Shown piece by piece: positions 1-64,000 of a stretch of 64,000 bases of DNA. A program made the position numbers and the translations under genes. Every line of letters begins with the position of its first letter. Position 1 is the stretch's first letter. The notes below the pieces were generated by a model that did no database searches, was not told where the DNA came from, and was given only the letters and a program-made list of their open reading frames with translations. This DNA comes from Nitratireductor arenosus (GTDB taxonomy: Bacteria > Pseudomonadota > Alphaproteobacteria > Rhizobiales > Rhizobiaceae), in NCBI RefSeq assembly GCF_009742725.1, contig NZ_WPHG01000001.1:372001-436000 (forward strand), written 5' to 3'.

Positions 1-962
1 TCGCCGCGGCATTGCTGAGCGCCGGAACCATGCTCGGGGCCGGGATCGCCCACGCCGAAACGACTTTGAAGGTGGGGCACGTTTTCGCCGCCGACCACCC
101 CTGGCAGATCGCGCTCGAGGGCCTGTCCAGGGACGTGGCCGCGGCAACCGACGGCGAAGTCGTCATCCAGGTCTATCCGAGTTCGCAGCTCGGCGGCGAC
201 CGTGAAGTCGCCGAAGGGCTTCAGCTCGGTACCGTCGAGATGGGGTTGTTCGGCACCGGCGCGTTACAGGTGCTCGACAAGCGGCTGATCATCGAGGAAC
301 TGCCCTATGCCTGGCCGACCCGCGAGAAGGCCTACGCCGCCGTCGACGGCGAGCTGGGCGAAGCGCTGGCCGAGATTCTGGCGACCAAGAACATCAATAC
401 GCTCAGCTGGTGGGAAAGCGGCTATCGCCACATCACCAACTCGGCCCGCCCGATCGAAACGCCGGCGGACCTGAAGGGCATCAAGCTGCGCGTGCCCGAG
501 GCCGAGCTGCGCCTCGACACCTTCCGCGAACTCGGCGCGCTGCCGACGCCGATGGCGTTTTCCGAGGTGTTCACCTCCCTGCAGCAGAACGTCGTCGACG
601 GCCAGGAAAACCCGCTGGCGACGATCTACGCCTCGAAATTCTACGAAGTGCAGGAAAACCTGGCGCTGTCGGGCCATATCTGGGGCTCGGCGATCCTGAC
701 GATTTCCAAGCAGGCCTGGGACAAGCTCACCGACGAGCAGAAGACCATCCTGCGCGAGAAGGCGGAAATCTGGAAGGAGAAGGAACGCGAGATGATCCGC
801 AAGAGCGACGAGGAAGTGCTCGCCAAGCTCGAAGCCGAAGGCATGAAGGTCACGCGGCCGGACCCCGCCGCGTTCCAGGAAATGGTCCAGCCCGTTTGGG
901 ACAAGTATGAGAGCGTCTTCGGCGAAGACCTCCTCGCAATCGTTCGTAAATACTCGAACTAA
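1..962 (+). CDS. TRAP transporter substrate-binding protein, DctP family (5' truncated)
   Basis: Periplasmic solute receptor of a tripartite ATP-independent importer. It would bind the substrate and deliver it to the DctQ/DctM membrane pair encoded just downstream. The reading frame is open to the first base of the window, and the first residues are the hydrophobic end of a signal peptide (cleavage expected after AHA), so only the start of the signal peptide is missing. Typical DctP motifs are present: KLRVPEAELR, then GALPTPMAFSEV and VDGQENP. The Arg in KLRV is the residue that salt-bridges a substrate carboxylate in characterised members of the family, which favours an organic-acid or sugar-acid substrate. 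The downstream UxaA-type dehydratase agrees with that. The exact substrate cannot be read from sequence. Confidence 0.93.
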   Translation, partial: AAALLSAGTMLGAGIAHAETTLKVGHVFAADHPWQIALEGLSRDVAAATDGEVVIQVYPSSQLGGDREVAEGLQLGTVEMGLFGTGALQVLDKRLIIEELPYAWPTREKAYAAVDGELGEALAEILATKNINTLSWWESGYRHITNSARPIETPADLKGIKLRVPEAELRLDTFRELGALPTPMAFSEVFTSLQQNVVDGQENPLATIYASKFYEVQENLALSGHIWGSAILTISKQAWDKLTDEQKTILREKAEIWKEKEREMIRKSDEEVLAKLEAEGMKVTRPDPAAFQEMVQPVWDKYESVFGEDLLAIVRKYSN

Positions 963-1028
963 GTGAGCACGCCGACGGGCCGGTCCTGCTTACGGGGTCG
1001 GCCCACGGTGTCGCGGATGGGATTGGCG

Positions 1029-1526
1029 ATGGGTCAGCCTTTGAATGCTCTCAAGCAAGTCGTCCTCAAGCTCGTGCATTGGCTGCTGATGCTGATGCTG
1101 CTGACGATGACCGGCGTGATGTTCGCCCAGGTCATCTGGCGCTACCTTCTGCAGTCGCCGCTGGTCTGGTCCGAGGAACTCGCACTGCTGTTGATGGTCT
1201 GGATGACGTTCCTAGGCTCGGCGCTGATGCTGGAGCGCAAGGAGCATGTCGCAATCGACTTGTTCGTTGAATGGCTGCCGCCGGCCCTGAACCGCCTGGC
1301 GGAGGTCGCGGGCGCACTCGTGATGCTCGCGTTCAATTGCGCCCTGACCTACGGCGCGTTCGTGATCGCCGAGACCGCGCGCGAATCGATCATGCCCGGC
1401 CTGAAGATTTCCGGCGCCTGGCAATATATCGGCGTTCTGATCGGCGGCGGGCTGCTGGTTCTGGTTTCCATCGAGGCCCTGGTACGGGCGGTGCGCGGCA
1501 CCCAAGCGCGGGAGAAGCAGTCATGA
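1029..1526 (+). CDS. TRAP transporter small membrane subunit, DctQ family
   Basis: Four-helix small permease subunit that pairs with DctM. Hydrophobic segments begin about 15 residues after the chosen ATG, and the family-typical WRYLLQSPLVWSEELALLL stretch lies near residue 40. The frame opens with a GTG at 963, directly after the dctP stop, and has in-frame ATGs at 1017 and 1029. No convincing Shine-Dalgarno separates them. I chose 1029 because it gives the usual short cytoplasmic lead before the first helix. The 3' end overlaps the next gene in an ATGA, so the two are probably translationally coupled. Confidence 0.88.
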   Translation: MGQPLNALKQVVLKLVHWLLMLMLLTMTGVMFAQVIWRYLLQSPLVWSEELALLLMVWMTFLGSALMLERKEHVAIDLFVEWLPPALNRLAEVAGALVMLAFNCALTYGAFVIAETARESIMPGLKISGAWQYIGVLIGGGLLVLVSIEALVRAVRGTQAREKQS

Positions 1527-2794
1527 GCATCGTCCTGTTCATCCTTCTGCTGGGACTGATCGTCATCAACGTCCCGATCGCGTTTGCGATCGGCTTTGCC
1601 TGCCTGACCTATGTCCTGTTCAAGGACATCAACATCGCCCTGGTCGCGCAACGCTCGGCGACCGGAATCTACTCCTATCCATTCCTGGCGCTCCCCATGT
1701 TCGTCTTCGCCGGTGTGCTGATGGAGCATGGCGGCATCACTCAGCGCATGATGCGACTCGCCAACGCCGTCATCGGACATATTTCGGGCGGGCTCGCGGC
1801 GGTCACGGTCGCCGGCAGCGCGCTGTTCGGCGCCCTCTCCGGCTCGGCGATCGGCGACACAGCCGCGATCGGCTCGATCATGATCCCAGCCATGAAGGCC
1901 AAGCGCTACGCGGCCGGATTCGCCGCCGCGCTTCAGGGCTGCAGCGGCGTGCTCGCCTCGCTCATTCCGCCAAGCCTGACTATGGTCATTCTCGGCGCGA
2001 CCGGCAATATCTCGATCGCCGGCCTGCTGATCGGCGGGCTGGTTCCCGGGCTGCTGATGGCGTTTCTGCTGATCATGGTCTCGCTGCTCATCAGCCGCCG
2101 CCGCGGCTACGGCAAGGGCGAACGCGCCACCTGGCGCGAATTCGTTGCCGCCGTTTCGGACTCCGTCCTGCCGCTGCTTTTGCCGGTGATCATACTCGGC
2201 GGCATATTGGGCGGCATCGTCACCGTCACCGAGGCCGCCGTACTTGCCGTCGTCTACGCCTTTTTCCTGTCGGCGGTGATCTATCGCGAGGTCAAGCTCA
2301 CCGACCTGCCCGAAATCAGCATGCAGGTGCTGCGCATCGCGGTGCCGGTGCAGCTCATCGTCGCGATTTCGCATCTGTTCGCCTGGATCGTGACCACGGA
2401 GCAGATCCCCCAGCAATTGACCGCGTTCTTTGCCGCGGTCGCGCCCGATCCGCTCACCTTCCTGATCATGCTCAACTTCCTGCTTTTGCTGCTGGGCACG
2501 TTCATGGAAAGCAACGCGTTGATCATCATCCTGATTCCGATTCTGATGCCGGTGGTCCAGCAATACGGCATCGACCCGCTGCATTTCGGCGTCATGTTCG
2601 TGGTCAATCTGTGCATCGGCGCCAACACGCCGCCGCTGGGTGTCACGCTGATGACGGCGGCCAAGATCGCCGAAGTCCGCTTCGCCGAGGCCTCGCGCGC
2701 CGTGCTCCCGTTCCTTGCGGCGATGATCGTGGTACTGATCCTGACGATCCTGTTCCCGCAATTGTCGACCTTCTTGCCGAGCCTCTTCCTCTAG
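1523..2794 (+). CDS. TRAP transporter large membrane subunit, DctM family
   Basis: Large permease subunit, 423 aa, about 12 membrane segments, carrying the ion-coupled transport step. It starts at the ATG overlapping the dctQ stop, MSIVLFILLLGLIVINVPIA, which is a normal DctM N-terminus. Family features seen are the GSALFGALSGSAIGDTAAIG loop, the IPPSLTMVILG segment and the PPLGVTLM segment near the C-terminus. The frame can be read further upstream to 1271, but that extension is out of phase with dctQ and is not protein-like. It completes one DctPQM importer with the two preceding genes. Confidence 0.95.
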   Translation: MSIVLFILLLGLIVINVPIAFAIGFACLTYVLFKDINIALVAQRSATGIYSYPFLALPMFVFAGVLMEHGGITQRMMRLANAVIGHISGGLAAVTVAGSALFGALSGSAIGDTAAIGSIMIPAMKAKRYAAGFAAALQGCSGVLASLIPPSLTMVILGATGNISIAGLLIGGLVPGLLMAFLLIMVSLLISRRRGYGKGERATWREFVAAVSDSVLPLLLPVIILGGILGGIVTVTEAAVLAVVYAFFLSAVIYREVKLTDLPEISMQVLRIAVPVQLIVAISHLFAWIVTTEQIPQQLTAFFAAVAPDPLTFLIMLNFLLLLLGTFMESNALIIILIPILMPVVQQYGIDPLHFGVMFVVNLCIGANTPPLGVTLMTAAKIAEVRFAEASRAVLPFLAAMIVVLILTILFPQLSTFLPSLFL

Positions 2795-2824
2795 GTCGGG
2801 CCCGGCGAGCCATCCAGGAGTGTG

Positions 2825-3142
2825 ATGTTGGAAAAGACAGCCATCCAGATCAAGGAAAGCGACCATGTCGCGACCGCCACGGTCGAGCTTTTGCCGTCCG
2901 AGACGGTGATCGTGTCGGGCATCGGCAACGGCCGGCCGCTGAAGGTGGAGGAGCGCATTCCGCGCGGCCACAAGATCGCGCTGCGCGATATCGCCGCCCA
3001 GGAGGAAATCCACAAATACGGCGAGGTGATCGGCATCGCCACAAAGCCGATCTCCGCCGGCCATTGGGTGCATGTACACAATTGCCGCGGCGCCAAAGGC
3101 CGCCGCTTCGACGCATCCCATGCACAACAGCAAGGTGACTGA
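2825..3142 (+). CDS. UxaA-type dehydratase small subunit (SAF domain)
   Basis: About 105 aa, matching the N-terminal SAF domain of altronate/galactarate dehydratases (IPRGHKIALRDI, YGEVIGIATKPISAGHWVHVHN). In this family the small domain works with the large metal- or Fe-S-dependent domain encoded next. An AGGAG ends about 5 bases before a GTG (2822) that is immediately followed by an ATG (2825); either could be the start. The partner begins one base after the stop, so the two parts are made from one message. The same two domains occur fused in a second protein at 25689. Confidence 0.85.
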   Translation: MLEKTAIQIKESDHVATATVELLPSETVIVSGIGNGRPLKVEERIPRGHKIALRDIAAQEEIHKYGEVIGIATKPISAGHWVHVHNCRGAKGRRFDASHAQQQGD

Positions 3143-3143
3143 C

Positions 3144-4355
3144 ATGAAATTCAAGGGCTATCGCCGCGCCGACGGCTCGATCGGCATCCGCAATCATATT
3201 CTCGTCATCCCGACCGTCTCCTGCGTCAACCGGGTCGCGCTCGACATCGCCTCCAAGACCGGAGCGGTGACCTTCATGCATCCCTATGGCTGCACCTTCG
3301 ACGCGGAGGAAAACACCACCACCGAGGATACCTTCATCGGCCATGGCCGCCACCAGAATGTCGGCGCCGTGCTGGTGGTCAGCCTCGGCTGCGAAACCGC
3401 CTCGGCCCGGCGCATCGCCGACACGATCGCGCCGACCGGCAAGCCGGTCGAGATGCTGATCGTCCAGAAGCAGGGCGGCGCGCGCTCGACGCGCGACGCC
3501 GGCATCGAGATCGTCGAGCGCCTTAAGGGCGAAATCGCCGCCGAGCCCCGCGACGAGGGCGACGTCAGCGAGTTGATCGTGGCGCTTGAATGCGGCTCCT
3601 CGGACGCGTTTTCCGGGCTGACGGCCAACCCGGCCGTCGGCGAGGCCGCCGACATCCTGGTCGGCGCCGGCGGCACGGTGGTGCTGTCGGAAATCACCGA
3701 GATGGTCGGCGCCGAACGGGTCCTGTGGCGACGCGGCAAGACCGACAGGATCAAACAGGACCTGATGACGCTGATCAAGGAATACGAGATCGAGCTGTCG
3801 ATGACCACGCAGGACGACAGCGGCGTTTTCATCTCGCCGGGAAATATCGAGGGTGGCCTGACCACGATCGAGGAAAAATCGCTCGGCTGCATCTACAAAG
3901 CCGGTACCCAGCCGATCGTCCAGATCGTCAAATATGGCGAGCGGCCGACCGAAAAGGGCGTGGTGATCATGGACACGCCCGGTTTCGACATCGCCTCGGT
4001 GACCGGCAAGGTCGCCGGCGGCGCCCATATGGTGCTGTTCACCACCGGCAAGGGCACGCCGACCGGCTCGTGCATCGCACCGGTGCTCAAGATCAGCTCC
4101 AACAACGACACCTACAAGGCGATGCGCGAGGACATCGACCTGAGCGCCGGCGACGTGCTCGAAGGCACCAAATCGCTCAAGCAGGTCGGCGAGGAAATCG
4201 TCGAGCTGGTGCTCGACGTCGCCAACGGCAAGGAGGCGAAGGCTGAGTATTTCAACATTCAGGAATTCGCCATCCCCAATGTCAGCGTGGTGCGCAAGGA
4301 AGTGATCCACCAGAAGCTGGCCGAGCAGAACGACTTCCGGTTCCAGCAGCCATGA
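3144..4355 (+). CDS. UxaA-family dehydratase large subunit
   Basis: 403 aa, UxaA/GarD C-terminal type. It would catalyse dehydration of an aldonic or aldaric acid to a 2-keto-3-deoxy acid. Conserved blocks: GSIGIRNHILVIPTVSCVN at the N-terminus, the CGSSDAFSG...NPAVG segment, SPGNIEGGLTTIEEKSLG, and MDTPGFDIASVTG followed by GGAHMVLFTTGKG. Start chosen at the ATG preceded by AAGGTGA; the open frame extends upstream to 3072 but that part overlaps the SAF gene. The 3' end overlaps the following epimerase gene by ATGA. The substrate is unassigned: altronate, galactonate, fuconate or a similar acid are all possible. Confidence 0.88.
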   Translation: MKFKGYRRADGSIGIRNHILVIPTVSCVNRVALDIASKTGAVTFMHPYGCTFDAEENTTTEDTFIGHGRHQNVGAVLVVSLGCETASARRIADTIAPTGKPVEMLIVQKQGGARSTRDAGIEIVERLKGEIAAEPRDEGDVSELIVALECGSSDAFSGLTANPAVGEAADILVGAGGTVVLSEITEMVGAERVLWRRGKTDRIKQDLMTLIKEYEIELSMTTQDDSGVFISPGNIEGGLTTIEEKSLGCIYKAGTQPIVQIVKYGERPTEKGVVIMDTPGFDIASVTGKVAGGAHMVLFTTGKGTPTGSCIAPVLKISSNNDTYKAMREDIDLSAGDVLEGTKSLKQVGEEIVELVLDVANGKEAKAEYFNIQEFAIPNVSVVRKEVIHQKLAEQNDFRFQQP

Positions 4356-5167
4356 AGCTCGCCTACATGTACGCCACGCCCGACGTGGCGCCCGCCAAAG
4401 TGACCGCCGTCCAGGGCCCGGTCGAGGCGACGATGCACACCATCGCCGCGGCCGGTTACAGCGGCGTCGAGCTTTTGGTGTGCGATCCCGGCCGGATCGA
4501 CCGGCGCGCGCTCGCCGGCGCGATCCGCGCCGCCGGTCTCGACATGCCGGCCGTATGCACCGGCGAGGTCTACGGCCAGGACGGTCTCTCCTTCGCCGAC
4601 CCCGACCCGGCCCGTCGCCGGGAGGCGATCGAGCGTATGAAAGCGTCGATGGATCTTGCCGCCGAATATGGCGCCATGGTCAATGTCGGCCGGCTGCGCG
4701 GGCGCTACACGGACCGCGTAGAGCCGGGGCAGACCCTGGAATGGATCGGCAACGCAATCGAACAATGCGCCGGCGCTTTCGCCGACGTGCCGATCGTTCT
4801 GGAGCCGGTGAACCGCCACTATGCCAATTGCCTGCTGACCACGCGCGAGACCTGCGACTTCGTCCGCGCGCTTGGCGTGCCGAGCCTCGCCGTCATGCTC
4901 GACACCGCCCATATCCTGACCGAGCGGGAAACGGTGGCCGACGCGATCCGCGAGGCGGGCGCCCTGTTCCGGCATTTCCACATCACCGATTCCGACCGGC
5001 TCCCGGTCGGCGACGGCGCCTATGACATCGAGGCCGCGATGCGGGCCGTGATCGACAGCGGCTTCGACGGCTACGTGACGGTCGAGACCTTCCAGGTGCC
5101 CGATGCCGCGCACGCGATCGCGGCCAGCTTCGAGGCGATGCGCCCTTATTTTCCCGCTCGCGCCTGA
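4352..5167 (+). CDS. sugar phosphate isomerase/epimerase-like TIM-barrel protein
   Basis: 271 aa, xylose-isomerase-like TIM barrel (AP endonuclease 2 superfamily). Likely metal ligands are visible in the usual strand-end positions: the Glu of VLEPVNRH, the Asp of VMLDTAH, the His of HFHITDSD and the Glu of VTVETFQ. Members of this family epimerise or isomerise keto sugars and keto acids. It is translationally coupled to the dehydratase (ATGA overlap) and followed after 24 bases by the FAH-type gene, so it probably acts on an intermediate of the same sugar-acid pathway. The precise reaction is not recognisable. Confidence 0.8.
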   Translation: MKLAYMYATPDVAPAKVTAVQGPVEATMHTIAAAGYSGVELLVCDPGRIDRRALAGAIRAAGLDMPAVCTGEVYGQDGLSFADPDPARRREAIERMKASMDLAAEYGAMVNVGRLRGRYTDRVEPGQTLEWIGNAIEQCAGAFADVPIVLEPVNRHYANCLLTTRETCDFVRALGVPSLAVMLDTAHILTERETVADAIREAGALFRHFHITDSDRLPVGDGAYDIEAAMRAVIDSGFDGYVTVETFQVPDAAHAIAASFEAMRPYFPARA

Positions 5168-5191
5168 CGCGACCCTTAAAGAGGTGACTTC

Positions 5192-5944
5192 ATGAAGATC
5201 GTTCGTTTTTCCCACCAGGGCAGCGCGTCCTACGGGTTGCTCGAAGGCGACGCCGTCGCCGTCCTGTCGAAACCGCCCTTCGACGGCATCGACAGGACCG
5301 GCCAGGTGCTGCCGCTCGAAGCGGTGCGCCTGCTGGCGCCGGTGACGCCGAGCAAGCTCGTCTGCGTCGGCCTCAATTACACGCTGCACGCCGAGGAATC
5401 CGGCGTGCCGGTTCCCGAAGAACCGATGCTGTTCATGTGCGCGCCGTCCGCGATCATCGCCGACGGCGAGGAAATCCGGCTCGACAATGCCAGCGACCGG
5501 ATCGATTTCGAGGCCGAGATCGGCATCGTCGTCGGCACGACGGCCCGCAACGTCGCGGCCGGCGACGCCGCCAAGCATATTCTCGGCTATACCTGCGCCA
5601 ACGACGTGTCGAACCGCGTCCTGCAGAAGAAGGACGGCCAGTTCACGCGCGCCAAGTCCTTCGACACCTACAAGCCGGTCGGCCCCTGCATTGAAACCGA
5701 TCTCGACCCGGACAATGTCGACATCAAGCTGTGGCAGAACGGCGAATTGCGCCAGTCGTCCAACACCAACGACATGATTTTCCCGATCGGGCGGATCTTC
5801 GAATTCGTGGCGGGCATCATGACCCTGTTCCCGGGCGACCTGATCATCACCGGCACACCCTCCGGCGTCGGGCCGATGGCGTCCGGCGACGAGATCGTCG
5901 TCGAAATCGACAAGATCGGCCGGCTGCGCAACACCGTCGCCTGA
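5192..5944 (+). CDS. fumarylacetoacetate hydrolase family protein
   Basis: 250 aa FAH-fold enzyme. The metal-binding E-E-D set is visible (IDFEAEIGIVVG and CANDVSNR), with the KSFDTYKPVGP and GTPSGVGPM blocks downstream. The family hydrolyses or decarboxylates diketo or keto acids. In bacterial sugar-acid pathways such proteins cleave 2,4-diketo-3-deoxy acids (as in L-fuconate degradation) or dehydrate 2-keto-3-deoxy acids. Here it is the last gene of the TRAP/UxaA operon, preceded by AGAGGTGA and followed by a terminator hairpin, so a terminal C-C cleavage role is plausible but inferred. Confidence 0.88.
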   Translation: MKIVRFSHQGSASYGLLEGDAVAVLSKPPFDGIDRTGQVLPLEAVRLLAPVTPSKLVCVGLNYTLHAEESGVPVPEEPMLFMCAPSAIIADGEEIRLDNASDRIDFEAEIGIVVGTTARNVAAGDAAKHILGYTCANDVSNRVLQKKDGQFTRAKSFDTYKPVGPCIETDLDPDNVDIKLWQNGELRQSSNTNDMIFPIGRIFEFVAGIMTLFPGDLIITGTPSGVGPMASGDEIVVEIDKIGRLRNTVA

Positions 5945-6010
5945 ACAGGCGTCATAAGCGCCGGGCGTGTCGCGCTTCCCGCGCCTCAGGCCTGAAGAAC
6001 CAACCTCGAC

Positions 6011-6035
6011 GCCCCGCCATCGGCGGGGCGTTTTT
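6011..6035 (+). terminator. rho-independent terminator of the TRAP/UxaA operon
   Basis: Perfect 8-bp GC stem (GCCCCGCC at 6011-6018 with GGCGGGGC at 6022-6029), a 3-base loop and a GTTTTTG tail. It lies 66 bases after the FAH gene stop. Reading the other way there is no T-run, so it should stop only + strand transcripts and not the convergent TRAP operon. Confidence 0.85.
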
Positions 6036-6065
6036 GTTCGCGGCCACGAGCCGCCGGCACCCGGC

Positions 6066-7337
6066 CTATCGCAGCAAGGCGGTAGGGTAGAGCGCGAGCG
6101 CGGGAATGTAGGTGATCGCCAGCAGCGCGATGATCAACGCGACCAGAAACGGTTTTATCGAGCGCATGAACTGGCCGATGCTGGTTCCCGATATGCCGCA
6201 GGTCACATACATCAGCACCCCCAGCGGCGGCGTCAACTGGCCGATGACCAGGTTGATGATCATCACGATGCCGAAATGGACGGGATCGATGCCCAGGGTC
6301 TCGATCAGCGGCAGCAGGATCGGCACCAGGATGATGATCAGCACCAGCGTCTCCATGAACGTGCCGAGCACGAGCAGGATGATGTTGATCAGAAGCAGGA
6401 TGAGCATCGGATTGTCCGAAAAGCCCGACAGGAACGACAGGAGCTGCTGCGGCGCCTGGCCGATCGACAGGATCCAGCCGAACGGCGCCGCCGTGGCCGC
6501 AATCACCAGGATCGACGACGTGTCGCGGGCCGCGCTGGTGAACACGCGTGGCAGTTCCAGAACCTTCAGCGTGCGATAGACGAACACACCCACCAGGAAC
6601 GCGTAGGCGGCGGCGATCGCCGCGACCTCGGTCGCGGTAAAAATGCCCATACGGAAGCCGACGATGATGATCACCGGCATCAGCAGCGCCCACGACGCGT
6701 CGAAAAAGGCGTCACGCAGCTTGCCGGCCGAAAAGGCCGCGCCGCGCCCGAACCCGCGCAGCCGTGTCATCACGGCCACGGTCACGACCAGCGCGATCGC
6801 GATCACCAGCCCCGGCACGATGCCGGCGACGAACAGGTCGCCGATCGACACATTGGCCTGCCAGCCATAGATGACCAGCAGGATCGACGGCGGGATGATC
6901 GGCGCCAGCACGGCCGCCGACGCCGTCAGCCCGACGCTGAACCCCTTGTCGTAGCCGTGCTTGATCATCTGCGGCACGAACACCCGGGTGGTGGCGGCGC
7001 AGTCGGCGAGCGACGATCCGGATATCCCCGACATGAAGACGTTGGTCAGCACGTTCACATAGGCCATGCCGCCGCGAATATGGCCGACCAGCGCGCCGGT
7101 CAGCGCGAACAGGCGCTCCGAAATGCCCGACGCGTTCATCAGCGTTCCGGCGAGGATGAACAGCGGAATGGCGAGCAGCGGGAAGGACTGGACGCCGGCC
7201 GTCATGCGCTGCACGGCGATCGTCAGCGGAATCCCTTCCAGCCAGATCACCGCGATCGCCGAGGCGGCCAGCGCATAGGCCGTCGGCACGCCGACCAGCA
7301 GGAGCAGCAGAAGCAGCAGCAGCAATGTCGCGATCAT
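6066..7337 (-). CDS. TRAP transporter large membrane subunit, DctM family (second system)
   Basis: 423 aa with about 12 hydrophobic segments beginning with a Leu-rich helix. DctM motifs include SGSSLADCAATTRVFVPQM, IPPSILLVIYGW, LGTFMETLVLIIILVPILLP and QLTPPLGVLMY. The start ATG overlaps the dctQ stop by four bases, and it is the last gene of a - strand DctPQM operon (8929 to 6066). It is convergent with the first TRAP operon. No catabolic gene follows on this strand, so the only hint to the substrate is the carboxylate-type receptor. Confidence 0.95.
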   Translation of the reverse strand: MIATLLLLLLLLLLVGVPTAYALAASAIAVIWLEGIPLTIAVQRMTAGVQSFPLLAIPLFILAGTLMNASGISERLFALTGALVGHIRGGMAYVNVLTNVFMSGISGSSLADCAATTRVFVPQMIKHGYDKGFSVGLTASAAVLAPIIPPSILLVIYGWQANVSIGDLFVAGIVPGLVIAIALVVTVAVMTRLRGFGRGAAFSAGKLRDAFFDASWALLMPVIIIVGFRMGIFTATEVAAIAAAYAFLVGVFVYRTLKVLELPRVFTSAARDTSSILVIAATAAPFGWILSIGQAPQQLLSFLSGFSDNPMLILLLINIILLVLGTFMETLVLIIILVPILLPLIETLGIDPVHFGIVMIINLVIGQLTPPLGVLMYVTCGISGTSIGQFMRSIKPFLVALIIALLAITYIPALALYPTALLR

Positions 7338-7858
7338 GCCTCATCCCCCTCGCCGGCCTGGGCCTCGATGGTGCTCATCAAAGCCGTGCGCACCCCGTCG
7401 TCCACGCAGGCGCGGATCACGTGCAACGCCGCGCATATGCTGGTGACGGGCAGGGCGAGCGTATAGAAACCGAAAGTAACGCCCATCATCGGCGTCAGGT
7501 CGCCCCAGGTCGTGCGCGCATATTTGAGACCGTAATGAATGGTCACCCAAAACACGGCCAGGCAGGTGAGAACCGCCACGATCGACGCGACCAGCGCGTA
7601 GCGCGGCGGCAACAGGCGCAGCACGATGTCGATGCGGATATGCTGGTGGGTCGACAGCGCCGAACTGGCCCCGATGAAGACCATCCAGGTAAACAGCATC
7701 GTCAGGAATTCTTCCGTCCAGGTGATCGGCGCACCGAGCACGTAGCGGAAGAAGACGGTGGCGGTCAGGATGACGAAGATCGCGGCCAGCAGCAGCCACA
7801 GCGCATGGTACTCGATCTCCCTGACCCGGTCGTCGAGCCACAGAACCAGCGTTTTCAA
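7334..7858 (-). CDS. TRAP transporter small membrane subunit, DctQ family (second system)
   Basis: 174 aa with four hydrophobic helices; the conserved FRYVLGAPITWTEEFLTMLF block lies near residue 45. A GGAGG sits just upstream of the ATG. It is separated from its receptor gene by 63 bases that can form a hairpin and is coupled to dctM by a 4-base overlap. It would anchor the complex and contact the receptor in the periplasmic cycle. Confidence 0.92.
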   Translation of the reverse strand: MKTLVLWLDDRVREIEYHALWLLLAAIFVILTATVFFRYVLGAPITWTEEFLTMLFTWMVFIGASSALSTHQHIRIDIVLRLLPPRYALVASIVAVLTCLAVFWVTIHYGLKYARTTWGDLTPMMGVTFGFYTLALPVTSICAALHVIRACVDDGVRTALMSTIEAQAGEGDEA

Positions 7859-7889
7859 CCGGACCTCCGCGGATAGGCGATGAATGCCA

Positions 7890-7905
7890 GACCGCGCATG
7901 CGGTC
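7890..7905 (-). other. intercistronic hairpin between dctP and dctQ
   Basis: Perfect 6-bp GC stem (GACCGC/GCGGTC) with a 4-base loop in the gap between the second TRAP receptor gene and dctQ. No T-run follows, so it is not a classical terminator. Hairpins in this position often protect the receptor mRNA so that receptor is made in excess over the permease; that role here is inference. Confidence 0.35.
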
Positions 7906-7921
7906 CGGCGCCGAAGGCGGC

Positions 7922-8929
7922 TTATTGCCCGCGGATCGTCTCGATGGTTTCGCGCACAGCGGCGATCCGGTCTTCGCCCCACCGTTCGGCGAGCGCGGTA
8001 AAAACGGCCTCCGTCGACCTTTCGGCGAAGGCGGCCCTGTCGGGATCGTCGATGATGGTGATCTCGGTCGTGGCGGCAATCTCCTTGAGCATGTTTTCCT
8101 CGGCCCGCTGCTGAAGCAACGTCATCTTCGCCGACGCCGCGCCGACTTCTTCCAGGATGATGCGCTGATGGCGCGGATCGAGGCGAGCCATGGAGTCCTT
8201 GTTCATCAGGATCATATTGTTCTGCAGCATGTGCCGCGACATCACAATGTAACCCTGAACCTCGTAGAACTTGCGGGCATAGATCGTCGGGATCGGATTC
8301 TCCTGACCGTCGACCGTGCCCTGCTGCAGCGCCGTATAGACGTCGCTGAACGGGATCGGCGTCGGCGCCGCGCCGATACCGCGGATCATCTCGACCCAGA
8401 CCGGCGATTCCGGCACCCGGATCTTGAGGCCCGCCATGTCGTCGGGCGTGCGCACCGGCTTTTCCGACAGCGTGAAATTGCGCCAGCCCCAATACCAGAT
8501 CTTGGTCAGCGGGACGATATTGTGCTTTTCCTCCAGCTCGTCGAAGGCCGGCTGCATCGCGGCGCCGGAAATCACCGCCTCGGCCTCGAGCCAATTCTGC
8601 CACAGGAACGGCGCGCTCGGGATTTCCATCGCCGGCACCAGCGTGCTAGTGGCGGCCATCGAGGCGGCGGTCATGTCGAGCACGCCGTCGCGCAGCTGCT
8701 GCACCATCTCGGTTTCCTTGCCGAGCTGCTCGCCCGGGAAGACCTGGATCGTCACCTCGCCATTCGTGCGTTCGGCAATCCGCGCGACGAACTCGTCATA
8801 GAGCTTGCTCGACATTTCGCCAACAACGTTGGGATGGCCGAACCGCAGCACGGTCTCGGCTTGCGCGCCGGTCGCCAACAGCAGCGCCGCCGCGGCCACA
8901 CAGGCGTGGAACGTTTTTTTCCAGATCAT
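7922..8929 (-). CDS. TRAP transporter substrate-binding protein, DctP family (second system)
   Basis: 335 aa exported receptor with a signal peptide ending at AQAE. The carboxylate-binding Arg is present in the GLKIRVPESP block, followed by PTPIPFSDVYTALQQGTVDG and QENPIPTIYARKFYEVQ. This supports an organic-acid substrate. It is first in the - strand order DctP-DctQ-DctM. The upstream 170 bases (8930-9102), after the DsbA-like gene on the same strand, must hold its promoter; I see no clear operator there. Confidence 0.94.
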   Translation of the reverse strand: MIWKKTFHACVAAAALLLATGAQAETVLRFGHPNVVGEMSSKLYDEFVARIAERTNGEVTIQVFPGEQLGKETEMVQQLRDGVLDMTAASMAATSTLVPAMEIPSAPFLWQNWLEAEAVISGAAMQPAFDELEEKHNIVPLTKIWYWGWRNFTLSEKPVRTPDDMAGLKIRVPESPVWVEMIRGIGAAPTPIPFSDVYTALQQGTVDGQENPIPTIYARKFYEVQGYIVMSRHMLQNNMILMNKDSMARLDPRHQRIILEEVGAASAKMTLLQQRAEENMLKEIAATTEITIIDDPDRAAFAERSTEAVFTALAERWGEDRIAAVRETIETIRGQ

Positions 8930-9102
8930 CTACCCCTCCCGGATTGAGAATTTTTCGTGAGAACCAACTGGCCGGAAAGCTCCCTATCCGGCCTTGTCGT
9001 GCTCGATCCTATGCAAAGGGCGCCCGAAAACTATTGACCAGCGGAATGAAATGCCGGCGCGGTTGTTGTGTTGCTGATACAAGTCTGGTCCGCTGGCCAC
9101 GC

Positions 9103-9711
9103 TCAGCCTGCCTGGTCCTTGCGTGCCAGCGCCACCGCCGCGACGATCTCGTCGGCGCCAAGCGCGCGACGATAAAGCCGCCTGCCGATCAGGAAGGCCG
9201 GCGTTCCGGCGAGCGCGAAAGCCTCCGCATGCGTGCGGTTGCGGGCGATCAGCGCGTCGATCGCCCCCAGGCGCTGGTCGAGCATGTCGCGCACCGCGCC
9301 GGCATCGGCGCCGGCGCTGCGCAGTGCATCGTCGATACGGCCATGCGTCAGCGGGCCGTCGAGCGCCATCACCGCATCATGCACGGCCGGGTAGGCACCG
9401 AGCGCCGCCGAGGCGTGCACCATGCGTGAGGCGTACCAGGCGATGTCGCCATTGATCGGCCAGTCCTTCATCACCAACCGGATGGCGCCGTCGCTCTGTA
9501 CGATCTCCTTCAACTGCGGATGAAGCGCCTTGCAGGACGGGCATAGATAGTCGAAGAACTCGGCGATCGTGACGTCGCCCGCTTGATTGCCGAGCACCGG
9601 CAGGGCCGGATCGAACACCACCTCGTCGAGGGTCGGTGCCGCGCGGCTTCGCTGAACCGGCCACATGAATGCGGCCGCCGCGCCGCCAAGCAGGCTTCGC
9701 CGCGAGATCAT
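9103..9711 (-). CDS. DsbA-family thiol:disulfide protein (CPSC active site)
   Basis: About 202 aa, exported. The N-terminus MISRRSLLGGAAAAF resembles a Tat or long Sec signal. The thioredoxin-like domain has DYLCPSCK (Cys57, Cys60) and the cis-Pro loop as AGTPAFLIG. It resembles the DsbA-like protein at 15329 in the same region (both have VxFDPxxPVxGN and EFFDY), so the two are paralogues with different CxxC dipeptides (PS versus PY). It is the last gene of the L,D-transpeptidase/two-component operon and overlaps the histidine kinase stop. A GTG at 9714 is an alternative start. Whether it oxidises or reduces its clients is unknown. Confidence 0.88.
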   Translation of the reverse strand: MISRRSLLGGAAAAFMWPVQRSRAAPTLDEVVFDPALPVLGNQAGDVTIAEFFDYLCPSCKALHPQLKEIVQSDGAIRLVMKDWPINGDIAWYASRMVHASAALGAYPAVHDAVMALDGPLTHGRIDDALRSAGADAGAVRDMLDQRLGAIDALIARNRTHAEAFALAGTPAFLIGRRLYRRALGADEIVAAVALARKDQAG

Positions 9712-11078
9712 CACGGCGCCTCAACGCCCGGCACGGACAGGCTCGCCCGCAAACCGCCCTCGTCCCGGTTTTCAAGAGTCAACGTACCGTCGATCCGCGC
9801 CATCGCCGCCTGCGCGATCGCCAGCCCGAGGCCGCTGCCGGTGGCCGACCGGGTACGCCCGCGTACGAATTTCTGCACCACCAGCGCCATCTCCGCTTTC
9901 GGAATGCCCGGCCCCTCATCTTCAACGACAAAACACACCACCCGATCGCCGCCCGCCTCGATCCGGCAGGTCACCGGCGTGTCGGCGGGCGCATGGTTGA
10001 GCGCGTTCTCGATCAGGTTTCTGAGCGCCAGCGACAGGAATTGCGGCTCCACGCGCACCGTCCGCTCCGCCCCGGCACCGGCGTCCACGACCACCGGGCC
10101 GCCGTCGGCGGGCAGCGACAATTCGGCCACCGCCCCCTCCAGCAGATCGGCCGCGCGCACCTCCGCCAGCGCCGGTTCGGCGTCGTTGGCTTCGAGCGCG
10201 GCAAGGTCCAGAAGCTGCTTCACCAGCCGGGCGGTGCGGTCGACGCCCAGGGTGATCTGTCTGAGAGCGTTGGCGTGCACGGCCGGGTCGTCGCTCGCCA
10301 GCGCGATCTGCGCCTGGGTTTTCACCCCGGCAAGCGGGGTCTTCAGTTCGTGCGCGGCAAAGGCGGTGAAGCTGCGCTCGCGCTCGCGTGCCTCCTGCAC
10401 GCGCCGAAACAGCCCGTTCAGCGCGCCGAGCGCGGGTGCGATCTCGCGTGGCAGGTCGACGCTCGACAGCGGCCGCAAATCGTTCGCCGGCCGCGCCGAC
10501 AAGGTTTGCGCCATGTCGCTCAGCGGCGACAGGCCGCGCCTGACGCTGATCAGGATCACCCCAGCCAGGAAGGGCAGGATCAGGAGAGCCGGCACGACCA
10601 GCCCCTTGATGACGTCGCCGACCAGCCGGTTGCGGATCTGCAGGCTGTCGCCGACCATCACGCGCACGCCGAGCGCCTGGTTTTCGACCGTGAACACCCG
10701 CCATTGCTCCCCGCCCACCTCGGCGTCCGAAAAGCCCGCTCTGGCCCCGGTCAAGCGCGTGTCGGGCGCATTTTGCGACCGGCCGACAAGCGTGCCTTCC
10801 AGCGACCAGATCTGGCACGAAAGCTGGCGCTCATAGGAGCTGTGATCCACTTCGAACGCGCCCAGGGCCTGGCTTGCGGCCGCCTTGTCCAGCCCCGCTT
10901 CGATCCGGTGGTCGGACAACAGCGAATTCACCATCCGCGCGGCCTCCATCAGCCGCGCGTCCAGCACCCGCTCGACCTCGGCCTGGGTGCTCAGATAGAT
11001 CCAGCCCACCGCCAAAAGCCAGACCAGCCCGGTCGACCCGATCAGAACCGCGATCAGCCGCGCGCGGATGGAGTTCAT
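9711..11078 (-). CDS. sensor histidine kinase, QseC/PmrB/TctE-like
   Basis: 455 aa, inner membrane. One helix near residues 7-30, a periplasmic loop of about 125 residues, a second helix near 158-180, then HAMP-like linker, H-box AAHELKTPLAG (His243), N-box NLIENALNHA and G-boxes DEGPGIP and GSGLGLAI. The H-box and overall length match the QseC/PmrB group. It starts in an ATGA overlap with the response regulator, so the pair is co-translated. The single Cys in the periplasmic loop (LSCQIW) is notable beside thiol-redox genes, but a sensing role is only a guess. The frame extends upstream to 11354 as a shadow of the regulator gene. Confidence 0.93.
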   Translation of the reverse strand: MNSIRARLIAVLIGSTGLVWLLAVGWIYLSTQAEVERVLDARLMEAARMVNSLLSDHRIEAGLDKAAASQALGAFEVDHSSYERQLSCQIWSLEGTLVGRSQNAPDTRLTGARAGFSDAEVGGEQWRVFTVENQALGVRVMVGDSLQIRNRLVGDVIKGLVVPALLILPFLAGVILISVRRGLSPLSDMAQTLSARPANDLRPLSSVDLPREIAPALGALNGLFRRVQEARERERSFTAFAAHELKTPLAGVKTQAQIALASDDPAVHANALRQITLGVDRTARLVKQLLDLAALEANDAEPALAEVRAADLLEGAVAELSLPADGGPVVVDAGAGAERTVRVEPQFLSLALRNLIENALNHAPADTPVTCRIEAGGDRVVCFVVEDEGPGIPKAEMALVVQKFVRGRTRSATGSGLGLAIAQAAMARIDGTLTLENRDEGGLRASLSVPGVEAP

Positions 11079-11740
11079 GCCGCGCGCTCCGTCAGCCGGT
11101 AGCCGACGCCACGAACCGTCTTGATGAAATCCGCGCCCAGCTTGGCGCGCAATTTGTGGACATGCACCTCCACCGCGTTGCTTTCGAGCTCCTCCTGCCA
11201 GCCATAGATCGTCTCCTCCAGGGCCGATTTGGACAGGATGCTTTCCGGCCGCTCCATCAGCGCCTCCAGCACCGCGAATTCGCGTCTGGTCAGGCTCACC
11301 GGCGTGCCGTCGCGATGTGCGGTGCGGCTGGCGGGGTCGAGCACCACCCCGCACCAGTTCAGGGTCGGACTGGGCCGCCCCTTGCCGCGGCGCACCGCCG
11401 CGCGCACCCGCGCGGCCAGTTCGTCGAGATCGAACGGCTTGCCGACATAGTCGTCGGCGCCGGCATCGAGTCCGGCGATCCGGTCCGCGACCTGGTCGCG
11501 CGCCGTCAGCAGCACCACCGGCGTGGCGTCGTCGCGCCGGCGCAGATCGGCCAGCACGTCGAGCCCAGACCCGTCCGGCAGCATCAGGTCGAGCACGACG
11601 CAGTCGTAACGCTGCGTTCTGACGGCCGCGCAGGCATCCTCGCGCGTGCCCACGGCGTCGACCGTGAAACCGGCGAGCCCCAGCCCCACCGTCAACCCGT
11701 CGAGCAGCAGCGGATCGTCCTCAACCACCAGAATGCGCAT
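11075..11740 (-). CDS. response regulator, OmpR family, QseB/PmrA-like
   Basis: 221 aa. Receiver domain with acidic pocket Asp8/Asp9, phospho-acceptor Asp51 (VVLDLMLP) and Lys101 (GKPFD), then a winged-helix DNA-binding domain with the stretch YGWQEELESNAVEVHVHKLR. That stretch is characteristic of the QseB/PmrA/BasR branch. This matters because an exact CTTAAG-N5-CTTAAG box, the known site type of that branch, lies upstream of the operon at 12608-12624. Probable role: phosphorylation-dependent control of this operon and of the divergent dsbD operon. Confidence 0.93.
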   Translation of the reverse strand: MRILVVEDDPLLLDGLTVGLGLAGFTVDAVGTREDACAAVRTQRYDCVVLDLMLPDGSGLDVLADLRRRDDATPVVLLTARDQVADRIAGLDAGADDYVGKPFDLDELAARVRAAVRRGKGRPSPTLNWCGVVLDPASRTAHRDGTPVSLTRREFAVLEALMERPESILSKSALEETIYGWQEELESNAVEVHVHKLRAKLGADFIKTVRGVGYRLTERAA

Positions 11741-11761
11741 CGCCTTCGTCCATATTGTCCG

Positions 11762-11785
11762 CGGACCGCTTTGCGGCGCGGTCCG
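11762..11785. repeat. inverted repeat between L,D-transpeptidase and response regulator genes
   Basis: Perfect 8-bp arms CGGACCGC and GCGGTCCG in the 54-base gap. The T-rich flank (TTTTC) is on the + side, where no gene is transcribed, so it is a poor terminator for the - strand operon. It could attenuate or protect the transcript between the two genes. Confidence 0.35.
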
Positions 11786-11794
11786 TTTTCGGCC

Positions 11795-12562
11795 TTAAGC
11801 CACCAAAAGATGTTTCATTTTAGGATCGGGAATGACGACGATCGGACTGCCGTCCCTTACCTGATCGTGAAGATGGATGACATCCTGGTTGATCAGGCGG
11901 ATGCAGCCCGACGACACCGCCTTGCCGATGCTCCACGTCTCGGGCGTGCCGTGAATCCTGTATAACGTGTCCTTGCCGTTCAGGTGAATATAGAGCGCGC
12001 GGGCGCCGAGCGGGTTGAGCAGGCCGGGAGGCATGCCGCCATTGGCGATGCTGTAGGGCTCGAGCGACGGCTTGCGCACCACCATCTCGTCGGGTGGGGT
12101 CCAGCGCGGCCATTCGCGACGATAGGCCATGATGGCGCGACCGGCCCAGGAGAACCCGTCGCGGCCGACCCCGATCCCGTAGCGCATGGCGCGATTGCCC
12201 GCCTTGACGTGATAGAGAAATTTTCGCGGCGTATCGACGACCAGCGTGCCGGGCCTCTCGTCGCTCGGATAATCCACTTCCTGGCGCCAGAAGCGGCGCT
12301 CGAGCTGGGTGATATCCACCTCGGGAATTGGAAACCGCTCGTCGGGCATGGCGTGGTACATCGGCGGCACGGTCGGCTTCGGCGCCGCCTCGACGCGTTT
12401 CGGCGCCGCCGGCTCGGGCGTGCTGACACAGCCCGAAACGACCAGCCCGCTCAGACCGGCGAGGAAGGCCCGCCGCCCCATCGGGCCCGTGACCGTGCGG
12501 GGCCGCGCCCCGTCGTCGCTCGCCGCCGCTGCGACGCGTTTACCCATGCGCCCGTGCGCCAT
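11795..12562 (-). CDS. L,D-transpeptidase (YkuD domain), predicted lipoprotein
   Basis: 255 aa. The N-terminus has MGRRAFLAGLSGLVVSGC with a lipobox Cys (Cys45), so the protein is probably exported (possibly by Tat) and lipid-anchored. The YkuD catalytic motif is complete: HGTPETW (His204) and SSGCIRL (Cys220). The family cross-links peptidoglycan 3-3 or attaches proteins to it using this Cys, which must stay reduced in the oxidising periplasm. The start was chosen at 12562 because AAGGAG lies about 8 bases upstream; an internal ATG at 12481 would also keep the signal. It is first gene of an operon with a two-component system and a DsbA-like protein. Confidence 0.92.
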   Translation of the reverse strand: MAHGRMGKRVAAAASDDGARPRTVTGPMGRRAFLAGLSGLVVSGCVSTPEPAAPKRVEAAPKPTVPPMYHAMPDERFPIPEVDITQLERRFWRQEVDYPSDERPGTLVVDTPRKFLYHVKAGNRAMRYGIGVGRDGFSWAGRAIMAYRREWPRWTPPDEMVVRKPSLEPYSIANGGMPPGLLNPLGARALYIHLNGKDTLYRIHGTPETWSIGKAVSSGCIRLINQDVIHLHDQVRDGSPIVVIPDPKMKHLLVA

Positions 12563-12607
12563 CGTGAAACTCCTTCTGTCTCGATGACGGCCCACAACCG
12601 CACCCAG

Positions 12608-12624
12608 CTTAAGGCTGCCTTAAG
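12608..12624. promoter_or_regulatory. PmrA/QseB-type box in divergent promoter region
   Basis: CTTAAGGCTGCCTTAAG: two CTTAAG half-sites separated by 5 bases, identical to the consensus known for PmrA-type regulators. It lies 46 bases upstream of the L,D-transpeptidase start and 67 bases upstream of dsbD, in a position to control both. The operon itself encodes a QseB/PmrA-like regulator. The site is directly visible; its use is inferred. Confidence 0.75.
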
Positions 12625-12690
12625 TTGGACCCGACACCTCGGCCCGAGAACGGGCCCGCCGCATTGGCGGACGCAAAGGATCCGCGCGCA

Positions 12691-14496
12691 ATGAAGACGA
12701 TCGTTTTCGCCTTGCTGGCAATGTTCACGGCGGCCATGCCCGCACCCGCATCAGCCCAGCCCGGCACGCCGCTGCCGGTCGACGCGGCGTTCGGCCTCGA
12801 CGTGACACGGGAACCGGACAGCCGGCTGACCCTCAAATGGGAAATCGCGCCGGGCTATTATCTTTATCGCGAGCAGATCGCCGTCAGCGCCGCCGGCCAG
12901 CCCGTCGCCGTCGACACCGCACCCGGGACCCGCAAAAACGACCCTACTTTCGGTCCCTCCGAGGTCTATTACCGCCAGGCGACCGCCCGCCTCGCCGAGC
13001 CGGTTTTCGGCACGATCGAGGTCACCTATCAAGGCTGCCAGGACGGCGGCATCTGCTATGCGCCGGAAAAACGCCGGGTCGACGCGCTGACGCTCGCCGT
13101 GTCCGCGCCGCCGCGCGCAATGCCGGGCGCGGACGTGGCCTGGCTGACGGAAGAGGCGAGTACAGGCGATGGCGGGCTGCCGGACGGGGCCGGTTTCGCG
13201 CTCGCCGCCGATGACGGGCTGATCGACACGCTGCTTGGAAAAGGTGGCGTCCTGCTCGTGGTTCTGAGCTTCCCGCTGTTCGGCCTCCTGCTCGCCTTCA
13301 CCCCGTGCGTCTTTCCCATGTATCCCATCCTCGCCGGCGCTCTGGCGCGCGAAGGCGACAAGCTCACCGCACGGCGCGGCTTCGTCCTGTCGACGATCTA
13401 CGTCCTGTCGCTCGCCCTGGCCTTCGCGTTTCTGGGCGCGGCGGCGGGCTGGTCGGGGCAGAACCTGCAGCTCGTGCTGCAGTCGCCCGTCACCATCGGC
13501 CTGCTGGCGCTCCTGTTCGCCGTGCTGGCGCTGTCGATGTTCGGGCTTTACGAGTTGCAACTGCCCGGCGCGCTGACACGCTGGATCGCCCGCCGCACCG
13601 GCGGTCTCGGCGGGTCGAAACGCTCGGCCGCGCTGCTCGGCTTTTCCTCGGTGCTGATCGTCGGGCCCTGCGTGACGGTTCCGCTTGCCGGCGCGCTGCT
13701 CTACATCGCCCAGACCGCCGACGTCGCGCTCGGCGCGGCGGCGCTGTTCGGCCTCGGCATCGGCAAGGGCCTGCCGCTGATCGTGCTCGGCACGCTGGGC
13801 GGGCGGGCGCTGCCGCGCGCCGGCGCGTGGATGGACAGCGTCAAGCGCGTCTTCGGCTTCGGTTTCCTGGCCACCGCGATCTGGACCGCGACCCCGCTTC
13901 TGCCGGCCGGCCTCGACCTGGTGCTGTGGGCGGCGCTGCTGATAACGATTGCCAGCTTCGCCTTCAGCGCCAGGCTGCCCGCCCCGACGCCGCTTGCCGC
14001 CGCGCGCGCGCTCGGCGCCGTCGCGCTTGTTTCAGGCATCATCTTGATGCTGGGCGCCGCGTCCGGCGGCACCGATCCGCTCAGGCCACTGGCGCAGCTC
14101 GCCCAGCGGTCCACGCAGGCCGGGCCCGGCCGGGAGCTCGTCTTCGCCAGGATCGGTTCCGCGCCCGAACTCAAAACCAGGCTGGCCGCCGCCGGCGGCC
14201 GTCCCACCCTGGTTTATTTCACCGCCGACTGGTGTGTGACCTGCCGCGTTATCGAGCGCTCGGTCCTTCCCGACCCGGCCGTGACCGAAGGACTCGCAAA
14301 CCTTCAGCTCGTCAAGGCGGACCTGTCCGATTTCGACGACGACAACGCGGCTCTGATGCGGGCGATGCGCGTCGCCGGGCCGCCGACCATGGTGTTTTTC
14401 AACGCCGAAGGACGCGAGGTCGCCAAGACCCGCCTGATCGGTTCCGTCACCGTCGACAGCCTGACCCGCTCCGCCGCCGCGGCGCGGGAGCCGTGA
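12691..14496 (+). CDS. dsbD: thiol:disulfide interchange protein DsbD
   Basis: 601 aa, the full three-part DsbD architecture. Signal peptide to about residue 22; alpha domain with the Cys pair GCQDGGICYAP (116, 122); membrane beta domain with FTPCVFPMYPIL (Cys206) and VGPCVTVPL (Cys327); periplasmic gamma thioredoxin domain with ADWCVTCR (Cys515, Cys518). It moves electrons from cytoplasmic thioredoxin to periplasmic thiol proteins. The start ATG has AAAGGA upstream; the frame can be opened earlier (12625) but lacks a signal context. It is first in an operon with a TlpA-like and a DsbA-like protein that are probable electron acceptors. Confidence 0.95.
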   Translation: MKTIVFALLAMFTAAMPAPASAQPGTPLPVDAAFGLDVTREPDSRLTLKWEIAPGYYLYREQIAVSAAGQPVAVDTAPGTRKNDPTFGPSEVYYRQATARLAEPVFGTIEVTYQGCQDGGICYAPEKRRVDALTLAVSAPPRAMPGADVAWLTEEASTGDGGLPDGAGFALAADDGLIDTLLGKGGVLLVVLSFPLFGLLLAFTPCVFPMYPILAGALAREGDKLTARRGFVLSTIYVLSLALAFAFLGAAAGWSGQNLQLVLQSPVTIGLLALLFAVLALSMFGLYELQLPGALTRWIARRTGGLGGSKRSAALLGFSSVLIVGPCVTVPLAGALLYIAQTADVALGAAALFGLGIGKGLPLIVLGTLGGRALPRAGAWMDSVKRVFGFGFLATAIWTATPLLPAGLDLVLWAALLITIASFAFSARLPAPTPLAAARALGAVALVSGIILMLGAASGGTDPLRPLAQLAQRSTQAGPGRELVFARIGSAPELKTRLAAAGGRPTLVYFTADWCVTCRVIERSVLPDPAVTEGLANLQLVKADLSDFDDDNAALMRAMRVAGPPTMVFFNAEGREVAKTRLIGSVTVDSLTRSAAAAREP

Positions 14497-14497
14497 C

Positions 14498-15298
14498 ATG
14501 AACGCCGTCTCGCTCGGGCCGCTCGTGCTTGCGGCCGACCGCTTCGCCGTCGTGCTCGGCCTGTTCGTGTTCATGATCGTCACCGGCATCATGAGCCGGC
14601 GCGTCGATCCGCGCTTCAATGTCTGGTCGTGGTGGGCGTTTCTCGGCGGCCTCGCCGCCGCCCGCCTCGGCCACGTTCTCCTGCATCTGCAAAGCTTCCA
14701 GGCCGAGCCGCTGCGCGTCTTCGCCCTCTGGCAGGGCGGATTCTACTGGCCGACCGGTGCTGCCGCCGTCGTGGTCAGCCTGTTCCTCGTCCTCACCGGC
14801 GCCCGACAGCGCCTGTGGGCGCTGCTGCCGCTGGCGCTCGCCGTCATCGTCTGGAACACGAGCTGGCAGCTCACCGGCGGCACACGGCCGCTCGCCGTGC
14901 CCGAACGCGCCTTCGAGACGCTGGCCGGCGCCTCCTACCGGCTCGGCGAACGCGACGGCATCCCGCGCGTCGTCAATCTGTGGGCGACATGGTGCCCGCC
15001 CTGTCGCCGCGAAATGCCGATGATGGCCGAACTCGCCGCCGACACCGAGGGTGTGGCGTTCGTCTTCGCCAACCAGGGCGAAGGCAAGCAGGCCGTCCGG
15101 CGCTATCTGGCGTCCGCCGGCCTGTCGCTGGAAACCATCCTGATCGATCCGTTCAGCGAACTGTCGCGCTTTTACGGCGCGCCGGGATTGCCGGCCACCC
15201 TGTTCATCGACGCTGAGGGCATTCTTCGCCACGCCCATCTCGGCGAGATTTCGCGCGAGGTGCTCCAGTCCAATATCGAACGCCTGGCGACCCGCTGA
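14498..15298 (+). CDS. membrane-anchored TlpA-like thioredoxin with N-terminal multi-helix domain
   Basis: 266 aa. Residues 1-120 hold about four hydrophobic helices and resemble the small Lgt-like membrane module seen in some redoxins. Residues 130-266 form a TlpA/ResA-type thioredoxin fold with WATWCPPCRREMP (Cys166, Cys169) and cis-Pro in GLPATLFID. The domain would face the periplasm and reduce disulfides there, fed by the DsbD encoded one base upstream. Gene content (DsbD-like, DsbA-like, TlpA-like) resembles the scsBCD copper-tolerance cluster, but the DsbD here is of the classical kind. Confidence 0.85.
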   Translation: MNAVSLGPLVLAADRFAVVLGLFVFMIVTGIMSRRVDPRFNVWSWWAFLGGLAAARLGHVLLHLQSFQAEPLRVFALWQGGFYWPTGAAAVVVSLFLVLTGARQRLWALLPLALAVIVWNTSWQLTGGTRPLAVPERAFETLAGASYRLGERDGIPRVVNLWATWCPPCRREMPMMAELAADTEGVAFVFANQGEGKQAVRRYLASAGLSLETILIDPFSELSRFYGAPGLPATLFIDAEGILRHAHLGEISREVLQSNIERLATR

Positions 15299-15328
15299 GG
15301 CAAATCATCAAAACAGGAGAACTCCGAA

Positions 15329-15937
15329 ATGATCGACCGTCGAAGCGTGCTCGTGGCGGGCGCGGCCGCCGCCACCGCTCTCGTCCTGCCGGCAGGCGCG
15401 GCAAAGGCGCAAAACTACCCCTCTTTGGAGGAGGTGCTTTTCGATCCGGAGATCCCGGTGATCGGCAACCCGAAGGGCGACGTGACCATCGTCGAATTCT
15501 TCGACTATCAATGCCCCTATTGCAAACGCGGCCATCCCGATCTCGTCGAGGTGGTGCGGGCGGACACAAAGGTGCGGCTGGTGATGAAGGACTGGCCGAT
15601 CTTCGGCGCGCCCTCCGTCCACGCCGCCAGTCTCGTTCTGGCCGCCGGCGAGGCCTATGAAAGCGCCCACATGGCCTTGATGGCGACAAAAGCCCGGCTG
15701 AGCAAAGAAGAGATCGACCGCACGCTCCAAAACGCCGGCCACGATCCCGAACGCCTGCTCGCCCGGTCAAGGCAGGATGCGGCGCGCATCGACGGCATTT
15801 TGGCCCGCAACATGGACCAGGCCAACGCCTTCGGCTTCCGCGGCACGCCGTCCTTCCTGTTCAACACCGCCATCCAGTACGGCGCCATGAGCCGACAGGC
15901 GATCGTCGACGCGATCGCGCAGGCGCGTTCTGGCTAA
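15329..15937 (+). CDS. DsbA-family thiol:disulfide protein (CPYC active site)
   Basis: 202 aa. Signal peptide MIDRRSVLVAGAAAATALVL with a twin Arg; thioredoxin-like domain with DYQCPYCKRGHPD (Cys62, Cys65) and cis-Pro in RGTPSFLFN. CPYC is common in BdbD/ScsC-like proteins. AGGAG precedes the ATG. It closes the dsbD operon and ends only 10 bases from the convergent HyuB gene. Lying behind dsbD, it may be kept reduced and act as an isomerase or reductase rather than an oxidase. It is paralogous to the protein at 9103-9711. Confidence 0.9.
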   Translation: MIDRRSVLVAGAAAATALVLPAGAAKAQNYPSLEEVLFDPEIPVIGNPKGDVTIVEFFDYQCPYCKRGHPDLVEVVRADTKVRLVMKDWPIFGAPSVHAASLVLAAGEAYESAHMALMATKARLSKEEIDRTLQNAGHDPERLLARSRQDAARIDGILARNMDQANAFGFRGTPSFLFNTAIQYGAMSRQAIVDAIAQARSG

Positions 15938-15947
15938 CGGCCCCGTT

Positions 15948-17873
15948 TCAGGCCGAACCGGGTTTTTCGGGAACGGGCACCGCCACGCCATAGGCGCTCT
16001 GCGCGGCCTCGCGCGACAGATAACCGTCGAGCACGTCGTCGACGACCGTTTCGGGCGGCCGTCGCGCGGGATCGCCCCAGCCGCCGCCGCCGGGCATGGC
16101 GATGTGAACCCGGTCGCCCGCGCGCACGACGACATTGGCGAACTTGCTCGGCGAGACCTTGCCGTAGGTTTCACGGGCGTCGTTCCAGTCCTCGCGCCCG
16201 GCCAGTTTGAACCGGGTCGCCGCCAGCGCGGCCTCGCCGCCGCCATTGAGCCCCCACGGCGCCACCTGCTGGCGGTCGCCGACATGGCTGACGACGACCT
16301 CCTCGGCACGGCACAAGATGGTCTTTTGCATGCCGAGCCCACCGCGAAACTCGCCCGCCCCGGCCGAATCGGGCACCAGCGACCAGTCCTCGACCAGCCA
16401 CGGATAGCGCGTCTCGTAAACCTCGACGGGGATGGTGCGGCAATTGCCGTTCATGCTGGAGACCGCGTCGTTGCCGTCGGCACCGTTGCGGCCGCCCCAG
16501 CCCACCGTGTGCAGATCGTAGGAGGTGTAATATTCGCCGGTACGCGGATCGGTCCCGCCGAACAGGAAGTTCGACCAGGTGCCGCCATCGGCGGCCGGCA
16601 CCCTGTCCGGCACAGCCTGCGCCAGCGCTCCCAGCACCGTATAGACAATCCGCGGATGACACTCCGTATTGCCGCCGACCGACGGGGCGGGAAACTCCAC
16701 ATTGAGCAGACAGCCAGGCGGAACCAGCACGCGGATCGGCCGGAAGCAGCCGGCATTCTTGGGAATGGTGAAGTCGGTGATCTGCAGGAAGGCGTTGAAG
16801 GCCGCCGCCTGCGGCACGCTGAGCGGCGTGTTCATCGGCCCGCGCGCCTGCGGTGCGGTGCCGTTGAAATCGACCACCGCCTCGTTGCCGCCGACATGAA
16901 CGGCAGTTCTTATCGGCAGCGCGCGCGCCTCAACCCCGTCATCCTCCATCATGTCCTCGAACGCGTAGCGGCCGTCCGGGATGTCCGCGATCTCGGCGCG
17001 CATGCGCGCCTCCGAATAGTCCAGCAGATCGGCCGCGGCACCCGCGAAACCGGTTGCGCCGTAGCGCGCGACGAGTTCCAGAAGCCGTCGTTCGCCGAGA
17101 TCGACGGCGGCGATCAGCGCCCGGTAGTCACCGTAATTGGCGCGCGGCGTGCGCACATTGGCCAGCATCATCTTCCACACGTCGGGACAGTCCTGCCCGG
17201 CCCGCTTGATGCGCACCGGCGGGATCCGCAGCCCCTCGGAAAACGCCTCCGTCGCCTCGGCGAAGAAACTGCCCGGCACCATGCCGCCGATCTCGCCGAT
17301 ATGGCCGATCGCGCCGGCAAAGCCAACCAGCGCGCCCTGGCGGAAAATCGGTTTCAAGAATGTGTGCTCAGGCGTGTGCATGCCGCCCCGATACGGGTCG
17401 TTGTGGACGATCACGTCGCCCTCTTCCAGCGTCTCGACGGGATATTCGTCGACGATCGCCTGGACGATCAGCGGCATGCCGCCGATCATCGAGGGGCAGA
17501 AATCGCCGACCGCGATCATCGCGCCGGAGGCGTCGAACAGGCCGCAGGTGAAGTCGAGCGATTCGCTGAAGATCGGAGAATAGGCGGTGCGCATGACGGT
17601 GACGCCCATGTCGCGGCAGATCGAGGCCAGATTGCCGTCCAGGATCTTCAGGTCGACGACGTCCGTCTTGCCGCGATAGCTGGCGCGATCGGCAGCGCCG
17701 GACGACGCGGCAACGTCCTGCGCGCCGTTTTCGGTCCATTGCAGGCACCATTCGCCGCACACGAGACCGCCCTTGTCGCGCTCGATCGCCGCGTCCCGTC
17801 GATACAACAGAACGCCGCAATTGCAGCATTTGTCGTAGGATTCGACATAAAACCCGTTGGCTGCAAAACGCAT
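15948..17873 (-). CDS. hydantoinase B/oxoprolinase family protein with N-terminal Cys cluster
   Basis: 641 aa. From about residue 70 it is a standard HyuB subunit (LDGNLASICRDMGVTVMRTAYSPIF-type opening, then GDVIVHNDPYRGGMHTPEHT, and PSVGGNTECHPR). HyuA/HyuB pairs perform ATP-dependent opening of hydantoin or oxoproline rings, or ATP-dependent carboxylation. The unusual part is the first 45 residues, which carry CCNC (Cys16, 17, 19) and CGEWC (Cys39, Cys43), a likely zinc-ribbon-like knuckle. The start follows the HyuA stop by 2 bases. Last gene of the ABC/Hyu operon. Substrate not determinable from sequence. Confidence 0.9.
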   Translation of the reverse strand: MRFAANGFYVESYDKCCNCGVLLYRRDAAIERDKGGLVCGEWCLQWTENGAQDVAASSGAADRASYRGKTDVVDLKILDGNLASICRDMGVTVMRTAYSPIFSESLDFTCGLFDASGAMIAVGDFCPSMIGGMPLIVQAIVDEYPVETLEEGDVIVHNDPYRGGMHTPEHTFLKPIFRQGALVGFAGAIGHIGEIGGMVPGSFFAEATEAFSEGLRIPPVRIKRAGQDCPDVWKMMLANVRTPRANYGDYRALIAAVDLGERRLLELVARYGATGFAGAAADLLDYSEARMRAEIADIPDGRYAFEDMMEDDGVEARALPIRTAVHVGGNEAVVDFNGTAPQARGPMNTPLSVPQAAAFNAFLQITDFTIPKNAGCFRPIRVLVPPGCLLNVEFPAPSVGGNTECHPRIVYTVLGALAQAVPDRVPAADGGTWSNFLFGGTDPRTGEYYTSYDLHTVGWGGRNGADGNDAVSSMNGNCRTIPVEVYETRYPWLVEDWSLVPDSAGAGEFRGGLGMQKTILCRAEEVVVSHVGDRQQVAPWGLNGGGEAALAATRFKLAGREDWNDARETYGKVSPSKFANVVVRAGDRVHIAMPGGGGWGDPARRPPETVVDDVLDGYLSREAAQSAYGVAVPVPEKPGSA

Positions 17874-17875
17874 GG

Positions 17876-19924
17876 TCAGGCCCCCTTGTTCGCTGTCTTG
17901 CCGGCGGAGATCACCAGATTGCCGTACACGTCGACCTCCAGCCGGAATCCCGGCCGCACCACCGTCACCGAAACGTCCTCCTCCACCAGCGCGGGGCCGT
18001 CGAAACCATGGCCCGCGGCCAGCGCGTGGCGTTTGAACACCGGCGTCGGCAGGCACCCCTCCTCGAACGTCACCATCCGCGTCGCATCGGGCTCGGCCGG
18101 CCCGGCGGCGACGGGCAGCCGGGGAAGTTCCGGCTTCGGCATATGGGCGATCGCGGTACAGCCCATGTCCACCATCTCGATCGGCTCGTCCGGCAGGTGG
18201 AAACGGTAGCGCTCCTCGAACCGGTCGTGAAAATCGCGCCAGATCGCATCCATTCCCTCGGCCGTGAAACGATCGACCGTCAGCGGCACCTCGAGCTCGT
18301 AGTTCTGGCCGAGATAGCGCATCTGCATCGAGCGCCGCAGTTCGATGCCGCTGTCATGGCCCTGCTTGTGCAGGTCCTCCAGCACCTCGCGCGAAAGATC
18401 GGCTAGAACCGCGTTGGCGCGCGCCAGGTCGAAATCCCGCGACGACAGCAGCGTCGAGCGGCGCCGGTCGCTGCGCGCATCCGCCATCGTGAACCCGTAG
18501 GCGGAGAACTGGCCGGGATGGTTGGGCACGATGCCGAGCGGGATATTTGCCTCATGCATGAGATCGCACACATGCAGCGACCCGGCGCCGCCAAACGTCA
18601 TCAGCGTGAACTGGCGCGGGTCGAACCCCTGCTCGATCAGCACCGCCCGCAGGGCGCCCACCATGTTGTTGTTCATGATGCGCAGGATCGCCAGCGCCGC
18701 CTGCTCCACGCTCCAGCCATGCGGCGCCGCCACGGTTTCGATCGCCGCGCGCGCGGCCGCCGCGTCCAGCGTCATCTTGCCGCCCAGAAACGACTGCGGA
18801 TCGATCCGGCCCAGAACGAGATTGGCGTCCGTGACCGTCGGCCGTGTGCCGCCGAAACCGTAGCAGGCCGGCCCCGGATTGGCGCCGGCGCTCTCGGGAC
18901 CGACATGCAGGCCGCCCACCTTGTCGATCCATGCGATCGAGCCGCCGCCGGCTCCGATCGTGCGGATGTCGATCATGGGAACGCGCAGCGGAATGCCGAA
19001 TTCAAGCTCATAATCGTCGGTGAAGCGTTCCCGTCCCTCGACCACCACGGAGACATCGGTCGAGGTTCCGCCAATATCGAGCGTGACCAGATTGTCGATG
19101 GACTTGACCGCGGCGAGATGCTTGGCCGCCGTCACCCCGCCCGTGGGCCCGGACACGGCCAGGTTGACCGGCTGCGCCTCTGCGGCCTCCGTCGACATCT
19201 CGCTGCCGTTGGATTTCATCAGCGCGATCCGGCCGGTGACGCCGGCCTCCACCACCCGCGCGCGGAAGCTGCGAACCTGCTGGCCGACCAGCGGCTTTAC
19301 ATACGCATCCGCCAGCGTCGTCATCGCCCTTTGATCCTCTTTCCAGCGCGGATCGATCTCGTAGGACAGCGACACCGGCAGGTCGGGCGCCTCCTCGGCG
19401 AAAATATCGCGGATTGCCAGCTCGTGGTCGGGCCGCAGGAAGGAAAACAACAAGTTGACGGCGACCGCCTCGACCTCGCCGGTCTCCGCCAGATGGCGGG
19501 CGAGCCGGCGCACGGCCTTAACGTCGAGCGGCACGATCACCGCGCCGGTGTGGTCGACGCGCTCGGTCACCTCGAAGGCGTGGCGACGCAGGCAGAACGG
19601 TTTCGGCTTCACCCACGACAGGTCGTAATGCGAGCGCCGGTTGCCGCGCTGGATAAAGGGCACGTCGCGAAAGCCGCGTGTCGCAAGATAGGCGACGCGC
19701 GCCCCGCGGCGTTCCAGAAGCGCGTTGGTGGCCACCGTGGTGCCGAGACGCACCGAGCTGATCTGCCCCGGATCGGCCACCTGCTGCAATCCGGTGATGA
19801 CAGCGGCGGTCGGATCGCCCGGCGTCGACAGAACCTTCCAGGCCTTCAGGCTGCGCTGATCCTCGTCGTAGAGCATGAAGTCGGTGAACGTGCCACCGGT
19901 GTCGATTCCAAGGTGCAGACTCAT
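17876..19924 (-). CDS. hydantoinase A/oxoprolinase family protein
   Basis: 682 aa. N-terminal actin-like ATPase signature LGIDTGGTFTDFMLYDE, second phosphate-binding block LDIGGTSTDVSVV, then TIGAGGGSIAWID and ESAGANPGPACYG, all standard for HyuA. It binds ATP and activates the substrate for the HyuB partner encoded directly after it. The ATG at 19924 is preferred over an upstream TTG at 19942. It follows the ABC permease gene by about 70 bases on the same strand, so the imported compound is the likely substrate of the HyuAB enzyme. Confidence 0.92.
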   Translation of the reverse strand: MSLHLGIDTGGTFTDFMLYDEDQRSLKAWKVLSTPGDPTAAVITGLQQVADPGQISSVRLGTTVATNALLERRGARVAYLATRGFRDVPFIQRGNRRSHYDLSWVKPKPFCLRRHAFEVTERVDHTGAVIVPLDVKAVRRLARHLAETGEVEAVAVNLLFSFLRPDHELAIRDIFAEEAPDLPVSLSYEIDPRWKEDQRAMTTLADAYVKPLVGQQVRSFRARVVEAGVTGRIALMKSNGSEMSTEAAEAQPVNLAVSGPTGGVTAAKHLAAVKSIDNLVTLDIGGTSTDVSVVVEGRERFTDDYELEFGIPLRVPMIDIRTIGAGGGSIAWIDKVGGLHVGPESAGANPGPACYGFGGTRPTVTDANLVLGRIDPQSFLGGKMTLDAAAARAAIETVAAPHGWSVEQAALAILRIMNNNMVGALRAVLIEQGFDPRQFTLMTFGGAGSLHVCDLMHEANIPLGIVPNHPGQFSAYGFTMADARSDRRRSTLLSSRDFDLARANAVLADLSREVLEDLHKQGHDSGIELRRSMQMRYLGQNYELEVPLTVDRFTAEGMDAIWRDFHDRFEERYRFHLPDEPIEMVDMGCTAIAHMPKPELPRLPVAAGPAEPDATRMVTFEEGCLPTPVFKRHALAAGHGFDGPALVEEDVSVTVVRPGFRLEVDVYGNLVISAGKTANKGA

Positions 19925-19997
19925 TCGGTTTTCCCGCGACAATGCTTGTGCGCGCCGGTCGGCGCGTCACGGTTTGGGACGGAGAGGCGCGACGTTG

Positions 19998-20987
19998 TCA
20001 GCGCTTGGCGCGCCGCAATTGATCGAGCCAGACGATCACGATGATCAGGGCGCCGGTGATGATCCGCTGCCAGAACGGGTTCACATTCAAGAGATTGGCG
20101 CCGTTGTTGATGGTGGTCAAAAGCAGCGAGCCGAGCAGGGGTCCAGGCACACTGCCCACCGCGCCGAACAGGCTGGCCCCGCCGATCACCGCCGCCGCGA
20201 TCGATTGCAGCTCCCAGGCCTCGCCCGTGGTCGCCACCCCGATCGAGATGCGGCTGGCCGTCAGAATGCCGACGAAGGCCGCGCAGCTGGCCGACAGGAT
20301 ATAGGCCAGATAGATGGTGCGCGAGATGCTGATGCCAGACAACCGCGCCGCCTCCGAGTTGCTGCCGACGGCAAAGAGGTGGCGTCCCCAGCGGCTGTGG
20401 CTGAGAAGCACATAGGCCGGAACGGCGACCAGCACCACCATCCACGCCAGCGACGGGATGCCGAGAAAGCTCTGCCGCGAGAAGGCGGTAAAGGCGTTGG
20501 GCAGGCCGGCGATCGTCTGGCCGTCGGTGAGCAAGAGGCCGATACCGCGCAGACCGGTCATGGTCGCCAGCGTCATGATGAACGGCGGCAGACCCATCCT
20601 GAGGATGCCGAAGGCGTGGAATGCGCCCACCACCGGGCCGATGCCCATGGTGATGAAGACCGCCAGCCAGATCGGCAGGCCCGCTTTCAGCAGCACCGCA
20701 ACGACGGTGCTCGACAGGCCGACGATCGCACCCACCGAAAGGTCGATGCCGCCGGTGATGATGACGAAGGTCTGGCCGACGGCGATAATCGCCCACAGCG
20801 ACGCCTGCCGCGCCAGATTGGACAGGTTCGCCGAGGTCATGAAGCTTTCCGTCATCACGCTCAGCACGAGCCAGACGAGCAGCACCAGCCCCAGAAGGGT
20901 CAGGCTTCTGACGAACGCGAAACGCGATTGGCGCTGTTCGGCTTTGGACAGCCCGGCATCCTGCGTTTCCGGTGCGGCGTCTTTCAT
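19998..20987 (-). CDS. ABC transporter permease, ribose type (RbsC-like)
   Basis: 329 aa, about 8-10 hydrophobic segments. RbsC-type motifs include ITGGIDLSVGAIVGLSS and SRISIGVATTGEAWELQSIAAAVIGG. Forms the membrane channel of a sugar-type importer with the ATPase whose stop overlaps this start by four bases. Although the family is named for ribose, members import many small cyclic or polar compounds, so the HyuAB neighbours are a better guide to the substrate than the family name. Confidence 0.92.
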   Translation of the reverse strand: MKDAAPETQDAGLSKAEQRQSRFAFVRSLTLLGLVLLVWLVLSVMTESFMTSANLSNLARQASLWAIIAVGQTFVIITGGIDLSVGAIVGLSSTVVAVLLKAGLPIWLAVFITMGIGPVVGAFHAFGILRMGLPPFIMTLATMTGLRGIGLLLTDGQTIAGLPNAFTAFSRQSFLGIPSLAWMVVLVAVPAYVLLSHSRWGRHLFAVGSNSEAARLSGISISRTIYLAYILSASCAAFVGILTASRISIGVATTGEAWELQSIAAAVIGGASLFGAVGSVPGPLLGSLLLTTINNGANLLNVNPFWQRIITGALIIVIVWLDQLRRAKR

Positions 20988-22546
20988 GCGGCTTTTCCCC
21001 CGTTGGAAATCTTCTTGGCCGTCCCCATCGCGTCGGCCAGAATGGTCTCGTGATCGACGCCGCGCGCGCCATAGCTTCTGACTTGCCGCCCCTGGCGGAA
21101 GACATGCAGCGTGTCAGACAGATCGTAGACCTCCGGAAGGTAGGAGGAGATCATGATGATGCCGGCGCCCTTGCGCAGCAATTCGGCGAAGAGACGATAG
21201 ATTTGAAGCTTGGTGCCGACATCCACGCCCACCGTCGGCTCGTCGACGATGAACAAATCGGCTCCGTGATTAAGCCATTTTCCCAGAACGATCTTCTGCT
21301 GGTTGCCGCCTGACAGCGTCCAGGTCGGCGCCTGCCGGCCGGCTGCGGAAATGTCGAGCGCACGCATCTGAGTGCCGATCGCCTCGGCCTCGCGCCGTCG
21401 ATCGATCAGGCCGCGCGGACTGAGACGACGGAAGATCGGCAGCGTCAGGTTGAAACCGACGTCGAGATTGAGGCACAGGCCCTGATCGCGCCGGCTTTCC
21501 GGCAACAACACGATTCCGGCCGCGATCGCCTCGGCCTCGTTGACACCCTTCAACGCGCGGCCGCCGATCGTCACCTGGCCCGCCGTGCGGCGGCGCCTGC
21601 CGAACACGCACTCGACGAATTCGCTGCGGCCGGCGCCGATCAGCCCGTAGAGCCCGACGATCTCGCCGCGTCGCACCGACAGCGAGACGTCCGAAAACCC
21701 GGGGCCGGACAGGCCCTCGACGCTCAAAAGCGTCTCGCCGAAGGGGATGTCTTCCTTATGATGGATCTCGCCGAGGGAACGGGCGACCATGTCGCGGATC
21801 AATTGTTCCGGCGTCGTTTCGGCGACCACCCGACTGGCGACCAGTTCTCCGTCCCTGAGGACGGAAACGCGGTCGGCCAGTTCGAAAATCTCTTCCATCC
21901 TGTGGCTGATATAGGCGATGGTCACGCCTTGGCTGTGCAGCCGCCTGACCAGCGCGAAGAGCTGGTCCGTCTCGGCCCGTGTGAGATAGGCCGTCGGCTC
22001 GTCGAGGATCAGAAGCTTGGTGCCGCGGATTGCCGCCCTGGCGGTGGCGACCAGCTGCTGCTGGCCGATGGTCAGCGCTGACAGCCGCGCGGCCGCCGAC
22101 AGGCGGAATCCGAGGTCGTCGAGAATTTCTTGCGAGCGCCGCGCCATGGCGCGCTCGTTGAGCAGGCCGAGCCGCCGCTGTTCCATTCCCAGGAACATAT
22201 TGGCGGCCACCGTCAGGTGTTCGCACAGAACCACTTCCTGATGCACGGCGTTGATGCCGAGATCGAGCGCTTCCTGCGGGGTGGCGAGCGCAACCTCCCG
22301 CCCCTGCCACAGAATGCTTCCCGAACTGCGCTTGTGAGCGCCGGTCAGGATCTTGATCAGGGTCGATTTGCCGGCCCCGTTCTCGCCGATGATGGCGTGG
22401 ATCTCGCCGTGTCGCATGGCGAGATCCACGCCCTTGAGCGCGTGCGTTCCCGGAAAGCGCTTATGAACGTCCTTGAGTTCGACGAGAAACCGCCCTTGCT
22501 GGCTGGTTTCAGCGGTTCCGCGTGGTTGATCAAGTAAGGTCATCAT
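20984..22546 (-). CDS. ABC transporter ATP-binding protein, RbsA type (two nucleotide-binding domains)
   Basis: 520 aa fusion of two ATPase domains. First half: Walker A GENGAGKST near residue 57, then ILDEPTAYLT. Second half: degenerate Walker A GLIGAGRSEF, signature LSGGNQQK and VDEPTVGVDVGTK. One degenerate site is normal in this family. It drives import together with the permease at 19998 and the receptor at 22577. The order receptor, ATPase, permease, HyuA, HyuB reads as one transcript. Confidence 0.94.
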   Translation of the reverse strand: MMTLLDQPRGTAETSQQGRFLVELKDVHKRFPGTHALKGVDLAMRHGEIHAIIGENGAGKSTLIKILTGAHKRSSGSILWQGREVALATPQEALDLGINAVHQEVVLCEHLTVAANMFLGMEQRRLGLLNERAMARRSQEILDDLGFRLSAAARLSALTIGQQQLVATARAAIRGTKLLILDEPTAYLTRAETDQLFALVRRLHSQGVTIAYISHRMEEIFELADRVSVLRDGELVASRVVAETTPEQLIRDMVARSLGEIHHKEDIPFGETLLSVEGLSGPGFSDVSLSVRRGEIVGLYGLIGAGRSEFVECVFGRRRRTAGQVTIGGRALKGVNEAEAIAAGIVLLPESRRDQGLCLNLDVGFNLTLPIFRRLSPRGLIDRRREAEAIGTQMRALDISAAGRQAPTWTLSGGNQQKIVLGKWLNHGADLFIVDEPTVGVDVGTKLQIYRLFAELLRKGAGIIMISSYLPEVYDLSDTLHVFRQGRQVRSYGARGVDHETILADAMGTAKKISNGGKAA

Positions 22547-22576
22547 CTCCCACCGGGTTGGTTCTCGCGCGGACTC

Positions 22577-23548
22577 TCAGTCGATTTTCGGGTTGAGCAG
22601 TTCCTGCGAACGCTCGCTGCCCATATTCTCCTGGGTGATCACGTTGACCCCGGTATCGACCATTTCGGGCACCTTTTCGCCCTTCGAGGCTGCATAGGCA
22701 ATCTTCACCCCGTCATAACCCATCCGCATCGGATCCTGGATGATGAGCGCGGCGACGATGCCGTCGGCAAGGTGCTGAACCAGCTGCTCGTTGCTGTCGA
22801 AAGCCACGATCTTGATCTGGTCCTGAAGATTGTTCTCCGCCACGGCCTGGCTGACGGCGACCGCCATCTTTTCGCTGCTCGCGAAGATGCCACGCAGCTT
22901 GGGATTGGCCAGGATGACATCGTTGGCGATGTTGAGCCCGGTCACGATCTGGCCGTCCGCGACCTTGTCGGCCACAATGCGGATTTTGGGGTATTTGTCG
23001 GCCAGAACGGCTTTGAAACCCTCCGCCCGCTGATCGAGCGATTCCGCGCCCGGCACCGAGGTGATGAGCATGACGTCACCCTCGGCATCGCCATGCGCCT
23101 TTGCGATCGCCGCGGCCAGCGCCTCGCCAGCCGCGCGGCCGCCTTCGACATTGTTGGTGGTGACGAAGGAGGCGTAGGCATCGCTGTTGGCGCCTGAATC
23201 GACACCCACCACGATGGTCTTGGTTGCCGCCTCGTCGATCGGCTTGCCGAGCGCCTCGTATTGCGACGCGGCGATCACGACCGCGAGCGGATTGTTGGCC
23301 ACGGCGTTTTCGAGCACTGATATCTGTCCGTTAATGTCGGAATCGGTCTGGGGACCGAGTTCGGCGATCTCGATGCCGAGTTCGTCGCCGGCCTTGCGGG
23401 CGCCCGCCAGAAGCACGCGCCAATAATAGGTCGAGGTGTTCTTCACGATCACCGGGATCGTGCCTTCTGCGGCAGCAGTCGTCGGCGTTGCGGCGTGAGC
23501 CGCAAGTCCGATGATCGCCGCCGCGATCAGGCTTCTGGTTTTCAGCAT
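22577..23548 (-). CDS. ABC transporter substrate-binding protein, RbsB type
   Basis: 323 aa periplasmic receptor. Signal peptide MLKTRSLIAAAIIGLAA with cleavage near TTAAAE; a Peripla_BP_4-type fold beginning IPVIVKNTSTYYW, with aromatic residues that commonly stack on a ring substrate. GAGAGG lies just upstream of the ATG at 23548. The frame continues upstream to 23713 but that part lacks a signal peptide. First gene of the ABC/Hyu block. Confidence 0.92.
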   Translation of the reverse strand: MLKTRSLIAAAIIGLAAHAATPTTAAAEGTIPVIVKNTSTYYWRVLLAGARKAGDELGIEIAELGPQTDSDINGQISVLENAVANNPLAVVIAASQYEALGKPIDEAATKTIVVGVDSGANSDAYASFVTTNNVEGGRAAGEALAAAIAKAHGDAEGDVMLITSVPGAESLDQRAEGFKAVLADKYPKIRIVADKVADGQIVTGLNIANDVILANPKLRGIFASSEKMAVAVSQAVAENNLQDQIKIVAFDSNEQLVQHLADGIVAALIIQDPMRMGYDGVKIAYAASKGEKVPEMVDTGVNVITQENMGSERSQELLNPKID

Positions 23549-23875
23549 GGTCCTCTCTCCCTTTGTTGCCCGGCCCCATGACCAGGCTTTCGGACATGTC
23601 CCGCTTCCGGGTGGAACCGCGACCGCCTTTCGTTCGCTCGGCCCGGTCGCGTTGCTGCGTCCGAACCCTGAGTCCGGCGCGGGCTGACGCGATGTCGGGA
23701 CCGACCGGATCAATCATCGCCGCGCGAACGGATCTCCTCCCGCCCGGCGCCAGGCGACTGGTTCATGCAGGACTGCGGTAAACGCGCCCTTATCATTCCT
23801 CTTCGTCACGCGACGCGTCCCCTGACGAAACGGGGAACCAGTCGTCCAACCGTTTCCAGTCAAAGACCGATCGCT
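23549..23875. other. 327-base gap between DapA-like gene and ABC receptor gene
   Basis: No coding sequence with protein-like character is apparent on either strand, and I see no strong hairpin or palindrome. It must hold the 3' end of the DapA-like transcript and, if the ABC genes have their own start point, their promoter on the - strand. Confidence 0.5.
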
Positions 23876-24784
23876 TCAGGCTGCCTTCGCGGCCCGCTGC
23901 TTCAGCGCGTCGATCGTCGCCGTGACTACAGCCTCGACCTCGGCCCGCTCCTCACCCACGAGATCGAGGCGCGGGCGACGGACATGTTCGGGCGCCCCAT
24001 AGACGAGGTGCTCGGCGAATTTGATGTACTGGACGAGCTTGACGCTGGTATCCAGATGGAAGGCCGGCATCAGCAGCCGATAGAGCGCACGCGCCTCGGC
24101 ATAGCGGTCGGCCTTGCACATCTCGAACAGGGCGACGCACTCGGCCGGCCACACATTGGTCATGCCCGATACCCAGCCCACGGCACCGACGGCGACGCTC
24201 TCCACGATCAGATCGTCGATGCCGCAGAAAACCGCGTAGCGATCCCCGACCCGATTGTAGATGTCGGTGATGCGGCGCGGGTCGCCGCACTCTTCCTTGA
24301 CGCACATGATTGTGTCGACGTCGGCGAGCGCTTCCAGCTCGTCGGGCCCGACATCAACCCGGTAGGCGAGCGGATTGTTGTAGATCATGATCGGCAGATC
24401 GCTCGCCGCGCCGACGGCGCGATACCATGCGACCGTCTCGCGCGGGTCGGTGCGATAGGCGAGGCTGGGAAACACCATCAGCCCGTCGACGCCCATGCGG
24501 CGATAGTCGCGCGCAGCCGCCGCCGCGGCGTCCTCGGAAAGATCGGCCAGACCAGTCAGGACCGGCACGCGGCCCGCCACGACGTCGCGCGCCGCCTCGA
24601 TGACGGCTTCCCGTTCATCGGCGCGCAGCGACGCGTTTTCACCCAGCATCGGCAGCATGATCACCGCCGAAACCCCATTGACCACCAGCCGGTCGACGCT
24701 TCTGCGCGTGGCGTCGAGATCCAGGCTCCCATCCGCCTTGAGTTTCGTCGTTACGGCTGGGAACACTCCGGTCCAGTTGATCAT
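23876..24784 (-). CDS. dihydrodipicolinate synthase (DapA) family aldolase/lyase
   Basis: 302 aa TIM barrel of the pyruvate-aldolase class. Schiff-base Lys163 (CVKEE), Tyr135 in the YNNP motif and the GEN triad (48-50) are present, so the enzyme should be active as a Schiff-base aldolase, dehydratase or lyase. A biosynthetic DapA is unlikely, since it sits beside a catabolic-type GntR gene and an ABC/HyuAB operon. It may cleave or dehydrate a keto-acid product. A 14-bp palindrome lies 48 bases upstream of the ATG. Confidence 0.88.
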   Translation of the reverse strand: MINWTGVFPAVTTKLKADGSLDLDATRRSVDRLVVNGVSAVIMLPMLGENASLRADEREAVIEAARDVVAGRVPVLTGLADLSEDAAAAAARDYRRMGVDGLMVFPSLAYRTDPRETVAWYRAVGAASDLPIMIYNNPLAYRVDVGPDELEALADVDTIMCVKEECGDPRRITDIYNRVGDRYAVFCGIDDLIVESVAVGAVGWVSGMTNVWPAECVALFEMCKADRYAEARALYRLLMPAFHLDTSVKLVQYIKFAEHLVYGAPEHVRRPRLDLVGEERAEVEAVVTATIDALKQRAAKAA

Positions 24785-24831
24785 TGGTCGTCCCTCTCAT
24801 TCTGCAGACCGGTCGCCACCGGCTATTTGCC

Positions 24832-24845
24832 GAATGTATACATTC
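24832..24845. promoter_or_regulatory. GntR/FadR-type operator palindrome
   Basis: GAATGTATACATTC, a perfect 14-bp palindrome with the GTATAC core typical of FadR-subfamily GntR operators. It lies in the 129-base gap between the divergent DapA-like gene (start 24784) and the GntR regulator (start near 24914), as expected for autoregulation plus control of the catabolic operon. Confidence 0.75.
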
Positions 24846-24913
24846 TTCATTCGACCTTGCAAGAGGGAAACGAAACGCATAGCAATATTTGTCGCCAGAT
24901 GGATTCCCATTCC

Positions 24914-25552
24914 ATGAACAAGCCCCTGATCGAAAAGAACACGGTTGCCGACCAGGTCTGCGTCGAGCTCAGGCGCCGCATCGTTGCCGGCGAGTACGAA
25001 AGCGGCATGCGGCTGCGGCAGGAAGAGATCGCCGCCGAACTCGGCATCAGCCGGAGCCCGGTGCGTGAGGCGCTGCGCCAGCTCGAGGCCGAGGGGCTGG
25101 TTACGCTCACCTCGCAAAAGGGCGCCAAGGTCGCGCCGATTCTCGCCGAGGAGATCACCGAACTCTTCGAGCTCAGGCTGCTGATCGAGCCGCATCTTCT
25201 CGCCCTGGCGATCCCCGCCAGCACCGAATCGGACTTCGAAGCGGCCGAAAAGACCATCTCTGAGATGAAAAACGCCGATATGTCGCAATGGAGCAAGCTG
25301 AACTGGCAGCTTCACTTGCAGCTCTACCAGCCCGCCCAGCGACCGACGACGCTTGGCAAGCTCGAACGCATCCACCAGACGATCGACCGCTATCTGCGCG
25401 TTCAGGTGACCCTGACCGACGGCCGCGAAAAGGCGCATGAGGAACATCAGGCGATCCTGCAAGCCTGCCGTGATCGTGACACGGAACTGGCCACGGCAAT
25501 GCTGCGCAGCCACATCCTGGCTGCGGCGCGCTCCTCGCGCGGCGTGAGCTAG
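24914..25552 (+). CDS. GntR-family transcriptional regulator (FadR/FCD type)
   Basis: 212 aa. Winged helix at residues 10-75 with RLRQEEIAAELGISRSPVREALRQLEAEG, followed by a helical FCD-type ligand domain (ELFELRLLIEPHLLALAI, later HQAILQACRDRD). Such regulators usually repress a catabolic operon until a carboxylate-like inducer binds. It is divergent from the DapA-like gene and shares a palindrome with it. An in-frame ATG at 24899 is an alternative start; neither has a good ribosome site. Confidence 0.9.
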   Translation: MNKPLIEKNTVADQVCVELRRRIVAGEYESGMRLRQEEIAAELGISRSPVREALRQLEAEGLVTLTSQKGAKVAPILAEEITELFELRLLIEPHLLALAIPASTESDFEAAEKTISEMKNADMSQWSKLNWQLHLQLYQPAQRPTTLGKLERIHQTIDRYLRVQVTLTDGREKAHEEHQAILQACRDRDTELATAMLRSHILAAARSSRGVS

Positions 25553-25650
25553 GCCCGCGCCCGCGGGACTTTGCGCGCCGATGCAGGGACCGACGGCGGA
25601 CGCCCGCGCGCCGTATGCGCATCGCCCCTCGACGGCGGCGTCTAAATGTG

Positions 25651-25679
25651 CTCAAAATGCATAATGTCGACATTTTGAG
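25651..25679. promoter_or_regulatory. nested inverted repeats at the start of the fused dehydratase gene
   Basis: Outer arms CTCAAAATG (25651-25659) and CATTTTGAG (25671-25679) match perfectly; inside lies the palindrome AATGTCGACATT (25663-25674). The right arm runs into the AGGAG ribosome site of the gene starting at 25689. A protein bound here, or an RNA hairpin formed here, would block expression. It is not the same sequence as the GTATAC palindrome at 24832. Confidence 0.6.
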
Positions 25680-25688
25680 GAGCGAGAG

Positions 25689-27209
25689 ATGCCCGACCGT
25701 TTGCTGCGGCTATCACCGAACGACCACGTCGCCGTCGCGCTGACGGCACTGGAACCCGGCGAGGCGATGTCGCCCTTTTCAGACGCCACGGTTCGCGACC
25801 CGGTGCCGGCCGGGCACAAGGTGGCGCTGCGTCCGGTCGGGGCGGGCGAGCAGGTTCTGCGCCTCGGCCAGCCGATCGGCATCGCCGCCAGGCTGATCGC
25901 GGTGGGCGAGCATGTCCACATGCACAATCTCGACTATCCGGGTTCGCTCGCCGGCCACACCATCACCGTGACGCCGCCGCCGGCTTTGACCAACCGGGAG
26001 CCGCCGACCTTTCTCGGCTATCGCCGCGACGATGGCCGGGTCGGCACGCGCAACTATATCGGCGTCCTGACGACGGTGAACTGCGCTGCCGGGGTCGCCC
26101 ATCTGATCGCCAATCGCTTTGCCGACCCGGCCTGGCGCAACGACCATCCCCACATCGACGGCGTGGTGGCGCTGAGCCACGGCAGCGGCTGCAGCGTCTC
26201 CGACGGCAGCCCCTCGATGGACATGCTGCGCCGGGTGCTCGCCGGGTATGCCCGCCATCCCAATTTCGCCGGCGTGCTGATCGTCGGCCTCGGCTGCGAG
26301 GACAATCTGATCGAGCTTTTGTGCGAACAGGAAGGGCTTGAGCTCGGCGGCGCCGTGCGCAGTCTCACCATCCAGGAAGTCGGCGGCACCCGCGCGACGG
26401 CCGATGCTGGCGCCGCGATCGTGCGCGAGATCATGGCCGAGGCCGGCAACCAGGGCCGCGAGCCCTTTCCGGTTTCGGAGCTCTGTGTCGGCCTGCAATG
26501 CGGCGGCTCCGACAGTTTTTCCGGCATCAGCGCCAACCCGGCGCTCGGTGTCGCCGCCGACATCCTGATCGGTTACGGCGGAACCGCGATCCTGTCCGAA
26601 ACGCCGGAGATCTACGGCGCGGAGAACCTGCTCCTGCAGCGGGTCGCGAGCGAGGATGTCGGCCGCCGGCTGATCGAACTGCTCGACTGGTGGAAGGACT
26701 ACACCGCGCACGAGCCCAAGGGTTTCGACAACAACCCCTCCCCCGGCAACCGCGCCGGCGGCTTGACGACAATCCTGGAAAAATCCCTGGGTGCCCTGTC
26801 CAAGGGCGGTTCGACAACGCTGATGGAGGTCTACCCCTATGCCGAAGCCGTGCACAAGCGCGGCCTGGTGTTCATGGATTCGCCCGGCTACGACCCGATC
26901 TCGGTCACCGGCCAGATCGCCGGCGGCGCCAATCTGATCTGCTTCACCACCGGGCGCGGCTCCTGTTTCGGCTGCCGGCCGTCCCCCTCGCTCAAGATCG
27001 CGACCAACAGCGCCATGTATCGGCGCATGCAGGACGACATGGATGTCAATTGCGGCACCGTGCTCGACGGCGAGGCCTCGCTGGAGGAAGCCGGCCAGGC
27101 GATCTTCGAGGCAATGGTGCGCACCGCCTCCGGCGCGCCGACAAAAAGCGAGCTGCTCGGCTACGGCGAGCACGAGTTCCTGCCCTGGCACGTCAACGCC
27201 TGGGTCTGA
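25689..27209 (+). CDS. UxaA-family dehydratase, fused SAF and catalytic domains
   Basis: 506 aa. Residues 1-90 are the SAF domain (VPAGHKVALRPVGAGEQVLRLGQPIGIA, HVHMHNLDYPG) and the rest is the large catalytic domain (RVGTRNYIGVLTTVNCAAGV, GSGCSVSDGSPSMDM, CGGSDSFSGISANPALG, SPGNRAGGLTTILEKSLG, CFTTGRGSCFGCRPSPS). This is the full-length altronate/galactarate-dehydratase layout; the pair at 2825-4355 is the split form. The start has AGGAG within the inverted repeat described above. It stands alone between two regulators, so its pathway partners are elsewhere or are the operon at 1-5944. Confidence 0.9.
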   Translation: MPDRLLRLSPNDHVAVALTALEPGEAMSPFSDATVRDPVPAGHKVALRPVGAGEQVLRLGQPIGIAARLIAVGEHVHMHNLDYPGSLAGHTITVTPPPALTNREPPTFLGYRRDDGRVGTRNYIGVLTTVNCAAGVAHLIANRFADPAWRNDHPHIDGVVALSHGSGCSVSDGSPSMDMLRRVLAGYARHPNFAGVLIVGLGCEDNLIELLCEQEGLELGGAVRSLTIQEVGGTRATADAGAAIVREIMAEAGNQGREPFPVSELCVGLQCGGSDSFSGISANPALGVAADILIGYGGTAILSETPEIYGAENLLLQRVASEDVGRRLIELLDWWKDYTAHEPKGFDNNPSPGNRAGGLTTILEKSLGALSKGGSTTLMEVYPYAEAVHKRGLVFMDSPGYDPISVTGQIAGGANLICFTTGRGSCFGCRPSPSLKIATNSAMYRRMQDDMDVNCGTVLDGEASLEEAGQAIFEAMVRTASGAPTKSELLGYGEHEFLPWHVNAWV

Positions 27210-27386
27210 GACCGGCCCCGACACGGCGGCCGCCACAGCGACGCAAACCGCAAGCGCGGGCTTGACAGTGCCGCCGATTGTGCTGCCATCGGCGTGTCGC
27301 GTCCGTTTACAGGACGCGGCGGTCTCGAAGCGACGACGATCGATGTGTGGTGTTGAAGCGGCACCGGGATAAAGACCAAGCGGCCG

Positions 27387-28367
27387 ATGCGGGAAAAAGC
27401 TGAGCATATTTCGGAATTTCTTCTCGGCCTTTACGCCCACGCCGCCGAATCGTCCCCGGACGAATTTCGCCGCCAAACCCTGCGGCGGCTGGGCGGGCTG
27501 ATCGCGTTCGACTTCGCGCTCTGGGGCGGCGGCCGAGCCGACGACAGACGGGTGAGCGACCTGACCGCGCTCGGTCAAACGCCGCGCGTGCTCGATGACT
27601 GGTCGGCGGTGGCCGACACGGATGCCTTTTGCGACATCACGCTGAACCGGCTCGGGCAGACCGCGCGTTTCGACGACGTCGAGAACTATCGCGGCACCCC
27701 CGCCTACAACGAGCACTGGAAGCGTTTTGGCGCCCGGCAGATGATGGCCACCATCGCGGCCGAACCGCAGGACGGGTATGTCAGCTTCGTCGGGCTCTGC
27801 GCCGACACCGAAACCGCGATCTTTTCCGATACCGCGCGCGGGCTCAAACACGCGCTGATGCCGCATCTATCGGCGGCACTGCGCATCAACCGGCAAACGA
27901 CGCTCTACCGTCACGCCGACCGCGACGAGGCCGTCGGCCTGATCGATCGCGACGGCTGGGTGCTGGCCTCGCACGGGGCGTTTGCCGAATTGCTGGGCGG
28001 CGAGTGCGACCGGCCGGACAGGCTGCCGTCCGCGCTGCGCGCCGCCCTGCCGCGCGGGTTGCCCTGGCAGGGCCGGACGATCGCCGCGACCGCGGAAAAG
28101 CTCGGCGAACACTTTTTGCTGCGTGTGCGCCGTCTCGGACCGCTGGCCCGTCTGTCCGCCCGGGAGCGCGAGATCGCTCGACATTACGTCCACGGCCTGA
28201 CCTATCGCGAAATAGCCGGCACACTCGGCATCGCCCCGTCGACGGTCCGCAACCACATCTTCAATCTCTACGCAAAGCTCGAGATCGCCAGCAAGATCGA
28301 ACTGGCGCAACTCCATCGCCAGGAAACGGGCGCCGCGTCGCGCGCCGGTGCGCCGCAATCCGGCTGA
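27387..28367 (+). CDS. LuxR-family transcriptional regulator
   Basis: 326 aa. The C-terminal 60 residues are a GerE/LuxR helix-turn-helix (LSAREREIARHYVHGLTYREIAGTLGIAPSTVRNH is the relevant block, in part). The N-terminal 250 residues are not a receiver domain and contain no obvious autoinducer-binding signature; they may be a PAS/GAF-like sensor. The gene has a weak ribosome site and its own 177-base upstream gap. Its targets are unknown; the fused dehydratase upstream and the exported proteins downstream are possible but unproven. Confidence 0.82.
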   Translation: MREKAEHISEFLLGLYAHAAESSPDEFRRQTLRRLGGLIAFDFALWGGGRADDRRVSDLTALGQTPRVLDDWSAVADTDAFCDITLNRLGQTARFDDVENYRGTPAYNEHWKRFGARQMMATIAAEPQDGYVSFVGLCADTETAIFSDTARGLKHALMPHLSAALRINRQTTLYRHADRDEAVGLIDRDGWVLASHGAFAELLGGECDRPDRLPSALRAALPRGLPWQGRTIAATAEKLGEHFLLRVRRLGPLARLSAREREIARHYVHGLTYREIAGTLGIAPSTVRNHIFNLYAKLEIASKIELAQLHRQETGAASRAGAPQSG

Positions 28368-28574
28368 CGCGCGCCTATGCACCTCTTTGTCTCAGCCCCA
28401 CGGCACTTGCTTTCATCTCACACAGTCAGCGGTGGGGCATTTGGCCCATTCACGCCGAGGGTGCGTGTTTGATATTGCCCTTTGACGCGCCGCTAGCGGA
28501 TCGCTCGCGACGGCAATCTGTACTGCGGCTACGATCACGCCCGGGCTAAATCGCGCATGGCGGAGGATGAAGAA

Positions 28575-29372
28575 ATGAGACAGGGACGCGACGGCGGCAG
28601 GAAACTCCTGATGGGATGGGTGATCGCGGCTGCGCTCGCCGCCGGTTCCATGCCGGCGCGCGCGGAGATCGACGGCCATGGCCCCGACGCCTGGCGGGTG
28701 ACCGGCGTCGCCGCGCGCGACATGCTTAATGCCCGCATGGGGCCGGGAACGGCCTATCCGGTCTTAACGCGGTTTTCCCCTGACGAGCGCGGCATGCGGC
28801 AGGTCACCTGCGTACCCTATTACACACCCGCCCCTCGCGCCGCGATGTCGCGGGCCGAATTTTCCGCCCTGCCGCCACGCTGGTGCCTGATGCGCAGCGC
28901 GGACCTGGCCAGGACCGGCTGGGTCAACGCCGCCTATCTCGACCCCGATCATGGCGGGCCTGCCGGCGGCGACGTCGGGCACGAACTGGGCGACGATCTC
29001 ATCGTCGCGGCGGAGGAACTGGTCAGAACCCTTTACGAGATGCGCTCGATCGAGAATTCGGGCGGCAACACCGGGCTCTACCGTCTTCAGGGTGCAAAAC
29101 GCTATTTCCATCTGGAGGTCGCCAGGGCGTTCGTGTCGGGCCAGGCCGGCGCCGATCCGATCTATGGCGCGCAGGATTTTGACGGTCGTTGCGAGGAGCC
29201 GCGTCGGGACGCCGACAGGCCAATGTTTCGCGGCATGATCACCGTCCATGTCGACTGCGTCAATTTCGGCCGGCCGCAACGCGCGACCTTCAGCCTGCGG
29301 GCCGATCCCGATCAGGCGGGAGCGCCTGTACGGATTTTCCGTATCGATCATGACGGCTGGTCCTTCCCCTGA
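28575..29372 (+). CDS. exported SH3-like domain protein of unknown function
   Basis: 265 aa. Signal peptide (KLLMGWVIAAALAAGSMPARA) followed by a bacterial SH3-like segment at about residues 35-120 (VAARDMLNARMGPGTAYPVL, ARTGWVNAAYL) and a C-terminal region with no recognised family. Start 28575 is chosen because GGAGG lies 8 bases upstream; an earlier in-frame ATG at 28557 overlaps that site. The first residues of SH3-like domains often bind cell-wall peptides, but no enzymatic domain is seen. Followed closely by another exported unknown. Confidence 0.7.
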   Translation: MRQGRDGGRKLLMGWVIAAALAAGSMPARAEIDGHGPDAWRVTGVAARDMLNARMGPGTAYPVLTRFSPDERGMRQVTCVPYYTPAPRAAMSRAEFSALPPRWCLMRSADLARTGWVNAAYLDPDHGGPAGGDVGHELGDDLIVAAEELVRTLYEMRSIENSGGNTGLYRLQGAKRYFHLEVARAFVSGQAGADPIYGAQDFDGRCEEPRRDADRPMFRGMITVHVDCVNFGRPQRATFSLRADPDQAGAPVRIFRIDHDGWSFP

Positions 29373-29431
29373 TGTCTCCCGCGCCCTGCGCCGCTACGTC
29401 CCCATCGCCACCGCACGAGGAAACCTGGATC

Positions 29432-29974
29432 ATGCACAGTTCCGTTCGCCGCATCGCCGCACTGACGCTGACAACCGCCGTGGTCCTGTCCGCGGGAAAG
29501 TCCATCGCGATGGAAACCACCCCGCTGGGGACCGTCACCGCGGTCATCGACGCTCAAGCCTATCAGGGCGAAACGCTGCGCGTTCCCAGCGAGGGCTCGG
29601 CGACGGCGACGCTGCGTGATTTCGGCCCGCTCAGCCGCGTCTCCGTTCAGGCACACGCCGTGGGCGGCAAGAGCCGGATGACGAACGTCCTGGTCCTGGA
29701 ATTCTCCGTGATGGGAGCCGGCCCGGACGCGCCGGTTTCCGATCTGAACCTGTCCTGGTGGCCCGAAGGCATGGGCGCGCCGTTTTATGTTGCCGGCGAC
29801 GAGGGCGGCTCGGTCGAGATGACCCTCGACGCCCTGACGCTCGGCGGCGATCCCGAGATATCCGGTGCCTTCGTCGCACGGCTCTGCCGCAAGCAAGATA
29901 TGTTTTCAAAGCCGGTTGCCGAGGCTTGTATCGACGCGAACGGCACGTTCGAGACGATCTTGGTCAAGGAGTAG
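29432..29974 (+). CDS. exported protein of unknown function
   Basis: 180 aa. N-terminal signal peptide MHSSVRRIAALTLTTAVVL; the mature part is rich in beta-strand-like segments and has two Cys near the C-terminus (LCRKQ and EACID) that could form a disulfide. No family recognised. Start chosen at the ATG preceded by GAGGAAA; the frame is open upstream to 29372, overlapping the previous gene by one base. Probably co-transcribed with the SH3-like protein. The 150 bases that follow hold no recognisable gene. Confidence 0.65.
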   Translation: MHSSVRRIAALTLTTAVVLSAGKSIAMETTPLGTVTAVIDAQAYQGETLRVPSEGSATATLRDFGPLSRVSVQAHAVGGKSRMTNVLVLEFSVMGAGPDAPVSDLNLSWWPEGMGAPFYVAGDEGGSVEMTLDALTLGGDPEISGAFVARLCRKQDMFSKPVAEACIDANGTFETILVKE

Positions 29975-30126
29975 GCCGGCACCAAACGGCTCCGGCGTGT
30001 CGGCGAGGAAATTGCCTGGGCCGCGTCCGCAGCCGGCTTGACCGGTCGACAGGTCGGGCGGCCGGGCGGCGGCGAAGCCGGTCTTTGCTCCCCGGGCCAC
30101 GCTACGACCCCGGAGCTATCGAGCCG

Positions 30127-31173
30127 TCATAGCCATGCCTGGTAGAGAAATCCGCTCGCCAGCGATCCGGCCAGAGCCAGGACGATATAGAGGGCAAACA
30201 CCGGGCGACGCACGAGGGCGAAGACCGCGATCGCCGCGGGCAGCGACGTCACGCCGCCGGCCACGAGAAAGGCAAGCCCGGCCCCCGGCGCCATGCCCTG
30301 CTCGATCAGGCCGGACACGAGCGGCAGCGCCGCATAGCCGTTGAGATAGGCCGGAACGCCGACCAGCGTCGCGGTGACGATCGGCACGAGCCCAGAACCG
30401 CCGAGCGCCAGGGCGATCCACTCCTGCGGAACATAGGCCAGCATCAGGCTTTCCAGCAGGAAGGCGAGGCTGAGCCATTTGACAAGAAACAGCGTCGCCG
30501 AGCCGGCTGCGCGCGCAAAGCGGGCCCGCCGCTCGGGCTCGGACCAGAACGCCCAGGCGACCGCGCTTGGCGTACGGATTGCAGATGCGCCGCAGCCGCC
30601 ATTGCCCACGCCCGGTCGCAGCGGCTCGCCAAGAAACCCGATCCGCATCAACGCATGGGTCGCGTAGCCGCCGAACAGGCCGAGCCCCACCGCCGCCAAC
30701 GTCTTGGCGAGCGCGAATTCGAACCCGAGCAGCCCGGATGTCAGGACGAACATTGACGGGTCGATCACCGGCGAGGCGAGCCAGAACGCCATCACGCCGG
30801 ACAGCGGAACCCCCATGGTCAGAAGCGCCGCGATCAGCGGGATGACCCCGCACGAGCAGAACGGCGACAGGCCGCCAAAGGCAGCGGCGACCGCGATCAT
30901 GACCAGCGGCGATCCGGCAAAGACACGGGCGATCAAATTGTCGGCCCCGCTCGCCGTCGCATAGGCCGCAACCGCGATCGAAAGCACGAGATAAGGCGCC
31001 GTCCCGATCAGCGAGCCAATCACGAACCCCAGGCTGAGCCGCGCCTGGGCCGGCGCCAGGACGGCGAGCAGGGCCAGGATCAGGGCGGTGACGAGCCAAA
31101 CGCCGCCGCCGCGCCACACCTCGCGGAAAAGCCCCGTTCCCCGATGTCCGATCCGCAACAAAGCTTCCGTCAT
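30127..31173 (-). CDS. permease of the YraQ/ArsP (DUF318) family
   Basis: 348 aa, about 8-10 membrane helices. Family motif SPFCSCGVIPLIAALL with Cys106 and Cys108, then a second half with NGGCGAS and LNGYAALPLVSGL. Characterised ArsP members expel trivalent organoarsenicals; many YraQ members are uncharacterised. The paired Cys fit metalloid binding, but the function is not proven. Start chosen at 31173; the open frame upstream to 31335 is not protein-like. The upstream gap holds an AT-rich inverted repeat. Confidence 0.82.
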   Translation of the reverse strand: MTEALLRIGHRGTGLFREVWRGGGVWLVTALILALLAVLAPAQARLSLGFVIGSLIGTAPYLVLSIAVAAYATASGADNLIARVFAGSPLVMIAVAAAFGGLSPFCSCGVIPLIAALLTMGVPLSGVMAFWLASPVIDPSMFVLTSGLLGFEFALAKTLAAVGLGLFGGYATHALMRIGFLGEPLRPGVGNGGCGASAIRTPSAVAWAFWSEPERRARFARAAGSATLFLVKWLSLAFLLESLMLAYVPQEWIALALGGSGLVPIVTATLVGVPAYLNGYAALPLVSGLIEQGMAPGAGLAFLVAGGVTSLPAAIAVFALVRRPVFALYIVLALAGSLASGFLYQAWL

Positions 31174-31486
31174 GTCGTCATATCCGTCTCTTGGTTTGTC
31201 GCGCAAAACACATGCCCTGCCTCGCTGCGTCATGATACCGATAAACCGCCCGCGCGCAGCCATGGCCATCCGCCATCTCCCGGTGTGCCCGGTCGGTTGC
31301 AATAAACTATATAACCAGTTTTTTAGTTTATTCAAGCGTTATCAGACCCGGAACGACGATCCGGCGCGTTGCGGTTTGGGCGGCGGCGGGCGCACAGCCT
31401 GCTCGATCGCCGCACAAAAAAATGGCAAAGGCCGACGCGCCCACCCTGCGGGAACGGCGTGCGCGCCCGAACGGGATCGGCGAGAA
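31174..31486. other. 313-base gap upstream of the permease gene
   Basis: Between the enoyl-CoA hydratase stop (31487) and the permease start, both - strand. Holds the permease promoter and the inverted repeat at 31301-31332. No protein-coding character seen. Confidence 0.6.
31301..31332. promoter_or_regulatory. AT-rich inverted repeat, probable operator of the permease gene
   Basis: Perfect 9-bp arms AATAAACTA (31301-31309) and TAGTTTATT (31324-31332), 14 bases apart, 128 bases upstream of the permease start. It stands out in GC-rich surroundings. Spacing and symmetry fit a dimeric winged-helix repressor such as ArsR, but no such regulator is encoded in the window. Confidence 0.5.
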
Positions 31487-32284
31487 TTACAAGCCGGTGA
31501 ATTTCGGCGGACGCTTTTCGCGAAACGCCGCCACTGCCTCGCGATGATCCTGCGACATATTGGAGAGCGATTCGTAGGCGATGCTCGGATCCATCAGGCC
31601 GTGGGCGACCTGCTTCAACGCGAGGTTCGAAACCACCTTGGTCCAGCGGATTGCCTTGCGGGCGCCCGACACCAAACGCTGCGCCAGTGCCTCGACATCC
31701 GCGTCGAGACGGTCCGACGCGACGGCGCGATTGATCAGGCCCATGCGGGCCGCCTCCGGTGCGGGAATCAAGTCTCCGGTAAGCAGATATTCCTTGGCGC
31801 GCAGAAAGCCGATGAGCTGCGGCCACAGCACGGCCCCGCCGTCGCCGGCCACAAGCCCCACCGACACATGCGGATCGCCGATCTTGGCCCGCTCGTCGGC
31901 GATCACGACATCGCATCCAAGCGCGATCGTCGCGCCAAGACCGATCGCATGACCGTTCATCCTGCAAATCAGCGGCTTTTCGAGATCGAGCTGCGAAAAG
32001 ATGATGCGCTTGGCCTCGTAGGCGGTGGTCTCGAACAGCGACGGGTCGTCGATCGCGTCCTGCATCCAGCCGATATCGCCGCCCGCGCAGAACGCCCTGC
32101 CGGCACCGGTCAACACGACGACGTCGGAATCCGGATCGTCATTGAGGTCGACGAAAACGCGCGACAACTCGGAATGAAGTTTCGCGTTCACCGCGTTGAG
32201 CGCATCGGGCAGATTGAGCGTCGCGGTGAGTATCCTGCCCTTGCGCTGGAAGGCGATCGTTTCATACCGGTCTGTCCAGTCCAT
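31487..32284 (-). CDS. enoyl-CoA hydratase/isomerase family protein
   Basis: 265 aa crotonase fold. The oxyanion-hole blocks are AGRAFCAGGDIGWM and NGHAIGLGATIALGCDVVIAD; a Glu in the usual first catalytic position is not obvious, so it may be an isomerase or hydrolase rather than a classical hydratase. Start chosen at the ATG after AACAGGGGG. It is the last gene of the operon hydrolase, E1-alpha, E1-beta, lipoyl domain, crotonase, and would act on an acyl-CoA formed by that pathway. Confidence 0.88.
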   Translation of the reverse strand: MDWTDRYETIAFQRKGRILTATLNLPDALNAVNAKLHSELSRVFVDLNDDPDSDVVVLTGAGRAFCAGGDIGWMQDAIDDPSLFETTAYEAKRIIFSQLDLEKPLICRMNGHAIGLGATIALGCDVVIADERAKIGDPHVSVGLVAGDGGAVLWPQLIGFLRAKEYLLTGDLIPAPEAARMGLINRAVASDRLDADVEALAQRLVSGARKAIRWTKVVSNLALKQVAHGLMDPSIAYESLSNMSQDHREAVAAFREKRPPKFTGL

Positions 32285-32327
32285 ACCGTCCCCCTGTTGT
32301 GCTCCACGCCGCCGTCGGACGGTCGCG

Positions 32328-32567
32328 TCAGTTTTGTTCGATGCGACACACCGGCGCGCCGACCTCCAACTCGCTGCCGGCCGCAGCGATGATCGACAAC
32401 AACACCCCATCGCAGGGCGCCTCCACTTCTGTGACCACCTTCTCGGTTTCTACCGAATAGAGCATGTCGCCGAGGCGAAAAGAATCGCCCACGGTTTTAT
32501 GCCACTCCGTCAGGGTCGCCTCTTCCATGTTCATCGACAGCTTGGGCAGCTTCAGCACGGCCTTCAT
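32328..32567 (-). CDS. free-standing lipoyl domain protein
   Basis: 79 aa, a single biotin/lipoyl-attachment domain and nothing else. LPKLSMNMEEATLTEW and VETEKVVTEV match the E2 lipoyl domain of 2-oxoacid dehydrogenases, with Lys43 as the probable lipoylated residue. The peripheral-subunit-binding and acyltransferase domains of a normal E2 are missing. The ATG overlaps the E1-beta stop, so it is the natural partner of the E1 encoded just upstream and may carry the reductively acylated lipoyl group to an unknown acceptor. Confidence 0.9.
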   Translation of the reverse strand: MKAVLKLPKLSMNMEEATLTEWHKTVGDSFRLGDMLYSVETEKVVTEVEAPCDGVLLSIIAAAGSELEVGAPVCRIEQN

Positions 32568-33544
32568 GTCACGCTTTCCTTACTGATGCGGCGCACTGCC
32601 TCAATGATATCCGTCGGGCCGGGAATCATGGCTTGCTCGAGCGGCGGCGCATAAGCGATCGCCAGATCGCGCGTGGTCACGGGAACGATCGGCGCCTTCA
32701 GGCTGTCGAACACCTTTTCCGCCACCAAAGCCGCGATCGGCCCGGCCATGCTGCCCGCCCGCCGCGCCTCGTCGACCACGACCAGCCGGCCGGTCTTGCG
32801 GACCGAGTCCAGGATCAGGTTTTCGTCGAGCGGAAAACAGGTGCGCGGATCGACGATCTCGACGTCGATCCCCTCTTCCGAAAGCGCCTCGGCCGCCTTG
32901 TTGGCCGCCCGCAGCATGGCGCCGATCGCCACGATGGTCACGGAGCCGCCCTCGCGCACGATCCGCGCCTTGCCGAGCGGGACCGTATGGTCGCCGTCGG
33001 GAACCTCACCCATCTCGCCGCCGCGGCTGGTCGGCTGCAGGAAGAACACCGGATCGTCGGTGCGGATAGCGGTTTTCAGCAGTCCCTTGGCGTCGCTCGC
33101 CGTCGCTGGCGTGGCCACATAAATGCCGCCGAGCCCGGCAACGGTGGTGTGCGGATAGTCCGAATGCTGGCCGGCATTCGAGCGCCCGCCGCCGCCTGAC
33201 GCGATAAAGGTCACCGGCAGGCGTATCTGGCCGTTGGTCATCAGCCGCAGCCGGGCGGCCTGGTTGGCGATCGCGTCGAACGCGGTATAGACGAAATTGG
33301 CGTACATCAAATGACATACGACACGGTATCCCGCCGCCGCCGCCCCGACGGCCATGCCGCCGAGCAAGGCCTCGGATATCGGCGTGTCGCGCACCCGCGC
33401 GGGTCCGAATCGGTCGAGCAACCCGCGCGTGTCGCCGAAAATCGAGGCACCGACATCCTCGCCGATCAGGATCACCCGCTCGTCGCGCTCCATCTCTTCG
33501 GCGAGCGCGTCGTTGATGGCGTGGATCATGCGCTTGCGCGTCAT
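32564..33544 (-). CDS. 2-oxoacid dehydrogenase E1 component, beta subunit
   Basis: 326 aa, transketolase-like pyrimidine-binding domain plus C-terminal domain. Typical blocks: ILIGEDVGASIFGDTRGLL, RVRDTPISEALLGGMAVGAA, ANQAARLRLMTNGQ, GQHSDYPHTTVAGL and VDEARRAGSMAGPIAAL. It pairs with the alpha subunit (4-base overlap) to form a TPP-dependent alpha2beta2 enzyme. Pyruvate, branched 2-oxoacids or acetoin are the usual substrates of this family; nothing here fixes which. Confidence 0.93.
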   Translation of the reverse strand: MTRKRMIHAINDALAEEMERDERVILIGEDVGASIFGDTRGLLDRFGPARVRDTPISEALLGGMAVGAAAAGYRVVCHLMYANFVYTAFDAIANQAARLRLMTNGQIRLPVTFIASGGGGRSNAGQHSDYPHTTVAGLGGIYVATPATASDAKGLLKTAIRTDDPVFFLQPTSRGGEMGEVPDGDHTVPLGKARIVREGGSVTIVAIGAMLRAANKAAEALSEEGIDVEIVDPRTCFPLDENLILDSVRKTGRLVVVDEARRAGSMAGPIAALVAEKVFDSLKAPIVPVTTRDLAIAYAPPLEQAMIPGPTDIIEAVRRISKESVT

Positions 33545-34521
33545 GCCGCCCCCAACAAATGCGCATCGAGACTGTCGACATCGGGATAGGGATCGTTGCC
33601 GGCGCTGTCCGCCGCCGCCTCGATGATCTTTTTTACCTCTTGCTCCAACAACTCGAACCCCTCGGGATCGAGCTCGCCGCGCGCCTCCAGCAGCGCCGCG
33701 AACCGGCCGATCGGATCATCCCGTCGCCAGTGCTCGATCTCGTCACCGGTTCGGTATTGTGTTTTCAAGAACGCGCTTTCGCCTTCGACGTGGCCGTGAA
33801 GCCGGTAGGTGATAGCCTCGATTAGCGTCGCGCCGCCGCCTTCGCGGGCGCGTGTCACGGCATCGGCCGTAGCCGCCGCGACAGCCTCGACATCGTTGCC
33901 GTCAACCCGGCGCGCCGGCACACCGAACGGCTGGGCGCGCTCGAAGATCGCACCGGCAATGACACGCCCGGTGGGGGAAAACTCGGAAAATCCGTTATTT
34001 TCGCAGATCAGGATGAGAGGTAGTTTCCACAGGGCGGCGAGGTTGAGTGCCTCGCCGAGCACGCCCTGCGCCGCAGCGCCGTCACCGAAGAAGCAGACAC
34101 CGACCTGGCCGGAGCCGTCGAGCTGGGCCGCGAGCGCGGCCCCCGTGGCCAGCCCGATGCCGCCGCCCACGATACCGTTTGCGCCGAGAATTCCCTTCGA
34201 AACATCCGCGACATGCATCGAGCCGCCAAACCCTCCGCATATGCCGCTCCGGCGTCCGTAGACTTCGGCGAACATCGCCGCGGGATCACCGCCCTTGGCG
34301 AGAAAATGCCCATGGCCGCGATGTGTGCTCGTGATCCAGTCGCGCGCGCCGAGCTGGGAGCACACCCCCACCGCCACGGCCTCCTGGCCGATGTAAAGAT
34401 GGACCGGCCCCGGCAATGAGCCGGATTTGAAATCGCGCGCCAGCCGCTCCTCCGCCTTGCGGATGATGAGCATGCCGCGCAGGAAGTCGATCGGTCGCGT
34501 TGCCGGATCGTTGGGAATCAT
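33541..34521 (-). CDS. 2-oxoacid dehydrogenase E1 component, alpha subunit
   Basis: 326 aa. TPP-binding motif GDGAAAQGV...CENN is intact, as are YIGQEAVAVGV, HRGHGHFLAKGGD and GGSMHVADVSKGILGANGIV. The last of these is closer to acetoin-dehydrogenase and branched-chain E1 alpha subunits than to the PDH type. ATG 34521 is preferred to a TTG 18 bases upstream. It follows the alpha/beta hydrolase gene by 63 bases. Confidence 0.93.
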   Translation of the reverse strand: MIPNDPATRPIDFLRGMLIIRKAEERLARDFKSGSLPGPVHLYIGQEAVAVGVCSQLGARDWITSTHRGHGHFLAKGGDPAAMFAEVYGRRSGICGGFGGSMHVADVSKGILGANGIVGGGIGLATGAALAAQLDGSGQVGVCFFGDGAAAQGVLGEALNLAALWKLPLILICENNGFSEFSPTGRVIAGAIFERAQPFGVPARRVDGNDVEAVAAATADAVTRAREGGGATLIEAITYRLHGHVEGESAFLKTQYRTGDEIEHWRRDDPIGRFAALLEARGELDPEGFELLEQEVKKIIEAAADSAGNDPYPDVDSLDAHLLGAA

Positions 34522-34584
34522 GGGGCGGTACCGTTTCAAAGGGCGCGCGGGCGGAACGTGGCGACGAACCGCCCGCGCCGCGCA

Positions 34585-35499
34585 TCAGATACGCTTCAGC
34601 GTTTTCTCGAGCCAATCGGCCTGCACCTTGGCGATCTTACCGAGATGCTCGTAATTGGTGTAAAGGCTCATATGGTCGACCCCCCGTACGACGGCCAGTT
34701 CCTTGTCGGTGCAGGGGATCGCGTTGAAGGTCTCGATTTCGAGATCGGCCGAGGTGATGTTGTCGGCCTTGGCCAGAGCCACCATCGTCGGCGTTTCGAT
34801 GATCCGCTGAGCGTAGGGTTTGACCACATAGCGCAACAAAAGCTCGACCGATTCCACCGTATTCCAGTGCTCGTGCAGCGGCGCCTCATTCGCCTTGATG
34901 CCCATGAAACCCGCATAGACGTGCGGGAACGGCCAGGCGCTCATTTCTTGAGACGGATCGGATTTCGGCGACATCGCCATCGTGTCGCCGGCCTCGCCTC
35001 GGAAGCGCTTCTTGCGGTCTTCGGCGATCAGCTTGTTGAGTGCGGCGAAGCGAGGCTCGCCATGGCAGCGGCGCATCGTCTGGAACCCGTCGACCACCGG
35101 CACCGTCGAGATCGAGAAGGCCGCGCGTGGATCGATGGCGGCCAGGATGATGGCATGCCCGCCGGCATAGGAAATCCCCCAATATCCCGAACGCGCAATA
35201 TCGATCCCGTCCAGGGTTTCGGCAAAGGAGAACGCGTTCAGGTAGTCCTCAATCTGCTCCCACGGATCAAGATGCTGGCGCCGCTCGCCCGTACTTTCCC
35301 CGAAATTACGATAGTCGAAGTGCAGCGTCGCGCAGCCGATATCGTTGAAGTATTTGGCATAGTGCGGCATCACCACTTCCTTGGTGTAGCACCACCCCCC
35401 GGCCATCACGACCAGCGGCACATCGCCGGACGCTTTCGCAGGGCGCGTCAGCACGCCCTTCAATGTTTCGCCCTGGCTTTTGAATTCCACGTTTTCCAT
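34585..35499 (-). CDS. alpha/beta hydrolase (module 1)
   Basis: 304 aa. Nucleophile elbow GISYAGG (Ser110), likely acid Asp246 and His276 (GVDHMSLY). An oxyanion-side motif GGWCY and the stretch FDYRNFGES...RQHLDPW are shared almost unchanged with the paralogue at 46518. Related proteins hydrolyse esters or C-C bonds of diketones. GGAGG lies 5 bases before the ATG. First gene of the E1/lipoyl operon, whose promoter region contains one copy of the shared 19-bp site. Reaction unknown; C-C or ester hydrolysis producing the E1 substrate is the simplest guess. Confidence 0.85.
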   Translation of the reverse strand: MENVEFKSQGETLKGVLTRPAKASGDVPLVVMAGGWCYTKEVVMPHYAKYFNDIGCATLHFDYRNFGESTGERRQHLDPWEQIEDYLNAFSFAETLDGIDIARSGYWGISYAGGHAIILAAIDPRAAFSISTVPVVDGFQTMRRCHGEPRFAALNKLIAEDRKKRFRGEAGDTMAMSPKSDPSQEMSAWPFPHVYAGFMGIKANEAPLHEHWNTVESVELLLRYVVKPYAQRIIETPTMVALAKADNITSADLEIETFNAIPCTDKELAVVRGVDHMSLYTNYEHLGKIAKVQADWLEKTLKRI

Positions 35500-35558
35500 C
35501 CGAACCTCCATCGGCAACTTCGACCCGATGATGGGCAAGGCGGGCTTTCCTGTCAATA

Positions 35559-35577
35559 TAATTTTGAACCAATATTC
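35559..35577. promoter_or_regulatory. copy 1 of shared 19-bp operator-like site
   Basis: Reads TAATTTTGAACCAATATTC; 17 of 19 positions match the reverse complement of the site at 41133-41151. It lies 60 bases upstream of the alpha/beta hydrolase start and just after the tandem TetR gene. Confidence 0.7.
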
Positions 35578-35625
35578 GGCTCGATTTCAGGTTTCCCGAT
35601 CAAACCGGCGCGGCATGGCGGGCGG

Positions 35626-36930
35626 TCAGGAAAGCGGTACGGACCGGAAGGAGGAAACGGCCTCGACCGGATCGCTTGCGGTGCGTGAAACCGCGAGGCC
35701 ACTCTCGATGAATTGCCGATAGGTGTCGAACACATGGCCGGGCAGCGTGCGATTTTCCGACGTCGGCGGAAGATAGCGGGCGGCAATATAGTGTCTCGTG
35801 GCCATGAACATATGCGCCAGGACGGGCAGCTCATGCTCCTCGAACTGACCGAGTTCGCCGTTCTGCTTCGCCCGATTCAGCGTCCGGACATAGGAATCGG
35901 TCAGGTCGAGAAAATGCTTGCGGTACGTGTCGGTGGCGTAGACGGCCGCCGCCGATTCGATGCGTATGTACCAGGGGTGATCGCGCAGATAGTCGAAGAA
36001 CCCGACAAAGCCGGCATATTCGCGATCGACAAACCGCGCCTTCCCGTCGATGAAGGAGCGGACATGGGCGAGCATCTTGACGCGGATATAGGCGAGCAGC
36101 TCGTCGAATATCTCCTGCTGGCTCTCGAAATGGCTGTAGAACGTGCCGACGGCCAGGCCCGCCTCGTCGACGATCGCCTTGATCGTCGCGCCATCGAAGC
36201 CAGTGCGCCACACAACCCGCGCCGCCGCCTCAAGCAGGACCTCGCGTGTGGTATGTGCCGGGCTATCGACTCCGCGCGCCACTGTCGGCACCGGCAACGC
36301 CGACACCGTCTCGCCGAGACCGGACCTGATGAAGCGGATATAGGTGTCCGCCACCCAGTCTGGAAAGACGGCGTCGCGGCCCACCTTGCCGTAGGGGCGC
36401 ACCTGCGCGCCGATGCTCATATGGCCGTAGGAACCGGCGAGCACCTCGGCGATCACGCGCAGCGCCGCTTCCGATTGGGGGCGCAATTCGCCGGCCGCCT
36501 CGCCGCGCATGAGCGCCTTGAGATAGCGCGCCTCGACCCTGTCCATATGATTGGCGTAACTCGTCGGCGCCGCGCTCTCGGCGTCCGTCAGTACACGCGG
36601 AAAATAGCGATGGCGCTTTACGTAGCGGGAATAGGCCATAAAGGACGAGCGCTCGGTTTCGAAGAAGCTGTCGCTTCGCACCGTGTGACGGTCCAGGAAT
36701 CGGAAAAAACGATATCCCTCGACTTCCAACAACTCGTCGAGAAAGGCCTGATGGTTGTCGAAATAGGAGTATAGCGTCCCCTGCGACAGGCCAGCCTCGT
36801 CGGTCACCCGCGACACCGACGCATTCGCGTAGCCGCTTCGCGATACGATGTGCAACCCCGCGCTTATCAGCGCTTCGCGTCGCTCGCGCCGCAGGTCAGC
36901 GCGTGATTTTTTCTTCGGTGCTGTCTTCAT
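35626..36930 (-). CDS. transcriptional regulator with two TetR domains
   Basis: 434 aa, about twice the usual TetR length. First DNA-binding domain at about residues 15-62 (VSRVTDEAGLSQGTLYSYF) and a second at about 227-275 (IKAIVDEAGLAVGTFYSHF), each followed by its own helical ligand-type region. Both recognition helices look intact, so it may bind DNA as a monomer-like unit or hold two sites. It overlaps the 3' end of the acyl-CoA ligase gene by 35 bases. The frame can be extended upstream to 37158, but that is a shadow of the ligase. Predicted controller of the three 19-bp sites nearby; no proof in sequence. Confidence 0.9.
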   Translation of the reverse strand: MKTAPKKKSRADLRRERREALISAGLHIVSRSGYANASVSRVTDEAGLSQGTLYSYFDNHQAFLDELLEVEGYRFFRFLDRHTVRSDSFFETERSSFMAYSRYVKRHRYFPRVLTDAESAAPTSYANHMDRVEARYLKALMRGEAAGELRPQSEAALRVIAEVLAGSYGHMSIGAQVRPYGKVGRDAVFPDWVADTYIRFIRSGLGETVSALPVPTVARGVDSPAHTTREVLLEAAARVVWRTGFDGATIKAIVDEAGLAVGTFYSHFESQQEIFDELLAYIRVKMLAHVRSFIDGKARFVDREYAGFVGFFDYLRDHPWYIRIESAAAVYATDTYRKHFLDLTDSYVRTLNRAKQNGELGQFEEHELPVLAHMFMATRHYIAARYLPPTSENRTLPGHVFDTYRQFIESGLAVSRTASDPVEAVSSFRSVPLS

Positions 36931-38584
36931 CACGGGCCCTGCCAATCGGCGCAAATTCTGCCGCTCGTTTACGGAGCAAATCCTTGCGCACTTTCCCCGC
37001 AGCCGTATACGGCAGATCAGGAACGACCTCCAATCTCTCAGGGAATTTTTGGCGCGCCAACCCGGATTCCTCCAGAAATGCGACCAGAGACGGTAAATCC
37101 AGCACATTGCCGTCGTGCAGAACGACAAACGCGCACGCGGTTTCGCCAAGCCTTGCATGCGGCATTGCCACCACCGCCGCGTCCTTTACTGCCGCGATCT
37201 TGTATATCTCATCTTCGATCTCCTTCGGCCCGAGATTCTCTCCGCCACGGATGATCAGGTCCTTCTTGCGCCCGGTAATCACCAGGCAACCCTCCGGCGT
37301 CAGACGCCCGAGATCACCGGTGTGGAAAAAGCCGTCCGCGTCGAAGACGTCGGCATTCTGGGACGGATCGGAATAGCCGAGGCACACTTCGGGACCTCTC
37401 GTCACGATCTCCCCTTCCTCGCCCGGCGCGACCTCGCTGCCGTCGAGGTCGACCAGCCGCATATCGTGTCCGACGACGAACCCCTCGGTCGACGCAGCCA
37501 GGTTCGCCCGCTCCCGTTCCGGCACGCCGAGCGTCACCGTGGGCGCCTCGGTACTGCCATAAAGGCGGAAGACCGAACAGTTCTCGAAGGCGGCATTGGC
37601 GCGATGCACCACCTCCGGCGGAACCGGGGCGCCCCCGCTGGCGAAATAGCGCAGGCTCGGCAGGGAACGCCCACTCCCAGCGGCGAACGCCGACAATTCC
37701 TGGAGGAAGGGCGTCGCGCCGATGGTAAAGGTCACGCCGTGCTGGTCGATCAGGTCCGCCGCCGCAGCAACGTCCCAGCTATCCATCAAAACAACCTTGC
37801 ATCCCGCCGTGACCGGAAGCTGGACGCCATAGAGATACCCGGTGACATGACCGAGCGGTGACGGCATCAGGACCACGTCCTTGCCGGAAATGCCAAGATA
37901 ATCGATGAAGTTGCTGATCTCCGCGCCGATCGTGTTGTGACTGTGCAGGACGCCCTTGGCGCGCCCGGTCGTGCCGGAGGTGTACATCAACAGCTTGATC
38001 GCGTCGGCGCGCGCGCCATCCGCGCGGATGGGCGCGACGGTTTCGCCCTCATCCGGCCTGATCATGTCCTCGAACCGCTTCTGCGGAGTGTCCGGCCCGG
38101 CGCGGACAACCAGCGTTTCGAAACGCTGGTTGGATCGGTCCGAAATCCGCCTGGCCATCGCGGAATAGTCATAGCCGCGAAACGTCTCTGGGATCACGAA
38201 AACACGGGATCCGGCATCCGCGATGATATGGCCGACTTCCGCCTCGCGGTAGATCGGCACGATCGGGTTGCATACGAAGCCGCCATAAGAACAGGCGAGG
38301 TCAATCAACGCGGCCTCGTGCCAGTTCGGAAGCTGGAAGCTCACCACATCGTCGACGCCAAGCCCCATCCCGACGAGCCCGGCACGAAGCCCGAGAGCGC
38401 GGCGACGCATCTCGTTGGCTGTCAAGATCCGGTCGCCGTCGACCGTGAGCGCCATGTCCGGCGTGCGTTCGCACAAGGAATCGAGGCGATCGGCGATCGT
38501 CATCCCCTGCCAAGACCCGTCGGCCTTCCAGTCCTCGACGGGAAGCGCATGCAGGCGCGGGGTCCATTTGCCAGTTCCAGACAT
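36896..38584 (-). CDS. acyl-CoA ligase (AMP-binding), cyclohexanecarboxylate/medium-chain type
   Basis: 562 aa ANL-family enzyme that activates a carboxylic acid to its CoA thioester. P-loop MYTSGTTGRAKGVLHS, A5 motif YGSTEAPTVT, A7/A8 HTGDLGRL and GRKKDLIIRGGENLGPKEIED, catalytic Lys in GKVRKDLL. The start has AAGGAGGAAGC before the ATG. Overall features are close to AliA-like ligases, but the acid is not identifiable. It is divergent from the acyl-CoA dehydrogenase and shares a 19-bp site with it. Confidence 0.92.
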   Translation of the reverse strand: MSGTGKWTPRLHALPVEDWKADGSWQGMTIADRLDSLCERTPDMALTVDGDRILTANEMRRRALGLRAGLVGMGLGVDDVVSFQLPNWHEAALIDLACSYGGFVCNPIVPIYREAEVGHIIADAGSRVFVIPETFRGYDYSAMARRISDRSNQRFETLVVRAGPDTPQKRFEDMIRPDEGETVAPIRADGARADAIKLLMYTSGTTGRAKGVLHSHNTIGAEISNFIDYLGISGKDVVLMPSPLGHVTGYLYGVQLPVTAGCKVVLMDSWDVAAAADLIDQHGVTFTIGATPFLQELSAFAAGSGRSLPSLRYFASGGAPVPPEVVHRANAAFENCSVFRLYGSTEAPTVTLGVPERERANLAASTEGFVVGHDMRLVDLDGSEVAPGEEGEIVTRGPEVCLGYSDPSQNADVFDADGFFHTGDLGRLTPEGCLVITGRKKDLIIRGGENLGPKEIEDEIYKIAAVKDAAVVAMPHARLGETACAFVVLHDGNVLDLPSLVAFLEESGLARQKFPERLEVVPDLPYTAAGKVRKDLLRKRAAEFAPIGRARDEDSTEEKITR

Positions 38585-38633
38585 GCTTCCTCCTTGTACC
38601 CGCAAGCGCGCTGTCAGTCATTTTCGCGGTTCC

Positions 38634-38652
38634 GAATTTTGATTCATAATTT
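38634..38652. promoter_or_regulatory. copy 2 of shared 19-bp operator-like site
   Basis: Reads GAATTTTGATTCATAATTT; 14 of 19 positions match the site at 41133-41151. It lies in the 193-base divergent gap, 50 bases upstream of the ligase start and 126 bases upstream of the dehydrogenase start. Confidence 0.55.
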
Positions 38653-38777
38653 TATTGACTGAAAGTGCGTTTGTCGACAAGCTTATCGTAGCCCGCCACC
38701 GGATTGGCACGCATCTTCCGCTTGCCGTCCGGGGTTTCTGGTTTGACGTTGCAACACCCGCTGCGAAAAAGGTCGAG

Positions 38778-39941
38778 ATGGTGAATATCAAACTCCCGTC
38801 GCATATCGATCAGTTGCGAAGCAGTCTGCGCAGATTCGTCGACGAACACATGCCGCGCGAGGAAGCCGCGCGCTGGGACAAGGAAAACACCTTTCCCCGA
38901 GACGTATTCGACAAGCTCAGCGCCCTTGGCGTCATGGGCAGTACCATTCCCGAGGAATATGGCGGCAGCGGCCGTGACATTCTCGCGACCCTGGTGACCA
39001 TCGAGGAACTGTCGAAACGAAGCCTCGCGGTATCGGTCCCCTATATCATGGCCGCATGTTATGCCGGAATGAACGTGCTTGAATGCGGATCGCCCCGCCA
39101 GAAGGCGGAGCTTCTTCCGCTGGTCGCGGCGGGCAAGATGCTTTTTGCCTATGGCTGGACCGAGGCCGATACCGGAGCCGATCTGGCCAGCGTCAAGACC
39201 AAAGGCACGATCGCCGGCGACCATATCGTGATCAACGGCGCCAAACGGTTCTGCTCGGGAGCGGAGATCTGCGACTATATCTACGCGCTCGTTCGAACCG
39301 GCGATCAGGCGGCGCGCTACGAGAACCTGTCGGTCGTGCTGATTTCGCCGAAGCTGCCCGGCGTCGAGATACGACCGATCGATTCGATGGGCATGAAAGG
39401 CGCTCGCACGACCGACGTGACTTTCATCGACGTCAAGGTTCCGGTCGAGATGATCGTCGGCGAGGCAAGCGGCATCAACCGTGGCTGGAGCATGCTCACT
39501 TCCGCCGGCCTCGACGTCGAAAAGCTTGAGGTTGCCGCAATCGCGCTCGGCATCGCCGAAGCGGCTTGCGACGACGCCTGGGACTACAGCCAGCAGCGGA
39601 CCCAGTTCGGCAGGACCATCAGCACGTTTCAGTCTCTGCGCCACCAGCTGGCCGACATGCGAACGCAGCTTCACGCGGCACGGCTGGTCACCTATCACGC
39701 CGCCCATCGCGCCGATGCCGACCGGCCCGACCGGGTCGAGACCTCGATGACCAAGCTCTTCGTCACCGAGACGGCCAGAAAGGTCGTGCTCGACGCGCAG
39801 ACCATTCTGGGCGCCTACGGCTACGTCAGGGATTTCGATCTCGAACGTTATGTGCGCGACGTCCTGCTGATGCCGATCATCGGAGGATCGTCCGCCGTGC
39901 AGCGCAACAACATCGCCAACTGGCTCGGCCTTGCCCGATGA
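38778..39941 (+). CDS. acyl-CoA dehydrogenase (isovaleryl-type active site)
   Basis: 387 aa flavoenzyme. FAD/substrate blocks GWTEADTGADLASV and GAKRFCSGAE are present. The usual catalytic EGT near the C-terminus is replaced by GGSSAVQR, but LDVEKLEVAA (Glu248) places a Glu at the site used by isovaleryl- and long-chain enzymes, so the protein should be active on branched or bulky acyl-CoAs. The ATG at 38778 has AAGG upstream; the frame can extend to 38655 through the operator region. It is followed by OsmC, which overlaps its stop. Confidence 0.9.
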   Translation: MVNIKLPSHIDQLRSSLRRFVDEHMPREEAARWDKENTFPRDVFDKLSALGVMGSTIPEEYGGSGRDILATLVTIEELSKRSLAVSVPYIMAACYAGMNVLECGSPRQKAELLPLVAAGKMLFAYGWTEADTGADLASVKTKGTIAGDHIVINGAKRFCSGAEICDYIYALVRTGDQAARYENLSVVLISPKLPGVEIRPIDSMGMKGARTTDVTFIDVKVPVEMIVGEASGINRGWSMLTSAGLDVEKLEVAAIALGIAEAACDDAWDYSQQRTQFGRTISTFQSLRHQLADMRTQLHAARLVTYHAAHRADADRPDRVETSMTKLFVTETARKVVLDAQTILGAYGYVRDFDLERYVRDVLLMPIIGGSSAVQRNNIANWLGLAR

Positions 39942-40459
39942 CCGTCACACCGGAGAAACACACAGCCATGTCCGCTTCCTCCAACACATTCGACGTCGTC
40001 ATCCGCTGCAACGGCAAGGCGGTGGGAAAAATGCGCAACGAGGCCAGGGTCGACATCGTCGAGCCGTTTGTCGAAAGTCACGAGATAGCCTCCGACGAAG
40101 GCCCGTTTCACGGCGGCGACGGGTCGGCGCCGCCGCCATTGACCTATTTCGTCGGCGGGTTCGTCACCTGTCTGATGACGCAGATCCGCGCCTTCGCGAA
40201 ACGCTTCAGGATCGCGCTCGACACGCTCGAGGTGGACGCGGAGTTCCAGTGGAAGGGCCTGACCGAGCCCGGCAAGCCGTACCGCGCGCAGCCGGTGGGC
40301 ATCCGCCTCGATATCCAGATCGCGAGCGACGCGGGTCAAAACAGGATTATCGAACTGATCAACGCCGCCAAGCAAGGTTGCTTTGTCGAGGCGGTCATCT
40401 CCGAGCGCATGAAGGTCGTTCACCGCCTCAAGACGCCCGACGGATGGATTGACTGCTGA
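39938..40459 (+). CDS. OsmC/Ohr family protein
   Basis: 173 aa. Both reactive Cys of the family are present: Cys78 (GGFVTCLMTQ) and Cys148 (KQGCFVEAV). OsmC/Ohr proteins reduce organic hydroperoxides, and known Ohr enzymes take electrons from lipoylated proteins. The first ATG overlaps the dehydrogenase stop (ATGA); a second in-frame ATG at 39968 is a possible alternative. It lies between an acyl-CoA dehydrogenase and an AhpD-like gene. Confidence 0.88.
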   Translation: MTVTPEKHTAMSASSNTFDVVIRCNGKAVGKMRNEARVDIVEPFVESHEIASDEGPFHGGDGSAPPPLTYFVGGFVTCLMTQIRAFAKRFRIALDTLEVDAEFQWKGLTEPGKPYRAQPVGIRLDIQIASDAGQNRIIELINAAKQGCFVEAVISERMKVVHRLKTPDGWIDC

Positions 40460-40488
40460 TCGACCACAGGCCTGTCAGGGAGGACGCC

Positions 40489-41076
40489 ATGCCCAGAATC
40501 GACCCCATCGCCGACGATCAATCCGATCCGGAAGCCCGCGACCTGGTCGCGGACGCGGAACGCAAGGGAGCCCCCGATCCGCGGATTATGAGCATCTTCG
40601 TCCGCAGCAAACGGAGCGGCCGGGCATGGGCACGCTACTGGAACGCCCTTTTGTACGAGGGTGTCCTGCCGCACAGACTGAAAGAGCTGTGCCGCATCCG
40701 GATGTCGGTCGCGCATCGATGCGGCTATTGCTCGACAGTGCGGTCCAACCTGGCCCGCGAGGAAGGGCTGACCGAGCAGCTCTTGTGGGAGACGTTCGAC
40801 TACGAAACCGCGACCGGCATCACCGAGCGCGAGAAGACCGCGCTTTGGTACGCGGACCTGTTCAAACAAAGCGACGGCGCCATCGACGACGACGCGGTGT
40901 TTGCCCGTTTGCGCCGTCACTTCGACGACGAGGAGATCATCGAGCTCGGCCTGTTCTGCGCCGAGGTCGACGGGGTCGGCAAGTTCGCCCGCTCGCTTCA
41001 GGTGCTGAGCTGGGACGAGGCCTGCGAGATCAATCCCAACCTGCAGCGCGAAACCGAGCGGGCTTCGCGACCTTAG
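40489..41076 (+). CDS. carboxymuconolactone decarboxylase/AhpD family protein
   Basis: 195 aa helical protein with the redox motif HRCGYCSTVRSN (Cys78, Cys81), as in AhpD-like members. AhpD itself reduces a peroxidase by way of lipoylated E2, so CxxC here suggests a thiol-redox rather than decarboxylase role. AGGAC-like ribosome site before the ATG. Ends the ligase-divergent operon; 190 bases then separate it from the TRAP operon. Confidence 0.88.
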   Translation: MPRIDPIADDQSDPEARDLVADAERKGAPDPRIMSIFVRSKRSGRAWARYWNALLYEGVLPHRLKELCRIRMSVAHRCGYCSTVRSNLAREEGLTEQLLWETFDYETATGITEREKTALWYADLFKQSDGAIDDDAVFARLRRHFDDEEIIELGLFCAEVDGVGKFARSLQVLSWDEACEINPNLQRETERASRP

Positions 41077-41132
41077 CGGCAAGAATCCGCGAGCCGATGA
41101 CTAATTGATGTGAGTGGCTGAGGAATTTTCTA

Positions 41133-41151
41133 GAATATTGGTTCAATATTC
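41133..41151. promoter_or_regulatory. copy 3 of shared 19-bp operator-like site (best palindrome)
   Basis: GAATATTGGTTCAATATTC: perfect 8-bp arms with a 3-base centre, 116 bases upstream of the third TRAP receptor gene. Typical of a TetR-type operator. The two other copies lie at 35559 and 38634, around the tandem TetR gene. Confidence 0.75.
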
Positions 41152-41172
41152 GTTACCATGAGGAATAGGAGG

Positions 41173-41194
41173 CCCTGTCATGCGAATGACAGGG
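41173..41194 (+). other. leader hairpin with GCGA tetraloop
   Basis: Perfect 9-bp stem CCCTGTCAT/ATGACAGGG closing a GCGA loop, which belongs to the stable GNRA class. It lies in the 5' leader of the third TRAP operon and encloses the ATG of a short reading frame. No T-run follows, so it is not a terminator. Confidence 0.6.
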
Positions 41195-41251
41195 AACGGC
41201 GTCCGAGCGGGAGTGAGTTGCCGATACGACGCGCGGTGCGCCATAGAGTAA
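41180..41251 (+). CDS. possible 23-residue leader peptide before the third TRAP operon
   Basis: ATG at 41180 preceded by a perfect AGGAGG (41167-41172) at ideal spacing of 7 bases. The frame runs 23 codons to TAA at 41249-41251, 15 bases before the TRAP receptor ATG. Peptide begins MRMTGNGVRAGVSC and has a second Cys near its end. The start codon lies in the hairpin stem, so structure and translation would compete. It could equally be chance, since the leader also has another open frame; the strong ribosome site is the main support. Confidence 0.4.
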   Translation: MRMTGNGVRAGVSCRYDARCAIE

Positions 41252-41266
41252 CAAAGGGAGGTAACA

Positions 41267-42343
41267 ATGAAGACACCGACACGCAGTCTCGTCAAACTGG
41301 CTATGGTGGCCACCAGCCTCGCCGGCGCCTCGGCTGCCTATGCTCAAGAAGCAGTCAACGTCACCGTGGTCTCGGGCTACCCGCCGACCGCGTCCTGGGT
41401 CCGGGTGTTCGAGGAATTTTTCATCCCCACGGTCGACAGCAAGCTGGCTGAGAAGAACGAATACAAGATCAACTGGAACAAGGGATTTTCCGGCACCATC
41501 GTCAAGCCGCGCGGCGAGCTGGAAGCCGTGGGCACCGGTATCGGTGACATGGGCATCGTCGTGCCGCCGTTTCATGTCGACAAGCTGCCCCTGTTCAACG
41601 TCTCCTTCGTGACACCGTTTTCGACCGGCGATCTTCATCTCGTGACGAAGACGATCTCCCAGCTCGCCCAGGACATCCCCGAGATGGCGCAGGAGTTCGA
41701 CGCACTCAACCAGGTCTATCTCGGCAGTTCGGGAACGGTCGACAACTACCAGGCCGTCTGCAAGTCCGCCAAGGAGACGGTCGCCGATTTCGAGGGCGTC
41801 AAGGTTGTCGGCGCCGGCATCAACCTGCGTTATTTCCAGGGCGTCGGCGCCATCGGCATCAGCAGCAATCTGGGCGACTACTATAATCAGTTGCAGACCG
41901 GCGTCGCCGAATGCGCCTCGGTTTGGGCCGAAGCAACGGCAGGCTTCAAGCTTTATGAAGTGGCGCCCTACCTCATCAAGGCCGACCAGGGCGCCACGAC
42001 CTCGTTCGCCCTCACCGCCAACAAGCAGTTCTGGGACGGCCTGCCCGAATCGGTGCAGGATGTGCTGCGCACGACCTCGCAGGAATATGGGCAAAAGCTC
42101 GCCGATTACGTTGTGAACGCCAGCAGCGCGGCACTCGAGACATTCAAACAGAACGGCGGCACGATCATCGAGTACTCACAACAACAGCGTGAAGAGTGGG
42201 CGAAATCCCTGCCCAACATCGCCAAGGAATGGGCCGACGAAACCGAGGCCCAGGGCAAGCCGGCACACAAGGTTCTGAAGGTCTACATGGACGCGCTGCG
42301 CGCGAACGGCGAGCCCGTTTCGCGAAACTGGGACAGCGAATAG
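41267..42343 (+). CDS. TRAP transporter substrate-binding protein, DctP family (third system)
   Basis: 358 aa receptor with signal peptide ending AAYAQE. GGGAGG precedes the ATG. The fold is DctP-like (DALNQVYLGSSG, NKQFWDGLPESVQDVL), but where the two other receptors have K(L/I)RVPE the sequence reads GVKVVGAGINLRYF. The conserved carboxylate-binding Arg is therefore shifted or missing, which hints at a different type of ligand, perhaps a neutral or bulky molecule. Followed by DctQ and DctM with tight spacing. Confidence 0.88.
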   Translation: MKTPTRSLVKLAMVATSLAGASAAYAQEAVNVTVVSGYPPTASWVRVFEEFFIPTVDSKLAEKNEYKINWNKGFSGTIVKPRGELEAVGTGIGDMGIVVPPFHVDKLPLFNVSFVTPFSTGDLHLVTKTISQLAQDIPEMAQEFDALNQVYLGSSGTVDNYQAVCKSAKETVADFEGVKVVGAGINLRYFQGVGAIGISSNLGDYYNQLQTGVAECASVWAEATAGFKLYEVAPYLIKADQGATTSFALTANKQFWDGLPESVQDVLRTTSQEYGQKLADYVVNASSAALETFKQNGGTIIEYSQQQREEWAKSLPNIAKEWADETEAQGKPAHKVLKVYMDALRANGEPVSRNWDSE

Positions 42344-42349
42344 GCTGGC

Positions 42350-42922
42350 ATGACCGGCGCGCCCCCGCACACACCCGACGAAACGCGTTCGCAACGCGTT
42401 TCGTCCCCGTCCGGGCCCCTCGGCTACGCTGCCTCGGCGCTCAACGCCATCGGCTCCATCGGCATTTTTTTGCTGATGTGCCTGATTTGCCTCGATGTGG
42501 CGGGACGCTATTTCTTCGGCGCGCCGATCATGGGCGTCACCGAGATCGCCGAGATCTCGATCGTGGCGATCGTCTTTTTCCAGCTCGCCGACACATTGGC
42601 CCGGGACCGCATGCCCCGGGCCGACATCGTTGTGAATATCCTTCGCAACAAACGCCCGAGGATAGCCGGTTTCATCGACGCTTTCGCCGCGCTGTGCGGT
42701 GTCGCGCTGATGCTGCTGATCGACTACGGCACCATTCCCGGCATCATCAACGACTATCGCAACGGTTATTACATCGGCACGGTCGGGCTTTTCACCTTCC
42801 CGTCCTGGCCGATCAAGGCGGCCATCGCATTGGGCGCGAGCTTGGCCGCTGTTCAACTCATGGCGATCGCCGTACGAGCCGTGAGGGTAATGTGGGGGAC
42901 CGCGTCCCGGGGGACACCATGA
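42350..42922 (+). CDS. TRAP transporter small membrane subunit, DctQ family (third system)
   Basis: 190 aa with a polar lead of about 25 residues and four hydrophobic helices. Family block GRYFFGAPIMGVTEIAEI near residue 50. It starts 6 bases after the receptor stop and overlaps dctM by ATGA. Part of the operon controlled from 41077-41266. Confidence 0.9.
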   Translation: MTGAPPHTPDETRSQRVSSPSGPLGYAASALNAIGSIGIFLLMCLICLDVAGRYFFGAPIMGVTEIAEISIVAIVFFQLADTLARDRMPRADIVVNILRNKRPRIAGFIDAFAALCGVALMLLIDYGTIPGIINDYRNGYYIGTVGLFTFPSWPIKAAIALGASLAAVQLMAIAVRAVRVMWGTASRGTP

Positions 42923-44235
42923 CGCCGATCGAAATCGGAATCGCCTCGGTCAGCGTGATGCTGGTTCTGATCTATCTCGGCATTCATGTCCCGTTTGTCC
43001 TGGCAATGACATCCTTTGTCGGCGTGTGGCTGATCCGCGACAATTTTCAGGTCGCTGTCTACATGCTGTCGCAAGCCGCGGCACAGAGCATCTCTGACTA
43101 TATTTTTGCTGTCATTCCGCTGTTTGTGCTGATGGGCATGCTCGTCAGCGCGGCGGATCTGGGGCGCGACAGCTACTACGTCGCCAATCGTCTGCTGCGC
43201 AAACTGCCCGGCGGGCTTGGGGTCGCGACGGTCGCGGCCAACACCGTTTTTGCCTCCATCACGGGCGTCACGATCGCCTCGGCGGCGGTGTTCTCGCGCA
43301 TCGCCGTGCCGGAGATGCTCCGCTTCGGCTACGACCGGCGCTTTGCCGTCGGCACGGTCGCGGGAAGCTCGGTCCTCGGCATGCTGATCCCGCCGAGCAT
43401 CCTGCTCATCGTCTATGCGATCGTCGCCGAGCAATCGGTGGGGGACATGTTTTTGGCCGGCATCGGGCCCGGCCTGCTGCTTGCCGTGTTTTTCTCGCTG
43501 GGGATATTCGTCACTGCCTTGCTCTTTCCCAAGGCGGTCGGCGGTGGCGGCACGGCACCCGACCCCGCTGACGAGGACGACCTCACCCTCCGCGAATTCC
43601 TGGAAAAGATGGGACCCACTCTGGTGCTGGTCATCGCCGTTCTCGGCGGGATCTATGGCGGCATCTTCACGCCGACCGAGGCCGGAGCCGTCGGCGCGGC
43701 GCTCGCGCTGGCCGCCGCACTGCTGCGGCGCAAGCTGAATTGGCGCATCCTCTGGGATATCCTGATCGAGACCGGCTATATCAGCTCCTCGATCCTGTTC
43801 ATGGTGATCTCGGCGACGATGTATTCGCGTATGCTGGGCATTTCCGGACTTCCCACCCAGATCAGCACGCTGGTTTCCGGGCTCGACGCAAGTTACTTCG
43901 TCGTGCTTTTGATCTTTGTCGGTATCGCGCTCGTGCTGGGCACGATAATCGATTCAGTGTCGATCCTGCTGATCACGGTACCGCTCTTCATCCCGCTGCT
44001 GCAGCCTTACGACATCAGCCTGGTGTGGTTCGGCATCGTCGCCATCATGGCGATCGAGATCGGGTTGCTGACGCCTCCCTTCGGCATGTCATGTTATGTG
44101 GTGCGAAGTACGCTCACCAATTACGACGTGACGCTGGAGGATGTCTTCCTCGGCGCGTTTCCCTTCGCGCTGGTGATGCTGCTGGTGACCGCCCTGCTGA
44201 TCGTCTTCCCGCAGATCGTGCTGGTCTTCGTCTGA
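42919..44235 (+). CDS. TRAP transporter large membrane subunit, DctM family (third system)
   Basis: 438 aa, about 12 helices. Blocks LLIPPSILLIVYAIVAEQSVG-like region, PTEAGAVGAALA, LGTIIDSVSILLITVPLF and LLTPPFGMSCYVV are as in DctM. Start at the ATG overlapping dctQ. Completes the third TRAP importer. The 193 bases that follow, up to the convergent acyl-CoA dehydrogenase, show no gene and no clear terminator. Confidence 0.94.
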   Translation: MTPIEIGIASVSVMLVLIYLGIHVPFVLAMTSFVGVWLIRDNFQVAVYMLSQAAAQSISDYIFAVIPLFVLMGMLVSAADLGRDSYYVANRLLRKLPGGLGVATVAANTVFASITGVTIASAAVFSRIAVPEMLRFGYDRRFAVGTVAGSSVLGMLIPPSILLIVYAIVAEQSVGDMFLAGIGPGLLLAVFFSLGIFVTALLFPKAVGGGGTAPDPADEDDLTLREFLEKMGPTLVLVIAVLGGIYGGIFTPTEAGAVGAALALAAALLRRKLNWRILWDILIETGYISSSILFMVISATMYSRMLGISGLPTQISTLVSGLDASYFVVLLIFVGIALVLGTIIDSVSILLITVPLFIPLLQPYDISLVWFGIVAIMAIEIGLLTPPFGMSCYVVRSTLTNYDVTLEDVFLGAFPFALVMLLVTALLIVFPQIVLVFV

Positions 44236-44428
44236 CCAGCCGTCGCGATGCACAGACCCGGCCGGGCGCTGCTGGTTGCCAGGGGTGCGCGCGCCCGCTC
44301 CGGCCACGCACGGGCGCCGCGCCTGATGGCTTGATGGCGCGGCCGGAGGTGCGTGGCGCCTGGTCGCTTGGAACCGCTCACCCCCGAAGCGGCTGCCCTT
44401 TCAAGATCGCGGTTCGGGCAGCGACGTC

Positions 44429-45637
44429 TCAGTCGCCGGCAACGTCCCATTGCCAGAAGTCGCGCCCTTCCTTGTCGAGATTGCGCTCGAGCACCATTTT
44501 GTGGACCTCGTCCGCCCCGTCCACCAGCCGCGCCTGGCGTGCATAGCGGTAGATCCATTCCAGCGGCGTATCGGCCGAATAGCCGCGCGCGCCGTTGATC
44601 TGGATCGCGGTGTCGGCGGCCTTGTGGAGCAGGTTGGCCACATGCACCTTCGCCATCGAAACCTCCTTGCGCGCGAAGTTTCCGCGATCGAGCTCCCACG
44701 CGGCCTTCATGACCAAAAGCCGCCCGACCTCGATCTGCATGGCAAGGTCGCCCAGCATCAGCCTGATGCTCTCGCGCCGAGACAGGCGTTCGCCGAACGC
44801 GAAACGCTCCGCCGCGTAGGTGCGGGCGATCTCGACCGACCGCTTTGCAAGGCCGAGCCAGCGCATGCAATGGGTCAGCCGCGCCGGACCGAGACGCATC
44901 TGGGTCAGTTTCAGCCCGTCGCCTTCTTCAAGCAGGACGTTCTCGGCGGGAATCTCCAGATCATCGAACACCATCTCGCAATGGCCGCCATGTTCCTCCG
45001 GTCCCATGATCGGGATGCGTCGCTCGATCCGCCAGCCCGGCTGGTCCTTATCGAAAAGAAACGCTGTCAGCCCCCGGCGCGGATCGTCCGAAGTGCGCGC
45101 GATCAGGATGAAATGCTGGGCATCCGCCGCACCGGTGATGAACCATTTGCGGCCGCGCACCACGTATCGGTCGCCCGTGCGCCTGGCCTCGGTCAGCATC
45201 ATCGAAGGATCGGAGCCGCTGCCGGGATGCGGCTCGGTCATCGCGAAGGCGGAACGGACCTTGCCCTCCATGATCGGCTGCAGCCAGCGCTCCTTCTGCC
45301 GTTCCGTCGCCGCCTGTTCGAGCACCATCATATTGCCATCGTCGGGCGCCGCCGAATTGAACACGACCGGCCCGAAAATCGAGCGGTTCATCTCCTCGTA
45401 GCAGACGGCCATACCGACCTTGTCCAGTCCGGCGCCGCCGGTTTCGGGCCGCAATTGCAGGCACCACAGGCCTTCCGAACGGGCCTTGGCGCGCAGCGGC
45501 TCGAGACGGTCGAGCCGGATATTGCCATGCGCATCGTAGGCGGCCCGATCGGCCTCCACCGGGAGTATCTCGCTTTCCACGAAACGGGCGATGTTGGCGC
45601 GAAGCGTATCCACGCGGGGCGAAATGGTGAAATCCAT
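44429..45637 (-). CDS. acyl-CoA dehydrogenase (ACAD10/11-like)
   Basis: 402 aa. FAD/substrate blocks AFAMTEPHPGSGSDPSMM and GRKWFITGAADAQHF; C-terminal RLVDGADEVHKMV with Asp in place of the usual catalytic Glu, the pattern of ACAD10/11-type dehydrogenases, which often act on hydroxy- or bulky acyl-CoAs. Last gene of the ten-gene ABC/E1 operon, 11 bases after the SDR gene. It is only distantly similar to the dehydrogenase at 38778. Confidence 0.9.
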   Translation of the reverse strand: MDFTISPRVDTLRANIARFVESEILPVEADRAAYDAHGNIRLDRLEPLRAKARSEGLWCLQLRPETGGAGLDKVGMAVCYEEMNRSIFGPVVFNSAAPDDGNMMVLEQAATERQKERWLQPIMEGKVRSAFAMTEPHPGSGSDPSMMLTEARRTGDRYVVRGRKWFITGAADAQHFILIARTSDDPRRGLTAFLFDKDQPGWRIERRIPIMGPEEHGGHCEMVFDDLEIPAENVLLEEGDGLKLTQMRLGPARLTHCMRWLGLAKRSVEIARTYAAERFAFGERLSRRESIRLMLGDLAMQIEVGRLLVMKAAWELDRGNFARKEVSMAKVHVANLLHKAADTAIQINGARGYSADTPLEWIYRYARQARLVDGADEVHKMVLERNLDKEGRDFWQWDVAGD

Positions 45638-45648
45638 ATATGCTGTCC

Positions 45649-46431
45649 CTAAAGGGACGAGACGAGATGGCCGCCATCGACCACGATCTCGGTTCCCGTC
45701 ATGAAGCTGCTTGCCTCGGAGGCAAGCAGCAATAATGGACCATCAAGATCCTCGAACTTGCCCAGCCTGCGCTGCGGCACCCGGCGGACCAGGGCCCGCC
45801 CGGCATCGGTGGCGAAGAAATCCCGATTGAGGTCGGTCTCGATATAACCCGGGCACAGTGCATTGACGCGAATGCCGTAGCGCGACCATTCCAGCGCCAA
45901 CGATCTCGTCATGTGCATGACGCCGGCCTTGGCGGCCGAATAGGCGGCCACGTTGCCGGCCACCCGCAATCCCAGGATCGACGCGACATTGACGATGCTG
46001 CCGCCGATGCCGGCCGCGATCATCCGACCGGCCGCGGCCTGGGCGACCCTGAAGACGCCCGACAGATTCGTGTCGATGACACCTTGCCAATCGGCAGCGG
46101 AGGTTTGCAATGCCGGGGCGTTGTGAGCGATGCCCGCATTGTTGATCACGATATCGAACGGGGGGCTCTCACAGGAAAACGCGGCTGCGACCGACCCCGC
46201 ATCGGTGACGTCCAGCAGCACGACATCGACGCTGCCGCCCGCGCCGGCGATCATCGAGGCCGTCTCCTCAAGTGCCGGAAGCCGCCGCGCGGCCAGCGTC
46301 ACGCGCGCCCCGGCGCGCGCGAGCACGACCGCGAAATGCCGCCCCAGCCCCGACGACGCCCCGGTGACGATGGCATGCCTGCCGGACAGATCGGCGCTCA
46401 GCACGGCCCCGCTCCGCAGGAATGGTCGCAT
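45649..46431 (-). CDS. short-chain dehydrogenase/reductase
   Basis: 260 aa Rossmann-fold oxidoreductase. Cofactor motif TGASSGLGRHF, NNAG at about residue 95, catalytic Tyr-Lys in AAYSAAKAG, and CPGYIETDLN. It uses NAD(P)(H) to oxidise an alcohol or reduce a ketone. It follows the hydrolase gene by 86 bases, so may have its own translation start but likely the same transcript. Confidence 0.9.
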   Translation of the reverse strand: MRPFLRSGAVLSADLSGRHAIVTGASSGLGRHFAVVLARAGARVTLAARRLPALEETASMIAGAGGSVDVVLLDVTDAGSVAAAFSCESPPFDIVINNAGIAHNAPALQTSAADWQGVIDTNLSGVFRVAQAAAGRMIAAGIGGSIVNVASILGLRVAGNVAAYSAAKAGVMHMTRSLALEWSRYGIRVNALCPGYIETDLNRDFFATDAGRALVRRVPQRRLGKFEDLDGPLLLLASEASSFMTGTEIVVDGGHLVSSL

Positions 46432-46517
46432 CCGGAGCCACTATGTCCACCGTTCATTGTTGGCCTCCTCGCCAATTGCCCGGCCGGCCGCGCAAGCGCG
46501 CGACCGGCCGTCGTTCA

Positions 46518-47435
46518 TCACGGCTGCAAGGTCTCGACGAACCATTCGGTCGCCATCTCGGCGGCCTTCTCGACCTTCGATTTGTCGGAGTAGAGCGTCA
46601 TATGCGACGTGTGGGGAAGCACTTCGAGCTTCTTCCTGTTTGTTGGAATCCGATTGAAGGCATCGATCTCCAGGTCCCACAGCGTCAGGTCGTCGCCTTC
46701 CGCCACGATCATCAGCGTCGGCGTATTGTAGATGCGTTTCACAAACGGTCCGACATCATAGTTCAACAGCAGGTCGACCGATTCAACCGTGCTGCTGTTC
46801 TGGTAGAGCGGCGCCTCGTTTTCCTTGATCGCCATGAAGGTCCGCACGGTCTCCGGGAAAGGCCATGACGAAATCTCCTCGGCGGAGTTTTCGGTGGCGT
46901 GTGGGAGATAGAGCCGCTCGCCGGGCTTTTCATAGCGCAGCGTGCGGTCCTTCAAGATCAGATCCCACAACGCCCGATACTCCATCGTTCCGTGAACACG
47001 CCGCATGTTCTCGTAACCGTCGACGACGGGGATCTGGCTGACGATGGCGCGCACCCGCGGATCGGTCGCCGCGAGAATGAGCGCATGCCCGCCCGAATAG
47101 GAAATACCCCATACGCCGAGCCGGTCCGGGTCGACGAGTTCGTGGCGCTCGAGGAAGCTCAGCGCGTTCTGGTAGTCGCGAATCTGCGCCCACGGATCCA
47201 GATGCTGGCGGTCGTCGCCGTCGCTGACACCGAGATTGCGGTAGTCGAACACCAGCGCGTTGATGCCCGCACTGGCGAAAGCCTGCGCGTAGACCGGCAT
47301 CACGATCTCGCGCACGTAGCACCAGCCCCCGGCCAGCACGACGGCGGGCGAGCGCCGGTTTTCATCGCCGACATACAACCAGCCGCGGACGGTTTCGCCC
47401 TCGGACTGAAACTCGACATCGAGCCGCTTGACCAT
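46518..47435 (-). CDS. alpha/beta hydrolase (module 2)
   Basis: 305 aa, paralogue of the enzyme at 34585: both have AGGWCY, a long FDYRNxGxS...RQHLDPW block and VVDGxxxMRR. Nucleophile elbow GISYSGG (Ser112), His278 (HTSHMTLY), acidic candidates at Asp248/249. GGAGAGG precedes the ATG; the upstream extension of the frame to 47684 overlaps the E1 gene and is not real. It is next to a TPP-dependent E1, as module 1 is. Ester or C-C hydrolysis is inferred. Confidence 0.86.
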   Translation of the reverse strand: MVKRLDVEFQSEGETVRGWLYVGDENRRSPAVVLAGGWCYVREIVMPVYAQAFASAGINALVFDYRNLGVSDGDDRQHLDPWAQIRDYQNALSFLERHELVDPDRLGVWGISYSGGHALILAATDPRVRAIVSQIPVVDGYENMRRVHGTMEYRALWDLILKDRTLRYEKPGERLYLPHATENSAEEISSWPFPETVRTFMAIKENEAPLYQNSSTVESVDLLLNYDVGPFVKRIYNTPTLMIVAEGDDLTLWDLEIDAFNRIPTNRKKLEVLPHTSHMTLYSDKSKVEKAAEMATEWFVETLQP

Positions 47436-47499
47436 TCTTCCTCTCCTACGTTGATTTTCACTCGATTGCGGATGATCGCCCACCGCAGCGACGGACGCG

Positions 47500-49533
47500 T
47501 TATGTTCGGTAACAGACCGCGCGGGCGGCTTCGGCGATCCGCGCGGCATTGGGAATGAGTTCGCGCTCCAGTGCCGCATTGTACGGCATCGGCACCTCGT
47601 CCATGCCGATCCGGGCCACCGGCGCATCCAGATAGTCGAACGCCTGTTCCATGATCTGGGCCGAGATTTCCGCGCCGCTGCCATATGATTTCCATCCCTC
47701 GTGCACGACGACGCATCGGTTGGTCTTGCGCACCGAGGCGATGATCGTGTCCATGTCGAGCGGGCGCAGCGTGCGCGGATCGATCACTTCGGCCCCGATG
47801 CCTTCCCGTTCCAGCGTACGCGCCGCCGACAGGGCGGCGGAGACCATCGCCATTGTCGCCACCACGGTTACGTCGGCGCCGACGCGCTTGATATCGGCCT
47901 TGCCGATCGGCAGCGTGTAATAGGCTTCCGGCACCTCGCCATTGCTGCGCTGGTAAAGCAGCTTGTGTTCGATGAAGACGACCGGATTGTTGTCGCGGAT
48001 CGCGGCCGCGAGCAGGCCCTTGGCATCGTATGGATCCGATGGCGCGATCACCGTCAGTCCGGGAATATGGGCGAACCAGCTTTCCAACGATTGCGAGTGC
48101 TGCGCCGCCAGCCGGATGCCGCCACCCTGGGGACCACGCACCACCAGCGGGACGCCGATCTCGCCGCCGAGCATGAAGCGCAGTTTCGCCGCCTGATTGA
48201 CGATCGCATCCATCATATGGGTGATGAAATCGAAGAACTGGACCTCGACCACCGGGCGCAAGCCGGTGAGCGCGGCGCCGACGGCGGCATTGATGATCGC
48301 GTTCTCCGAAATCGGCGTGTCGCGTACCCGTTTCGGGCCGAACGTTTCGAGCAGCCCCGCCGAGCACTGGAACAGGCCGCCGATCCGGCCGACATCCTCG
48401 CCGAGCAGGATGACGCGATCGTCCAGCTCCATCGATTGATGCATCGCTTCGCGGATCGCCTCGACATAGCTGAGCGGCCGGGCAGCCGGGTCCGCCGGTT
48501 CGACGACCGCCAAGGCGGGCATCTGCACTGCTGGCCACAGGATCTCCCGGGTGGGTTCTGGCGCACCAAGTGCCTTCGACACCGCCTGGTCGAGTTCTTC
48601 GTCGGCCGCGGCGCGAATCCGGGCGAGCGCTGCCTCGCCCACCTGCCTCTGCGCGAGGAGCCCGGCGGCGTGGACAACCGGATCGCGGTCGCGCCGCCAG
48701 GCCTCTTCCTCCGCGCCGGAGCGATATGAGGGAAGGTTGGAGCGCATGGAATGATCGCCCCAGCGATAGGTCATGCCCTCGATCAGGCTCGGGCCCTGAC
48801 CATCGCGCGCGCGCAAGACGGCGGCCCCCACTGAATCCATGACAGCTGTCACGTCGTTGCCGTCGATCGTCTCGCCGGGCATGCCGTAGGCGGCCGCGCG
48901 CGCCGATATCTGCGCAACCGACGACGCGTCGCCGACACCCAGCGACAGCCCATACTGATTGTTCTCGCACAAAAAGATCACCGGCAGCTTCCACAAAGCG
49001 GCCAGATTGAGCGCTTCGTGGAAAATACCCTCATTGGCCGCGCCGTCGCCGAAAAAGGCGACGCAGACCTGCCTGGTTCCGCGTATCCGCGCCGACAGAC
49101 CGGCCCCGGTGCCGATGCCGATCCCCGCCCCGACGATGCCGTTGGCGCCAAGGATGCCCCGGTCGATGGCGGCGATATGCATCGACCCGCCGAGCCCGTG
49201 ACCGTACCCGGTCGCACGCCCCAAAAGTTCGGCCATCATCCGTTCGGTGTCCGCCCCCTTGGCGATGCAGTGTCCATGGCCCCGATGATGCGACACGACG
49301 TAATCATCGGGCTCAAGCACCGCGCAGGCGCCGACGGCGATGGCCTCCTGCCCCACGCAGGAATGCGCCGTACCCTTGATGTCGCCGGATTCGAAAAGCG
49401 CCTCGGCGCGCTCCTCGAATCCGCGTATGCGCACCATGTCGGCGTAGCAGCGCCGCAGCACCGCCGTATCCGGGGCCGGAAGCGGCGGAAGCTGCGACGC
49501 GCCATCGCCATGTCGACGCGTGTCCAGGGTCAT
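47500..49533 (-). CDS. fused 2-oxoacid dehydrogenase E1 (alpha and beta in one chain)
   Basis: 677 aa. Residues 1-340 are E1-alpha (CVGQEAIAVGACAVLE, HRGHGHCIAKGAD, TPP motif GDGAANEGI...CENN); residues 350-677 are E1-beta (ILLGEDVGRIGGLFQ, RVRDTPISENAI, QGGGIRLAAQHSQS). Both active-site halves look complete. Start at the ATG overlapping the SDR stop; the open frame continues upstream to 50322 but that part is a shadow of the SDR gene, so this is not an SDR-E1 fusion. No lipoyl, E2 or E3 gene is nearby in this operon. Confidence 0.92.
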   Translation of the reverse strand: MTLDTRRHGDGASQLPPLPAPDTAVLRRCYADMVRIRGFEERAEALFESGDIKGTAHSCVGQEAIAVGACAVLEPDDYVVSHHRGHGHCIAKGADTERMMAELLGRATGYGHGLGGSMHIAAIDRGILGANGIVGAGIGIGTGAGLSARIRGTRQVCVAFFGDGAANEGIFHEALNLAALWKLPVIFLCENNQYGLSLGVGDASSVAQISARAAAYGMPGETIDGNDVTAVMDSVGAAVLRARDGQGPSLIEGMTYRWGDHSMRSNLPSYRSGAEEEAWRRDRDPVVHAAGLLAQRQVGEAALARIRAAADEELDQAVSKALGAPEPTREILWPAVQMPALAVVEPADPAARPLSYVEAIREAMHQSMELDDRVILLGEDVGRIGGLFQCSAGLLETFGPKRVRDTPISENAIINAAVGAALTGLRPVVEVQFFDFITHMMDAIVNQAAKLRFMLGGEIGVPLVVRGPQGGGIRLAAQHSQSLESWFAHIPGLTVIAPSDPYDAKGLLAAAIRDNNPVVFIEHKLLYQRSNGEVPEAYYTLPIGKADIKRVGADVTVVATMAMVSAALSAARTLEREGIGAEVIDPRTLRPLDMDTIIASVRKTNRCVVVHEGWKSYGSGAEISAQIMEQAFDYLDAPVARIGMDEVPMPYNAALERELIPNAARIAEAARAVCYRT

Positions 49534-50303
49534 GAGAACAGGCAGCCGCCATTCACGTCGATCGTCGCTCCGGTGATGTATTTGCTGTCCGGGCCGGCCA
49601 GGAAATTGATCGCATCGGCGATTTCGGACGGATCGGCGGCGCGACCCAGCGGGATCTTGTCCCACTCGATCTTTTTCATCGCCTCGAAGCTGATGTCGCG
49701 CTTTTGCGCCTCCTCGGTCAGCGCATCGAGGTGCATGCTGGTGGCGACGTTGCCCGGCGCGACGGTGTTGACGCGGATCTTGTCCTTGGCCAGTTCGTCG
49801 GCCGCCGTATGGGTCAGCGAGATCAGGCCCGCCTTGGACGCGCAATAGGCGCCGAAGAACCCATGCCCGCTCTTGCCGTACCAGCTCGACACGGTGACGA
49901 TCGCCGCGCCGTCGGCGGCTTTGAGCGCCGGTATGAAATTTTTCATCAAAAGCATGTTGGCGCGCAGATTGACGTTGAAGACGCGGTCCCATTCGGCGAT
50001 CGCGAGCGTCTCGATCGCCCCGACCTCCTGCAGGACGCCGGCAACCAGGGCGAGCAGCTTGAGCGGCGCGCCGATTTCGGCCACCGCGGCATCGATCCCG
50101 CCATAGGTGGCCGGATCGGTGATGTCGGCGGCAACGCCGAGGACGCGCTGTCCGGAACCGACCTCCATCGAGGCGGCCAGGTTGCGGATCGACGGCTCGC
50201 GATCCACCAGCACCAGCGACCAGCCCTCCTTCACCAGGCGCTCGGCGGTGGCGCGACCAATGCCTCCGGCCGCGCCGGTCAGAACACCCGTGCGCGCGCT
50301 CAT
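49530..50303 (-). CDS. short-chain dehydrogenase/reductase with altered NNAG motif
   Basis: 257 aa. Cofactor motif TGAAGGIGRA, catalytic FFGAYCASKAG (Tyr and Lys present) and a C-terminal block NGGCLFS. The NNAG strand motif, which stabilises the central sheet and usually supplies an Asn, reads LVAGVLQ, so that Asn is missing. It should still bind cofactor. Overlaps both neighbours by ATGA, so SDR, SDR and E1 are tightly coupled. Confidence 0.88.
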   Translation of the reverse strand: MSARTGVLTGAAGGIGRATAERLVKEGWSLVLVDREPSIRNLAASMEVGSGQRVLGVAADITDPATYGGIDAAVAEIGAPLKLLALVAGVLQEVGAIETLAIAEWDRVFNVNLRANMLLMKNFIPALKAADGAAIVTVSSWYGKSGHGFFGAYCASKAGLISLTHTAADELAKDKIRVNTVAPGNVATSMHLDALTEEAQKRDISFEAMKKIEWDKIPLGRAADPSEIADAINFLAGPDSKYITGATIDVNGGCLFS

Positions 50304-51085
50304 TGCAGCACCATCCCGCCATCGATCAGCACCACCTGTCCGGTCATGTAGTCCGATTGCGCAGACCACAGGAAGCGCACGGTGCCGACCACGTCGGACG
50401 GCTTGGCCACGCGACCCAGCAGGATCTGGTCGGCAAGCGCGCCCATGGCCTCGCCCGGCGCGGAGCTCGCGCCCATCGCGAGAAGGTCCGCGTCGAGCTT
50501 TTCCCATAGCGGCGTGTCGACCACGCCCGGACCGAACGCGTTGACGGTAATGCCCTTGCCGGCGAGCGCGCGCGCTCCCGCCTGCGTCAGGCTGATCACC
50601 GCGGCCTTGCTGGCCGAATAGGGCGCGAAATCGGGAAAACCGGTCCGGCCGGCGATCGAGGCGGTGTTGATGATCTTGCCTTTGACGCCGTCCTCGATCA
50701 TCGCCTTGGCCGCCTCCTGCGTGCCGATCAGCACGCCGAGCGAATTGACGTTGAGGATGGCGTTCCAGGTTTCCTCGCTGGCCTCCAGGAAAGGCTCGGG
50801 CTTGTTGAAACCGGCATTGTTGATCATCACGTTGATCGATCCGAAATGCTTGCGGCAGGTGGCGACCGCGGCGGCCACGTCGGCGCGCTTGGTGACATCG
50901 GTCCTGGCGAACGCCACGCGATCGCCGTGTTCCTTGGCCAGTTCTTCGACGGTGCGGGCGCCCACCTCGGGGTCGACATCCGCGATGACCACGCCGAAAC
51001 CGTCCTCCAGCAGGCCTTTCGCGAGTTCGCGTCCGATGCCTCGCGCCGCGCCGGTCACGACGGCGCCTCCTTTGCTGTCGCTCAT
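50300..51085 (-). CDS. short-chain dehydrogenase/reductase (classical)
   Basis: 261 aa. TGAARGIGREL, NNAGFNKPEP, catalytic APYSASKAAV and DYMTGQVVLIDGG, all complete. Related SDRs oxidise secondary alcohols, diols or acetoin-like compounds. GGAGG precedes the ATG, 5 bases after the ABC permease stop. Its place directly after the importer suggests it performs the first oxidation of the imported compound. Confidence 0.92.
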   Translation of the reverse strand: MSDSKGGAVVTGAARGIGRELAKGLLEDGFGVVIADVDPEVGARTVEELAKEHGDRVAFARTDVTKRADVAAAVATCRKHFGSINVMINNAGFNKPEPFLEASEETWNAILNVNSLGVLIGTQEAAKAMIEDGVKGKIINTASIAGRTGFPDFAPYSASKAAVISLTQAGARALAGKGITVNAFGPGVVDTPLWEKLDADLLAMGASSAPGEAMGALADQILLGRVAKPSDVVGTVRFLWSAQSDYMTGQVVLIDGGMVLQ

Positions 51086-51090
51086 GGGTA

Positions 51091-52095
51091 TCAACCTCCG
51101 TTGGTATGGGTGGATGGGTTTTGAAGGGCGGCGGCGCGCGACCTGGCCGCCCCCGACTGCCGCCGCCGCCCGAGACCGTAGTCGAGCAGCAGCATGGCGA
51201 GCAGGATGCCCCCGACCGCGATGCTCTCGAACGATCCTGGAATGCCGCCGAGCGCGACCGCTGAAGAAATAAGCCGGATGATCAGCGCCCCGAGAAGAAC
51301 GTTGACGACCGTTCCCCGCCCGCCCTCGAGCGGAATACCGCCAACCACCGCCACGGTGATGCCGGCAAGCAGGAAGCTTTCGAAACCGAGGCCGGAGGCC
51401 GAACCGGACCGCAGCGCGGCCAGAATGCCGGCCGCCGCGCCCAGCATCGCCGAGCCGGCGAAGGCGGCCATATAGACCCGCGCGGTGGAAACGCCCGATC
51501 CCCGCGCGCGTTCGGGATTGCCGCCGACGGCGTACATCGACAGGCCCAGCTTGGTATGGCGCAAGGCCAGACCGACACAGCCGATCGCCACCAGGCAGAT
51601 GATGCCCATCAGGGTAAGAGGGCCCCATTGCGCCACCAGGCCGTCGGATACCCAGAACATCTCGAACGGCAGGATGGCGGGACGATCCGGGGTCATCACC
51701 AGCGCGAGCCCGCGCAGCGCGATCAGCATGCAGACCGTCAGCACGAGCGAATTCACCCCGGTCCGGTCGATCACATAGCCGATCACCGCGCCGTAGAGAC
51801 CGGCCATCACCAACGCGACCACGATGCCGAGGGGCAGCGAGTCGCCGGCCAACGACAGCGCCATGATGGCGGCGACGGCGGCGACCGAGGCCACCGCGAG
51901 ATCGAGCTGGCCGACGATCATCGTCAGCATGATCCCGGTTCCCACCAGGCCGATCAGGCCGACATTCTCGATCACCGACGAGGCGTTGGCGAGCGACAGG
52001 AAGCCCGGGATCGACGAGGACAGTCCGATGAGCAGCGTTACCAAAATGGCGATACGCACCTGGAAGCCGGTGTTCATCCGCAAGAAGCCCTTCAT
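51091..52095 (-). CDS. ABC transporter permease, ribose type (second of pair)
   Basis: 334 aa, multi-helix RbsC-like permease (IVGQLDLAVASVAAVAAIM, GLGFESFLLAGITVAVVGG). The ATG at 52095 overlaps the stop of the other permease; a second in-frame ATG lies 18 bases further in. With two permease genes the importer is probably a heterodimer. Followed directly by SDR genes. Confidence 0.92.
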   Translation of the reverse strand: MKGFLRMNTGFQVRIAILVTLLIGLSSSIPGFLSLANASSVIENVGLIGLVGTGIMLTMIVGQLDLAVASVAAVAAIMALSLAGDSLPLGIVVALVMAGLYGAVIGYVIDRTGVNSLVLTVCMLIALRGLALVMTPDRPAILPFEMFWVSDGLVAQWGPLTLMGIICLVAIGCVGLALRHTKLGLSMYAVGGNPERARGSGVSTARVYMAAFAGSAMLGAAAGILAALRSGSASGLGFESFLLAGITVAVVGGIPLEGGRGTVVNVLLGALIIRLISSAVALGGIPGSFESIAVGGILLAMLLLDYGLGRRRQSGAARSRAAALQNPSTHTNGG

Positions 52096-53087
52096 CGGTT
52101 GCGCGCTTTCAGGACCGTCATGGAAATCAGCACCGCGCCGGCCAAAAGACCCTTCAGCAATTCGCGGGTGCCGGCATCTATGCCCACAAGCAGCATGATG
52201 TTGCCGAGCATGGTCAGCACGATCGCCCCGTAGCCGGCGCGCCATAGCTGCCCCTCGCCGCCCTGAATGGCGATGCCGCCGACCAGCACGGCCGCGACCA
52301 CGTCGATGGTCAGGCCGCGAAACATGTCGCTCTTTGCCTGCGAAACCTGACCGACAACCAAGATGCCGACGACGGCCGCGGCCAGCGCCGCCACGACGAA
52401 GGCGATCATGATGATCCGCCGCGTCGGTATGCCGATGATCTTGGCCGCCTCGGGATTGGCGCCGGTGAGCACCAACTGACGCCCGAATTTGGTGCGTGCG
52501 AGCAGGAACGACCCGGCCGCCAGCAGGATGACGAAGATGATCGCCTGGTTCGGCACGCCGAAAGTCGTGCCGCCGCCGAGTTCGGCGATCGGATTGGGGC
52601 TCAGCGTGATCGTGCGATTATCGGCCAGAAGCACGACCGTGCCGAACAGGACCGAGCCGAAGGCCAGCGTGGTGACGATCGGGTTCAGCCCGCGCGACAC
52701 CAGATAGCCCTGGACAAGGCCGAGCAGGGCGGCGACCAGGAACGCGGCGAGCACGGCCACCAGAACCGGCGCCCCGGCGGTGTAGAGGGCGGCGAACACA
52801 TAGGCCGAGGTCACGGCCTGCTGCTCGATGGAAAGGCTGACGAACTTGCCGGATATCGTGATCGCGGCCGTTCCGATCGCCGCGATGCCGGTGATCGCCG
52901 AGGCCTGGATGATCGCGATCAGGTTCGGCGTGGTGCCGAAGCCGTCGACCGTCAGGGCGGCGATGCCGCCGAGCGCGACGATCGGAACGAACGGTCCCAG
53001 ATCCTTCAGCCATTTGCGTTCCCGCGTCACGGCATTGGCCGGCGCGGGCTCGTATGCGGCGGGATCAGTCAATCTCCAGTCCCCCAT
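52092..53087 (-). CDS. ABC transporter permease, ribose type (first of pair)
   Basis: 331 aa, RbsC-like, with a polar 40-residue N-terminal lead and GIAAIGTAAITISGKFVSLS plus DMFRGLTIDVVAAVLVGG. Start overlaps the ATPase gene by 23 bases. It and the permease at 51091 differ enough that they are old paralogues. Confidence 0.92.
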   Translation of the reverse strand: MGDWRLTDPAAYEPAPANAVTRERKWLKDLGPFVPIVALGGIAALTVDGFGTTPNLIAIIQASAITGIAAIGTAAITISGKFVSLSIEQQAVTSAYVFAALYTAGAPVLVAVLAAFLVAALLGLVQGYLVSRGLNPIVTTLAFGSVLFGTVVLLADNRTITLSPNPIAELGGGTTFGVPNQAIIFVILLAAGSFLLARTKFGRQLVLTGANPEAAKIIGIPTRRIIMIAFVVAALAAAVVGILVVGQVSQAKSDMFRGLTIDVVAAVLVGGIAIQGGEGQLWRAGYGAIVLTMLGNIMLLVGIDAGTRELLKGLLAGAVLISMTVLKARNR

Positions 53088-54543
53088 GCGTAATCCACGT
53101 CGCGAGCGCGTCGCGGGAGAGGCCGTCCGTCGGCGCCTGGTGCACCATCCGGTTTGCGTGAAAGATCGCGACCCGCTCGCCGAAGCCGAGCACCTCATCG
53201 AGATCCGAACTGGCGAACAGCACCGCCATGCCCTCGTCGGCGAGTTTGCGCAAAAAAGCGTAGATTTCGGCGCGCGCACCGACGTCGACGCCGCGCGTTG
53301 GCTCCTCCAGCAGCAGGATCCGCGGGTTGTTCGACAGCCATTTGCCGATCGATACCTTTTGCGCGTTGCCTCCCGACAGCGCGCTGACCTGTCGCTCGCG
53401 ATAGGCCGGCAGGATCGTCATGCGCTCGGCGATACGGTCGACCGATCGGCGCAGACGCATCGGGCTCGCAAAACCCCACAGGCCCGATGCGGCGAGCGCC
53501 GGCGCGCTCAGGCTTTCCCACACCGCCCGATTGTTGAAGAACCCGTCATGCTGGCGATCTTCCGAGCAATAGGCGATGCGCGCGCCCTCCGATGCCGTTC
53601 CGCTCCCGGCCGCGCCGAAGCGGATCGTGCCCTGCCGGGCCGCGACGATCCCGGATATGGCGCGCAGCGGCTCGACGAGGCCGCTTCCCAACTGCCCGCA
53701 GGTCGCCACGATCTCGCCGGGCCGCAAGGCCATGCTGAACGGTTCGGCGAGGTCGTCGGTGGTCACCTTGTCCAGTTCCACGACAGATGCCGCGGCCATC
53801 CCGCCGGCTTCCGGGCGCGGCGGGTAGAGCTCTTCCAGTTCGCGGCCGATCATTGCCTGAACGACCCGGTTGATGCTTGCGTGGCGGGTTTCGAACCGGT
53901 CGGCCAGTCGGCCGTTCCGCAGCACCACGACATCGTCGCAGATCTCGTTCAGCTCGTTCAGGCGATGGGTGATGTAGAGAATGACCTTGTTCTCCGACGC
54001 CAGCCGGCGCACTGCCTCGTGCACGAGGTCGATATCGTGATCGGCCAGCGCCGCCGTCGGCTCGTCCAGCACCAGCACGTTGGCGTCCTGGGCGAGCATC
54101 CGGGCGATTTCCACGAGTTGGCGCTCGCCGATTGTCAGTTCGGCGACCGGAGCGTCGGCCGGGACATGACCGAGCCCCAGCCTGTCCAGATACGGCCTGC
54201 ACCGCGCCCCGGCCTGGCGCCGGCGCAACACGCCGGACGGGCTGGCGAGCATGAAGTTCTCGGCGACGGTAAGATTGGAAAGAACGCTGATTTCCTGCTG
54301 GACGACGGCCAGGCCCGATCGCGCCGCCTTTTCCGGGCTCGACAGATCGACCGGCCGGCCATCCAGAAGAACCGCGCCGGACGAGGGCGCGATCAGACCG
54401 GAAAGCGCCTTGACCAGCGTCGACTTGCCGGCCCCGTTTTCGCCGAGCAGCGCCGTGACCTTGCCGCGCCGCGCCGTAAAGCTCACATCGCTTAGCGCGT
54501 TCACCGGACCGTAGGATTTCGATAGGTTGTTGATTTCCAGCAT
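53065..54543 (-). CDS. ABC transporter ATP-binding protein, RbsA type
   Basis: 492 aa with two ATPase domains. First: Walker A GENGAGKST and LDEPTAALAD. Second: signature LSGGNAQK but Walker B LLLEEPTRGVD (Asp to Glu) and a degenerate Walker A, so the second site is probably weak. ATG 54543 chosen; the frame can be read to 54816 but without protein-like content. It follows the receptor by 115 bases. Confidence 0.93.
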   Translation of the reverse strand: MLEINNLSKSYGPVNALSDVSFTARRGKVTALLGENGAGKSTLVKALSGLIAPSSGAVLLDGRPVDLSSPEKAARSGLAVVQQEISVLSNLTVAENFMLASPSGVLRRRQAGARCRPYLDRLGLGHVPADAPVAELTIGERQLVEIARMLAQDANVLVLDEPTAALADHDIDLVHEAVRRLASENKVILYITHRLNELNEICDDVVVLRNGRLADRFETRHASINRVVQAMIGRELEELYPPRPEAGGMAAASVVELDKVTTDDLAEPFSMALRPGEIVATCGQLGSGLVEPLRAISGIVAARQGTIRFGAAGSGTASEGARIAYCSEDRQHDGFFNNRAVWESLSAPALAASGLWGFASPMRLRRSVDRIAERMTILPAYRERQVSALSGGNAQKVSIGKWLSNNPRILLLEEPTRGVDVGARAEIYAFLRKLADEGMAVLFASSDLDEVLGFGERVAIFHANRMVHQAPTDGLSRDALATWITHGGLEID

Positions 54544-54658
54544 TGTCGCTTTGCCAGCCACGAGATGGGATGGGCCGCGCACGGCCCGATAAGCCGCCGC
54601 CGGCCGGACCCGGCCGAGACGGGCGGAGCGTCGCCGCCCGCCCTGCCCCGTTACCGCA

Positions 54659-55777
54659 TCAATAGACGCAATGGTCGGCGAAGGTTTCACCCCACAATTT
54701 GAACGTGCCGAGCGCCTCCTTGGCACCGGTCGGATCGGTACCGACGACCACCTGCGGATTGGGGATGACGTTGTATTTGCTCGGCGCGAAATTGAAGTCC
54801 GGCCGCGCCTCGGCATCGTCGGGCGCGATGTAAGTGCCGTCCGTTACGGTCTCGCCATATTCGAAATAGCGGGCGACGACATTGATGGAAAACCAGCCCT
54901 CGAGCCCGGCCGACTGGACACCGGTGGCGAATTCCTTGGCCGTCTCGGCCGCTGAAATATCGGCGATGCAGGTCGCGCTGACCAAAAATACGTCCTTGCC
55001 CGGCTTCAGGCCGACTTCCTCCAGCGCCTGGATCGCGCCGGTCACCGGCCCGTCCGAACCACCATAGACGAAATCGATGCCCTTGCCGCGGATGCTCGGA
55101 ATGAGCTGGCTCATCGCCTTGTAGCCGCTGGCATTGTCGAAGCCGGCATATTCCGACGCGATCACGTTGAACGGAGCGTCCTTGGTTGCGTCCAGAAAAC
55201 CCCTTTCGCGATCGTCGCCGGCCGAATAGCCGGGAATGAACTTCAGGATGACGAGATTGCCGCCTTCGCTCGACAGCGTGTTGCCCGCCGCGACGAACGC
55301 CTCGCGCGCGGCCAGCGCGTTCTTGCCGCCGACCTGGCCATTGAAGAAATCATCCACGCCCGCATAGGCCACGACCATATCCTTGGCCTCGGGGCGCAGG
55401 GCCTGGTTGACCTGGAAAACCGGCACGCCGGTGCGGCTCAGCCTGCGCAGCGTGGCCAGGCCGGCCTGGTTGTCGGCCGGCCACCACACATAGGCCGCCG
55501 GCTGGTTCGCCGCGCTGATGCGCTGCTGGGTCTGCGCGTCCTGCTCGGTCTGATCGAAATTGTTTTCGATGACGGTCAGCTTGTAGTTGGCTTCGGTGGC
55601 GCTCTTTTCAGCCCCGCGTATCCATTGCGCCAGATAGGCATTGCTGCGGCTGGGCATCAAAACGACGATTTCCTTGCCCCCGCCATCGAGCTTGCCATCG
55701 GGCTCCTGCGCGACGGCGGCAACCGGCAGCACCGCCGCCAGCGACATCGCCAACGCTAAAAAACGTCTCTTGTTCAT
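54659..55777 (-). CDS. ABC transporter substrate-binding protein, sugar type
   Basis: 372 aa. Signal peptide MNKRRFLALAMSLAAVLPVA with cleavage near AVAQE; Peripla_BP_4-like mature domain (IVVLMPSRSNAYLAQWIRGAE). GGGAGGAAA precedes the ATG. First gene of the operon running to 44429 and placed opposite a LacI-type regulator, with two operator-like repeats in between. Confidence 0.92.
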   Translation of the reverse strand: MNKRRFLALAMSLAAVLPVAAVAQEPDGKLDGGGKEIVVLMPSRSNAYLAQWIRGAEKSATEANYKLTVIENNFDQTEQDAQTQQRISAANQPAAYVWWPADNQAGLATLRRLSRTGVPVFQVNQALRPEAKDMVVAYAGVDDFFNGQVGGKNALAAREAFVAAGNTLSSEGGNLVILKFIPGYSAGDDRERGFLDATKDAPFNVIASEYAGFDNASGYKAMSQLIPSIRGKGIDFVYGGSDGPVTGAIQALEEVGLKPGKDVFLVSATCIADISAAETAKEFATGVQSAGLEGWFSINVVARYFEYGETVTDGTYIAPDDAEARPDFNFAPSKYNVIPNPQVVVGTDPTGAKEALGTFKLWGETFADHCVY

Positions 55778-55827
55778 GATTTCCTCCCTGTTTCTGATCG
55801 AGCCATAATCTCTTGAAATTTTCATGT

Positions 55828-55844
55828 CAATCGATTGCAATCAC
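55828..55844. promoter_or_regulatory. LacI-type operator, copy 1
   Basis: CAATCGATTGCAATCAC. Contains CAATCGATTG and GATTGCAATC, overlapping palindromes of the kind bound by LacI/GalR-family proteins. Identical to copy 2, 22 bases (about two helical turns) away. Confidence 0.75.
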
Positions 55845-55849
55845 AAAAA

Positions 55850-55866
55850 CAATCGATTGCAATCAC
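55850..55866. promoter_or_regulatory. LacI-type operator, copy 2
   Basis: Same 17 bases as copy 1. Both lie 50-90 bases upstream of the ABC receptor ATG and about 200 bases upstream of the LacI-type regulator ATG. Confidence 0.75.
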
Positions 55867-56069
55867 GTTTTAGCTGTTTCTATGATGATATTGGCCTGTT
55901 TGGCGTCCAGCAGCACGCTCTAACGGGCAAGGTCGGCACCGGGAGCAGAACCGTCATTAACTTTCCCGGCAAAGAGAACTAAAAACACACCAATGCGAGC
56001 AAACGAACACCGGACGGGACCGATCGAAAACCCGCAACGGCGCGTGAAAAGAGGAAGGACGACGCACCG

Positions 56070-57077
56070 ATGAGACGGCCCAGCATGAAGGAACTCGCGC
56101 TTCGGCTCGGAGTGGACCGGTCCACGATCTCGCGCGCGCTGAGCGAGGACAAGGGCCATCTCGTCGCGCCCGAAACACGCGACCGCATCCGCGAGATCGC
56201 GATGAGCGAAGGGTATCGTCCCGACCTCACGGCCGCTGCGTTGCGGCGCGGCCGCTCGCAGACCGTCGGCGTGCTTGTGCCCGATCTTGAAAACGAGACC
56301 TTCATCAATGTGATCCGGGCCTTCATGGCTTCGCTCAACGCGGGCCAGAGCAAGCCAGCGACACCGCTGATTGCCGAAACGCTGGACCAGCCGGGTGCCG
56401 CCGGCCAGTTGATCGAGACGTTTCTTTCGCACCGGGTCGACGCAATCATCTCGCTCGCCTCCACCGAGGCGGATAAGTCCATCCTGGAAGACGCAGCCCG
56501 CGACGTTCCCGTCGTTTTGGCCATCAGAAGCCTCGCCGCCCTGTCGCTGCCGTCCGCGCTTTGCGACGATCATATCGGCGGGGCGATCGTCGCCGGTCAT
56601 TTCGCCGAACGAGGCCACAAGGTGGTCTGCCAGGTTCAGGGCCCGGCCCTGGCGACGACGTTCAACAATCGCGCAACCGGGTTCACGCGCGTCTGCGCCG
56701 AAAAGGGCATGCACGAGATTTCGCAGGCCATCTATACCGGGCAGGCGACGTCTTCGGCCGGCAGAAAGGCGTTCGACGCCGTGCTTGCCGCGTCGCCGCG
56801 CCCGACCGCCATTTTCGCGCATAACGACGCCATCGCTCTCGGCCTGATCGAGGCGATACGGTTGCATGGCCTGCGCATCCCCGAGGACATGGCGCTGGTT
56901 GGGTTCAACGACATACGGATCGCACAGGTCCTCGCCACCCCGCTGACCACCGTCGCTTATCCTGTCGCAGCCGTAGGCGATTACGCCGGCGTACTGGTGA
57001 AAAGGCTGATCGCGGGCGATAGCCACGCCGAAAGCCGGTCCTTCGCGCCGGAACTGGTGATCCGCCGCACGACATGA
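56070..57077 (+). CDS. LacI-family transcriptional regulator
   Basis: 335 aa. N-terminal helix-turn-helix SMKELALRLGVDRSTISRAL and hinge LTAAALRRGRSQTVGVLVPD, then a periplasmic-binding-protein-like effector domain (AIFAHNDAIALGLIEAIRLHG, VGFNDIRIAQVLATPLTTV). It should repress the divergent ten-gene operon until a sugar-like or cyclic effector binds. GAAGGACGACG precedes the ATG. Confidence 0.94.
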   Translation: MRRPSMKELALRLGVDRSTISRALSEDKGHLVAPETRDRIREIAMSEGYRPDLTAAALRRGRSQTVGVLVPDLENETFINVIRAFMASLNAGQSKPATPLIAETLDQPGAAGQLIETFLSHRVDAIISLASTEADKSILEDAARDVPVVLAIRSLAALSLPSALCDDHIGGAIVAGHFAERGHKVVCQVQGPALATTFNNRATGFTRVCAEKGMHEISQAIYTGQATSSAGRKAFDAVLAASPRPTAIFAHNDAIALGLIEAIRLHGLRIPEDMALVGFNDIRIAQVLATPLTTVAYPVAAVGDYAGVLVKRLIAGDSHAESRSFAPELVIRRTT

Positions 57078-57396
57078 CCTGTCGCGCCCAAGGGCCGAAC
57101 CGGCAACCGCCGGCAGGAACCGTTCTATCTCCAACGCGATCCGGCGATTTCCCGTTGCAGGCCCGTCCGGCAACCGCGTGCGCGAGGCGCGAGGCGCGAG
57201 GCGCGAGCAGGACATCGAAAGGGTCGCCGATGACTGTCAAGGACCTTCGCCTGCGAGCGAAGCAGCAGGATCGACGGCAGCGTATAGGCCCATTTGGGGC
57301 GTGTCGTGATCATGACGAAGCAACCGCTCGAAAGGAAAACGAACGGCGTCCACGCGTCAGGGACCGGCTGGAACGAAACGGCGCCGGCTTTACGCC
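57078..57396. other. 319-base gap between convergent LacI and nucleoside hydrolase genes
   Basis: Holds a tandem 7-base repeat at 57181-57208 and a small stem CTTCGC/GCGAAG at 57245-57262. No convincing terminator for either gene. On the - strand at about 57240-57340 an open frame reads MITTRPKWAYTLPSILLLRS, which is peptide-like but has no start signal; it could be a relic of a small intergenic repeat. Confidence 0.5.
57181..57208. repeat. tandem heptamer CGCGAGG, four copies
   Basis: Three exact CGCGAGG copies and a fourth with one change (CGCGAGC). It is in non-coding DNA and probably arose by slippage. Confidence 0.85.
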
Positions 57397-58512
57397 TCAG
57401 CGCGGCGGCTGGCGTTCGAGCACGGCGTAGAAATCCTCGAAGATCGCGTCCCGGTTGATGTCGAAGGCTTCCAGCATCGCATGCCGCCCGCCGGGGTGGC
57501 GCCAGTAGAGTTCTTCGTCGAGGACGGGGGAGGTCGTCAGCGTGGTGGCGACGTAACGCGGATCGAACAGCCAGGCGATGTTGATCACGTCCCAGATCAC
57601 CCAGGTCTTGGTCTGCGTGCCGGTGATCGCGAACATCTCGTGCAGCGGATTGTGCGTGTAGAGGTAAAACAGATAGTCGCCGATGGCGCCGCGGCCTTTG
57701 ACGAAGCGCTCCATCTCCGGCAGCGATATCTTGAGCTGCGCGCCGACATGGTAGCCCGGCAGGTAGACATGCGGCACGCCGCAATCGAACAACAGCCGCG
57801 AAGCCAGCCGGTCCTGGACCAGATTGAGCGACGGTTTGTTGGAAAACGGCGCGTGGGAGGGAAAGCCCGAGGTCCACACCACGACGACGTTTTCGATGAT
57901 GTCGGGCGCCATCAGCAGCGCCGAGGCGACATTGGTCAACGCCCCCATCGCGGCGACATAGAGCGGCCCGTCGCCCTTGGCGCGCGCGCGCTCGATGATG
58001 AACCGCGCCGCCGGCGTGTCGAGCGGTTCCTCCAGGCTGGTCAGATAGCCGGGCGAGCCGCGAAACGCCTTGCCGGCGGCCGGCAAATGGCATTTGTCGA
58101 ACACGCGCAAAATTTCCTGATAGGAGAGCTCCGCGCCCTCCTCCGGCCCGACGAAGCGGATGTCCTCGGCCCGCCGCCCGGCCGCCACCACCCGTTCGGC
58201 CCAGCCGCCGAGCCCGCCCATGAAGCGTTCTTCCTCGGCGTCCTTGGGCCCGCCGGCGCGCACGATTTCGGCGCTGCGGATCAGCCCGTCGCGATGATGC
58301 GCAAAGGAAAACGGCACCGCGGTCACACCTTCCAGATCGAGCCGCTCGGGGCAAAGCAGCGCCCAGGCGAGCGCATATTGGTCGTCGATCTCGTTGGCCG
58401 CGTCGGTGTCGATGATCACCCGCGGCAGGACAGCGGGCCGTCCCAGACGTTCACTCACCAACTCGGCAGGCAGGATGGGGAAGCGCTCCAGGATCGAAGC
58501 CGGTGTCGTCAT
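57397..58512 (-). CDS. nucleoside hydrolase-fold protein (IUNH superfamily)
   Basis: 371 aa. Calcium-site motif near the N-terminus reads IIDTDAANEIDDQYALAWAL; compared with the classical DxDPGxDD it has two extra residues between the Asp pairs, a variant seen in a subgroup of bacterial proteins. These enzymes hydrolyse N-ribosides or related glycosides. It is the last gene of the ABC operon, 13 bases after a permease, so the imported compound may be a nucleoside or nucleoside-like glycoside. Confidence 0.85.
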   Translation of the reverse strand: MTTPASILERFPILPAELVSERLGRPAVLPRVIIDTDAANEIDDQYALAWALLCPERLDLEGVTAVPFSFAHHRDGLIRSAEIVRAGGPKDAEEERFMGGLGGWAERVVAAGRRAEDIRFVGPEEGAELSYQEILRVFDKCHLPAAGKAFRGSPGYLTSLEEPLDTPAARFIIERARAKGDGPLYVAAMGALTNVASALLMAPDIIENVVVVWTSGFPSHAPFSNKPSLNLVQDRLASRLLFDCGVPHVYLPGYHVGAQLKISLPEMERFVKGRGAIGDYLFYLYTHNPLHEMFAITGTQTKTWVIWDVINIAWLFDPRYVATTLTTSPVLDEELYWRHPGGRHAMLEAFDINRDAIFEDFYAVLERQPPR

Positions 58513-58525
58513 GATGGTCGTGTCC

Positions 58526-59386
58526 TCAATTTCCGAAACCCTTGCCGAACGCCTCTTCCTTGATGAAGCGTTCCGACAGGATGAGCAGGATGATCCCCGG
58601 CAGGGTGACGATCAGCGTGATGCCGGCGGCCGAGGCATCGAGCGTGCCGCCGGAGATCTTGGAAAACAGCAGCGTCGGCAGCGTGACGATCTGGCCCTGG
58701 CCGAGGAAGAAGGTCAGAAGGAAGATGTTGGTCGACACCAGGAAGGTGAACAACGCGCCGGCCACCACGCCCGGCAGCAGCATCGGCAGCGTCACGCGCC
58801 ACAGGATCTGCCGGCGGTTGGCGCCCAGGATCATCGCCTGTTCCTCGAAATCCCGGCCCAGGCCCTGATAGACCGCCGTCAGCATGCGCACCATGTAGGG
58901 AATGGTTGGGATCAGATGGGCGATGATGATGCCGACATAGCTGCCGGCCAGGCCGAGCCGGATGAAGATCATCAACAGCGCGATGCCGATGGCGGCCTCC
59001 GGCACGATCAGCGGCAAAGACAGGAAGAACTCGAACGCGCTCTTGCCGCGAAAGCGCTCCCGCGCCAGAACCCTGGCCGCGGGCAGGCAGATCGCCAGGC
59101 AGATCACCGTGACGACGCTGCCGATGAAAACGGTATTGACCGTCGCCTCCCAGACCCGCGAATAGGGCGAGAACACATAGTCCCAGGCGAGCGGCAGCAT
59201 CGACTTGTCGCGCTGCTCCAGCCACCAGGTCGACGGCAGCAGGTCCGGCCAGGCCCAGCGGAACGCGAAACTCTGGATCAGCAGCGGAATGAACGGTCCC
59301 AGAATGAAGCCGGCGATCACGATCAGATAGAATTTCTGAAACGGCGACAGGCGCTCCGACAGGCTCTGCACGTTTTTGAAGGCCAT
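58526..59386 (-). CDS. ABC transporter permease, PotC type
   Basis: 286 aa, six helices, with the EAA-like cytoplasmic loop YQGLGRDFEEQAMILGANRRQILWRVTLPML. Family MalG/PotC. It starts one base after the other permease stops. Forms the channel with the PotB-type subunit. Confidence 0.92.
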   Translation of the reverse strand: MAFKNVQSLSERLSPFQKFYLIVIAGFILGPFIPLLIQSFAFRWAWPDLLPSTWWLEQRDKSMLPLAWDYVFSPYSRVWEATVNTVFIGSVVTVICLAICLPAARVLARERFRGKSAFEFFLSLPLIVPEAAIGIALLMIFIRLGLAGSYVGIIIAHLIPTIPYMVRMLTAVYQGLGRDFEEQAMILGANRRQILWRVTLPMLLPGVVAGALFTFLVSTNIFLLTFFLGQGQIVTLPTLLFSKISGGTLDASAAGITLIVTLPGIILLILSERFIKEEAFGKGFGN

Positions 59387-59387
59387 C

Positions 59388-60290
59388 TCAGTTCCGCCCC
59401 ATATTCATCTCGTAGCGCCGATAGGCGGCCAGATAGGCGAAAAGGATGACCCCGGAGACGAGGCCGATCGACACCACCGTCGCCATGCCCTGCAGCTGCA
59501 GCGTGTAGTCGGCATCGTTGAAATAGCGCCACGCGACCACCGGCAGTGTGTCGGGAAAGCCGCCGCCGAGGATGAACGGCGCTTCGAAGGCGCCGACATT
59601 GAAGGCGAAGCAGATCAGCGTCGAGGACACGATGCCGGGCAGGATCTGCGGCAGGGTCACGCGGAAGAAGATCGTCTTGCGGTCGGCCCCCAGGATCGCG
59701 GCCGCTTCCTCCGTCTCGCGCCCGATCCCCAACAGCACCGCATAAACGGCGAGCGTGATGAAGGGCACCTGCTTCCATACGTAGACGGCGATGATACCCC
59801 AGCCATAATGGGTCTTCAGGATTTGCGGAAACTGCCCCGGATCGTCGATCAGCCCGGCAAAGGCGGCGAGCCTCGACAACATGCCGCCATTGCTGAGCAT
59901 CAAAACGGCAAGCGCGATGCCGACCGTGTAGGGAATCATCAGCGGCAGCTTGTAGAGATATTTGTAAAAGGTCTTGCCGGGAAACGCCTTGATCAGCGCC
60001 AGCGCCAGAAGCACCGCCAGCACCAGCGCGATCACCGTCGACACGGTGGCGTAGTAGAGCGTCAGCCCCAGCGACCACCAGAACGAGGCCGACGACCACA
60101 GCGCGCCGAAATAGGAAAAATCGGGAAAAGTATTGACGCCGAACCATGGCGCGAAACCGAGCGACTGCAAAACCGCCAGCACCAGCGCCCCGCCGAACAG
60201 CACGAACAACACCGCCAGGATCGGCGTCAGTTGCAGGATGACGCGCAGCCGCTCCCGCCTGCGGTTCATGTCGTGGCGTGCCTGTGTCAC
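59388..60290 (-). CDS. ABC transporter permease, PotB type
   Basis: 300 aa, six helices, loop EEAAAILGADRKTIFFRVTLPQILPGI. A GTG at 60290 is chosen because GGAGG lies upstream at good spacing; the ATG 21 bases later lacks one. It lies between the receptor gene and the PotC-type permease. Confidence 0.9.
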   Translation of the reverse strand: MTQARHDMNRRRERLRVILQLTPILAVLFVLFGGALVLAVLQSLGFAPWFGVNTFPDFSYFGALWSSASFWWSLGLTLYYATVSTVIALVLAVLLALALIKAFPGKTFYKYLYKLPLMIPYTVGIALAVLMLSNGGMLSRLAAFAGLIDDPGQFPQILKTHYGWGIIAVYVWKQVPFITLAVYAVLLGIGRETEEAAAILGADRKTIFFRVTLPQILPGIVSSTLICFAFNVGAFEAPFILGGGFPDTLPVVAWRYFNDADYTLQLQGMATVVSIGLVSGVILFAYLAAYRRYEMNMGRN

Positions 60291-60345
60291 CGTGACCTCC
60301 GGGCGCGGACAGCCGCCGCCGCGCGATGCGGCGGCGGCGACGTTG

Positions 60346-61692
60346 CTACTTGTTCAGGTTTTCCGCCGCGCGCGCGACGATATCGGCGATCGGCGCGTCG
60401 CTGCCGCGCTCGATATAGTCCAGCCAGGTCGCCTCGATCACATCGACCAGCGTGGCGTTGGTGTCGGGGGCGGTGTTGGCGTCGAGTTCGGCCTGGTTGA
60501 CGCCGGTATGGCCGGGTGAGGCCTCGGCGAGCGCGGCGGCATCTTCATCCGACAATTTCCAGGGATCGATGCCGGCCGGCATGCCGACATTCTTCAGCTT
60601 GGACACCTGCGCGTCGACCGACGTCATATAGTCGACGAGCACGAGCGCGGCGGCCGGGTTCGGCGCGTTCGCCGGAATCGCCAGATAGTTCTTGTTCTTG
60701 ATCATGTTGCCCTTGGGAAAGATGAATTCCTGGGCTTTTTCCGGATAGGTGCCGGTCGCAAGGCCGGTCGCCACGGCGTAGAGGCCGAACTTGCAGTTGA
60801 AATTCACCTCGCCGTTTAGGAACAGCCCGTCCAGCGCCGCATTGTCTTCCGGATAGCGCGGCTTGCCGCCATTGGCGTCCAGAAGCAGCGGCTCCAGCCC
60901 CTTGAGGTATTCCAGTCCCGGCGTGATCAGGCGCGCGAGTTCCGCCGCTCCGATCTCGTCGAGCGAGGACTGGAAGGCTTCCGCGCCGTTGCCGTCCGGA
61001 TTATGCGCGTAGATCGCGGCCTGGACGAACGTGTTGCCGAGATAATGCGGCGGCTTGATATAGGTGAACTTGCCCGGATTCTTCTCCAGATAGGCGCGCA
61101 GTTCCTCGAAGGTCGACGGCACGTCACCGGCCTCGACCCGGGCGGCGTTGACCGCGCAGACATATTGCTCGCCCGACCAGGGCATTTCCTTGCCCTCGGT
61201 CTCGACGCCGAAATCCCGGAAATTGAGCAGGGAGCGGCTGTCGGACTGATCCCATTCGATGTTTGCTGCATTCGGCAGCAACTGCGCGAAGCTGCCGAAC
61301 AGCGCGTCCTGGCGTTTCAGGGTGGCGAAATTCTCGCCGTTCAGCCAGATCGCATCGACGCTGCCGTCGCCGACGCCTTTGCCGGAGTTCTTCTCCGCCA
61401 GAACAAGGTCGATGGCGTCCTTGGTGCCGGTGATGCGCACCGGATTGAGCTTGACGCCTTCCGCCTCCATCGCCGGCGCGACCACGCGGTCCATCCACAC
61501 ATTGAGGACATCGTTGCCGCCCCAATAATAGAGATTGACGGTTCCTTCGTCCTTGGCCCGCGCCCGAACGTCCTCCCAGCCGGCCGATCCGTCCAGGAAC
61601 GCGTCGCGGAACTGCTCGGCCTGTTCATCGGCGAAGGCCGCGGTGCCGTACATCACGAGCGCGGCGGCGAGATATTTTGAGGTCGATCGCAT
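60346..61692 (-). CDS. ABC transporter substrate-binding protein (YnjB/PotD-like)
   Basis: 448 aa, signal peptide ending TAAFADE; Family-1 solute-binding fold with LYYWGGNDVLNVWMDR and WSGEQYVCAVNA. The length and opening resemble YnjB-type receptors more than classical PotD. A lone Cys pair (VCAVN, FNCKFG) could form a disulfide. Follows the ATPase gene by 42 bases. Confidence 0.9.
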   Translation of the reverse strand: MRSTSKYLAAALVMYGTAAFADEQAEQFRDAFLDGSAGWEDVRARAKDEGTVNLYYWGGNDVLNVWMDRVVAPAMEAEGVKLNPVRITGTKDAIDLVLAEKNSGKGVGDGSVDAIWLNGENFATLKRQDALFGSFAQLLPNAANIEWDQSDSRSLLNFRDFGVETEGKEMPWSGEQYVCAVNAARVEAGDVPSTFEELRAYLEKNPGKFTYIKPPHYLGNTFVQAAIYAHNPDGNGAEAFQSSLDEIGAAELARLITPGLEYLKGLEPLLLDANGGKPRYPEDNAALDGLFLNGEVNFNCKFGLYAVATGLATGTYPEKAQEFIFPKGNMIKNKNYLAIPANAPNPAAALVLVDYMTSVDAQVSKLKNVGMPAGIDPWKLSDEDAAALAEASPGHTGVNQAELDANTAPDTNATLVDVIEATWLDYIERGSDAPIADIVARAAENLNK

Positions 61693-61734
61693 TGTTTCCT
61701 CCCGTTGGTGCAGTCAAATCGCGGTTTGGATCGT

Positions 61735-62784
61735 TCACCTGGACATCAGCCAGATTCGGTCCGGCGGAATGTCGAGCCACACGGTGCTGCCGACATCGAG
61801 AAGCCGGCGCGATTGCTCGCTGACGGATAGGCGCGCGTCGCCGCACACCACCGTGTAGTTGACGTTGGCGCCAAAAAAATCGCGCGCCACGATCTCGCCG
61901 GAAAGCGCCTGGTGGGTCGCCGCGTCGGGCCGGTCGAGCATGTCGATCGCCTCCTCGCGCAACACCACGTCGATCTCCTCGCCGGTCCGCAAATCCTCGC
62001 GCGGCGCAACCCTGAGTGTGCCGAAGGCGGTTTCGGCACGGTCGGGCGCGGCAAGCCGGGCGGCAAACAGATTGCCCGCTCCCATGAAATCGGCGACGTC
62101 GGTCGAGTGCGGCTGCCGGTAAAGCGTATCGGGCGTGTCGTACTGGGCCAGATGCCCGTCGAAGATCACCGCCACCCGGTCGGCCAGTTCCATCGCCTCG
62201 ACCTGATCGTGGGTGACGAAAATCGTGGTGATGCCGAAACGCTGCTGGAGATTGCGGATGAAGCGCCGCATCTCGCCCCTGAGCTTGGTGTCGAGATTGG
62301 CCAGCGGCTCGTCCATCATCAGAACGGACGGCTTGGTGATCAGCGTGCGCGCGATCGCCACCCGCTGCATCTGGCCGCCGGAAAGCTGCGCGGGAAACCG
62401 GTGTCGAAATCCGCTGAGCTGGACGACGTCGAGGATCTCGGCGAGCCGTTCCTCGATTTCGGCCTTGGGCACCTTGCGCACGCTCAGCCCGAAGGCGACG
62501 TTCTTTTCCACCGTCATGTGCGGAAACAGCGCATAGCGCTGAAACACCATGCCGACATTGCGGTCCTGAACCGGCAGATGCGACACGTCCTTATCGTCGA
62601 ACATGATCTCGCCGCTGGTCGGCGCCTCCAGCCCCGCGACCATGCGCAAAGTGGTGGTCTTGCCGCAGCCCGAGGGACCCAGCAGGGCGACCAGCTCACC
62701 GGACTCGATCGTCAGATCGATATTCTCGATGGCGGTAAACGTGCCAAAGAGCTTGCGCACACCGCTGAGCTGCACCTTCGTCAA
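61735..62784 (-). CDS. ABC transporter ATP-binding protein (PotA-like)
   Basis: 349 aa. Walker A GPSGCGKTT, signature LSGGQMQR, Walker B VLMMDEPLANLD, then a C-terminal TOBE domain. A TTG is the only in-frame start near the ribosome site GGGAGGAGA. First gene of the ABC group; an inverted repeat lies upstream at 62821. Confidence 0.93.
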   Translation of the reverse strand: MTKVQLSGVRKLFGTFTAIENIDLTIESGELVALLGPSGCGKTTTLRMVAGLEAPTSGEIMFDDKDVSHLPVQDRNVGMVFQRYALFPHMTVEKNVAFGLSVRKVPKAEIEERLAEILDVVQLSGFRHRFPAQLSGGQMQRVAIARTLITKPSVLMMDEPLANLDTKLRGEMRRFIRNLQQRFGITTIFVTHDQVEAMELADRVAVIFDGHLAQYDTPDTLYRQPHSTDVADFMGAGNLFAARLAAPDRAETAFGTLRVAPREDLRTGEEIDVVLREEAIDMLDRPDAATHQALSGEIVARDFFGANVNYTVVCGDARLSVSEQSRRLLDVGSTVWLDIPPDRIWLMSR

Positions 62785-62820
62785 GCGCCGGTCTCCTCCC
62801 TTGGCCTATCGTATCCAACC

Positions 62821-62838
62821 AATTTGTTAATACAAATT
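62821..62838. promoter_or_regulatory. inverted repeat, probable GntR-type operator
   Basis: AATTTGTTAATACAAATT: perfect 7-bp arms with a 4-base centre, 37 bases upstream of the PotA-like start. TTGT...ACAA symmetry is typical of GntR-family operators. No such regulator in the remaining window. It suggests an internal promoter for the ABC genes. Confidence 0.6.
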
Positions 62839-62903
62839 AATTCTAATCAAGCGACCGTGTCAACCGGGTCCGGGCATTTCCCGCGGCCGCTGAGCACCCG
62901 TTT

Positions 62904-64000
62904 TCAGTCCGGCAAACCGTCATGCGCGCGGATCGGCCCGAGCCGCTCGAGCGCGCTCCAGGCGGCGAATTCCTCAAACGCCCGCGCCCAACGTCCCGGA
63001 ACGAGCACGAAATGATGTTCGAGCCCGTGTTCCATGACCGTTGTGACCACGTCGCGCGCGGTGAGCCGGTTGTCAGACGCGGGCACGGCGAAACTGCCCA
63101 CCCATCCCCGGCAGCCGGTAAAGCCGCTCTCCGGCGCGCCGTGCACGGCGGCCTCGAGCGCAAACAGAGCCTGGCCGTCACGGGCGACACGCAGGATCGT
63201 CGCCGGACCCTCGGTGAACTGGTAGTCAGCGATCGCGCCGAAACACGGGCCCGCCTCGGTGCCGCGCCCGATCATCGGATGGTTGATCCAGGCCGGACGT
63301 TGTTTGGCCATGTAGAGCGGCCCGCCGCCGCCATGCCACATCAGGATGCGGTCGGCGTCGAGATCGGGCGAGGTCATGTCGAGCAGGCAGCCGACTCGCC
63401 CCGTCACGGCGGAAACCGCGAGCTGGGTCACCGCGCCGAGCACGTCGCCCTCGGACGCGACCGGCAGATTGTCGACCTCCTCCAGCCAGCTGAAGGCCGC
63501 GCCCGGATGCATGCCCGGCTCCTCCTGCAGCGCCGGCCAGTCCGACACTGCCAGCGCATCGTAGTCTCCGTCGCGGGCGATCGCCCGCAGCGCCAGCGCG
63601 GCGCGCGCGGTGAGCGCCATCTGTTTGCCCGACACGCCGCGAATGTCGGCCGCTGCCGCCATCCGCGCGACTTCCTCGGCGACGGTGTCGTCGTTGGCCG
63701 CGGCCATGCCGGCCGTCATCCGGTGGATGTCGATATGGTCGACATCCACCCCGAGCCCTGCTTTCAGAGCGTTGCTGGACACGTCCATATTGTAGAAGGT
63801 CGGCGCCAGTCCGCCGACGACGCCGATGCGCGCCGTCCGCAGCGCCGCGCGTGCCGACAGCGCCCTGATCGTCTGGCCGAGCCGGGACTGGAGGGCCGGA
63901 TCGCCGGGCGCGCCGAAATACCATTGCACCGGAGCGCGGGCGAGGTCGCGCACCCCGCGCGCGATCGACATGCTCATGTTGAGCGACACGAAATTGTTGA
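62904..64000 (-). CDS. L-fucose/L-arabinose isomerase-like protein (5' truncated by window)
   Basis: At least 365 aa visible; the frame is open through the window end, so the N-terminus is missing. Features of the fucose/arabinose isomerase superfamily: GVVGGLAPTFYNMDVSS near the visible N-terminus, DMTSPDLDADRILMWHGGG and a His-rich end (MEHGLEHHFVLVPG). Isomerase activity is not assured for this family. It is upstream of the ABC and nucleoside-hydrolase genes on the same strand, so a pathway cleaving a glycoside then isomerising its sugar is plausible. Confidence 0.78.
   Translation of the reverse strand, partial: NNFVSLNMSMSIARGVRDLARAPVQWYFGAPGDPALQSRLGQTIRALSARAALRTARIGVVGGLAPTFYNMDVSSNALKAGLGVDVDHIDIHRMTAGMAAANDDTVAEEVARMAAAADIRGVSGKQMALTARAALALRAIARDGDYDALAVSDWPALQEEPGMHPGAAFSWLEEVDNLPVASEGDVLGAVTQLAVSAVTGRVGCLLDMTSPDLDADRILMWHGGGGPLYMAKQRPAWINHPMIGRGTEAGPCFGAIADYQFTEGPATILRVARDGQALFALEAAVHGAPESGFTGCRGWVGSFAVPASDNRLTARDVVTTVMEHGLEHHFVLVPGRWARAFEEFAAWSALERLGPIRAHDGLPD

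Follow-up and report, generated by a model that had tools for sequence, protein, structure and literature searches.

The window, that is, the whole stretch of 64,000 nucleotides analysed here, contains a cluster of genes arranged around the gene of an unusual TetR regulator, P0001 (Table 1). The gene order is as the first-pass annotation had described it: the hydrolase, E1 and lipoyl genes lie behind a first candidate operator (P1), the ligase and dehydrogenase genes diverge around a second (P2), and the TRAP transporter genes follow a third (P3). Within the transporter, DctP was identified by a Pfam match and DctM by an NCBIfam match; the small permease (190 aa) had no NCBIfam match at 1e-20 and owes its identity to its position.

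Table 1. Genes, candidate operators and promoter-like sequences of the cluster (positions in the window).
Feature	Position	Strand	Remarks
Enoyl-CoA hydratase ORF	31487..32410	-	ECH_1 from residue 57; true start likely further in
Stand-alone lipoyl-domain protein, 79 aa	32328..32567	-	matches N-terminal part of acetoin dehydrogenase E2 model NF011457
E1 beta subunit	32564..33544	-	Transket_pyr + Transketolase_C
E1 alpha subunit	33541..34539	-	E1_dh
Alpha/beta hydrolase	34585..35499	-	59 bp behind operator P1
Sigma-70-like promoter TTGACA-17-CATCAT	35528..35556	-	consensus match only; directly downstream of operator P1
Candidate operator P1, GAATATTGGTTCAAAATTA	35559..35577	-	17/19 (2 mismatches); before hydrolase/E1/lipoyl/enoyl-CoA hydratase genes
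Tandem-TetR regulator P0001	35626..36930	-	434 aa; Pfam TetR_N, 2 stretches
Second TetR_N domain of P0001	36097..36237	-	residues 232-278; best Pfam stretch
First helix-turn-helix region of P0001	36739..36879	-	about residues 18-64, boundary approximate; blastp alignment to second domain
Acyl-CoA ligase	36896..38584	-	AMP-binding; 3' end shares 35 bp with regulator gene
Candidate operator P2, GAATTTTGATTCATAATTT	38634..38652	+	14/19 (5 mismatches); between divergent ligase-regulator and acyl-CoA dehydrogenase genes
Sigma-70-like promoter TCGACA-17-TAAAAT	38649..38677	-	consensus match only; faces ligase-regulator genes
Acyl-CoA dehydrogenase	38778..39941	+	
OsmC-like protein	39968..40459	+	
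Carboxymuconolactone decarboxylase / AhpD-like protein	40489..41076	+	
Candidate operator P3, GAATATTGGTTCAATATTC	41133..41151	+	exact; 8-bp perfect arms, 3-bp centre; before TRAP genes
TRAP transporter	41267..44235	+	DctP 41267-42343, small permease 42350-42922, DctM 42919-44235

The regulator had been described as two full TetR domains in one chain, and this is borne out by its two Pfam TetR_N stretches (82.9 bits, E 1.4e-23, for the protein as a whole, the best stretch being residues 232-278). Its two halves align to each other with 30% identity over 189 aa, and at an E cut-off of 0.001 none of the TetR_C families in Pfam was matched. All seven orthologues, P0001 itself included, share the N-terminus M.T..KKK[S/T]R; in five orthologues of P0001 the first helix-turn-helix is 74-87% and the second 75-87% identical to its own. 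The remaining orthologue, from the genome G147, likewise has two TetR_N stretches, and its second helix-turn-helix has drifted more than its first (49% versus 69% identity), a small hint of half-site specialisation. When five N halves and five C halves were placed in one tree with 21 single-domain rows, the N halves and the C halves each formed a group of their own, with no resolved order of joining that would speak for or against a duplication inside the tandem protein. A scan of viral contigs returned no further relative.

The claim that a 19-bp site recurs in three promoter gaps around this gene also stands, the three copies being an exact, a 17/19 and a 14/19 match. The consensus, GAATATTG[G/A]TTCAN[A/T]ATT[C/T], is a 19-bp quasi-palindrome; in the common P1 form its symmetry is broken at the centre and at one arm position only, in the P2 forms at further positions. 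P1 ends 2 nt ahead of its TTGACA hexamer in the window, and P2 is overlapped by the second hexamer of the promoter-like TCGACA-17-TAAAAT. P0001 combines the marks of the TetR family, a TetR_N domain and a short, near-palindromic putative operator at promoters, with the mark of a double TetR, two TetR units per chain. When the 64-kb window was shuffled 100 times, a mean of 0.01 matches with at most 3 mismatches was obtained, and no shuffle gave three. At the same stringency the whole 4.81-Mb genome contains P3 (plus its reverse strand) and P1 only, while a reversed-pattern control finds nothing in it.

In samples of 394 genomes of the family, paired site matches occur in 7, and these are the same 7 that encode a full-length tandem regulator (counted at E up to 1e-40). 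Ten further family genomes have a single site match, all without a full-length tandem regulator, and neither around these nor around the single matches in 3 of 297 genomes of the order is there any gene of the cluster or of the regulator within about 1.5 kb. The reversed pattern gave 6 matches among the family genomes and 2 among the order genomes, never two in one genome. The seven regulator-bearing genomes should not be counted as seven independent cases, since they represent only five genera.

Within these seven genomes, P1 has a counterpart in every one; P3 has an exact copy in six and a copy with 2 mismatches in G147; P2 has a strong counterpart in six, the source genome counted, and a weak and ambiguous one in G147, where it adjoins a second, single-domain TetR of the cluster. 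Compared with the usual P1 form, the two strong sites of G147 are changed at position 6 alone, which belongs to the distal half; this is another small hint of half-site specialisation. Against the usual P3 form, its P3 site has a further change at position 15, which belongs to the proximal half. At each promoter 17 of the 19 columns of the site are invariant, against 1, 2 and 3 of the 60 upstream columns, and mean pairwise identity is 0.93-0.96 in the site versus 0.27-0.30, i.e. chance level, in the 60 bp upstream. All 20 sites have TT at positions 10-11. At P1 (7/7 genomes), and at P2 towards the dehydrogenase (all six strong sites), the site stops 2-3 nt short of a TTGAC hexamer. The 20 strong sites are uniformly oriented with respect to the hydrolase, dehydrogenase or TRAP gene, which may be a hint that the polarity is fixed. 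The spacings between operators in six genomes are 3070-3181 and 2499-2540 bp; we dropped a helical-phase reading of them, these distances being too large to show phase.

Three whole genomes scanned at up to 3 mismatches had matches in the cluster only, and a degenerate pattern, built once the sites were already known, gave 20 matches in the seven whole genomes, all at P1, P2 or P3, its control giving 0. Equally good matches at unrelated promoters, or a failure of the sites to persist beside orthologues of the regulator, are what the first-pass annotation would have taken as evidence against its proposal, and what was found in both respects is the opposite.

Single-domain TetR relatives, retrieved as plasmid matches with 28-37% identity over the matched pieces, provide a further comparison. 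They come from Azospirillum, Rhizobium, Shinella, Neorhizobium, Pontibrevibacter, Sulfitobacter and others, mostly lie near ligase or acyl-CoA genes (in some cases E1/E2/ligase genes) and in part have a related 19-bp site in their surroundings. Of 28 loci, 14 show this site in the same register, counting those whose best score was reached by no more than 5 of the 500 permuted matrices (four of the 14 are near-identical Azospirillum loci); in 11 of the 28 it scored above all 30 Markov resamples, and the other 14 loci had no site beyond the permutation control. The best related sites (28.1 bits) are in Pontibrevibacter, where the site begins 61 bp upstream of the tetR start, and in Rhizobium lusitanum, upstream of a ligase-tetR pair. 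In loci L110 and L119, both among the 14 with a site, the best match lies more than 7 kb from the TetR gene. In the 14 neighbourhoods that were examined, the TetR gene lies directly behind a ligase gene in 6 and one gene further in 5 (Azospirillum), and a related site beyond the permutation control is present in 7. The occurrence of the site near these relatives points to this TetR rather than to another factor, and its equal length for single-domain and fused proteins fits the replacement of one homodimer by one chain. The relatives differ from the tandem protein in having one TetR domain and, often, sites with a symmetric TGA-N-TCA core and a free centre. We had considered the asymmetric TGG-T-TCA centre as a mark of the tandem protein, and rejected this: similar centres occur at the single-domain loci L109 (beyond the control) and L113 (not beyond it). 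Given the three sites with asymmetric TGG-N-TC cores near L109, asymmetry of the site is no proof that it is read by two different domains.

Among proteins of solved structure, the best match of the first half of P0001 is KstR (about 50 bits), and KstR2 matches the second half (about 35 bits). Both are TetR proteins that repress cholesterol catabolism in mycobacteria; they have one TetR domain, act as homodimers, and differ in operators and targets from what is proposed for P0001. The nearest solved sequence to the second half is FadRSa of Sulfolobus acidocaldarius (TetR family, PDB 6el2/6en8; 69.7 bits). According to PMC6449355, four semi-palindromic sites in the genome serve it to repress a cluster of acyl-CoA genes in its own neighbourhood, and acyl-CoA releases it; unlike P0001, it is an archaeal protein with a single TetR domain that acts as a homodimer on a 16-bp motif. 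The closest parallel in architecture is Mce3R, the double TetR repressor of Mycobacterium tuberculosis (PDB 9b7y), which has two TetR domains per chain, as P0001 does, and an autoregulated regulon tied to lipid metabolism to which the present cluster may be likened (PMC11667970). In that paper, one Mce3R chain makes a TetR-dimer-like unit on one site, dimers hold two DNAs, and looping is suggested by the authors. The resemblance has limits. We found no specific sequence kinship between P0001 and Mce3R (9b7y_A scores 33.4 bits across 60 residues in one of the helix-turn-helix regions, below KstR and FadRSa, and a single-sequence search agrees). Mce3R operators are 25-bp and non-palindromic (PMC11667970), whereas the sites in the P0001 cluster are 19-bp near-palindromes. 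An AlphaFold model of the full chain, computed from six aligned sequences (P0001 and five of its orthologues), was poor (mean pLDDT 54, pTM 0.45); Foldseek placed Mce3R first (E 3.3e-5, TM about 0.3), a match that we treat as weak because of the quality of the model. Besides Mce3R, no other studied natural double TetR appears among the matches listed from the open-licence literature on tandem or double TetR proteins.

Ordinary TetR proteins act as homodimers. We think it probable, reasoning from sequence, that the tandem chain serves as a built-in dimer occupying a single operator and keeps four transcription units, its own included, repressed. From the computed domain architecture, the sites, their conservation and exclusivity, and their co-occurrence with the regulator, we infer that P0001 would bind the quasi-palindrome at three places in its own cluster: P1 for the hydrolase-E1-lipoyl-hydratase genes, P2 for the divergent ligase-regulator and dehydrogenase genes, and P3 for the TRAP transporter. 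Because the ligase gene shares the last 35 bp of its 3' end with the regulator gene, P2 should serve for autoregulation too. Most likely a single chain would replace the usual homodimer, its two non-identical helix-turn-helix domains each reading half a site, and repression would most likely come about by covering promoter hexamers. Release would probably follow when a ligand pocket takes up a CoA thioester, the product of the ligase acting on the imported acid; this effector is suggested by the nearest solved relatives, FadRSa and KstR, the former being released by fatty acyl-CoA, and by the presence of a ligase in the regulon. The earlier suggestion that one repressor may control uptake, CoA activation and the E1 module together is supported by the co-occurrence, by the conservation of the sites and by the sites of the single-domain relatives. 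A bolder version, which we regard as speculative and unlikely, is that the fusion has produced one chain with two specialised heads, the second domain reading the gene-distal and the first the gene-proximal half-site with fixed polarity, and that two such chains pair up to connect two of the three operators. The 5.6-kb cluster would then be looped, and uptake, activation and breakdown would be switched jointly; the two DNAs in Mce3R dimers, and the looping proposed there, are a hint in this direction.

Could the sites be unrelated to P0001? That the repeated motif is mere chance, or a slow drift of common promoter DNA, deserves hardly any credence: the window P2 site does match at 14 of 19 positions only, but upstream DNA stands at chance identity in the same comparison, the shuffles lead one to expect 0.01 matches, and none of these sites lies elsewhere in the seven genomes. 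It is also very improbable that the three sites belong to another regulator, linked by chance to the cluster. Co-occurrence alone cannot separate linked genes, and the G147 cluster does contain a second TetR; however, a related 19-bp site is found near single-domain relatives in different gene settings, and all seven genomes with site pairs also encode a full-length tandem regulator.

The tandem protein could be an activator or a dual regulator instead of a plain repressor, a reading we consider unlikely, even if P1 and the dehydrogenase side of P2 lie just upstream of a TTGAC hexamer and all 20 strong sites have the same orientation to the hydrolase, dehydrogenase or TRAP gene. On the ligase side, however, P2 overlaps the second promoter hexamer, the usual position for the operator of a repressor. 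Moreover, the TetR proteins studied are mostly repressors (PMC3511530), and FadRSa represses until acyl-CoA releases it (PMC6449355). Unlikely, too, is that two chains share one site, for example through two first domains, leaving the other helix-turn-helix pair free or on a second DNA. The perfect 8-bp arms of P3 would suit such a symmetric dimer, and the authors of the Mce3R work weighed an M1M1/M2M2 assembly before the structure (PMC11667970); yet in that solved precedent one chain binds per site, the orthologues of P0001 have retained both helix-turn-helix regions, and the centre of the site is fixed by the TT at positions 10-11.

With its two fused TetR domains, the tandem regulator is a well-known type of switch put together in an uncommon way. 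The 2024 Mce3R paper, which gives the first structure of a double-TetR repressor, calls such proteins infrequent in bacterial genomes and cites 204 predicted in actinomycetes (PMC11667970). The present cluster offers a second double-TetR case, without specific kinship to Mce3R and with a short, near-palindromic and strictly conserved putative operator. As single-domain relatives seem to use a related site, the effect of fusing two TetR domains becomes testable in environmental bacteria, including whether one chain suffices per site, whether the half-sites are specialised and whether the DNA is looped. For an acid-degradation pathway that has yet to be characterised, the cluster also provides a ready regulon and possibly a biosensor part. 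A fused two-domain repressor very probably controls, in a few relatives of the rhizobia and via three copies of a 19-bp site, the uptake, activation and breakdown genes of one nutrient pathway.

The first-pass annotation proposed that a protein with two TetR domains in one chain may act on three promoters around its gene. These are P1, before the genes for a hydrolase, E1 alpha, E1 beta, a lipoyl protein and an enoyl-CoA hydratase; P2, between the divergent ligase-regulator and acyl-CoA dehydrogenase genes; and P3, before TRAP transporter genes. The two domains are indeed recognised by Pfam, and the halves of the regulator align with 30% identity over 189 aa. The P3 site is a perfect 8-bp inverted repeat around a 3-bp centre, and the match counts to this best form previously given for P1 (17/19) and P2 (14/19) proved exact on recount. 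At up to 3 mismatches the motif occurs in the own genome (4.81 Mb) at P1 and P3 only, with no equally good match at an unrelated promoter; the reversed pattern has none in the whole genome, and shuffled windows (n = 100) give a mean of 0.01. The P2 site is beyond the reach of this search and, being so distant from the best form, draws its support from the comparison with other genomes.

Tandem-TetR regulator, predicted 19-bp sites, lipoyl protein, and matrix matches at loci of single-domain relatives
Feature	Location	Strand	Site	Remark
Tandem-TetR regulator	35626-36930	-		434 aa, two Pfam TetR_N domains
P1 site	35559-35577	-	GAATATTGGTTCAAAATTA	19-bp motif
P2 site	38634-38652	+	GAATTTTGATTCATAATTT	19-bp motif, 5 mismatches to best form
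P3 site	41133-41151	+	GAATATTGGTTCAATATTC	19-bp motif, best form
Stand-alone lipoyl-domain protein	32328-32567	-		79 aa; family-model match backs lipoyl part only
L098, Pontibrevibacter	start 61 bp before tetR		GAATGTTGATTCAATATTC	matrix match
L100, Rhizobium lusitanum	before ligase-tetR		GAATATTGACTCATAATTC	matrix match
L099, Sulfitobacter	between dctP and tetR		GAATTTTGATTCGACATTC	matrix match
Azospirillum	before E1 alpha		GAATGATGATTCATGTTTC	matrix match

A search of 100 relatives and the own genome gave, besides the regulator itself, full-length orthologues in G052 (83%) and G022 (69%); the remaining matches listed were partial, spanning one TetR region or part of it. Both genomes carry an exact P3 site and a P1 site with 1 mismatch, the P2 site of G022 has 3 mismatches, and the motif has no match elsewhere in either. 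When 394 genomes of the family were searched by DNA alone (at most 2 mismatches), 17 had a match, seven of them two and ten one (the reversed pattern gave six single matches). A profile search of 394 family genomes (E up to 1e-40) found the regulator in precisely the seven paired-site genomes and in none of the ten others, and about 1.5 kb around the ten single sites contained no match to 11 cluster proteins. The seven represent five genera, one of which supplies three. The class-wide sample (385 genomes), with the same E cut-off of 1e-40, added no full-length relative and had one genome, G756, matching a single half of the regulator; in the order-wide sample (297 genomes) paired sites occurred in the own genome only and single matches in three others. 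A scan of 84,980 genomes, seeded by two short peptides and thus liable to miss distant relatives, found the regulator in five: Aquibium sp. A9E412, Flavimaribacter sediminis and three metagenome-assembled Rhizobiaceae. These correspond to G052, G022, G232, G359 and, approximately, G163.

Strong sites stand at all three promoters in six of the seven genomes and at two in G147, which has a diverged orthologue. A degenerate pattern built from these sites gave 20 matches in the seven genomes, each at P1, P2 or P3 and none outside them, a figure that measures exclusivity rather than discovery, the pattern having been drawn up with the sites already known. The sites are kept beside orthologues: across five lineages (four for P2) every promoter has 17 of 19 columns without variation, whereas the preceding 60 bp have 1, 2 and 3 invariant positions. 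Mean identity between pairs is 0.93-0.96 for the site and 0.27-0.30 for those 60 bp. With the hydrolase, dehydrogenase or TRAP gene taken as reference, all 20 strong sites face the same way; as there are only three promoters, this may be coincidence (probability 1/4). Among the genes compared, which do not include the ligase, order and strand from the hydratase to DctM are kept in six genomes. G147 has its units in another arrangement: there the TRAP genes and an ORF with a ligase-matching end precede the regulator on one strand and follow the P3 site. The G147 cluster (L085) also holds a second, single-domain TetR (one TetR_N; 18347-18976, minus strand), flanked on either side by weak related motifs at 18292 and 19954, and its weak third site may be the operator of that protein.

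Plasmid records contain 17 single-domain relatives, with 28-37% identity over the matched pieces, and in 16 of them a single stretch of about 600 bp aligns with both halves of the regulator. Among the neighbourhoods read, 14 of these 17, tetR lies directly behind a ligase gene in six and one gene further in five (Azospirillum), by annotation and, for L104 and L105, by tblastn. A matrix built from the eight distinct tandem sites only was run on 28 single-domain loci (these 14 and 14 genome stretches). In 14 loci, including four from Azospirillum that are not independent, no more than 5 of 500 column-permuted matrices attained the best score (about 0.3 loci expected), and the other 14 had no site above this control; 11 of the 28 exceeded all 30 Markov resamples (about 0.9 expected). 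The best matches at L110 and L119 are more than 7 kb away from TetR. At L119 (G049), GAATATTGATTCATGTTTC occurs twice, at 18407 and 18858, identical, in opposite orientation and 451 bp apart, about 9 kb from the TetR by which the locus was found. Given the related motifs at single-domain loci, the 19-bp sequence is most likely a site for the tandem protein's kind of TetR. The predicted site is equally long (19 bp) for the fused protein and for relatives with one domain, which is most simply read as one tandem chain taking a homodimer's place on one site. Conservation, co-occurrence and relatives all favour one regulator acting on the three promoters, through binding that is predicted.

Position 9 of the site is G in all 14 P1 and P3 sites and A in all six P2 sites, and positions 10-13 (TTCA) do not vary in the 20; a symmetric TGA-N-TCA core is common among the single-domain sites. 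We do not take this asymmetry as proof of two specialised domains, for three sites with a TGG-N-TC core also lie near a single-domain TetR in G072 (L109). That stretch, which carries TRAP genes, a hydrolase and a ligase besides the TetR, has near-identical asymmetric sites GAATAATGG[T/G]TCGT[A/C]ATTC at 2811, 3125 and 16220. A hint of specialisation comes from G147, whose regulator shares 69% identity with that of the window in the first helix-turn-helix and 49% in the second, and whose two strong sites differ from the usual P1 site solely at position 6, within the gene-distal half (its P3 site differs from the usual P3 form at position 15 too).

The P1 site ends 2 nt upstream of TTGACA in all seven genomes (promoter-like pair in the window, TTGACA-17-CATCAT), and on the dehydrogenase side of P2 the site ends 2-3 nt upstream of TTGAC in 6/6 strong sites. 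Towards the ligase, the P2 site and the TAAAAT hexamer of a promoter-like pair overlap. No standard pair was found at P3. The ligase and regulator genes share a 35-bp overlap, so that P2 likely governs the regulator's own gene. The predicted arrangement on the ligase side is typical for a repressor, and that at P1 and on the dehydrogenase side of P2 would fit an activator as well. A repressor is more likely by analogy, because most studied TetR proteins repress (according to the abstract of PMC3511530) and so does FadRSa, the best solved match to the regulator. According to PMC6449355, FadRSa has only four binding sites in its genome, acts as repressor of a local acyl-CoA cluster and is released by acyl-CoA. 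Since the regulon includes a ligase, the inducer would most likely be a CoA thioester.

The gene for the 79-aa lipoyl protein lies close to one that encodes an alpha/beta hydrolase separately. In acetoin-type E2 proteins both parts belong to one chain, and the pair may therefore be a split version of such an E2. At 46518-50507 on the minus strand, translations judged by eye suggest another hydrolase/E1 module, whose E1 alpha and beta share one frame, together with an SDR; it has no 19-bp site.

Among the literature matches listed, no studied natural double TetR other than Mce3R appeared. PMC11667970 describes one Mce3R chain per 25-bp non-palindromic site and chain pairs that hold two DNAs, from which its authors suggest looping; the window sites, in contrast, are 19 bp and near-palindromic. 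The likeness of Mce3R to the regulator in sequence is not above that of other TetR proteins, and Foldseek matches the regulator model to it, weakly because the model is poor. A further tandem TetR in G035 (L120, 717-2045, minus strand; a 443-aa open frame with two TetR_N and two TetR_C_24 stretches) apparently belongs to another subfamily, and the tandem architecture may have more than one origin. Our analysis supports a double TetR that, as judged from sequence, has no specific kinship to Mce3R. Its predicted operator is near-palindromic, and its predicted regulon is compact, conserved and self-contained.
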